From positions 1 to 20,876 of the IMG/VR virus record IMGVR_UViG_3300025425_000198: 20,876 nt of DNA. The stretch is one strand, 5' to 3'. The stretch comes from a virus. Position numbers and translations under genes: made by a program. Shown here one piece after another: positions 1 to 20,876 of the stretch. The notes beneath the pieces are model-generated. The model made no database searches. It had not been told where the DNA came from and saw only the letters and a list, made by a program, of their open reading frames with translations. Every line of letters begins with the position of its first letter. The first letter of the stretch is position 1.

Positions 1-2
1 GT

Positions 3-542
3 GTAAGTGAGGACAAGTGTTTTGAACTTGGTGGAAAGCTGCCTGAATGCGTTAGTGATGTATGTCAATGGGTATATGATAAACGAAAGCGAAAAGTGAT
101 AGTAAAGCTTGATCAATACGATACTTGGTCTGTCTATTCAACTCTCTCTTATATCATAGTTCCATTACTTAAGCAACTTAAAAAAGAGCAGCATGGTTAT
201 CCTTCCGAATTTTGCGACGAACAAGAGTACTCACCACAGCACTCATTTGTGGGGGAAGGATTTCAACTAGAAGAAAATTCTGGCGCAAAGGAATGGGATA
301 AAGTCCTGGACAAAATGATCTGGGCATTCGAACAGACCATTGATGATGGCTGGGAGAGTCAATATTATACAGGAGAATTTGATTATAGATGGGAGGACAC
401 ATCAGATGAAGATCTTTCTGAATTAGTAAAAGGGCCGAATCATACCAGTGTTTGTGATCATGTCGGTCTGAAAAAACATCATGAACAGATGCAAGAAGGA
501 TTTGATTTGTTTGGAAAACACTATCAATCACTTTGGGATTAA
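3..542 (+). CDS. conserved phage protein, 5' end outside window
   Basis: The reading frame is open from the first bases of the window, so this is the C-terminal part (179 residues visible) of a longer gene. The GTG at 96 is not needed as a start. The motifs KLDQYDTWSVYSTLSYIIVP, MIWAFEQTIDDGWE and a C-terminal GFDLFGKHYQSLWD match a family of uncharacterised proteins that I recall as common in large tailed phages. Those proteins have the same D-x-WDTWS / FEQ / LFGKY / LWD pattern. No enzymatic motif, signal peptide or membrane segment is visible. Function unknown. The family recognition is from memory and is fairly confident. The gene ends directly against a small reading frame and a terminator. 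Confidence 0.75.
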   Translation, partial: VSEDKCFELGGKLPECVSDVCQWVYDKRKRKVIVKLDQYDTWSVYSTLSYIIVPLLKQLKKEQHGYPSEFCDEQEYSPQHSFVGEGFQLEENSGAKEWDKVLDKMIWAFEQTIDDGWESQYYTGEFDYRWEDTSDEDLSELVKGPNHTSVCDHVGLKKHHEQMQEGFDLFGKHYQSLWD

Positions 543-674
543 ATGAATAATTATAAAAGCAGAAGCAAAGTTATACCGCACTGGCGGTCAAATTGTCAAA
601 AAGGACCTGATCATATCGGGAACCACGGCCAAAAAGGTCTCAAGTCGTGGCCTGCTGGTCGCTGTGGTACATAA
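543..674 (+). CDS. possible 43-residue protein
   Basis: An ATG immediately follows the TAA of the preceding gene, and the frame runs 43 codons to TAA. The product is basic and rich in Gly, Lys, Arg, Trp and His, with two copies of a H-x-GxxGQKG-like stretch. I do not recognise it. The tight junction to the upstream stop and the position before a terminator favour a real gene, but there is no clear ribosome binding site of its own and the composition is odd. It could be non-coding. Confidence 0.3.
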   Translation: MNNYKSRSKVIPHWRSNCQKGPDHIGNHGQKGLKSWPAGRCGT

Positions 675-680
675 TAAATT

Positions 681-699
681 AAGGGCGCGGCGCCTTTTT
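681..699 (+). terminator. rho-independent terminator
   Basis: A seven-pair stem (one G-T pair) with the three-base loop CGG is followed by Ts. It separates the first gene from the late promoter at 702. Confidence 0.6.
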
Positions 700-701
700 G
701 T

Positions 702-709
702 TATAAATA
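702..709 (+). promoter_or_regulatory. T4-type late promoter (TATAAATA)
   Basis: An exact TATAAATA box lies 34 bases upstream of the start codon at 744. In T4 this box is read by gp55-loaded RNA polymerase. A purine-rich ribosome site (agagag, 735-740) lies before the gene, so this late transcript would have a normal leader. Confidence 0.55.
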
Positions 710-743
710 ATATTATCCTAACTTACAAATTATCAGAGAGATC

Positions 744-1226
744 ATGAAATCATTTAAAGAGTTTGACGAAGCAACAAAGTCCAAATTTAGCAAGGGTGAT
801 GTTGTAACTGTAAAAAATGCAAATAAATACGACTCTTTGTCTCCAAAAACACTGAAAGGTGTTGTAGATATGGTTAACCCTAACGGCACAATTAATGTAA
901 GTGTCAAAAACGGTTCTATGAGTGTTGATGCAAAAGATCTTTTGAAAGAAGCCAAGACTTCCTATGAGATATATCATGACTCTATGAGCAATGCATTTAC
1001 AGAAGTCGAAAAGGAATTAAAGAAAACCGGCTTTGCTATCGAAGATGAATCTCGATGGAATGATGTTGCAACAGGTCCTGCAAAGCCAGGCCGTGGAAAG
1101 ACAAATAGATACACCTTAACTCTTGTTGATAAAAATGGCAAGGAATCAAAGAAAAAACTACACATACAAATCTACAACAGAGAAAGCAAAAGCAAAACAT
1201 TCGAACTAAACATGTATGTAAATTAA
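744..1226 (+). CDS. small protein with capsid-targeting-like N-terminus
   Basis: A 160-residue basic protein starting MKSFKEFDEA. This resembles the MKTYQEFIAE-type capsid-targeting peptide of T4 internal proteins, which is cut off by the prohead protease after packaging. Residues 16-60 (KGDVVTVKNANKYD...GVVDMVNPNGTINV) look like a small beta-barrel (KOW/SH3-like). The rest is a charged alpha/beta segment. Start chosen by the ribosome site at 735-740. It stands behind a TATAAATA late promoter, which fits a virion-associated protein, and is followed after one base by the split-intein kinase gene. A role inside the head is inference. The biochemical function is unknown. Confidence 0.7.
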   Translation: MKSFKEFDEATKSKFSKGDVVTVKNANKYDSLSPKTLKGVVDMVNPNGTINVSVKNGSMSVDAKDLLKEAKTSYEIYHDSMSNAFTEVEKELKKTGFAIEDESRWNDVATGPAKPGRGKTNRYTLTLVDKNGKESKKKLHIQIYNRESKSKTFELNMYVN

Positions 1227-1227
1227 T

Positions 1228-1608
1228 ATGTTATCCTTTAAAAATCATATAGTGGAGCAACAAGAACTCCAAGAAAAACTTCTGCTAATCAACAAAGGCG
1301 CTCGATACGGTCAGATTGTTATACTTGCCGGTGGCGCCGGTTGTTTCTCGGCAGATACTCTGGTACATACTGAATCGGGCCATACACCAATTTCAGATAT
1401 AAAAGAAGGTGATTTGGTTTGGACTACAAATGAAGATACAGGAAACGAAGAACTTAAAGAAGTTGAAGACACCCACTCTTTCGAAGCTAATCCAGAGCCT
1501 ATGTTAGAATTAGAGTTCGATAATGGCGAAATAGTTAAGTGCACTGCAAATCACGAGTTCTTTATTGAAGGTGAATGGGTACAAGCAAAGGATATACCAA
1601 TAGCATAA
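1228..1608 (+). CDS. P-loop kinase-like protein, N-extein fused to N-intein
   Basis: 126 residues. Residues 1-38 are the N-extein: a tag-like start (MLSFKNHIVEQ) and then QIVILAGGAG, the first half of a Walker A P-loop. From Cys39 the protein is an intein N-half of 88 residues: block A CFSADTLVHTESG, block B CTANHEFF with Thr106 and His109, ending at Ala126 before two stop codons in a row (TAATAA). The remaining P-loop (SGKG) is on the separate downstream gene at 1929. The two products can be joined by protein splicing in trans to give GGAGSGKG. The 88-residue length equals that of known split intein N-halves such as gp41-1. The joined protein resembles a phage P-loop kinase (zeta-toxin/nucleotide-kinase-like) family that I recall; substrate unknown. 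Confidence 0.88.
   Translation: MLSFKNHIVEQQELQEKLLLINKGARYGQIVILAGGAGCFSADTLVHTESGHTPISDIKEGDLVWTTNEDTGNEELKEVEDTHSFEANPEPMLELEFDNGEIVKCTANHEFFIEGEWVQAKDIPIA
1342..1605 (+). other. split intein, N-terminal half (IntN)
   Basis: Encodes Cys39-Ala126 of the upstream half-gene. It has the catalytic Cys1, the block-B TxxH pair and the Hint-fold hydrophobic pattern (ISDIKEGDLVW, MLELEFDNGEIVKC). Nothing needed for the first splicing step appears lost. Confidence 0.88.
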
Positions 1609-1928
1609 TAAACGCAATACCAACACCACCTGCCAAAAGGTTTAGTTGATTTTGGAATAAATTTAGACAAACGTTTAGCATGTGAATCACAATTTCCGCA
1701 ATATAAATATAAATATATGACGGAAATGGAACTAAATATAGATAAAGCAATGATGGTGGAAGATATACGATTGGGAAATGTTGTTATAGACACAGGCAAG
1801 GCCCATCGAGTATGAATGACGACACAAAAAATGGTTAAGATTTTTAGAAAAGGCTGAATATTTAAAAGACCGAGGTCATTTTCCAGAATTGACCCTTACC
1901 GAACTTACCGAGAAATTGGAAAAAACAG
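1609..1928 (+). other. spacer between intein halves with degraded reading frames
   Basis: After TAATAA the frame of the N-half stays open for 67 codons to a TGA at 1813, with an internal ATG at 1717 (start MTEMELNIDKAMMVEDIRLG). A second frame, from about 1820 to the TGA at 1949-1951, reads protein-like (KKWLRFLEKAEYLKDRGHFP, then ELTLTELTEKLEK), but lacks a start and is cut off by a stop at 1817. Together these look like one small gene broken by a frameshift and a stop. There is no LAGLIDADG, HNH or GIY-YIG motif, so it is not a recognisable homing endonuclease. Two overlapping TATAAATA boxes (1702-1709, 1708-1715) could start a late transcript for the C-half. Confidence 0.45.
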
Positions 1929-2036
1929 ATGAAATTAATAAGAAGAAGTGAAATAACTAAGGAAGTAGTTCACGATCTGAGCATATCGGGCAATCACAAC
2001 TATCATGTCACAAAGCAAAATATGTTAGTTCATAAC
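1929..2036 (+). other. split intein, C-terminal half (IntC)
   Basis: Encodes 36 residues ending NMLVHN, followed by Ser. Length and motifs fit known natural split intein C-halves (about 35-40 residues). Confidence 0.88.
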
Positions 2037-2861
2037 TCTGGTAAAGGGTTTGCCGCAAAGAATTTTATTAACTCTCAGGATTATAAAGTTCGTGATGTTG
2101 ATGAATGGAAAATGACGTTCCTTAAAATCGATAAGTTAAAAAAGAAATATCCAGAGATACGTGGCCTCAATTTAAAGAAACCTGAAGACGTTTTTAAACT
2201 ACACAAGTTTGTAGACGAAAAAGGAATCAAAGATAAAACTCTGTCTAATATGATTGGCGCCATGCAGAATAAAGAAATATTGCCAAACATCATGTTTGAC
2301 GTTACTCTAAAAGATCTAAAGCAAATTGATAAAACTTTACCTAGAATGTATGATGCGGGATATAATCCTAACAATGTACATTTGGTTTGGATATTAACAG
2401 ATTATAAGATAGCGATTAAACAGAATGCATCCAGAGAAAGAGTAGTACCTTCAGATATTATGTTCGAAACTCATGAAGGCGCGGCCAAGACTATGTGGGA
2501 TATTGTAGATAAAAATAAGATACCCGTTGGTCTGAATGGCGGCATTCACGTTGTATTAAACAACCAAAAGAATACTATATTCTTCAAGACTTCTGATGGA
2601 AAAGATTATAGATCAAATGGTGATAAACCTACAGACTCTATTCGTGGTACCCAAGCGCGTGGTCGTACAGGATTAGATAAACCTTTCGGTGGCAAGAAGC
2701 AGAAAGGTGATATATTTGGTACAATAAAAGATTTTAAATACCTGACCCTCAAAATGCCATCCAAACCCGTAAACAAAATGATTGATATTAAAACTCAATT
2801 GTGGGGTTGGATATCTGCAAATATACCAATTGATACCCTTATGGCAAGGAAGTTCGATTAG
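1929..2861 (+). CDS. P-loop kinase-like protein, C-intein fused to C-extein
   Basis: 310 residues. Residues 1-36 are an intein C-half: HDLSISGNHNYHV (block F) and LVHN (block G) with the penultimate His and final Asn, followed by Ser37 as the +1 nucleophile. From Ser37 the sequence is SGKGFAAKNF, which completes the Walker A motif begun at 1228, then VRDVDEWK and a long kinase-like region with LPNIMFDVTLKDLKQID and NVHLVWILTDYKIAIKQN. The joined extein would be 38 + 274 = 312 residues. An in-frame TGA at 1890-1892 shows that the C-half is a separate gene and needs its own start. I recall uninterrupted relatives in other phages as a P-loop kinase/zeta-toxin-like family. The substrate is unknown. 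Confidence 0.87.
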   Translation: MKLIRRSEITKEVVHDLSISGNHNYHVTKQNMLVHNSGKGFAAKNFINSQDYKVRDVDEWKMTFLKIDKLKKKYPEIRGLNLKKPEDVFKLHKFVDEKGIKDKTLSNMIGAMQNKEILPNIMFDVTLKDLKQIDKTLPRMYDAGYNPNNVHLVWILTDYKIAIKQNASRERVVPSDIMFETHEGAAKTMWDIVDKNKIPVGLNGGIHVVLNNQKNTIFFKTSDGKDYRSNGDKPTDSIRGTQARGRTGLDKPFGGKKQKGDIFGTIKDFKYLTLKMPSKPVNKMIDIKTQLWGWISANIPIDTLMARKFD

Positions 2862-2914
2862 TACATACCAACCTGCCCCGGCACGACTTAGTTATTATAA
2901 CACACTTCTATTCA

Positions 2915-2954
2915 CTTGTCAACACCTAATTAATTAAAAATAAGTGTTGACAAG
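2915..2954 (+). repeat. 11-bp inverted repeat around a -35 box
   Basis: Perfect arms CTTGTCAACAC (2915-2925) and GTGTTGACAAG (2944-2954) with an 18-base AT loop. The right arm contains the TTGACA of the promoter at 2947. Confidence 0.8.
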
Positions 2955-2975
2955 TACCATTATTAATGATATAAT
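2947..2975 (+). promoter_or_regulatory. sigma70-type promoter for the HD hydrolase
   Basis: TTGACA, 17 bases, TATAAT. The leader TATAAATTAATTGAAGAG is shared with the promoters at 16845, 17734 and 18161. Confidence 0.9.
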
Positions 2976-3006
2976 GGTTGTATAAATTAATTGAAGAGTG
3001 TATATT

Positions 3007-3474
3007 ATGAAAACAGATCACGAAAACCGAATGCTTTCAATTGCAATCGAAATTACTGCTGCTGCTTTCTCTTATGATCTAGATAAAGGCGGTCGACCAT
3101 ATATTCTTCACTGTATTCATGTAATGAACAACATTGGAAAGAAAACAAAAAACGACCCTGAAATGATGCAAATCGCCATCATGCATGACTTGATCGAAGA
3201 CAAACCCGAATGGACATTTGATAGATTGCAGCGCACGGGTTTTAGTGACAGAGTTATTGCTGGAATTGAGTCGATGACTCATTTACCAGACGAAGATTAT
3301 GATCAATACATTAATAGAATCGCCGTAAATGAGGACGCGGTAATGGTAAAATTAATTGATCTGAAACATAACATGGACCCAACTCGTATGAAAGGTTTGC
3401 GTGGAAAAGACTTTGCTCGGATTGAAAAATATCATCATGCCTTTGCTTATTTGGCAACTTTAACTTTTGCGTAA
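3007..3474 (+). CDS. HD-domain hydrolase, SpoT/MESH1-like
   Basis: 155 residues with the metal-binding pattern of RelA/SpoT-type ppGpp hydrolases: His35 in ILHCIHVM, His60-Asp61 in MHDLIED, and the third motif KLIDLKHNMD (Asp118, His121). Single-domain proteins of this kind (MESH1 type) remove the 3'-pyrophosphate of (p)ppGpp, or act on related nucleotides. The synthetase, TGS and ACT domains of full SpoT are absent. ATG 3007 is preferred over the GTG at 2998, because gaagag (2993-2998) is then a well-spaced ribosome site and the leader matches those of three other genes here. In a phage this could blunt the host stringent response. That role is inference. Confidence 0.8.
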   Translation: MKTDHENRMLSIAIEITAAAFSYDLDKGGRPYILHCIHVMNNIGKKTKNDPEMMQIAIMHDLIEDKPEWTFDRLQRTGFSDRVIAGIESMTHLPDEDYDQYINRIAVNEDAVMVKLIDLKHNMDPTRMKGLRGKDFARIEKYHHAFAYLATLTFA

Positions 3475-3482
3475 TTTATGAT

Positions 3483-3584
3483 ATGAACAAACACAAGATA
3501 ACTGTATTAAAGTTTAAGCTGGTGTTGGTTGTGACCTTCTTGGTGTTAATCGGCATTTTGCACTACTGTATAAAATTGAAATGA
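3483..3584 (+). CDS. 33-residue single-pass membrane peptide
   Basis: A short frame starting ATG, four bases after the preceding stop. It has a basic N-terminus (MNKHKITVLKFK) followed by an unbroken hydrophobic stretch (LVLVVTFLVLIGIL) able to span the membrane, and a short Lys-rich tail. No family is recognised. It lies between the hydrolase and DNA ligase, probably in the same operon. It is short but has the typical charge pattern of a small inner-membrane protein. Confidence 0.45.
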   Translation: MNKHKITVLKFKLVLVVTFLVLIGILHYCIKLK

Positions 3585-3594
3585 GAAATTAATA

Positions 3595-4914
3595 ATGACA
3601 TTTAAAACAAATCCTTGGGATTTCATAGTACATCTTCAGAGCGACAATGGTAAAACTTTTAAACAGAATGCCATCCGCGTCGAAGCTGAAGCAGGAAATG
3701 ACGAATTGTTTGCAGGGTTTAATTTAGCAATGAATCCTCTTATCACGTTTGGAGTTAAAAAAATTCCTTGGTCTACACAATCATTTGATTCACCTACGTT
3801 ACCATGGGATGACTTTACTAATTTAACAGATGACCTCGAATCTAGAAGGTTGACGGGACATGCAGCAAGAGATGCGATAATCGAAGTTATGCAAAAGTCT
3901 GGCAAAGATCAATGGGACTTCTGGTATCGCCATATTCTTATTCAGGATATGAGATCAGGATTTACTGAATCCACAGTCAACAAGGCAGTAAAAGAGGCGG
4001 GTATGCTAACAGAATATGGTATTCCTGTTTTTGCTTGTATGCTTGCTCATGATAGTGCAAAACACGAAAAGAAAGTTGTAGGTAAAAAGCAAATAGAAAT
4101 CAAGCTCGATGGAGTTAGAGTTCTGACTGTAATCAAGGCCAACAAAGGTGGTATCATCCAAACCACTCGCAATGGCCGTGAATTGCTTAATTTTGGCCAC
4201 ACGAAGACGGAATTGTCGGCACTAGATTTTCCTGTTGATATGGTACTTGACGGTGAAATTATGTCGAGCAACTTTCAAGACCTGATGACTCAAGTCAATA
4301 GACAAAGTGATGTGGATGCTGGTGATGCTGTGCTTCACGTATTTGATATATTGCCCTTGGATGAATTTCTTGCTGGAAAAAGTCTATTAAAACAAGCCGA
4401 ACGCTCCGTTGTTGTAGAATCATATAACAAATCATATCTATTCAAACACATTAGATTTTTATCTAGTGAAGTGGTTGATCTTGATACTGACGCAGGTCGG
4501 GCAAGATATAAAGAAATTAATAAACAAGCAATCGAGGGTGGATATGAAGGAATCATGCTTAAAGACCCAGAATCATTTTATGAATGTAAACGGTCTTCAA
4601 GTTGGTTGAAATTAAAACCATTCATAACGCTTGACTTGAAGGTGATAAAGCTAGAAGAAGGCGAAGGAAAATATAAAGGCACCCTTGGTGCACTTGTATG
4701 CAGTGGTGTTGAAGATGGTAAAGAGATCTTGGTTAGTGTTGGGTCAGGGTTGACTGACGAGACTCGCGATCTTATATGGAATAGCGATAACCCTGTTGGT
4801 GTCGTAGAGATAAAAGCAGACGCCATCACTCAGTCTAGAGATAAAGACACTTATAGTTTAAGATTTCCGCGATTCGTCCGATTCCGCGGCTTTGATGAAC
4901 AGGAGAAAATGTAA
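3595..4914 (+). CDS. 30: ATP-dependent DNA ligase (T4 gp30-like)
   Basis: 439 residues. It seals nicks in double-stranded DNA during replication and repair, using ATP. Motif I is KLDGVR with the adenylated Lys170. Also visible are TRNGREL (183-197 region), LDGEIM (motif III, about 218-223), HVFDILP (248-254), EGIMLK (motif IV, 318-323) and WLKLKP (motif V, 337-342). The C-terminal OB-fold follows (residues ~345-430). It is somewhat shorter than T4 gp30 (about 487 residues). ATG 3595 follows the membrane-peptide gene by ten bases. The next gene overlaps its stop by one base (TAATG), so the two are translationally coupled. Confidence 0.93.
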   Translation: MTFKTNPWDFIVHLQSDNGKTFKQNAIRVEAEAGNDELFAGFNLAMNPLITFGVKKIPWSTQSFDSPTLPWDDFTNLTDDLESRRLTGHAARDAIIEVMQKSGKDQWDFWYRHILIQDMRSGFTESTVNKAVKEAGMLTEYGIPVFACMLAHDSAKHEKKVVGKKQIEIKLDGVRVLTVIKANKGGIIQTTRNGRELLNFGHTKTELSALDFPVDMVLDGEIMSSNFQDLMTQVNRQSDVDAGDAVLHVFDILPLDEFLAGKSLLKQAERSVVVESYNKSYLFKHIRFLSSEVVDLDTDAGRARYKEINKQAIEGGYEGIMLKDPESFYECKRSSSWLKLKPFITLDLKVIKLEEGEGKYKGTLGALVCSGVEDGKEILVSVGSGLTDETRDLIWNSDNPVGVVEIKADAITQSRDKDTYSLRFPRFVRFRGFDEQEKM

Positions 4915-5186
4915 TGAATAAACAAGATTTAACAATTGAAGAAAAAATGCTACATATGTTCGAGGTTGTACATGGAAAAATGTCAAGGGGTATCAACGCT
5001 ATATATGTAGCCCAGGATGATGATGATGATGATAGTCCTAAGGAAGATACTATCTTTGTGATGAAAGACGAATGTGTAGCTTGGAGTGTTACTAAAAGCG
5101 ACTTGTTTTTTGATTATCTGACAAGAAACTTGAATATGTGGGAAATCAAACATGGCGAAGAAAGACAAGGTGGTGTATCGCAATGA
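4914..5186 (+). CDS. small acidic phage protein
   Basis: 90 residues, unrecognised. It starts in the TAATG overlap with the ligase stop, with a strong ribosome site (aggag, 4901-4905). A run of six Asp codons written as a perfect (GAT)6 repeat (5016-5033) splits an N-terminal helix from a C-terminal part with FFDYLTRNLNMWEIKHGEE. The repeat could change length by slippage without breaking the frame. Its stop overlaps the start of the nucleotidyltransferase (ATGA). Confidence 0.7.
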   Translation: MNKQDLTIEEKMLHMFEVVHGKMSRGINAIYVAQDDDDDDSPKEDTIFVMKDECVAWSVTKSDLFFDYLTRNLNMWEIKHGEERQGGVSQ

Positions 5187-5620
5187 TCATAGGCATAACT
5201 TTTAGCACCTTTGATCTTTTTCATGCAGGTCACGTTTCCATGTTACACGAAGCAAAACAAAAATGTGATTATCTAATTGTAGGATTACAGTCAGACCCGA
5301 CTATCGACAGGCCTCAAAAGAATGCACCTATTCAGTCTTTGTTTGAAAGATATGTGCAATTAAAAGGGTGTCGGTACGTTGATGAGATCGTGCCGTACAC
5401 ACGTGAGACCGATCTTGAAGATATAATGCTCACATATGATATACACAAGAGATTTATTGGCGAAGAGTATAAAATGACAAATTTCACAGGTAAGTCGATT
5501 TGTGGTAAGAGAGACATCGAAATCGTGTACAACCAACGAAAGCACTCTTTTAGCACTACTAATTTGAGAGAACGCGTAGTTGAACGATATATTGGCGATG
5601 TTGTTGACATTACACCATAG
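5183..5620 (+). CDS. cytidylyltransferase-like nucleotidyltransferase
   Basis: 145 residues. HxGH motif at His14-His17 (FDLFHAGH), VGLQSDPT (residues 33-40) and the C-terminal SFSTTNLR (122-129, equivalent to the STTxx signature) identify the glycerol-3-phosphate cytidylyltransferase / RfaE-C type Rossmann fold. The likely reaction is transfer of CMP or AMP to a sugar or polyol phosphate. The exact substrate cannot be read. The start at 5183 overlaps the previous stop (ATGA) and begins directly at the first beta-strand; a longer frame from 5138 adds a tail not seen in the family. The promoter for the next gene lies inside its last codons. Confidence 0.85.
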   Translation: MIIGITFSTFDLFHAGHVSMLHEAKQKCDYLIVGLQSDPTIDRPQKNAPIQSLFERYVQLKGCRYVDEIVPYTRETDLEDIMLTYDIHKRFIGEEYKMTNFTGKSICGKRDIEIVYNQRKHSFSTTNLRERVVERYIGDVVDITP

Positions 5621-5632
5621 TTGTGGTATAAT
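5604..5632 (+). promoter_or_regulatory. sigma70-type promoter
   Basis: TTGACA, 17 bases, TATAAT, beginning inside the 3' end of the nucleotidyltransferase gene and serving the operon from 5667. Confidence 0.9.
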
Positions 5633-5666
5633 ACACGTACTAAATAATTAAGTAGGAAGTCATTAA

Positions 5667-5975
5667 ATGGGTATGATGTGTTCGTGGTTTGGCCATAAAG
5701 TTGATCGAAAAAACGTTCATCGTCGGGTACGAGGCACTTACACTTTCTTTGACATAAAATCAAATTACCACAGTGAACGGTACAGTAGATGTTTGCGCTG
5801 TCATGTAGATATTTCATATATACGTTACTTCGATATCTGGAAAACTGAATCAGAAATAGAAAGTGCGAACCTGCGTGAGTTTATTGGTGCTAATTATAAG
5901 AAGATTGAGAAAAAAATTTATGTCAACAGAAAATTATACAGACGAACAATATCTTATTATGGAAGAAGAAAATGA
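5667..5975 (+). CDS. small zinc-ribbon-like protein
   Basis: 102 residues. Cys5 and His10 (CSWFGH) pair with CLRC (Cys42, Cys45) as four likely zinc ligands, a pattern common in small phage proteins. The C-terminal third is very basic (KKIEKKIYVNRKLYRRT...YYGRRK). Start supported by aggaag at 5653-5658. No known function. The 3' end overlaps the next gene by 56 bases in another frame, a large overlap, so the basic C-terminal tail may be under weak constraint. Confidence 0.7.
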   Translation: MGMMCSWFGHKVDRKNVHRRVRGTYTFFDIKSNYHSERYSRCLRCHVDISYIRYFDIWKTESEIESANLREFIGANYKKIEKKIYVNRKLYRRTISYYGRRK

Positions 5976-6138
5976 TTCGTGGTATTCAGAACATATGTAC
6001 GAAAGCGCCATGGAATGGGACTACTGGCACCAAGAGGAAATGTCCAAGATGGATCTTGTAAACAACCCCGAGCCTGAACCCGAAGACATTTATGAAATAC
6101 TGTCTAGAGGTCATTATGACAGCGAGGATTATAGATGA
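5920..6138 (+). CDS. small acidic phage protein
   Basis: 72 residues (MSTENYTDEQYLIMEEENDS...), rich in Glu, Asp, Tyr and Trp. The ATG at 5920 is favoured over the upstream frame start at 5863, because the region before 5920 reads as a shadow of the zinc-ribbon gene. Not recognised. It overlaps the next start as ATGA, so it is coupled to the membrane protein. Confidence 0.6.
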   Translation: MSTENYTDEQYLIMEEENDSWYSEHMYESAMEWDYWHQEEMSKMDLVNNPEPEPEDIYEILSRGHYDSEDYR

Positions 6139-6392
6139 ATATATTAAACAGATATGCATTTTGTGTGGTGGATACAGTCAAGTTTCATAAGCATCCTTAT
6201 TGTTCTATTTGGTATGGCATCTTTATGATGTTTATGATCTTTAATGCAATAGAGGGAATGATCGAAATCCTAATATGGGGTGCGCCATTTCAACACAGTT
6301 GGGACTATGTTTTTCTGGCTGCATTCATTTTGTCTGGTGTGTGGATATCCGTATTGCACCATGAATACCAAAAAATGAGAAATAAATCTTGA
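6135..6392 (+). CDS. two-helix membrane protein
   Basis: 85 residues with two hydrophobic helices (about 24-47 and 55-75) joined by a short loop. Charged ends. The start overlaps the preceding stop (ATGA). No family recognised. Probably in the inner membrane and part of the small operon read from the promoter at 5604. Confidence 0.65.
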   Translation: MNILNRYAFCVVDTVKFHKHPYCSIWYGIFMMFMIFNAIEGMIEILIWGAPFQHSWDYVFLAAFILSGVWISVLHHEYQKMRNKS

Positions 6393-6658
6393 TACAGAGC
6401 AAATTTGTATCGTTGGTGGAAACTTGTCTAAATACGATCATTGGATTTGTAATAGGGTTTATCTCATGGCCTGTGATTGCGTCAATAACAGGCATGAACT
6501 TTACATCTAATCAACATTGGGCCATTGTTACATTTTTTACTGTAATCAGTATTGCTCGTGGTTATATTGTTAGACGATGGTTCAATAATCATTTAAACTA
6601 CGTGGCAACAAGGTTGGAATACTACAAGATACAATTCTTTAGTTATTGGGAATCTTAA
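6389..6658 (+). CDS. two-helix membrane protein with TTG start (DUF7220-like)
   Basis: 89 residues. The only possible start that keeps the whole conserved part is TTG at 6389, overlapping the preceding TGA (TTGA). The N-terminus QSKFVSLVETCLNTIIGF and the segment AIVTFFTVISIARGYIVRRWFN match my memory of a widespread phage family (KQSRRxSLVE...FTxVSIxRSYxLRRLF; DUF7220). Two transmembrane helices are predicted (about 13-34 and 43-60). Function unknown. Confidence 0.7.
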   Translation: MIQSKFVSLVETCLNTIIGFVIGFISWPVIASITGMNFTSNQHWAIVTFFTVISIARGYIVRRWFNNHLNYVATRLEYYKIQFFSYWES

Positions 6659-6662
6659 AAGT

Positions 6663-6670
6663 TATAAATA
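6663..6670 (+). promoter_or_regulatory. T4-type late promoter, start codon five bases on
   Basis: Exact TATAAATA, then GCTAA, then ATG at 6676. No ribosome site lies between box and start. If transcription starts six bases after the box, as for T4 late promoters, the message would begin at the start codon. Confidence 0.55.
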
Positions 6671-6675
6671 GCTAA

Positions 6676-7056
6676 ATGAAATCCTTTAAAAACTTTAACG
6701 AAGAAATAACTCAAGATCAACTTAATCAGGTAGAGAAGTTTGCCGACAAGTTGTTTAAAAAGGCAAACATCGATGTATCTTTTACACGACATTTCGCCGA
6801 CAGAATGAATGATGAGAGAAATGGAAAACCCATTACTGCTGCAGAGTTAATAAGTCTGTTCAGAAAAGCTTGGAAAAAAATGGGAAAATCTATGGCAGAC
6901 TTTCCAGACAATTTCGAGGCAGTTATTAATGATGTTGCAAACGATGTAAACATACCGTTTGTCATAAACGCACGTCCAAAAGATAAAGAGATGGTCACAA
7001 AGACTATCATGAGAAAGAAAGACTTTAAGTCTAACGACCCTAAAATTAAGGTATGA
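6676..7056 (+). CDS. conserved phage protein with capsid-targeting-like N-terminus
   Basis: 126 residues. It begins MKSFKNFNEE (tag-like), then QLNQVEKFADKLFKKANIDV, FTRHFADRMNDERNGKPITA and AELISLFRKAWKKMGK. I recall this pattern from a conserved family of T4-like phages and cyanophages with no fixed function (FTRHFxDRxNDxRNGKxI). The C-terminus KTIMRKKDF is also typical. The gene stands directly behind a TATAAATA box and has no ribosome site. Late expression and packaging into the head are inferred. Confidence 0.75.
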   Translation: MKSFKNFNEEITQDQLNQVEKFADKLFKKANIDVSFTRHFADRMNDERNGKPITAAELISLFRKAWKKMGKSMADFPDNFEAVINDVANDVNIPFVINARPKDKEMVTKTIMRKKDFKSNDPKIKV

Positions 7057-7057
7057 T

Positions 7058-7294
7058 ATGAAAACATTTAAATTTTTTAGAGAACAAGATTGCTGGGACG
7101 GCTATAAGAAAGACGGTAAGCAGGACGGTACTGGAAAGAACAAAGGTAAGATGGTTAATAAATGTGTCAAAGAAGATGATTTTGAGCCGCACATGATGTA
7201 TGACCCTAAGACAGGAAAAAGCAAAATGGCAAAGGTTAAAGCAGATCATCTAAAAATGAAAGATATGGGTTGGTCTCACGAAGCACCAAAATAA
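7058..7294 (+). CDS. small CWDGYKK-type phage protein with tag-like N-terminus
   Basis: 78 residues. MKTFKFFREQ is followed by CWDGYKKDGKQDGTGK and NKCVKEDD, then YDPKTGKSKMAKVKADHLKM and GWSHEAP. Both modules occur in many phage small proteins that I recall: the C(W/K)xGYK...NCV motif and the KMAKVKADHLKxxxMGWSHE motif. No function is known. It lies one base after the preceding gene and probably shares its late transcript. The two Cys could bind metal, but only two are present. Confidence 0.72.
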   Translation: MKTFKFFREQDCWDGYKKDGKQDGTGKNKGKMVNKCVKEDDFEPHMMYDPKTGKSKMAKVKADHLKMKDMGWSHEAPK

Positions 7295-7297
7295 AGG

Positions 7298-7326
7298 TTG
7301 ACAAAGGTGTAAAAACCTGTTATAAT
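7298..7326 (+). promoter_or_regulatory. sigma70-type promoter
   Basis: TTGACA, 17 bases, TATAAT. AGGTT/AACCT arms flank the spacer (7296-7318). Confidence 0.88.
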
Positions 7327-7350
7327 AACTATATATTAAATAATAAAACG

Positions 7351-7358
7351 TATAAATA
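7351..7358 (+). promoter_or_regulatory. T4-type late promoter box
   Basis: TATAAATA followed by five bases and ATG at 7364, the same spacing as at 6663 and 11632. It lies downstream of an early-type promoter, so the peptide gene could be read in both phases. Confidence 0.45.
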
Positions 7359-7363
7359 AACAT

Positions 7364-7438
7364 ATGAAAACATTAATTTTAAAACTAGAACAACTCTTAA
7401 AACACGAGAAATTGTGTAGCGGGGATGCATTGTCTTAA
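7364..7438 (+). CDS. possible 24-residue peptide
   Basis: ATG to TAA, MKTLILKLEQLLKHEKLCSG..., predicted as a single amphipathic helix. It lies between two promoters and a terminator. It weakly resembles the N-terminus of the protein at 16905 (ISEIIAKLETDLLLYGD). May be a remnant. Confidence 0.35.
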   Translation: MKTLILKLEQLLKHEKLCSGDALS

Positions 7439-7472
7439 AGAAAGTAACAAACTTATAATAAGAGACAACGTT

Positions 7473-7503
7473 AACCCGCCATAGAAATATCGCGGGTTTT
7501 TTT
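7473..7503 (+). terminator. rho-independent terminator before the tRNA cluster
   Basis: Perfect stem AACCCGC/GCGGGTT, 12-base loop, seven Ts overlapping the stem end. Confidence 0.85.
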
Positions 7504-7523
7504 ATGGGTAGAATATATTTTGG

Positions 7524-7599
7524 GGTGTGATAGGTGTAATTGGAAGCATGCATGACTGTGACTCATGAGGGTTGGGTTCGAAACCCAGATTACACCCCA
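7524..7599 (+). tRNA. tRNA-His (GTG)
   Basis: Anticodon loop CTGTGAC. Extra G at -1 opposite C73, the mark of His tRNAs. Acceptor pairs GTGTGAT with ATTACAC; CCA encoded. Base 8 is A rather than T. Confidence 0.85.
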
Positions 7600-7619
7600 A
7601 AATATATTAAAAGAATTAT

Positions 7620-7697
7620 ACATCTGTCTGCTAACTGGAATAGGCAACTTGACTTTCAATCAGGGAAATGCGGGTTCGATCCCCGTCAGATGTACCA
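7620..7697 (+). tRNA. tRNA-Glu (TTC)
   Basis: Acceptor ACATCTG/CAGATGT, loop CTTTCAA, GGTTCGATCC T-arm, CCA encoded. First of two Glu genes. Confidence 0.85.
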
Positions 7698-7711
7698 AAT
7701 AAGAGAATAGT

Positions 7712-7939
7712 ATGATGGTTATATGGAAAACAATGCCCGTTATGATTAAGGTCAAAATGCAACATCTTCGTAAGATGGGTAAAGGTAAACTTGCCAATAG
7801 TCATATTATGGATAATGGCGAGGTGCCAGTTGCTGTATTTAATGAGATCACTAATTTGATGATGGGAGTTGATAATAACCGCGGGACTGCTTACGCTTGC
7901 CGCAACCGTCTACGATATAGAAAAAGAAAAACAACTTAA
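7712..7939 (+). CDS. small basic protein between tRNAs
   Basis: 75 residues, Met- and Lys-rich at the start (WKTMPVMIKVKMQHLRKMGK), then AVFNEITNLMM and an Arg-rich tail (ACRNRLRYRKRK). ATG 7712 has a weak purine-rich site upstream. Not recognised. The strong positive charge suggests nucleic-acid binding, which is inference only. It fills the gap between tRNA-Glu and tRNA-Leu. Confidence 0.5.
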   Translation: MMVIWKTMPVMIKVKMQHLRKMGKGKLANSHIMDNGEVPVAVFNEITNLMMGVDNNRGTAYACRNRLRYRKRKTT

Positions 7940-7956
7940 TAAGTTGAGGATTTAAT

Positions 7957-8039
7957 GCGAGGGTGGCTAATGAGAATTGGCAGATCTACTGGTTTTAGAA
8001 ACCAGGCCTTTGAGGGTTCGAGTCCCTCTCCTCGTACCA
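7957..8039 (+). tRNA. tRNA-Leu (TAG)
   Basis: Loop TTTAGAA, acceptor GCGAGGG/TCCTCGT (G-T at both ends), CCA encoded. Variable loop is only six bases (GCCTTT), and the 8-26 region is about six bases longer than normal. Confidence 0.8.
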
Positions 8040-8075
8040 AAATGCGTGAACGCTACACGATAACAAAGCGGACCT

Positions 8076-8151
8076 GGGTCCATAATATAAAGGGCAATTA
8101 TCCCGGACTTTTAATCCGGTTATCAGAGTTCGAATCTCTGTGGACCCACCA
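8076..8151 (+). tRNA. tRNA-Lys (TTT)
   Basis: Acceptor GGGTCCA/TGGACCC, stem CCGGA/TCCGG, loop CTTTTAA, CCA encoded. Confidence 0.92.
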
Positions 8152-8157
8152 TTTTAC

Positions 8158-8232
8158 GTCTCTATGGATTACCGGTTAGATCACTTGGCTTTCACCCAAG
8201 AGTAGGGGGTTCGATTCCCCCTAGAGACACCA
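8158..8232 (+). tRNA. tRNA-Glu (TTC), second copy
   Basis: Acceptor GTCTCTA/TAGAGAC, loop CTTTCAC, CCA encoded. Sequence differs clearly from the Glu tRNA at 7620. Confidence 0.92.
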
Positions 8233-8259
8233 AATTAATCTGACTTAGGTTAGAATAAT

Positions 8260-8337
8260 ACCACCATACCCCAATTGGCAGAGGGGACTGTTTCAAAAGT
8301 AGTTAATGTCTCGGTTCGAATCCGAGTGGTGGTACCA
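8260..8337 (+). tRNA. tRNA-Leu (CAA)
   Basis: Acceptor ACCACCA/TGGTGGT, D-stem CCCC/GGGG, loop TTCAAAA, CCA encoded. Short variable loop (TAATGT). Confidence 0.85.
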
Positions 8338-8343
8338 AATTAT

Positions 8344-8420
8344 GCGTCGGTGGTCCAATTGGCAGAGGCGCTGGACTTAAAATCCAGATGTTGCGGGTTC
8401 GACTCCCGCTCGACGTACCA
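8344..8420 (+). tRNA. tRNA-Leu (TAA)
   Basis: Loop CTTAAAA, stem CTGGA/TCCAG, CCA encoded. Leu-like 5' half, but the variable loop is only about five bases. Confidence 0.88.
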
Positions 8421-8445
8421 TTTTAAACAGGAAACAGGAAATATT

Positions 8446-8667
8446 ATGAATATCAAAGACATGGTCAAGAACAAGCAAGTAACCTTCCAATATTACAGAG
8501 AAGGGGAATTGTGGTACTCTACTGCTTGTGGTTTTAATTTCCCAGTACCTATTGCTGATGTGGGCGGCGCTTCATTAATGGCCTCAGATCGGGCCATTAT
8601 GTTTATGAGGTGGATCAGAAAGCACATTACTATGCTGCAGTCCGCAAAGCAAGCAGAGATATCGTGA
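8446..8667 (+). CDS. conserved small phage protein
   Basis: 73 residues, MNIKDMVKNKQVTFQYYREG, ELWYSTACGFNFPVPIAD and AIMFMRWIRKHI. I recall the same pattern (VxFxYYRDGELWY...FPVPxxD...A.L.MRYIRKH) in a conserved family of T4-like phages with no known function. The ATG at 8446 with aggaaa upstream is the start; the longer open frame runs backwards through tRNA genes. It overlaps the next gene as GTGA. Confidence 0.78.
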   Translation: MNIKDMVKNKQVTFQYYREGELWYSTACGFNFPVPIADVGGASLMASDRAIMFMRWIRKHITMLQSAKQAEIS

Positions 8668-9053
8668 ATATCGAGCCAGACATAAATTTCAATATACCTG
8701 CACAAAAACTTGAGGTTGTGGGTTTGACATTAACCAAAGATGCATCACAATTTATCAAATGGGAGATTGATAACCGTGGAATCGAGACTATAGGAGTTCG
8801 ATTTGGTGTAGAAGGTGCTGGTTGTGGTGGTTATCAATATCTGGTTGAATTCGTGGAGACGCCTGATGAATATGATTACAAGTTCACGGATGCTCATGAC
8901 GGCGTGTCTATATTTGTTGATAAGAAATCTATATTGTTTATCGATGGAATGGAAGTTGACTACGTTAAGAAACTATTCGAGTCTGGCTTGACATTTAACA
9001 ATCCACTGGCAGGACAGGCATGTGGATGTGGTGAATCATTTAGTTTAAAATAA
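8664..9053 (+). CDS. A-type iron-sulfur cluster carrier (IscA/ErpA/HesB-like)
   Basis: 129 residues. The HesB/IscA fold is clear: LTLTKDASQFIKW, IGVRFGVEGAGCGGYQY, DGMEVDYVKKL and the C-terminal NNPLAGQACGCGESF. The three cluster-binding cysteines are Cys54, Cys120 and Cys122 (CGC). Such proteins pass [Fe-S] clusters to apo-enzymes. GTG 8664, overlapping the preceding TGA, is chosen; the GTG at 8610 would add residues that are a shadow of the upstream gene. A phage copy may help mature a phage or host Fe-S enzyme late in infection (inference). It lies among tRNA genes. Confidence 0.9.
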   Translation: MNIEPDINFNIPAQKLEVVGLTLTKDASQFIKWEIDNRGIETIGVRFGVEGAGCGGYQYLVEFVETPDEYDYKFTDAHDGVSIFVDKKSILFIDGMEVDYVKKLFESGLTFNNPLAGQACGCGESFSLK

Positions 9054-9101
9054 ATTTAGATTAAGCACAAAACTTGTATATATAATACATAACCAAAATT
9101 A

Positions 9102-9212
9102 ATGAGCAAAATGACTTCCCTAAGACAACAGTTTATATCGATTCAATATCCGACGATCAATGATCGCGGCAATTGGGCGAGCATGGCCGATATTGGCTTG
9201 GGGAAAGTATAA
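9102..9212 (+). CDS. possible 36-residue protein
   Basis: ATG to TAA, MSKMTSLRQQFISIQ... ending RGNWASMADIGLGKV. No clear ribosome site; a weak TATAAT lies at 9081. Not recognised. It ends 31 bases before a strong terminator, so a transcript crosses it. Confidence 0.25.
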   Translation: MSKMTSLRQQFISIQYPTINDRGNWASMADIGLGKV

Positions 9213-9243
9213 CTTGATATAAAAACCATATTCAAGAATACCA

Positions 9244-9276
9244 AACCCCAACTCTTCACAGATTGGGGTTTTTTTT
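9244..9276 (+). terminator. rho-independent terminator
   Basis: Perfect stem AACCCCAA/TTGGGGTT, 11-base loop, eight Ts. Closes the first tRNA/IscA transcript. Confidence 0.9.
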
Positions 9277-9301
9277 GGACTGAATAAATTAAAAATAAAG
9301 G

Positions 9302-9330
9302 TTGACATAGGCACAAAATCCTGTTATAAT
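9302..9330 (+). promoter_or_regulatory. sigma70-type promoter for tRNA-Ile
   Basis: TTGACA, 17 bases, TATAAT, about 25 bases before tRNA-Ile. Confidence 0.9.
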
Positions 9331-9355
9331 AAATGTATAGGAAATGAGAAATTAT

Positions 9356-9429
9356 TCTCGATTAGCTCAAAGGTAGAGCATTCGGCTGATAACCGAACGA
9401 CGGTGGATCGTTACCATCATTGAGAACCA
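9356..9429 (+). tRNA. tRNA-Ile (GAT)
   Basis: Acceptor TCTCGAT/ATTGAGA, D-stem GCTC/GAGC, loop CTGATAA, CCA encoded. T-loop is ATCGTTA instead of TTCGANN: 54 and 58 are swapped. Confidence 0.85.
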
Positions 9430-9476
9430 AATTATATCGATATAACCATAAGTTCTAACTAAACTGAAATTAGTTG

Positions 9477-9505
9477 TTGACATATTGCCGGGACTATGGT
9501 ATAAT
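9477..9505 (+). promoter_or_regulatory. sigma70-type promoter
   Basis: TTGACA, 17 bases, TATAAT. The -35 lies in ATTAGTTGTTGAC, with AACTAA upstream as inverted arm. Confidence 0.9.
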
Positions 9506-9530
9506 ACATGTATAGAAATTGAGAAATATT

Positions 9531-9698
9531 ATGATACAGAATAAATTCAAATCCAAGGTAACTAAATTGTTATTAAAATGGGGAAACAATGAGAATGATG
9601 TAGCAAAAATGCTTGATAATAATTATGAATATGCTGTAAAGACGTACAGTCAAGCTAAACCCGCTTCCATCGCTGATATCATTAGTTCACTACGATAA
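9531..9698 (+). CDS. small conserved phage protein
   Basis: 55 residues, MIQNKFKSKVTKLLLKWG, VAKMLDNNYEYAVKTY and a C-terminal PASIADIISSLR. A short helical protein. The pattern (V..MLD.NYEYA...Y....ASIADIISS) recalls small proteins of T4-like phages. The strong promoter, the leader with gaga (9521-9524) and a clean ATG support it. Function unknown. Confidence 0.7.
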   Translation: MIQNKFKSKVTKLLLKWGNNENDVAKMLDNNYEYAVKTYSQAKPASIADIISSLR

Positions 9699-9735
9699 GT
9701 ACTGAATCTAATTATAAGAATATTGCAATTAGTTG

Positions 9736-9764
9736 TTGACACAGGTACTAAATCCTGTTATAAT
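9736..9764 (+). promoter_or_regulatory. sigma70-type promoter
   Basis: TTGACA, 17 bases, TATAAT. Only a 15-codon frame (ATG 9793) and the terminator at 9873 follow, so it may make a short RNA of about 130 bases. Confidence 0.88.
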
Positions 9765-9872
9765 GAATGTATAGGAAATTGGGAATTTGTAAATGCTGAT
9801 CAAGAATCAAGAATTAAGAATTCCTTTAGTTGAAAAATAGAAAAATATAGAAGAAGACGACATAAGATATGG

Positions 9873-9904
9873 TTAAGGCCTGCAAATCAGGCCTTAATTT
9901 TCTT
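9873..9904 (+). terminator. rho-independent terminator
   Basis: Perfect 10-bp stem TTAAGGCCTG/CAGGCCTTAA, five-base loop, then TTTTCTTT. Confidence 0.9.
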
Positions 9905-9944
9905 TATAATTATAACGATATAACAATTAATTATAAAGAAAATT
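9896..9944 (+). repeat. 17-bp perfect inverted repeat
   Basis: Arms 9896-9912 and 9928-9944 (AATTTTCTTTATAATTA and its complement) with a 15-base loop containing CGATATAACAA. It sits between the terminator and the next promoter. Confidence 0.9.
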
Positions 9945-9955
9945 AAGAAAAAAGA

Positions 9956-9984
9956 TTGACAAGTTCGAAAAACCATGTTATAAT
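9956..9984 (+). promoter_or_regulatory. sigma70-type promoter
   Basis: TTGACA, 17 bases, TATAAT; leads into the hairpin leader and gene at 10176. Confidence 0.9.
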
Positions 9985-10058
9985 ACATGTATAAGAAATA
10001 AGAAATACATCGGGGTGTTCCTCTGATGAATGATCTTCAATAAATTAGAATATACAAA

Positions 10059-10096
10059 GCGGTGATTCGCTAACTATTTGATGATAGAATCACCGC
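10059..10096 (+). ncRNA. leader hairpin, possible cis-acting RNA
   Basis: Perfect 10-bp arms GCGGTGATTC/GAATCACCGC around 18 bases that can form a further CTAT/ATAG stem. No T run follows, so it is not a terminator. A second element, GATTGG/CCAATC, follows (10105-10140) before the strong ribosome site at 10164. Confidence 0.45.
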
Positions 10097-10175
10097 GAGG
10101 ATATGATTGGTGCGAGTGCTCAGTTGCTGGGCAGCCAATCAGATGCCTTTATTAATCTTTCATAGGAGGAACGGG

Positions 10176-10421
10176 ATGAAAAATCCAGTGGCAAAACATG
10201 CTCGTACTTATAACAAGTCTGTTGTAATGCGTGACAAGAAAAAAGATTATACTCGAAAGGGTAAGTCAAATTTTAAGAAAACAATCAAAGATTACTTTTT
10301 AATGGTAATAACGCTGCATATGGTTTGCAGATCACCATCAAAAAGTATTCTTACGATTCAACTGAGATGTCAGTGCTGCAGCAACAATTTTTATAAACTT
10401 TCTTTGAGTTCGAACTCTTGA
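10176..10421 (+). CDS. small basic phage protein
   Basis: 81 residues. MKNPVAKHARTYNKSVVMRD and KKKDYTRKGK are like a family of small, very basic phage proteins that I recall (N-P-V-A-K...N-K...K-K-x-Y-x-R-K). The start has the best ribosome site of the window (aggagga, 10164-10170). The C-terminal half (VITLHMVCRS...CQCCSNNFYKL) does not look like the family, which usually stops near residue 50. A frameshift or fusion into former non-coding sequence is possible. Confidence 0.55.
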   Translation: MKNPVAKHARTYNKSVVMRDKKKDYTRKGKSNFKKTIKDYFLMVITLHMVCRSPSKSILTIQLRCQCCSNNFYKLSLSSNS

Positions 10422-10497
10422 TCGTAGAAAAAAAATTGTAAATCATCTAAGGAGGAACTCAGCTGCCTTATAAAAAAATACGGTTGAGCCAATTTAT

Positions 10498-10574
10498 TCC
10501 AAACGGGCCCTCTAGGTGGGGGCATTGCACTGTTAATGCAAGCGTGCTAGGATCGTAGCCTAGGTTTGGAGCCA
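10498..10574 (+). tRNA. tRNA-Asn (GTT)
   Basis: Acceptor TCCAAAC/GTTTGGA, stem TTGCA/TGCAA, loop CTGTTAA, G73, CCA encoded. T-loop ATCGTAG (54/58 swapped). Confidence 0.88.
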
Positions 10575-10583
10575 ATTTTTAAA

Positions 10584-10608
10584 ACAGTAACAACAGCAAT
10601 GTTACTGT
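10584..10608 (+). repeat. 8-bp hairpin between tRNAs
   Basis: Perfect ACAGTAAC/GTTACTGT with nine-base loop; no T run. May guide tRNA processing. Confidence 0.5.
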
Positions 10609-10618
10609 GCAATTTAAT

Positions 10619-10773
10619 GTTCCCGTAGTCTAATTGGATAGGCACGTTGCAATAAGTCGATATAAGGTAACGTGTATATTACATGATAACAAATAATGCG
10701 TGTATGGTAAAACTGGAAATCACACGATTCTTCTAAAGTCAAGTTCAGGGTTCGAGTCCTATCGGGAATGCCA
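10619..10773 (+). tRNA. tRNA-Arg (TCT) interrupted by 80 nt
   Basis: 5' half: acceptor GTTCCCG, TA, D-arm GTCT-AATTGGAT-AGGC. 3' half: loop CTTCTAA (anticodon TCT), TTCGAGT T-loop, acceptor CGGGAAT pairing fully with the 5' strand, G73 and CCA. Between the halves an 80-base stretch is bounded by the direct repeat CACG (10643-10646, 10723-10726). Taking out 80 bases leaves 75, a normal tRNA. The T-stem is imperfect. Confidence 0.65.
10647..10726 (+). other. insertion within tRNA-Arg
   Basis: 80 bases with no reading frame. Stems form at each junction: ACGTTGC/GTAACGT across the 5' one (10644-10650 with 10667-10673) and CGTGT/ACACG at the 3' one (10699-10703 with 10722-10726). Too short for a group I or II intron. 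Part of it (GGTAAAACTGGAAATC) looks like a second D-arm, so tRNA recombination is another origin. Confidence 0.5.
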
Positions 10774-10777
10774 AAAC

Positions 10778-10852
10778 GCCCCTAAAGCATAAAAGGTGAT
10801 GCACCGGTTTTGTAATCCGGATAAGTTGGTTCGATTCCGACTAGGGGCTCCA
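10778..10852 (+). tRNA. tRNA-Thr (TGT)
   Basis: Acceptor GCCCCTA/TAGGGGC, D-arm GCAT/ATGC, loop TTTGTAA, CCA encoded. 31-39 is a T-T mismatch. Confidence 0.9.
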
Positions 10853-10857
10853 ATTAC

Positions 10858-10933
10858 GCGTCTTAGGCAGTTGTGGTCAATGCGCTGGTTTGAAGAACCA
10901 GATAACGAGGTTCGATTCCTCGAGGACGCACCA
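10858..10933 (+). tRNA. tRNA-Phe (GAA)
   Basis: Acceptor GCGTCTT/AGGACGC, stem CTGGT/ACCAG, loop TTGAAGA, CCA encoded. Confidence 0.92.
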
Positions 10934-10947
10934 AATTTAGAATATTG

Positions 10948-11112
10948 TGTCAGGGTGTAGGTTAGCTTGGTAAGTCACGTTTATAGAGCATTTAGTCCGG
11001 GCGTAGCTGAGCTTGGTTTAGTACCGCGTTTGGAACGCGGAGACGCTGGTTCGAATCCAGCCGTCCTGACTAAATGCTTTAGATGGATGGTTCGAGTCCA
11101 ACCATCCTGACA
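10948..11112 (+). other. outer tRNA-like structure enclosing tRNA-Pro
   Basis: A 10-bp helix TGTCAGGGTG/CATCCTGACA closes the segment. Inside its 5' half are T8-A9 and a D-arm (GGTT...AGTC with AGCTTGGTA). Inside its 3' half is a T-arm (GATGG TTCGAGT CCAAC). In place of the anticodon arm stands a complete tRNA-Pro on an 11-bp helix (AGCATTTAGTC/GACTAAATGCT). CCA is not encoded. Confidence 0.55.
10997..11069 (+). tRNA. tRNA-Pro (TGG), nested
   Basis: Anticodon stem CCGCG/CGCGG, loop TTTGGAA, T-arm GCTGG TTCGAAT CCAGC, acceptor CCGGGCG/CGTCCTG with one C-T mismatch, A73. CTA stands where CCA would be. Lies inside the structure 10948-11112. Confidence 0.82.
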
Positions 11113-11128
11113 GAATATTTTAAATTAA

Positions 11129-11204
11129 GACCCTTTAGCTCAATCGGGAGAGCGCCACCCTGTCAAGGTGGAGGCAACGAGATCAAAACTCGTAAGGGTC
11201 GCCA
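11129..11204 (+). tRNA. tRNA-Asp (GTC)
   Basis: Acceptor GACCCTT/AAGGGTC, stem CCACC/GGTGG, loop CTGTCAA, G73, CCA encoded. T-loop ATCAAAA has A54. Confidence 0.92.
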
Positions 11205-11272
11205 ACATGTAGATGCTACCACTTTGTACAAGGTGATCAGCAAGGCGAATGGAAAGTTTGCCGCCAATTTAT

Positions 11273-11335
11273 AGAGAGTACAATGTTAAGTCCCTATACG
11301 GGAATCATAGTCAGGTTCAAGTCCTGCGCTCTCGA
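11273..11335 (+). pseudogene. tRNA-like segment without a D-arm
   Basis: A TTCAAGT T-loop, acceptor AGAGAGT/GCTCTCG (end pair mismatched) and a possible anticodon arm AGTCC CTATACG GGAAT (ATA) leave only nine bases where the D-arm should be; CCT replaces CCA. Just upstream, 11205-11265 folds into three small hairpins. Likely a decayed tRNA. Confidence 0.35.
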
Positions 11336-11344
11336 CCTTTTTAA

Positions 11345-11416
11345 CGCGGAACGCAACGGTTGCATTCCAGGCTCATAACCTGTGAAGCAGAGGTTCAAGT
11401 CCTCTTTCCGCTACCA
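11345..11416 (+). tRNA. tRNA-Met (CAT)
   Basis: Loop CTCATAA, T-arm AGAGG TTCAAGT CCTCT, CCA encoded. C1-T72 is unpaired, as 1-72 is in initiator tRNA. D-arm is GCAA-CGG-TTGC, with a three-base loop. Confidence 0.8.
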
Positions 11417-11422
11417 AATATG

Positions 11423-11533
11423 CACGACAGATGAAGTAGAGAAAAGCCGTCGAGGTGCGGCAGGGATGATGCTGATATATCGTTAAAGCCCATTTGTTAT
11501 CGCCCTCTGTCTGTCGTGTGTTTTATTTTTGCA
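11423..11533 (+). ncRNA. candidate small stable RNA closed by a 9-bp stem
   Basis: CACGACAGA (11423-11431) pairs with TCTGTCGTG (11510-11518). Inside are GCCG/CGGC and GGG/CCC hairpins; TTTTATTTTT follows. No reading frame and no tRNA arms. Position among tRNAs recalls the small stable RNAs C and D of T4, whose function is unknown. No sequence match is claimed. Confidence 0.5.
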
Positions 11534-11601
11534 GGTAAGCTCGAGGTGAGTCGCCGGCCTTCCAAGCCGTGCTGAGTGGATTTCGATTATCCCTACCTGC
11601 T
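11531..11601 (+). tRNA. tRNA-Gly (TCC)
   Basis: Acceptor GCAGGTA/TACCTGC, loop CTTCCAA, T73. CCC instead of CCA. 53-61 is T-A rather than G-C, and the D-loop is short (CTC GAGGT GAG). Confidence 0.75.
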
Positions 11602-11631
11602 CCCTTGAGTCGAAGTCAAGACTCGAAATAT

Positions 11632-11639
11632 TATAAATA
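11632..11639 (+). promoter_or_regulatory. T4-type late promoter before the homing endonuclease
   Basis: TATAAATA, five bases, ATG at 11645; no ribosome site between. Same spacing as at 6663 and 7351. Confidence 0.5.
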
Positions 11640-11644
11640 GATGT

Positions 11645-12196
11645 ATGGAAATAAAATACACTGTTTATAAGATTTCAAATCAAATCAATGGCAAGTTCTA
11701 TATTGGAACACATAAGACCAAAAATTTGAACGACAATTATATGGGTTCTGGAAAATACTTAAAATACGCTCAGGACAAACATGGATTAGACAAATTCACA
11801 AAAGAAATCTTATTCGTTTATGACAACCCAGAGGAAATGTTTAACAAGGAATCTGAAATTGTTAATCTTGATTTCATTGCTGAATCTAATACCTATAACC
11901 TAAAATTAGGTGGTTCTGGTGGATGGGACTATATCAACTCTAATGAGAAATTGAGAAAACTTAAAAATCAAAAGGCAATGCGCATAGCTAATGAAAATGG
12001 GGCATCAGAAAAAGCTAATGCCCGACATTATAAGACTCAAGCTATATATAAAGAATCTCCTAAGATATGTGAATATTGTCATGATGCTATATCTTATAAA
12101 AAACGAAAGAACAAATATTGTAGTTCTAGTTGTGCCGCAACGGTGACCAATGCAACTAGAACATTGAAAAGAAACAAAGGTAGTGACACCCATTAG
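11645..12196 (+). CDS. GIY-YIG homing endonuclease
   Basis: 183 residues. Residues 5-21 ([17 protein letters not shown]) carry the GIY and YIG motifs, with Glu at about 69-71 as the metal ligand and [13 protein letters not shown] (84-96), as in T4 Seg-type free-standing enzymes. A C-terminal zinc-finger-like set, Cys142-x2-Cys145 and Cys159-x3-Cys163, follows a basic linker and probably binds DNA. The last codons and the stop (12194-12196) lie within tRNA-Tyr, which starts at 12179. The gene sits between tRNA-Gly and tRNA-Tyr behind a TATAAATA box. It is probably mobile, targeting the tRNA region of related phages. Confidence 0.9.
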
Positions 12197-12264
12197 GAAG
12201 GGTACGCGGCTGTAACCCGCAGGTATGCTAGTCATTGAGGGTTCGAATCCTTCCACTACCACCA
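12179..12264 (+). tRNA. tRNA-Tyr (GTA)
   Basis: Acceptor GGTAGTG/CACTACC, loop CTGTAAC, long variable arm, GGTTCGAATCC, CCA encoded. Its first 18 bases are also the end of the endonuclease gene. Confidence 0.92.
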
Positions 12265-12270
12265 AATTCT

Positions 12271-12357
12271 TAGAGATCCGGTTCGAGTCCGGCATGTGGT
12301 GTAATATGGAACACGCGATAGAATAAAGGTTCGGCTACCTTCTTAAAAGGTCCACCA
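12271..12357 (+). pseudogene. scrambled tRNA-like fragment
   Basis: An orphan T-arm (CCGG TTCGAGT CCGG, 12278-12292) comes first, then a D-arm-like hairpin GTGT AATATGGA ACAC (12299-12314), then GGTTCGGCTACC and an end TCCACCA. No 5'/3' acceptor match was found. The order T-arm then D-arm is that of a permuted or recombined tRNA. Confidence 0.35.
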
Positions 12358-12362
12358 AATTT

Positions 12363-12434
12363 GGGGAATCTGTATGGGATAGACTTGACATTTGCAATGT
12401 CGATGGATCGGATCGTTACCGATATTCTCCACCA
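12363..12434 (+). tRNA. tRNA-Ala (TGC)
   Basis: Acceptor GGGGAAT/ATTCTCC includes G3-T70, the Ala identity pair. Loop TTTGCAA, CCA encoded. T-loop ATCGTTA (54/58 swapped). Confidence 0.88.
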
Positions 12435-12441
12435 ATTTTAC

Positions 12442-12517
12442 GGCAGATGACCCAGCTGATGACGGGTGCGAATTGCAAATTCGTTATTGAAGAGTTTGAT
12501 TCTCTTATTTGCCTCCA
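12442..12517 (+). tRNA. tRNA-Cys (GCA)
   Basis: Acceptor GGCAGAT/ATTTGCC, loop TTGCAAA, T73, CCA encoded; T-loop TTTGATT. Confidence 0.88.
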
Positions 12518-12522
12518 ATATT

Positions 12523-12593
12523 GGCTCGGCCGCTGGGCGGTGACGACACTCCAAACGTTGTCTTGTAAGGTTCAATTCCTTATCGGGTCGCCA
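12523..12593 (+). tRNA. tRNA-Trp (CCA)
   Basis: Loop CTCCAAA, G73 as in Trp tRNAs, T-arm TAAGG TTCAATT CCTTA, CCA encoded. Acceptor has three G-T pairs; D-arm CCGC-TGG-GCGG has a three-base loop and no 8-9 linker. Confidence 0.82.
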
Positions 12594-12598
12594 TTTTC

Positions 12599-12688
12599 GG
12601 AAGATGATCTAGTCTGGTGACTAGGATTGTTTGCTAAACAAATCGCACCAGAAATGTGTGTCTGATTCAATTTCAGCGTCTTCCTCCA
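12599..12688 (+). tRNA. tRNA-Ser (GCT)
   Basis: Acceptor GGAAGAT/GTCTTCC, loop TTGCTAA, long variable arm, CCA encoded. D-arm CTAGTC-TGGT-GACTAG is a six-pair stem with a four-base loop. T73 instead of the usual G73. Confidence 0.83.
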
Positions 12689-12695
12689 CTTTTAT

Positions 12696-12766
12696 GGTGG
12701 GCGGTCAGGGACCAATCAGAGTTCATATCTCAGATCAGTTAGGTTCGATACCTAGGCTCACCACCA
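12696..12766 (+). tRNA. tRNA with CAT anticodon (Met or Ile2)
   Basis: Acceptor GGTGGGC/GCTCACC, loop TTCATAT, T-arm TTAGG TTCGATA CCTAG, CCA encoded. D-arm GGTC-AGG-GACC has a three-base loop. Could be Ile if C34 is changed to lysidine. Confidence 0.8.
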
Positions 12767-12770
12767 TCAA

Positions 12771-12852
12771 TGCCAGCGCATGGTTTGCTAGGATATTATT
12801 GTCAAGGCGTCACTTTGATATCCAATACGAGGTTCAATCCCTCGGCTGGTAC
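12771..12852 (+). pseudogene. tRNA-like gene with enlarged anticodon loop
   Basis: Acceptor TGCCAGC/GCTGGTA and T-arm CGAGG TTCAATC CCTCG are good. The anticodon arm GGATA/TATCC encloses 23 bases instead of seven, so the anticodon cannot be read. No CCA. Its 3' strand is shared with the 5' strand of the next tRNA. Confidence 0.45.
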
Positions 12853-12920
12853 AGCTTAACTGGGAAAGCAACAAACTCATAATTTGGAGAGAGAGGGATC
12901 GTGACCCTCTCGGCCCACCA
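12843..12920 (+). tRNA. tRNA-Met (CAT)
   Basis: Loop CTCATAA, D-arm GCTT AACTGGGA AAGC, T-arm GAGGG ATCGTGA CCCTC (54/58 swapped), CCA encoded. Acceptor CGGCTGG/TCGGCCC has C1-C72 unpaired, initiator-like. The 8-9 linker has four bases. Overlaps the preceding tRNA-like gene by ten bases. Confidence 0.72.
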
Positions 12921-12925
12921 ATTAA

Positions 12926-12999
12926 AGTCGATTAGCTGAGGGGATTAGCACAGGTTTTACATGCCTGAGACGTTGGTTCAATTCCAACATTGACTACCA
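12926..12999 (+). tRNA. tRNA-Val (TAC)
   Basis: Acceptor AGTCGAT/ATTGACT, loop TTTACAT, T-arm GTTGG TTCAATT CCAAC, CCA encoded. Confidence 0.92.
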
Positions 13000-13004
13000 A
13001 AAAT

Positions 13005-13091
13005 GGAAGGTACCGTGCTGGGCACAAATTGGGTTTGAACCCCAAGGGATCGTTTATAGCGTTCGGGGATCGTTACCTCTACCTTCTTCCA
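13005..13091 (+). tRNA. tRNA-Ser (TGA)
   Basis: Acceptor GGAAGGT/ACCTTCT, stem TTGGG/CCCAA, loop TTTGAAC, long variable arm, T73, CCA encoded. D-arm GTGC-TGG-GCAC (three-base loop). T-loop ATCGTTA (54/58 swapped). Confidence 0.82.
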
Positions 13092-13134
13092 AATTACATC
13101 TACTGAATATAGTAGAAAATCTTGTTATAACACA

Positions 13135-13230
13135 CTGTTTAGCATAATAATTTCTGTGATTAGTGCACTATGACACAGCAATAATGCAATGGGTCCTTAA
13201 CCCAGTTAATCAGGCACGATCCTGAGACAG
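13135..13230 (+). ncRNA. tRNA-like structured segment
   Basis: Ends CTGTTT/GAGACAG can pair (G-T included). Inside are three hairpins: CTGTG/CACAG, TGGG/CCCA, TCAGG/CCTGA. The last has CACGATC where a T-loop would have TTCGATC. CCA is absent. A decayed tRNA or a small RNA. Confidence 0.3.
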
Positions 13231-13241
13231 TTTTAAATTAT

Positions 13242-13331
13242 GGATTGATCCGCTGGGTAGGCCGGCAAACGGTGTTGAATACCGTGGTGACGTTAGTAGC
13301 GTTAGGGGTTCGACTCCTCATCTTTCCGCCA
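13242..13331 (+). tRNA. tRNA-Ser (TGA), second
   Basis: Stem ACGGT/ACCGT, loop GTTGAAT, long variable arm, TTCGACT T-loop, G73, CCA encoded. Acceptor GGATTGA/TCTTTCC has two T-T mismatches, so its activity is uncertain. Confidence 0.75.
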
Positions 13332-13347
13332 ATTTATAGGAAACGAA

Positions 13348-13512
13348 ATGTCTAATAGAAGCGGTAAACATAGAAAGTTCCGAGACAAATTGAAGGCAGG
13401 TAAAATATGCCCTCATTGCTTGTCCGGTAATCTAACCAATTGTGACCAGAAAAACAAAGAAGACCATAGGCATCACGTCCACTGCAATAAATGCAAATTC
13501 GAAAATTATTAA
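13348..13512 (+). CDS. 54-residue zinc-ribbon protein
   Basis: ATG with aggaaa upstream. A basic N-terminus (SGKHRKFRDKLKAGK) precedes Cys21-x2-Cys24 (CPHC) and Cys46-x2-Cys49 (CNKC), a four-Cys zinc ribbon of the kind seen in small nucleic-acid-binding phage proteins. It lies between two tRNA genes and is read with them. No named family. The regular metal ligands and ribosome site make it credible despite its length. Confidence 0.72.
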   Translation: MSNRSGKHRKFRDKLKAGKICPHCLSGNLTNCDQKNKEDHRHHVHCNKCKFENY

Positions 13513-13517
13513 ATTAT

Positions 13518-13590
13518 GCTCTCGGCAACTGGATGCAACTCGGCCTACGAAGCTGGGAATTTATAGGTTCGAGTCCTATCGGGAGCGCCA
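13518..13590 (+). tRNA. tRNA-Arg (ACG)
   Basis: Acceptor GCTCTCG/CGGGAGC, stem TCGGC/GCTGG, loop CTACGAA, T-arm ATAGG TTCGAGT CCTAT, G73, CCA encoded. A34 would need conversion to inosine by host TadA. D-arm is short (GCA ACTGGA TGC). Confidence 0.87.
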
Positions 13591-13609
13591 AATTGTATAT
13601 TCTAATTAT

Positions 13610-13684
13610 AGGCGTGTAGTGTAGTAGGAAACACGGCAGATTTTGAATCTGCTATCCTAGGTTCGAACCCTAGCATGCCCACCA
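13610..13684 (+). tRNA. tRNA-Gln (TTG)
   Basis: D-arm GTGT/ACAC, stem GCAGA/TCTGC, loop TTTTGAA, T-arm CTAGG TTCGAAC CCTAG, CCA encoded. A1-C72 is unpaired; GlnRS favours a weak 1-72 pair. Confidence 0.88.
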
Positions 13685-13730
13685 ATTCCCCCATATAACT
13701 ATCAGTTATATCGATATAACAACTAAGTTG

Positions 13731-13759
13731 TTGACACAACCCCCACCTTATGATATAAT
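13731..13759 (+). promoter_or_regulatory. sigma70-type promoter for the RtcB operon
   Basis: TTGACA, 17 bases, TATAAT, preceded by AACAAC-TAA-GTTGTT (13720-13734) and ATATCGATATAAC. Confidence 0.9.
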
Positions 13760-13791
13760 ACACGTATTGAAATTGAGAAACAAATTAAATT

Positions 13792-14310
13792 ATGAATATA
13801 TTTTATCTTAGCAATGATTACGAGATTGCTGCAGCAATGCATTGTGACAAACATTGTGTTAAAATGATTCTTGAATATGCACAGATGTTATCAACTGCCC
13901 ATCGTATACTCGACGAAGGTACAGAATTATCAACTGATCTATATAAAATCGCTCATAAAAACCACCCATCAACTATATGGGTGCGAGAAAACAAGCAACA
14001 ATATATGTACATGTATAACTTGTTTCAATCCCTTTCGGAGCAATACACGGCACGTTACGGCAAGGTACATTTGTCTTGGAGAAAATTAGGTACCTTGCTT
14101 GGAAAATTACCGAAAGGTATTCCAGATGCAGGTTGGCGCGAACCGCCACAGTGTATGCCAGATTACTGCAAAGGTACTTCTGCTGTCGATGCATACCGTA
14201 AGTATTATGTCGAAGAAAAAAGTTACTTCGCTGCATGGAAATTTAATACAGTGCCTGTTTGGTATACGGCAGGTCTCAACAAAAATAATATAGGAAAGGA
14301 GTTACAATAA
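13792..14310 (+). CDS. conserved phage protein (CDKH-VKM family)
   Basis: 172 residues. CDKHCVKMILEYAQMLSTAH (18-37), YKIAHKNHPSTIWVREN (51-67), YTARYGKVH, CMPDYCKG and AYRKYYVEEKSYFAAWK match a conserved family that I know from T4-like phages (xCDKHVVKMxLExAQxLSTxH...HKNHPCxxWARES...YRYGKxH...YR.YY...K..FAKW). I have seen it labelled as pyrimidine-dimer glycosylase-like, but no resemblance to T4 DenV can be read here, so the function is open. It is coupled to RtcB by a one-base overlap. Confidence 0.75.
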   Translation: MNIFYLSNDYEIAAAMHCDKHCVKMILEYAQMLSTAHRILDEGTELSTDLYKIAHKNHPSTIWVRENKQQYMYMYNLFQSLSEQYTARYGKVHLSWRKLGTLLGKLPKGIPDAGWREPPQCMPDYCKGTSAVDAYRKYYVEEKSYFAAWKFNTVPVWYTAGLNKNNIGKELQ

Positions 14311-15497
14311 TGAAAGTTTTAACTGGCCGCGGCCATGTAGTAAAGGCTTGGTGTGATGGTGTTGATTTTGCGGAAAACACAAAAGAACAATTAATGAACC
14401 TTGCTGATATGCCATTCATACACAAATGGATTGCGTCTATGCCTGATGCCCACTTAGGTAAAGGTTGCGCTATAGGAACAGTTCTGGCCACCAAAAAAGC
14501 GATTATCCCGTCTGCAGTTGGCGTTGACCTTGGCTGCGGCATGCAAGCCGTTAAAACGTCTTTAACTGCGTCTGACTTGCCTTTTAACCTAAAATCGATG
14601 AGATTAGACATTGAAGCGGTGATTCCTGTAGGACAAGGGAAACATAACGTCCAGAAATTACCCAAGGAAGTTATCGATACTTGGAATAAACATTTAAGTT
14701 CAGGCTTTGATAATTTGCGTGAATTTGCCCCTGTCGAGAAGACAAACAATATTGCTCATCTAGGCACCTTGGGTGGTGGAAATCATTTCATCGAAGTGTG
14801 TATCGAGAAAGCAGACAATTCGGTGTGGGTAATGCTACATTCAGGTAGTCGTGGTGTGGGTAATGCTATTGGCAGATACTTTATTGAGAAAGCAAAGTTG
14901 GAAATGGAGAAGTATTTTATTTCTTTGCCAGACGAGGACTTGGCATATTTACCAGAAAACTCGACCTACTTCGATCAATATATCGAAGCCGTTGACTGGG
15001 CACAAGAATTCGCGAAGATGAATCGTGCTTTGATGATGAAAAATGTTTTAGAAGTGCTTGAAAAACATACACAACCTTTTACGGTAGATGAGTTGACTGT
15101 TGACTGTCATCATAACTATGTACAGAAAGAAAACCATTACAACGAAAATGTGTGGGTTACTCGAAAGGGTGCGGTTTCTGCTAAGAAAGGGCAATATGGT
15201 ATCATTCCAAGTAGCATGGGACAGAGATCATTCATAGTTAAAGGCTTGGGAAACAAGGAATCTTTCCACAGTTGTAGTCATGGCGCCGGTCGGGTTATGT
15301 CCAGAACCCAAGCGAAGAAATTAGTAACTATGCAGCAACACGAAGAAGCAGTTCGTGGTGTGGAGTGTAGAATAGACGAAGGTATTATAGACGAGACTCC
15401 AAGTGCGTATAAACCTATCGATGATGTAATGGCAGCTCAGGCCGATTTGGTAGAGATTGTACATGAAATTAAACAAGTGCTTTGTGTAAAGGGTTAA
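14310..15497 (+). CDS. rtcB: RNA ligase RtcB
   Basis: 395 residues (E. coli RtcB about 408). It joins RNA ends carrying 2',3'-cyclic or 3'-phosphate to 5'-OH ends, using GTP and Mn2+. Metal ligands: Asp73-Cys76 in VGVDLGCGM, the GGGNHFIEV motif (about 155-163, His159), His177 in HSGSRGVG. CHHNY (266-270), SMGQRSFIVKG (302-312) and SCSHGAGR (321-328) with the guanylated His324 complete the active site. PDAHLGKGCAIG (45-56) is also typical. The start overlaps the preceding stop (TAATG), with aaaggag at 14296-14302. In archaea and animals RtcB is the tRNA-splicing ligase; in bacteria it repairs RNA. Here it follows a tRNA cluster with interrupted genes. Confidence 0.96.
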   Translation: MKVLTGRGHVVKAWCDGVDFAENTKEQLMNLADMPFIHKWIASMPDAHLGKGCAIGTVLATKKAIIPSAVGVDLGCGMQAVKTSLTASDLPFNLKSMRLDIEAVIPVGQGKHNVQKLPKEVIDTWNKHLSSGFDNLREFAPVEKTNNIAHLGTLGGGNHFIEVCIEKADNSVWVMLHSGSRGVGNAIGRYFIEKAKLEMEKYFISLPDEDLAYLPENSTYFDQYIEAVDWAQEFAKMNRALMMKNVLEVLEKHTQPFTVDELTVDCHHNYVQKENHYNENVWVTRKGAVSAKKGQYGIIPSSMGQRSFIVKGLGNKESFHSCSHGAGRVMSRTQAKKLVTMQQHEEAVRGVECRIDEGIIDETPSAYKPIDDVMAAQADLVEIVHEIKQVLCVKG

Positions 15498-15501
15498 TAC
15501 T

Positions 15502-15690
15502 ATGGGAACGTATGAAATAACATTCAGAACCCGTAAATTAGACGGAACGGGTCGACAATACGGAACCAGAGCAAGTGGGGATGCATCCATCGAGGATATG
15601 TTGGATTTAGCAGAAGACTTGTGTGGAGAAGATTACGAGGACATTTGTTCTATCGTAATAACAGATATTATATTAGACGTTTTCAATTAA
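15502..15690 (+). CDS. small acidic phage protein
   Basis: 62 residues, MGTYEITFRTRKLDGTGRQY, then DASIEDMLDLAEDLCGEDYEDI and a hydrophobic end. It lies four bases after RtcB with a weak aaaggg site. The alpha/beta pattern is plausible. Not recognised. Confidence 0.6.
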   Translation: MGTYEITFRTRKLDGTGRQYGTRASGDASIEDMLDLAEDLCGEDYEDICSIVITDIILDVFN

Positions 15691-15704
15691 AAGAGACAAA
15701 TTAG

Positions 15705-15974
15705 ATGATTAAAATTTTTAAATATGAGTTAACAAATCGCAAAACTGAATTAAAATTGCCCATCGGTGCTGAGATATTGACAGCTTCTATAGAAAATGAT
15801 CGTTTTGTGTTATGGGCCAAGATCGATACCAGTGCATATACAGAGATAAGACATTTTGATGTGATATTTACAGGAGAGGAAATACCCTACATTATGGGTG
15901 TTGAACACAAATACATGACCACAGCATATATCGATAGCGGCCTAGTACTTCATTTATTTGAAGTTATTGGTTGA
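15705..15974 (+). CDS. DUF7352-like small phage protein
   Basis: 89 residues. IFKYELTNRKTELKLPIGAE, ILTASIENDRFVLWAKID and a C-terminal TGEEIP...YIDSGLVLHLFEVIG match a common phage family that I recall (I.KY.L......I.MP.GA.IL.....N....LWA.VD......R.F...GTG). Predicted all-beta. Function unknown. The next promoter's -35 box overlaps its stop codon. Confidence 0.72.
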   Translation: MIKIFKYELTNRKTELKLPIGAEILTASIENDRFVLWAKIDTSAYTEIRHFDVIFTGEEIPYIMGVEHKYMTTAYIDSGLVLHLFEVIG

Positions 15975-15999
15975 CATTACACAAAGATTATGATACAAT
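15971..15999 (+). promoter_or_regulatory. sigma70-type promoter
   Basis: TTGACA, 17 bases, TACAAT: the only one of the fourteen with a changed -10. Confidence 0.82.
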
Positions 16000-16030
16000 A
16001 GTTATATAAGAAATTAAGGTTGACTATATT

Positions 16031-16378
16031 ATGGCATCAATTACGGTATTAGAAGAAATCACTGATTGGGAATACCCAGGCGGTATGTATCATGTCAATG
16101 ATAGCGGTGCTCTTGTAGGGTACCAGCCGCCAAATGGTGAATATAAAGAGTTCATCAATCCGATGAAGAGATTCAGCAAGTCCCGCCGTAAGTTCAGAAC
16201 TTTGTGTAGTCGAAATGATGCTTCTGCCCCTGCTGTACCAGAAGGTATCACTTGGGTTGTCCAAGGCAGCAAAGGCACTAATTATGTTGTGTCTGATGTT
16301 GAAGGAAAATTATCATGCACTTGCCCTGGATTTAAATTTCGGCGCAAATGCAAACATATAGAGAAAAATAATGGATGA
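16031..16378 (+). CDS. SWIM zinc-finger protein
   Basis: 115 residues. The C-terminus carries a SWIM motif: Cys96-x-Cys98-x8-Cys107-x-His109 (SCTCPGF...KCKHI). The N-terminal half has FSKSRRKFRTL, also seen with SWIM domains in phages. SWIM domains bind DNA or protein. The role here is unknown. The start ATG follows the promoter leader. A 33-codon frame overlaps its end. Confidence 0.85.
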   Translation: MASITVLEEITDWEYPGGMYHVNDSGALVGYQPPNGEYKEFINPMKRFSKSRRKFRTLCSRNDASAPAVPEGITWVVQGSKGTNYVVSDVEGKLSCTCPGFKFRRKCKHIEKNNG

Positions 16379-16472
16379 TGAACTAATAGAAATATCCTAT
16401 GTGATGAAAATTCACTCTGGTGCGACATCCAACAACGTTTTGTGGCGAGACAAAAAGAACCGTGGATTCTGA
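16371..16472 (+). CDS. possible 33-residue protein
   Basis: Starts inside the last codons of the SWIM gene (ATGGATGA overlap), MDDELIEISYVMKIHSGATS...LWRDKKNRGF. Overlapping start and sensible composition favour it. Not recognised. Confidence 0.4.
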   Translation: MDDELIEISYVMKIHSGATSNNVLWRDKKNRGF

Positions 16473-16538
16473 GTTACCTAGTCGAGGTGCAGACCCAATT
16501 TTTAAAAGTTTTTATTAAATCAAGTTTGGTATTTTATT

Positions 16539-16802
16539 ATGAATGAAGATTATTACGCAGGAAAAGGATGTAAATGCTTTGCATATAGTAGCAGTGAGTG
16601 TTGTTGCAACGTTGATTGGACAGATCCTGAAATTTACATTCTACGGGCAAAGGTTGCAGAGCTTGAAGAATGGAAATATGTGGTTGACGAGGCGTTAGTT
16701 ATATCTCATCTAGGTACGGCTGATTCGTGCGGTACACCAAAAGAAGCGTTAAACAAATTGCTTGTGTGGTCTGAGGGTGTCGGCGCGCATTTTGCGATAT
16801 AA
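16539..16802 (+). CDS. small Cys-rich phage protein
   Basis: 87 residues. Five Cys lie in the first 25 residues (GCKCFAYSSSECCC), perhaps a metal site. Then a helix ILRAKVAELEEWKYVVDEAL and the motif SHLGTADSCGTPKEALNKLL. The helix plus (L)GTAD...TPxEALxKL combination is frequent in phage small proteins that I recall. Function unknown. Confidence 0.7.
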   Translation: MNEDYYAGKGCKCFAYSSSECCCNVDWTDPEIYILRAKVAELEEWKYVVDEALVISHLGTADSCGTPKEALNKLLVWSEGVGAHFAI

Positions 16803-16844
16803 TTAAAAATTATAACAATATAACTACAAGTTCTAAATATGTTG

Positions 16845-16873
16845 TTGACATTACATCATAGTTGTGGTATAAT
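16845..16873 (+). promoter_or_regulatory. sigma70-type promoter
   Basis: TTGACA, 17 bases, TATAAT, then the shared TATAAATTAATTGAAGAGA leader. Confidence 0.9.
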
Positions 16874-16904
16874 ACATCTATAAATTAATTGAAGAGACTA
16901 AATT

Positions 16905-17072
16905 ATGATGATTTCAGAAATTATTGCCAAATTAGAAACCGACTTGCTTTTATATGGAGATTTAAAGGCGTCAACATTCGACGCCGATGCTTGTTGTTAT
17001 GTAGACTTTGAACCAAAACATATATTAATTGCCGACAACTCAGAAGAAAACACTCTGGTTCTTGGTGGATAA
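16905..17072 (+). CDS. 55-residue acidic phage protein
   Basis: ATG (or the next ATG) behind the shared leader with gaagag. MISEIIAKLETDLLLYGDLK, then ADACCYVDFEPKHILIAD. Acidic, no known motif. The promoter, ribosome site and start make it a sound gene even though it is short. Confidence 0.65.
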   Translation: MMISEIIAKLETDLLLYGDLKASTFDADACCYVDFEPKHILIADNSEENTLVLGG

Positions 17073-17088
17073 TACACAGGATTAAATT

Positions 17089-17646
17089 ATGAATACAAAA
17101 GAATGGTTAGCACAAGTAGCGTATATCAAACCCTATAATATTTGCGATGAAGACATGGATTGCTACTTTAGCAATTTTGACGAGTCTTATATTACTCACG
17201 TTGGTATGGAAGATCAGGTTGAGATTCTTGCAAAGCTTGAAATCACAGAACAATTGACACATGGTGTTGGGTATAGTCCTCTACAAAAAGAATGGTTTGG
17301 TTGGAGTCATCGTGCACTGAACGGCTTTAAAGTTGGGTCTACTTGCGTAAAAGGTGATTGTCATTATATAGCAAATAATCCAGAGGACGACAAACAAGCC
17401 GCTATTGATTTTTGGAAGGATGAATACCACATTAACGTCAGATGCGATGGCATCGTTGAAGAGCAAGGCGAAAAATGTTACGATATCAAGTGGGAGTATA
17501 CGAACACTACTCCAAACTTAAGTCTTCATAACACTATTGGCGGTTGTTTGCATCGTATATCAGATCTAGGGCGAGGTGAATGGGTAGCAAAAACTATGGA
17601 AGATGCCAAACAAATGGCCATAGACTTTAAAGAAGGTGTGTCATAA
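17089..17646 (+). CDS. conserved phage protein with KEWFGWSHRA motif
   Basis: 185 residues. YSPLQKEWFGWSHRALNGF, KVGSTCVKGDCHY, LHRISDLGRGEWVAKTMEDAKQMAIDF. These motifs recur in phage proteins of unknown function that I recall (KxWYGWSHRAxxGFxxGS and RGxWxAKTxExAKxMAxDFA). Probably co-transcribed with the preceding gene. Six Cys are spread without a clear zinc pattern. Confidence 0.75.
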   Translation: MNTKEWLAQVAYIKPYNICDEDMDCYFSNFDESYITHVGMEDQVEILAKLEITEQLTHGVGYSPLQKEWFGWSHRALNGFKVGSTCVKGDCHYIANNPEDDKQAAIDFWKDEYHINVRCDGIVEEQGEKCYDIKWEYTNTTPNLSLHNTIGGCLHRISDLGRGEWVAKTMEDAKQMAIDFKEGVS

Positions 17647-17733
17647 GCAGAACGAAGAAACGAGGCAAAAAGTTATATAACTGCACTTGACGAACTTCTT
17701 ATATCGATATAACAACTAATTATAACAAAGTTG

Positions 17734-17762
17734 TTGACATTATAATAAGTCTATGATATAAT
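17734..17762 (+). promoter_or_regulatory. sigma70-type promoter
   Basis: TTGACA, 17 bases, TATAAT. AACAACT (17711-17717) and AGTTGTT (17729-17735) are inverted arms meeting the -35. Confidence 0.9.
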
Positions 17763-17793
17763 ACATCTATAAATTAATTGAAGAGACTAAATT

Positions 17794-18108
17794 ATGTTAT
17801 CAAGAAATGATTATCTAAACAGAAAATGCAATCACCGCGAATATTATGCTCAATTTGTCACAGAGGAAACTCGAAATCGTGTGCTGCAACGATTTTCCAT
17901 CGAATTGTTGCTTAAAAGTGATGACCAATATTTTAATGATATAACATCGGTCAAACATTGGGATGCGATAGCCTATCCTTCTTCTTCTACTGTAGCCTTG
18001 TTAAGATTAGCTGGTGACGGCCCGACATTGTCTGGTTTGGTTTGTATCATGAAAGAAGCCGCGAGACAATTAGTAGACAATTCTCCTGCTGATTATGCAA
18101 TCGTATAA
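17794..18108 (+). CDS. conserved small phage protein
   Basis: 104 residues, MLSRNDYLNRKCNHREYYAQ, FVTEETRNRVLQRF, VKHWDAIA and GPTLSGLVCIMKEAARQLVD. I recall this as a family of T4-like phages (YLNxxVTHREYYxQFVTxxIxxxV...WD..A...TLAGxVCILKEAAR). Alpha-helical, soluble, function unknown. Own promoter and the shared leader. Confidence 0.75.
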   Translation: MLSRNDYLNRKCNHREYYAQFVTEETRNRVLQRFSIELLLKSDDQYFNDITSVKHWDAIAYPSSSTVALLRLAGDGPTLSGLVCIMKEAARQLVDNSPADYAIV

Positions 18109-18111
18109 CAA

Positions 18112-18160
18112 CTAATTCTAACGATATAACAACTAATTATAACTAAACTGAAATTAGTTG
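18112..18160 (+). repeat. palindromic AT-rich repeats upstream of a promoter
   Basis: AACAACTAAT (18129-18138) and ATTAGTTGTT (18154-18163) form a perfect 10-bp inverted repeat reaching into the -35 box. A second AACAACTAATT copy lies at 18107-18117. Confidence 0.8.
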
Positions 18161-18189
18161 TTGACATTATACCCCAACCATGGTATAAT
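18161..18189 (+). promoter_or_regulatory. sigma70-type promoter
   Basis: TTGACA, 17 bases, TATAAT, shared leader. Confidence 0.9.
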
Positions 18190-18221
18190 ATATGTATAAA
18201 TTAATTGAAGAGACTAAAAAT

Positions 18222-18533
18222 ATGTACAATCCTGCTTTCCAAACTACTGACTCAAACGGCGGCCGTTACTCTGAATTCTGTATGGACAACCTGAAGTCAG
18301 GTGGACTAGGTTCATTGATATCACACTCTAAAGAAATCACTGTTGAATATAAATTTGCAAAGGTTCATACCTTGCTTAAGGGTCGTTACTCTCTTGTAAC
18401 AAACGAGATGATGAATGATCTAGATCTTGATCCGAATGAAGAAATCGAATTTGGCGGTGCCGATGGTTTTAAATGTATTCGTGCTCGCGGTGTTGAATAT
18501 CGCGAAAAGAAAAACGCTATCGTAGTCGTATAA
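18222..18533 (+). CDS. small phage protein
   Basis: 103 residues, MYNPAFQTTDSNGGRYSEFC, GGLGSLISHSKEITVEYKFA, LVTNEMMNDLDLDPNEEIEF. ATG 18222 is chosen because the shared leader with gaagag ends there; the longer frame from 18192 would translate the leader. Not recognised. Confidence 0.7.
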   Translation: MYNPAFQTTDSNGGRYSEFCMDNLKSGGLGSLISHSKEITVEYKFAKVHTLLKGRYSLVTNEMMNDLDLDPNEEIEFGGADGFKCIRARGVEYREKKNAIVVV

Positions 18534-18534
18534 T

Positions 18535-18771
18535 ATGTTATTCAAGGTCCGTAAATATGACATTGATTATCAAGGAGATTATGAAATACTAACTCTCCAA
18601 GAGTTCTTTGATATGTATCCCGACGATTTTGTTATGACAACATCTGAAGGTGTTAGAAAATTTATGACGCATCTTGAGATTGGAGACATGATCGGTCTTG
18701 AATATAATCATTATATCAATCTTAGAATTCGACGAATAAAAGATATATCCACTAAAGAGATTAAATTATGA
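18535..18771 (+). CDS. small phage protein
   Basis: 78 residues, MLFKVRKYDIDYQGDYEILT, EFFDMYPDDFVMTT, basic C-terminus (LRIRRIKDISTKEI). One base separates it from the previous stop, and its own stop overlaps the next start (ATGA). Not recognised. Confidence 0.65.
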   Translation: MLFKVRKYDIDYQGDYEILTLQEFFDMYPDDFVMTTSEGVRKFMTHLEIGDMIGLEYNHYINLRIRRIKDISTKEIKL

Positions 18772-18962
18772 GTTTATTAGAAATTTTGCTTCCGTATATT
18801 ATCAACATTGTTGTTCTGTTGGTTTTCTTTTCACTGGTGCCTGTAATTATCGCCACTTTGATCAGATCGATTATTCACGACCGTGGGTATAAACTTAACA
18901 TTTATCATTGGTTAGGTGCATTTGCAACTGCATTATGTTACACAGCGATGAATTCTCTATGA
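18768..18962 (+). CDS. membrane protein, two helices
   Basis: 64 residues. A long hydrophobic stretch (about 3-32, LLEILLPYIINIVVLLVFFS...) and a second weaker one (46-62) are separated by a basic loop (RSIIHDRGYKLN). Inner-membrane protein of unknown role, coupled on both sides by ATGA overlaps. Confidence 0.65.
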   Translation: MSLLEILLPYIINIVVLLVFFSLVPVIIATLIRSIIHDRGYKLNIYHWLGAFATALCYTAMNSL

Positions 18963-19189
18963 GCACATATTTTGCAAAGACAGCAATAATCATAAACACT
19001 CGCAATGATAAAGCGGTTGAGGCAGAGGTGGATAATGTAAAGGTGGGTGAATCATTAAATGCATTCATTGCACATAACAAAATTCATATGCGGTGGAATG
19101 GTAAAACTTATGTCGGCAATATTGCTGGTATGGAATTCACCACCGAAGGCCCTCAAGAATTCAATACAGGAGTTAAACATAATGGGTAA
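18959..19189 (+). CDS. small phage protein
   Basis: 76 residues, MSTYFAKTAIIINTRNDKAV..., mostly beta. ATG 18959 overlaps the preceding TGA; the longer frame from 18908 is a shadow of the membrane gene. Function unknown. Confidence 0.62.
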   Translation: MSTYFAKTAIIINTRNDKAVEAEVDNVKVGESLNAFIAHNKIHMRWNGKTYVGNIAGMEFTTEGPQEFNTGVKHNG

Positions 19190-19319
19190 TGTAAAGATTC
19201 GATTATCCAAAGACCGAATACCTGCATTGAGAGAACATCCCAACAATCACACAAACGAAGTGACAAAAATAATAACAATAGATGGCAAAGTGCCGTATCT
19301 GAATAGACATTTCAAATAA
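19182..19319 (+). CDS. 45-residue basic protein
   Basis: MGNVKIRLSKDRIPALREHP..., with aggag at 19168-19172. It overlaps the preceding gene by eight bases. Basic, no motif. Ends three bases before the next promoter. Confidence 0.55.
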   Translation: MGNVKIRLSKDRIPALREHPNNHTNEVTKIITIDGKVPYLNRHFK

Positions 19320-19322
19320 AGA

Positions 19323-19351
19323 TTGACAATTGATGCTATCTGTGTTATAAT
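19323..19351 (+). promoter_or_regulatory. sigma70-type promoter for the 33-59 operon
   Basis: TTGACA, 17 bases, TATAAT. Confidence 0.9.
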
Positions 19352-19380
19352 AGTTACACTACAAACAAATAGGCAATATA

Positions 19381-19650
19381 ATGATAATGACAAGAGAAGA
19401 AATGGTGTCTGAACTGAGAAGTTCAAACTGCAAAGTAACATTCACCAAAGTTAATGGGGATCTTCGGGTTATGGAATGTACCTTAAACTCGGATTCAATT
19501 CCACCTGCGCCAACTCCCAATATAGCTCCACAAAAGGAAAAGGCGGCGCGCACCGATAAAGTTCTTGCAGTCTATGACGTTGTAGCGGAAGATTGGAGAT
19601 CCTTTAGGGTTGACAATGTAACTGAATTTTCTACGATGTTACCTGAATGA
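19381..19650 (+). CDS. SH3-like small phage protein (DUF2693-like)
   Basis: 89 residues. TREEMVSELRSSNCKVTFTK, VNGDLRVMECTL, a Pro-rich linker, then VLAVYDVVAEDWRSFRVDNV. The VTFTKxxGxxRxMxCTL...VxDxExxxWRSFRxxxV pattern is that of the DUF2693/SH3 beta-barrel family I recall from many T4-like phages. The start may instead be the ATG at 19387. It stands where T4 has dsbA, ahead of gene 33. Confidence 0.82.
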   Translation: MIMTREEMVSELRSSNCKVTFTKVNGDLRVMECTLNSDSIPPAPTPNIAPQKEKAARTDKVLAVYDVVAEDWRSFRVDNVTEFSTMLPE

Positions 19651-19670
19651 TAGCCGCCGTAGAGGAAAAA

Positions 19671-19883
19671 ATGATCACCAAGAAGAAATTTTCTTCTATG
19701 GTCGAACACGAGGTCACAAAAAACAAAATGGGATATATGGATGCTATCCTAATGTTATGTGAAAAGCATGAACTGTATCCCGAGGATGCTAACAAGTTCT
19801 TATCTGATATTGTTAAAGATAAACTTGAAGGTGAGGCGGTGCGTTTAAATTACATCAAGGGCGGTAACACATTACCTGTCTAA
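19671..19883 (+). CDS. 33: gp33-like late transcription coactivator
   Basis: 70 residues, MITKKKFSSMVEHEVTKNKM, YMDAILMLCEKHELYPEDAN, VKDKLEGEAVRLNYIKGGNT. The SYMDAxLxICExxxIxPEDxxKxLSxxIxxKLExEAxxLNxxxxGNTLP pattern is what is called gp33 in cyanophages and other T4 relatives. It bridges RNA polymerase and the sliding clamp for late transcription. ATG 19671 with gagg just upstream is preferred over 19647. Gene order 33-59-32 matches T4 and supports the call; TATAAATA boxes in the window are its expected targets. Confidence 0.78.
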   Translation: MITKKKFSSMVEHEVTKNKMGYMDAILMLCEKHELYPEDANKFLSDIVKDKLEGEAVRLNYIKGGNTLPV

Positions 19884-20467
19884 TGGAATCATTTGATGCT
19901 TATTCTTATCATAACGCGCTGAAGTTGCATTTTACATCTAAATACGATGCTATCAAGTATCGATTTAAAACTAGTGCAACACAACAGTCTTTTTGGAAAA
20001 GAAAAGACAAATATTTCTTTGCAAAGGTTGCGAAGCGCTTTGATGATAAGGAAGAGTTAATCAAATACTATGTGGCCCACTTTGTAAATGATTGCAAGTG
20101 GGTTGGTGATATGTTAAATAACGAGGAGGAATATCAAAATTGGTTAAAAGTTAATGAGTCATTGAGTTATAATATCAAGCAAGACTTATATAAGATGGAA
20201 TCTAAATACACCAACTTCGACACGGTTTTAAGTATGGAAGGTAAAACTTATCCTTCTATTATACATGAATATTTGTCGAAAGAAGTGCTGTTAGAGACGG
20301 TAGTTGTTTTAAACAGTCTGACTGGCTTTGTCGATCACGCAAACAAAAAAGTGGTTGATACTATACTCTGGCCAGAATTGTCTGCAAAGATAAAGAACTA
20401 TACTCCATTCATTATGAGCAAAACATTATCTGAAAAGATAAAAAAAGATATTATTCAAATTTTTTGA
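19883..20467 (+). CDS. 59: gp59 helicase loader
   Basis: 194 residues (T4 gp59: 217). It loads the gp41 replicative helicase onto gp32-covered forked DNA. The N-terminal block SKYDAIKYRFKTSATQQSF, WKRKDKYFFAKVAKRF matches T4 (GKYDVIKYNW...KRRDKYFFQKLSEKY). Mid-protein WVGDM and the C-terminal helical region (VVVLNSLTGFVDHAN...LWPELSAKIKNYTPFI) also follow T4. It overlaps the previous stop by one base. Confidence 0.9.
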   Translation: MESFDAYSYHNALKLHFTSKYDAIKYRFKTSATQQSFWKRKDKYFFAKVAKRFDDKEELIKYYVAHFVNDCKWVGDMLNNEEEYQNWLKVNESLSYNIKQDLYKMESKYTNFDTVLSMEGKTYPSIIHEYLSKEVLLETVVVLNSLTGFVDHANKKVVDTILWPELSAKIKNYTPFIMSKTLSEKIKKDIIQIF

Positions 20468-20479
20468 CTTAACTATATG

Positions 20480-20508
20480 TTGACAAACGGTGCTGTTTAT
20501 GTTATAAT
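20480..20508 (+). promoter_or_regulatory. sigma70-type promoter for gene 32
   Basis: TTGACA, 17 bases, TATAAT, about 90 bases before the gp32 start. Confidence 0.9.
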
Positions 20509-20533
20509 AGTACTGTTACTCAATTTGTATATA

Positions 20534-20579
20534 TAATACACTATATAATGATACATTGAATAATACACTGTAATACACT
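20534..20579 (+). promoter_or_regulatory. repeats in the gene 32 leader, possible autoregulatory operator
   Basis: Three copies of TAATACACT (20534, 20561, 20571) lie in a long, A/T-rich leader with little structure. In T4, gp32 represses its own translation by binding an unstructured AU-rich leader. Confidence 0.5.
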
Positions 20580-20605
20580 GCAATAATAAAATAAAGGTAA
20601 ATTAA

Positions 20606-20876
20606 ATGTCGTTTAGTAATATGAAAAAGTCTCGTGCTGATGCACTTAAAGCCATGACCGCCGCCGCTGAAAATGTTGGTGGTGGAAAGAAGTCTTATGG
20701 AGATGATAACATTTGGAAACCAACTCGAGATAAGTCGGGCAATGGTTACGCGGTTATTCGTTTCCTCCCTGCTGCCGAAGGCGAAGAATTGCCATGGGTG
20801 CGTTTTTGGGACCACGGATTTCAAGGACCTACAGGTCAATGGTATATCGAAAACTCTCGTACAACACTAGGTGAAG
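20606..20876 (+). CDS. 32: gp32 single-stranded DNA-binding protein, 3' end outside window
   Basis: 90 residues visible. The N-terminus MSFSNMKKSRADALKAM carries a basic (KKSR) stretch like the T4 cooperativity site. GDDNIWKPTRDKSGNGYAVI, RFLPAAEGEELPWVRFWDHG and GQWYIENSRTTLG match T4 gp32 (W-K...D.AGNGQAVIRFLPS...NHGF...GKWYIE...ST.G), the start of the OB-fold. It protects replication and recombination intermediates and recruits gp59. Start with aaagg at 20593-20597. Confidence 0.93.
   Translation, partial: MSFSNMKKSRADALKAMTAAAENVGGGKKSYGDDNIWKPTRDKSGNGYAVIRFLPAAEGEELPWVRFWDHGFQGPTGQWYIENSRTTLGE

What the first reader, a model, noticed from the sequence alone, without database searches (positions are those of the whole stretch)
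1228..2861. Split intein cutting the Walker A motif of a probable capsid-packaged kinase
Seen: N-half ends GGAG + intein (Cys1, TANH); C-half has HN + SGKGF. All splicing residues are present. Splicing would give GGAGSGKGFAAKNF. Two separate genes with 320 bases between them and stops in every connecting frame mean splicing in trans. Placing the break in the ATP-binding loop makes activity fully dependent on splicing. The N-extein also has the capsid-entry-like tag. Known: gp41-1-type split inteins have the same half sizes (88 and about 36 residues).
Basis: partly seen in the sequence, partly recalled or inferred. Interest (0 to 1): 0.85.

Follow-up and report, generated by a model that had tools for sequence, protein, structure and literature searches.

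The report
Split intein in phage packaged kinase
A T4-like virus of bacteria makes one of its enzymes, probably carried inside the virus head, as two separate proteins that must be stitched together in the middle of the ATP-binding loop by a self-splicing element; close relatives have the same gene whole, so it is a clean new example of a known but rare arrangement.

Summary
Confirmed. Window 1228-1608 encodes a 38-residue N-extein plus an 88-residue N-intein. Window 1929-2861 encodes a 36-residue C-intein plus a 274-residue C-extein. The 320-base gap has stops in every + frame. Close relatives are uninterrupted exactly at the junction, GGAG|SGKGF (87% and 84% identical to the joined exteins; 79 of the 80 best IMG/VR relatives). 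The joined exteins score 32.7 bits with Pfam Zeta_toxin (cut-off 22.3); the C-half alone scores 17.8. The same site carries a contiguous mini-intein in one phage contig, a split intein with an endonuclease-like ORF in another, and a long contiguous intein in Tenacibaculum phage PTm1. The N-extein has the T4 capsid-targeting layout (aromatic residue 4, I8-x-E10), and an LxE prohead-protease site at one fixed position in 37 of 37 informative relatives. The long contig carrying this locus encodes gp21-like protease and gp23, and a second split intein, in nrdA, with an HNH ORF. Best reading: a trans-splicing intein, remnant of a homing "fractured gene" whose endonuclease has decayed, which makes both kinase activity and capsid targeting depend on ligation. 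Splicing, packaging and kinase activity are inferred, not shown. New member of a known kind.

The parts
1228..1341 (+). N-extein (38 aa): MLSFKNHIVEQQELQEKLLLINKGARYGQIVILAGGAG, first half of the Walker A loop
   Evidence: aligned to uninterrupted homologues
1228..1275 (+). Probable capsid-targeting propeptide: F4, H7, I8-V-E10 (1249-1257) and L14-Q-E16 (1267-1275) prohead-protease-type sites
   Evidence: LxE at a fixed place in 37/37 informative relatives; positions 4, 7, 8 and 10 as in T4 IPIII CTS (PMC9026906; count); pLDDT < 50 over residues 1-17 of the homologue model
1342..1605 (+). N-intein, 88 aa, Cys1 and block B TANH
   Evidence: Pfam Hint/Intein_splicing; alignment A2
1606..1611 (+). 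Tandem stop codons TAA TAA ending the N-half
1609..1928 (+). 320-base gap with no recognisable gene; stops in every + frame; probably the relic of an endonuclease gene (inferred)
   Evidence: no match in PHROGs or meaningful match in the phage collection; endonuclease-like ORFs sit at this place in L162, S16 and the nrdA split locus
1702..1719 (+). Two overlapping T4-late-promoter-like boxes TATAAATATAAATA followed by ATG
   Evidence: 6 in window against 2.6 expected, 2 of 100 shuffles reach 6; all on + strand
1929..2036 (+). C-intein, 36 aa, ending VHN
   Evidence: weak Intein_splicing C-end match; alignment A2
2037..2858 (+). C-extein, 274 aa: SGKGFAAKNF..., rest of the zeta-toxin-like P-loop kinase
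   Evidence: phrog_5268 E 7.7e-40; Zeta_toxin 32.7 bits when joined to the N-extein; Foldseek of homologue model
702..709 (+). TATAAATA box upstream of the MKSFK gene and the N-half
744..1226 (+). Upstream gene with a CTS-like start (MKSFKEF); its MKSFK-starting counterpart also lies directly upstream of the kinase in L010

Best explanation
A class-1 (Cys1, Ser+1) split intein sits in the Walker A loop of a zeta-toxin-like P-loop kinase of a T4-like phage. The N-precursor (capsid-targeting peptide, 22 further residues, N-intein) and the C-precursor (C-intein, kinase body) are made from separate ORFs, probably both late in infection. They associate, the intein excises itself, and GGAG is joined to SGKGF. 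Because the capsid-targeting peptide and the kinase body are on different polypeptides, only the ligated product can both bind ATP and enter the prohead. The tag is then probably cut at I8-x-E10 or L14-x-E16 by the gp21-like protease, and the kinase injected with the DNA. The element is most likely the remnant of a homing 'fractured gene': contiguous intein, then invasion of its loop by a free-standing endonuclease, then decay of the endonuclease to the present 320-base gap. Shown: gene anatomy, splicing residues, empty, contiguous and split states of the same site, conserved protease site, kinase family. Inferred: splicing, late expression, packaging, cleavage, kinase activity, and the order of events.
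For: Both halves with all class-1 splicing residues and intein profiles over cut-off when joined. Uninterrupted homologues exactly at the junction. Joined exteins rise from 17.8 to 32.7 bits on Zeta_toxin. Same-site contiguous mini-intein in L231 and split intein with an endonuclease-like ORF in L162; a different contiguous intein at the same site in phage PTm1. L/I-x-E site at a fixed position in 37/37 (background 0.4% per position); T4 CTS layout; gp21 and gp23 homologues in the long contig. Zeta/PezT toxins are the top fold matches of a homologue. Second split intein, in nrdA, with HNH ORF in the same contig.
Against: No splicing, expression or mass data. The gap shows no detectable similarity to any endonuclease, so the relic reading rests on position, the promoter-like box and analogy. 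The window and the long contig are identical, so there is only one example of this exact locus, perhaps from one population. The intein tree is unresolved, so common descent of the same-site inteins is suggested by identity only. The structure model of L231 was of low confidence in the intein part.
Confidence: 0.85

Rival explanations
1. The intein halves are dead: the gene is a pseudogene in decay and the two fragments no longer splice.
For: The gap carries no intact gene, so part of the locus has already decayed or was never coding.
Against: Every splicing residue is intact in both halves; the C-extein is open over 274 codons with all family-invariant residues; the joined exteins are 87% identical to intact L010, which does not look like free decay.
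Confidence: 0.08
2. The two fragments work as non-covalently associated subunits without splicing, as split NrdA of Aeromonas phage Aeh1 does (PMC2988022).
For: Precedent in T4-like phages where endonuclease insertion split a gene and the enzyme stayed functional.
Against: The break falls inside the P-loop, and both fragments carry complete, paired intein halves, which that model does not need.
Confidence: 0.03
3. Assembly or sequencing artefact: the true gene holds one continuous intein, with stops or frameshifts introduced by error.
For: Metagenomic record; the only other copy is identical and may come from the same data.
Against: The gap has many stops in all + frames, so no single error makes it continuous; tandem TAA TAA ends the N-half and a fresh ATG begins the C-half; split arrangements recur in L162, S16, PM2 and nrdA.
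Confidence: 0.03

Closest known systems
UvsW split intein of Salmonella phage S16, SEA1 and Proteus phage PM2
   Same: Closest intein found in a named gene (40-41% identity over both halves for S16 and PM2); Cys1; split at the same point; T4-like phages; order N-half, gap, C-half
   Different: Host gene is the UvsW helicase and the first downstream residue is Cys; an 876-base ORF (endonuclease-profile match in S16) fills the gap, whereas here the gap holds no gene
gp41-1 and the other metagenomic split inteins (gp41-8, NrdJ-1, IMPDH-1)
   Same: Same size (124 against 125 residues, PMC11766414), class 1 with Cys1 and Ser+1; profile A2 matches gp41-1 (6qaz, 1.2e-11) and NrdJ-1 (8ubs, 8.7e-16)
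   Different: gp41-1 is not listed by a single-sequence search at 0.01, so only a distant relative; different host protein
Fractured genes (Dassa et al. 2009, cited from PMC7090010 and PMC10448857; paper itself not held)
   Same: Gene cut into two ORFs, each with an intein half, in phage DNA
   Different: No endonuclease gene in the gap here; host gene is a kinase of unknown function
Zeta / PezT toxin kinases
   Same: Pfam Zeta_toxin over cut-off for the joined exteins and for intact L027; top Foldseek matches 3q8x, 2p5t, 1gvn
   Different: 12-15% identity over the fold; no antitoxin gene recognised beside it; substrate unknown; CTS-like N-terminus
T4 internal proteins with a capsid-targeting sequence (IPIII and others)
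   Same: About 10-residue N-terminal peptide with targeting residues 4 and 7 and processing residues 8 and 10, protease motif L/I-x-E (PMC9026906)
   Different: Cargo is a kinase rather than an IP; packaging not shown
Contiguous intein in Tenacibaculum phage PTm1 ORF-187
   Same: Identical insertion point GGAG|SGKGF in a homologous kinase
   Different: Single ORF with a much longer intein, about 25% identity at the ends; ends in SGN, not VHN

Membership tests
Class-1 split intein | Two intein halves on separate genes flanking adjacent exteins | tested here: met
   adjacency by empty sites
Class-1 split intein | Nucleophile Cys/Ser at 1, block B TxxH, C-terminal HN, Ser/Thr/Cys at +1 | tested here: met
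   Cys1, TANH, VHN, Ser+1
Class-1 split intein | Splices in trans | not testable with these tools
   needs expression
Fractured gene | Split intein with a free-standing homing endonuclease gene between the halves | tested here: not met
   no gene or profile match in 1609-1928; met in L162, S16 and nrdA of the long contig. Called a probable derivative, not a member in the strict sense
gp41-1 intein group | Close sequence kinship to gp41-1 | tested here: inconclusive
   only the five-sequence profile reaches gp41-1; the single sequence does not at 0.01
Zeta_toxin (PF06414) | Score over the curated cut-off | tested here: met
   32.7 against 22.3 bits for joined exteins
Zeta_toxin (PF06414) | UDP-GlcNAc phosphorylation and toxicity | not testable with these tools
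   P-loop Lys41, D58-V-D60, R171 and R173 are invariant in A1; substrate unknown
T4-type capsid-targeted internal protein | Short N-terminal CTS with L/I-x-E cleavage site | tested here: met
T4-type capsid-targeted internal protein | gp21-type prohead protease in the same phage | tested here: met
   Peptidase_S77 at 2.3e-41 in the long contig
T4-type capsid-targeted internal protein | Found inside the virion | not testable with these tools
   needs virion proteomics

The most novel reading that the evidence does not exclude
The split has been kept because it helps the phage: with the targeting peptide and the kinase body on separate polypeptides under separate late promoters, a potentially harmful zeta-like kinase stays inactive in the cell and is assembled by trans-splicing only when and where both halves meet, possibly in the prohead core, so that splicing gates packaging of an injected effector.
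Probability: 0.08. Interest if true: 0.8.

Novelty: new member of a known kind. Interest (0 to 1): 0.5.

Why it matters
It adds a natural split intein at the Walker A loop of a phage kinase, with the states empty, contiguous, split with endonuclease-like ORF, and split without it all present at one insertion site in related phages. That makes the proposed route by which split inteins arise directly comparable at a single site. The intein is also a candidate protein-ligation tool, and the host protein appears to be a widespread, uncharacterised, probably head-packaged zeta-like kinase (561 confirmed relatives in IMG/VR).

Tried and rejected
Gap as a recognisable endonuclease: PHROGs with the gap frames gave nothing at E 10, tblastn and blastn against the phage collection gave nothing meaningful, and tblastx against all fetched loci only noise. 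Intein tree: unresolved, five of six inner branches open, long branches meet. Structure of the L231 contiguous precursor: low confidence in the intein, so no fold claim from it. A sequence profile of the kinase found no convincing solved relative; only the fold comparison did. Dassa 2009, Carvajal-Vallejos 2012 and Taylor 2011 were not held.

Full report
Observation. ORF 1228-1608 (126 aa) reads MLSFKNHIVEQQELQEKLLLINKGARYGQIVILAGGAG followed by an 88-residue N-intein starting at Cys (codon 1342-1344), and ends in tandem TAA codons. ORF 1929-2861 (310 aa) starts with a 36-residue C-intein ending VHN (2034-2036 is the Asn codon), followed by Ser (2037-2039) and the rest of SGKGFAAKNF. The gap 1609-1928 has stops in all three forward frames. 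The N-half matches Hint and intein profiles. With the halves joined, the intein passes the Intein_splicing cut-off (46.9 against 35.8 bits).

The exteins belong together. Two IMG/VR contigs carry the uninterrupted gene: L010 (87% identical to the joined exteins) and L011 (84%), both reading ...VILAGGAGSGKGFAA.... Of the 80 best relatives, 79 are uninterrupted at this point; the exception is the window's own locus in the long contig. PHROG family phrog_5268 matches the C-half at 7.7e-40 and, weakly, the N-half over residues 11-60. Pfam Zeta_toxin gives 17.8 bits (below cut-off) for the C-half alone and 32.7 (above) for the joined exteins.

One site, several states. Besides empty sites, the same junction GGAG|SGKGF is occupied in other phages. 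L231 (IMGVR_UViG_3300022867_000408) has a contiguous 124-residue mini-intein in one 475-residue protein. L162 (IMGVR_UViG_3300005753_000042) has a split intein with an endonuclease-like sequence between the halves, seemingly in two overlapping frames (profile phrog_15427 'endonuclease', 3.6e-7; phrog_218 scores a little better). Tenacibaculum phage PTm1 has a long contiguous intein ending SGN. The window intein is 45-49% identical to those of L231 and L162, 40-41% to the split UvsW inteins of Salmonella S16 and Proteus PM2, about 30% to the nrdA intein of its own genome and 25% to the ends of PTm1's (the tree itself is unresolved). In S16 and PM2 an 876-base ORF lies between the halves; the S16 ORF matches an endonuclease profile at 9e-20.

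The genome. Window 1-15722 is identical to part of a 198,785-base IMG/VR contig (only that part was compared). That contig encodes a gp23 major capsid protein (1.5e-138) and a gp21-type prohead protease (2.3e-41), and has a second split intein, in nrdA, with an HNH homing-endonuclease ORF between the halves.

The gap. It holds no recognisable gene. It does hold two overlapping TATAAATA boxes directly before an ATG (1702-1719). The window has six such boxes against 2.6 expected, all on the + strand; one lies directly upstream of the GIY-YIG endonuclease ORF at 11645, and one directly upstream of the HNH ORF in the nrdA gap. I infer that the gap is the decayed remainder of an endonuclease gene with its late promoter, and that this promoter may now serve the C-half. 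That is inference by position; no sequence similarity supports it.

The protein and its tag. The intact homologue L027 was modelled at mean pLDDT 70.4, with residues 1-17 below 50, i.e. up to the LxE16-K17 boundary. Its best fold matches are zeta and PezT toxins, then polynucleotide kinases. LxE occurs at one fixed place, 21 residues before the loop segment, in 37 of 37 informative relatives, against a background of 0.4% per position. In T4 the gp21 protease cuts after L/I-x-E, and the IPIII capsid-targeting sequence is the first 10 residues, with targeting mainly at positions 4 and 7 and processing at 8 and 10 (PMC9026906). The window N-extein has F4, H7, I8 and E10, and 22 of 43 distinct relatives' N-termini have L/I8 with E10 under the start codon chosen by script. 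So capsid packaging and processing are well supported by sequence, though not shown.

Mechanism. Most likely the halves are made from separate ORFs in late infection, trans-splice, and give a 312-residue kinase precursor. As the targeting peptide is on one polypeptide and most of the ATP site on the other, neither precursor alone can be a packaged active kinase. Since nearly all relatives manage without the intein, the simplest view is a mobile-element remnant tolerated because it splices out, not a regulatory device.

Known or new. Split inteins in phage-derived and metagenomic genes are known (gp41-1, gp41-8, NrdJ-1, IMPDH-1, NrdA; PMC11766414, PMC7090010, PMC3653736). The strict 'fractured gene' definition, an endonuclease gene between the halves, was tested and is not met here, so I file this as a split intein and call it a probable derivative of a fractured gene. 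What is new is the host protein, the insertion site in a phage zeta-like kinase, and the range of states at that one site. Library searches found no earlier report of it, but the library lacks most subscription papers.

Noticed in passing
L022 (long contig G001:71877-74884, - strand): Second split intein of the same phage, in nrdA (ribonucleotide reductase large subunit), with an HNH homing-endonuclease ORF between the halves.
   Followed up: partly
L024 1814-4540 (Salmonella phage S16) and L026 1814-4546 (Proteus phage PM2): UvsW gene is cut by a split intein with an endonuclease-like ORF between the halves; the records shown call the pieces helicase fragments and hypothetical proteins without an intein note.
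   Followed up: partly
L162, reverse strand 565-2946: Split intein at the same kinase site with endonuclease-like ORFs in the gap that seem frameshifted at a repeat (NFYKSKYGNGWE).
   Followed up: partly
window 7525-13684: Sixteen tRNA genes on the + strand, followed by an RtcB RNA ligase gene at 14310-15497, suggesting tRNA repair.
   Followed up: no
window 11645-12196: GIY-YIG homing endonuclease ORF (phrog_314) inside the tRNA cluster, start codon 5 bases after a TATAAATA box.
   Followed up: no
window 6676-7056: Another ORF with a CTS-like start (MKSFKNF) directly after a TATAAATA box; it matches the C-terminal end of a 602-residue PHROG family.
   Followed up: no

Follow-up and report, generated by a model that had tools for sequence, protein, structure and literature searches.

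In the nested locus at 10948–11112, one tRNA lends its acceptor, D and T arms as a frame around a complete tRNA-Pro gene. The locus lies in the window, the whole 20,876-nt stretch of viral DNA analyzed here. The outer tRNA is probably a duplicated copy of the same tRNA-Pro. We consider it fairly likely that, after this duplication, the stalked inner copy works, while the outer copy is a non-decoding remnant and at most a scaffold.

Architecture of the nested locus

The window, a fragment of a large phage seen so far only in metagenomes, contains a cluster of more than 20 tRNA genes (about 7.5–13.7 kb). Everything from position 3792 onward recurs with 100% identity in an IMG/VR contig of 198,785 bp (G001), the terminase of which belongs to the phrog_2/phrog_5989 large-subunit families. 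ARAGORN calls a tRNA-Pro(UGG) at 10997–11070, and RF00005 matches the inner gene with 54.6 bits, compared with a gathering score of 29; both recover a cloverleaf with the UGG anticodon. The identity elements of tRNA-Pro are C1-G72 and A73. Both are present in the inner tRNA, as C10997-G11068 and A11069, and the only mismatch in its acceptor is one C.U (10998/11067). Besides this inner copy, no tRNA-Pro was found in G001.

The enclosure of a whole tRNA-Pro by outer acceptor, D and T arms had been described in an earlier note made from the sequence alone, and it is borne out by ARAGORN, RF00005 and the shuffling control given below. Specifically, the outer acceptor helix (10948–10957/11103–11112) contains the 10 bp that had been claimed, with one G.U, and beyond one mismatch it gains another 7 bp (10940–10946/11114–11120). 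The outer D arm (10960–10976) has 4 bp, including two G.U, and a loop with GG. The outer T arm (11086–11102) has the loop TTCGAGT and one A.A in its stem, which is the only mismatch in the outer arms. The inner tRNA is held on a stalk of 13 bp; the earlier note had recognized this helix but counted 11 bp. A possible outer anticodon stem of 5–6 bp, with two G.U, leaves zero nucleotides for a variable loop (Table 1). As also noted before, neither tRNA has an encoded CCA (A-CTA after the inner acceptor, A-CAG after the outer one), unlike most neighboring tRNAs in the cluster.

Table 1. Coordinates of the nested locus and of the RNA ligase gene in the window
Feature	Position	Strand	Details
Outer acceptor extension, 5' strand	10940..10950	+	3 bp, one mismatch and 7 bp with 11110-11120
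Outer tRNA-Pro, 5' half	10951..10977	+	Acceptor CAGGGTG; T8 A9; D arm GGTT-AGCTTGGTA-AGTC; A26
Possible outer anticodon stem, 5' strand	10978..10983	+	CGTTTA; pairs with 11080-11085 in the minimum-free-energy fold
Stalk, 5' strand	10984..10996	+	Pairs with 11069-11081
Inner tRNA-Pro(UGG)	10997..11069	+	ARAGORN, RF00005; C1-G72, A73; no encoded CCA
Stalk, 3' strand	11069..11081	+	Pairs with 10984-10996; 11069 doubles as inner discriminator A73
Possible outer anticodon stem, 3' strand	11080..11085	+	Abuts the T stem directly
Outer tRNA-Pro, 3' half	11086..11110	+	T arm GATGG-TTCGAGT-CCAAC; acceptor CATCCTG; A73; no CCA
Outer acceptor extension, 3' strand	11110..11120	+	Pairs with 10940-10950
RtcB-family RNA ligase	14310..15497	+	Just after the tRNA cluster; PHROG 1075, E 9e-146

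When the flanks were dinucleotide-shuffled and the inner tRNA was kept, a detector of the nested structure found it in 0 of 20,000 sequences, and the acceptor and T arm alone appeared in 1 of 20,000. The fold energy of the nested locus with its flanks is −82.3 kcal/mol, compared with −49 kcal/mol after shuffling (z = −8.6). This z-score is mostly due to the inner tRNA and the helices, and the flank-only shuffle is the sharper test. Folding had been suggested as a check. The outer arms exceed chance in the shuffling control, but the minimum-free-energy (MFE) structure leaves the outer D and T arms unformed. Instead, bases of the outer D loop pair with those of the outer T loop within a single long hairpin. 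A fold made to include the two outer arms lies about 12 kcal/mol above the MFE, in a model that takes in neither tertiary contacts nor modifications.

Origin of the two copies and their probable roles

The outer halves are 79–83% identical to the inner halves, and 65–71% identical to the tRNA-Pro of a relative (G003; locus L276, minus strand), in which the genes follow the same order and the DNA is roughly 70% identical. Because the outer copy is closer to the inner copy than to the tRNA-Pro of the relative, the two appear to be duplicates that arose within the lineage. BLAST searches with the outer halves (38 and 33 bases) give matches of low significance, yet those ranked highest for each half are annotated tRNA-Pro genes. 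The outer 5' half matches annotated Synechococcus phage tRNA-Pro at 95% over 20 nt, which at E = 6 in a whole-collection search is suggestive only, and the outer 3' half resembles annotated tRNA-Pro 3' halves, likewise suggestive only at E of about 1.

At the corresponding place, between tRNA-Phe and tRNA-Asp, the relative has a single ordinary tRNA-Pro(UGG) with CCA. Because this syntenic relative has one ordinary tRNA-Pro, the nested state is specific to the lineage, and the simplest reading is that it is derived. In a third lineage (L197, L211), most of the tRNA cluster is gone through loss. A search for further lineages with the cluster by its conserved small-ORF pattern found only three lineages, and searches with RtcB, DNA ligase and terminase added no relative with nesting at the same site.

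Other irregular genes are present in the window and the relative. A tRNA-Arg(UCU) at 10620–10774 has roughly 75 extra nucleotides between the D arm and the anticodon arm, while its counterpart in L276 is normal. Two tRNA-like genes with a reduced D arm (12523–12590 and 13518–13590), missed by ARAGORN, are Trp-like (D loop of about 3 nt) and Arg-like; they are in part >90% identical to L276, and the acceptor of the Trp-like gene has compensatory changes. On the minus strand of L276 (5853–6171 and 9296–9965, reverse-complement coordinates), tRNA-Arg and tRNA-Val each have a second copy of their 3' half beyond small ORFs, as would result from a gene entering a tRNA gene whose 3' end was then rebuilt. 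Immediately past tRNA-Tyr in the window are a lone T-arm-like hairpin and rearranged tRNA-like sequence (12265–12362). A GIY-YIG-type homing endonuclease gene (11645–12196) lies within the cluster. At 1228–2861, a Hint/intein-like N-terminal part and a C-terminal intein-like end flank separate P-loop protein ORFs (phrog_5268), possibly a split or broken intein.

The explanation we favor starts from what is legible in the DNA itself, namely the nesting, the similarity of the two tRNAs, the single syntenic tRNA-Pro of the relative, and an anticodon loop that excision cannot restore. A tRNA-Pro gene would have been duplicated in the phage lineage, and one copy, on its 13-bp stalk of inverted flanks, would have come into the anticodon arm of the other. 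The 5' end of the inner tRNA would be cut by RNase P and its 3' end by a 3' endonuclease such as RNase Z, and the host would add CCA. No CCA-adding enzyme encoded by the phage was found, so the host must supply this step. The outer copy would keep its acceptor, D and T arms but, having no anticodon loop, would have lost decoding, and would be at most a stable hairpin scaffold that holds and insulates the inner tRNA. We infer the insertion event, the processing enzymes and their order, the activity of the inner tRNA and the inactivity of the outer one.

This explanation is supported by a canonical inner tRNA beside which the 198-kb contig yielded no other tRNA-Pro, by an outer tRNA with a T-stem A.A and without variable loop and anticodon, from which excision restores no good tRNA, and by another phage locus (L400) with a stalked and nested architecture. 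Stalked tRNAs are also an established form in the lineage, since tRNA-His in both the window and L276, and one tRNA-Asn in L276, are stalked. The tRNA-His of the window (7510–7612) has a perfect acceptor extension of 13 bp that sequesters its encoded CCA. Its L276 counterpart has an extension of 14 bp, in which one change is compensatory on both strands and another affects one side only, and the tRNA-Asn (minus strand) has one of 13 bp. Several observations weigh on the other side. The outer copy has decayed only slightly, with a perfectly paired and extended acceptor and with the D-loop GG and the T loop kept, which is less than a pseudogene would lead one to expect and fits recent origin and selection alike. 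The two records with the locus are 100% identical and offer no covariation, CCA addition depends on the host, and pairing that extends beyond position −1 would be unusual for RNase P.

The outer arms might instead have been selected as a scaffold or processing guide, which we regard as rather unlikely. RNase P and 3' processing would mature the outer ends, and an exonuclease-resistant double-tRNA hairpin would release the inner tRNA-Pro. The intact outer acceptor (10 + 7 bp) and the retained T loop and D-loop GG are consistent with such selection, as is L400, an unrelated locus that stands alone between ORFs and folds into the same architecture as its MFE. However, the MFE of the window leaves the outer D and T arms unformed, and the two records with the nested locus are 100% identical, so that there is no variation between copies to show selection.

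The earlier note had suggested that the outer ends left by excision could be joined by an RNA ligase, and RNA-joining enzymes are indeed encoded. RNase P and RNase Z cleavage leaves 3'-OH and 5'-P ends, which Rnl2-type ligases seal. RtcB acts on a 2',3'-cyclic phosphate or 3'-phosphate and a 5'-OH, and is unsuited to the ends made by the RNase P/RNase Z route. Besides its RtcB (PF01139 match), G001 has two Rnl2-family proteins (PHROG 548 RNA ligase, E <= 3e-55; under the NCBIfam curated Rnl2 cut-off), so a ligase with the matching end chemistry is present in the same genome. Moreover, excision restores canonical tRNAs at four other loci (L345, L364, L369 and L341). In the window, however, the joined outer tRNA has a long hairpin at the position of the anticodon loop and no variable loop, and exact removal of the inner tRNA does not restore a canonical tRNA with a 7-nt loop. 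ARAGORN reads the joined outer tRNA at best as a class-II tRNA-Leu, with a weak score (102.3) and an anticodon stem that is mismatched at two positions, and a spliced, decoding outer tRNA was rejected for the window. ARAGORN in its intron modes (-i/-io) reports no intron-containing outer tRNA at default thresholds; an overlapping 'His' call is a chance fusion of neighbors. Because excision leaves neither anticodon loop nor variable loop, a joined decoding product is unlikely in this phage, and we judge the joining of the outer halves into any second functional RNA here to be improbable. The outer tRNA is most likely non-decoding, as a remnant or scaffold.

It is very improbable that the locus is a recent, functionless recombination product of an often-rearranging tRNA cluster, in which both copies may be decaying. 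Rearranged tRNAs and duplicated tRNA 3' halves in the cluster and its relatives would be in line with this, as would the disrupted tRNA-Arg of the window beside the normal one of the relative; against it stand a canonical inner tRNA, with no other tRNA-Pro found, and the recurrence of similar nesting in unrelated phages. A chance origin of the nesting is ruled out by the shuffled flanks and the reversed-sequence control (0 in 9.4 Mb), and, as two separate records agree over 17 kb with an identical nested locus, chance resemblance or an assembly artefact is practically excluded.

Nested tRNAs in other viral contigs

The earlier statement that no phage was known with a nested arrangement does not hold, because several further phage loci were found in sequence data. 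The nesting signature was two T-arm motifs 15–45 nt apart, and a scan of viral contigs for paired T arms gave at least 120 stretches. A strict detector asked for four outer elements (acceptor, D arm, anticodon stem, T arm) and two inner ones (acceptor, T arm); a relaxed version was used alongside. Distinct matches among the loci collected numbered at least nine (strict) and at least seven (relaxed), with none by either detector in 9.4 Mb of reversed sequences. In total, at least about six further nested cases are present in viral contigs. Default tRNA finding reported only the inner tRNA in the window, L341, L301 and L400.

The nearest match to the window among the loci found is L400, from a 251,780-bp phage with one Rnl1-like and two Rnl2-like ligases. 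Its acceptor, D arm, T arm, helix of roughly 16 bp and inner tRNA-Arg(CCU) are all in the MFE. In L345, L364, L369 and L341, the anticodon loop is interrupted by a tRNA or a 44–46-nt mini-tRNA, and without this insert the sequence becomes a canonical tRNA again: Ile(UAU) (score 125.4), Lys(UUU) (119.0), Asn(GUU) (120.5) and Arg(UCU) (124.4), respectively. Restoration in L341 requires that the inner tRNA-Phe keeps ACCC at its 3' end. The Rfam tRNA model covers the whole interrupted genes of L345 (51.8 bits) and L364 (54 bits). L301 has a tRNA-Ile with CCA in the anticodon loop of another tRNA, and no boundary yields a plausible 7-nt loop.

L355 passed the detectors but was rejected, as its 'outer' 5' half belongs to a neighboring tRNA-Leu. 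The single match to minihelix nesting in prokaryote genomes is a false positive. L276 6175–6300 and the extra-T-arm matches L358, L390, L319 and L387 have the appearance of partial insertions.

The mini-tRNA inserts of L345 (about 4254–4297) and L364 (minus strand, about 3776–3819) are 44 nt with CCA. The mini-tRNA-like element itself measures 40 nt: a 7-bp acceptor helix is combined with a linker that includes GGGTAT and a T arm whose loop reads TTCAACT. The element also occurs outside tRNAs at four other viral loci (L464, L482, L467 and L515). Across the six elements, GGGTAT and GGTTCAACTCC are invariant, and all 12 pairs form in every sequence, 10 of them covarying on both sides; the elements were picked by motif and pairing, and the complete pairing is partly by construction. 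No Rfam family was reported for the mini-tRNA-like element.

We tentatively propose, as an unproven possibility, that these loci are phage tRNA-like introns, cut by tRNA end-processing enzymes and sealed by a ligase, and that the window is a derived, stalked form. Whole tRNAs or 44–46-nt mini-tRNAs, the latter with an acceptor helix, a D-loop-like GG, a T arm and often CCA, would interrupt a different tRNA at its anticodon loop. The tRNA end-processing enzymes, and no splicing endonuclease, would remove the insert, and a 3'-OH/5'-P RNA ligase would seal the outer halves, yielding two RNAs per gene. Excision and joining would fit L341, L345, L364 and L369 much better than the window. None of the three ligase families was found in the contigs of L341, L301, L345, L364 and L369, which may be fragments; this result counts against the need for a phage-encoded ligase.

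Relation to known tRNA arrangements

No published description of a nested tRNA-in-tRNA gene was found among the open-access papers covered. A whole tRNA that interrupts a tRNA gene is a nested form to be placed beside the intron-containing, split and permuted forms, and standard tRNA finders report it as a single tRNA. If the anticodon-loop cases are spliced, tRNA maturation enzymes together with an RNA ligase of the phage would form a splicing pathway that needs neither a splicing endonuclease nor a ribozyme, and phage RNA ligases would gain a role beyond repair.

In phage T4, those tRNAs that lack an encoded CCA, tRNA-Pro among them, depend on RNase BN/Z and nucleotidyltransferase of the host. 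T4 tRNA-Pro resembles that of the window in having no encoded CCA and in lying in a tRNA cluster, but it is made from a tandem dimer precursor, whereas the tRNA-Pro of the window is nested.

Intron-containing, split and circularly permuted tRNA genes are known in archaea, eukaryotes and red algae (PMC4090602, PMC3978253), with the interruption in or near the anticodon arm, as in the window. Unlike in these genes, the intervening sequence of the window is a complete tRNA; no bulge-helix-bulge is seen in the window, and no splicing endonuclease is implied. The engineered tRNA scaffold (e.g. PMC3753655) similarly carries an RNA on an extended anticodon stem, but the arrangement in the window is natural and its cargo is another tRNA. 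After anticodon-nuclease cleavage, T4-type repair relies on polynucleotide kinase and RNA ligase (e.g. PMC10264068, PMC3874168), and phage ligases join tRNA halves broken in the anticodon loop; that system mends damage, whereas the joining considered here would follow removal of an encoded insert.
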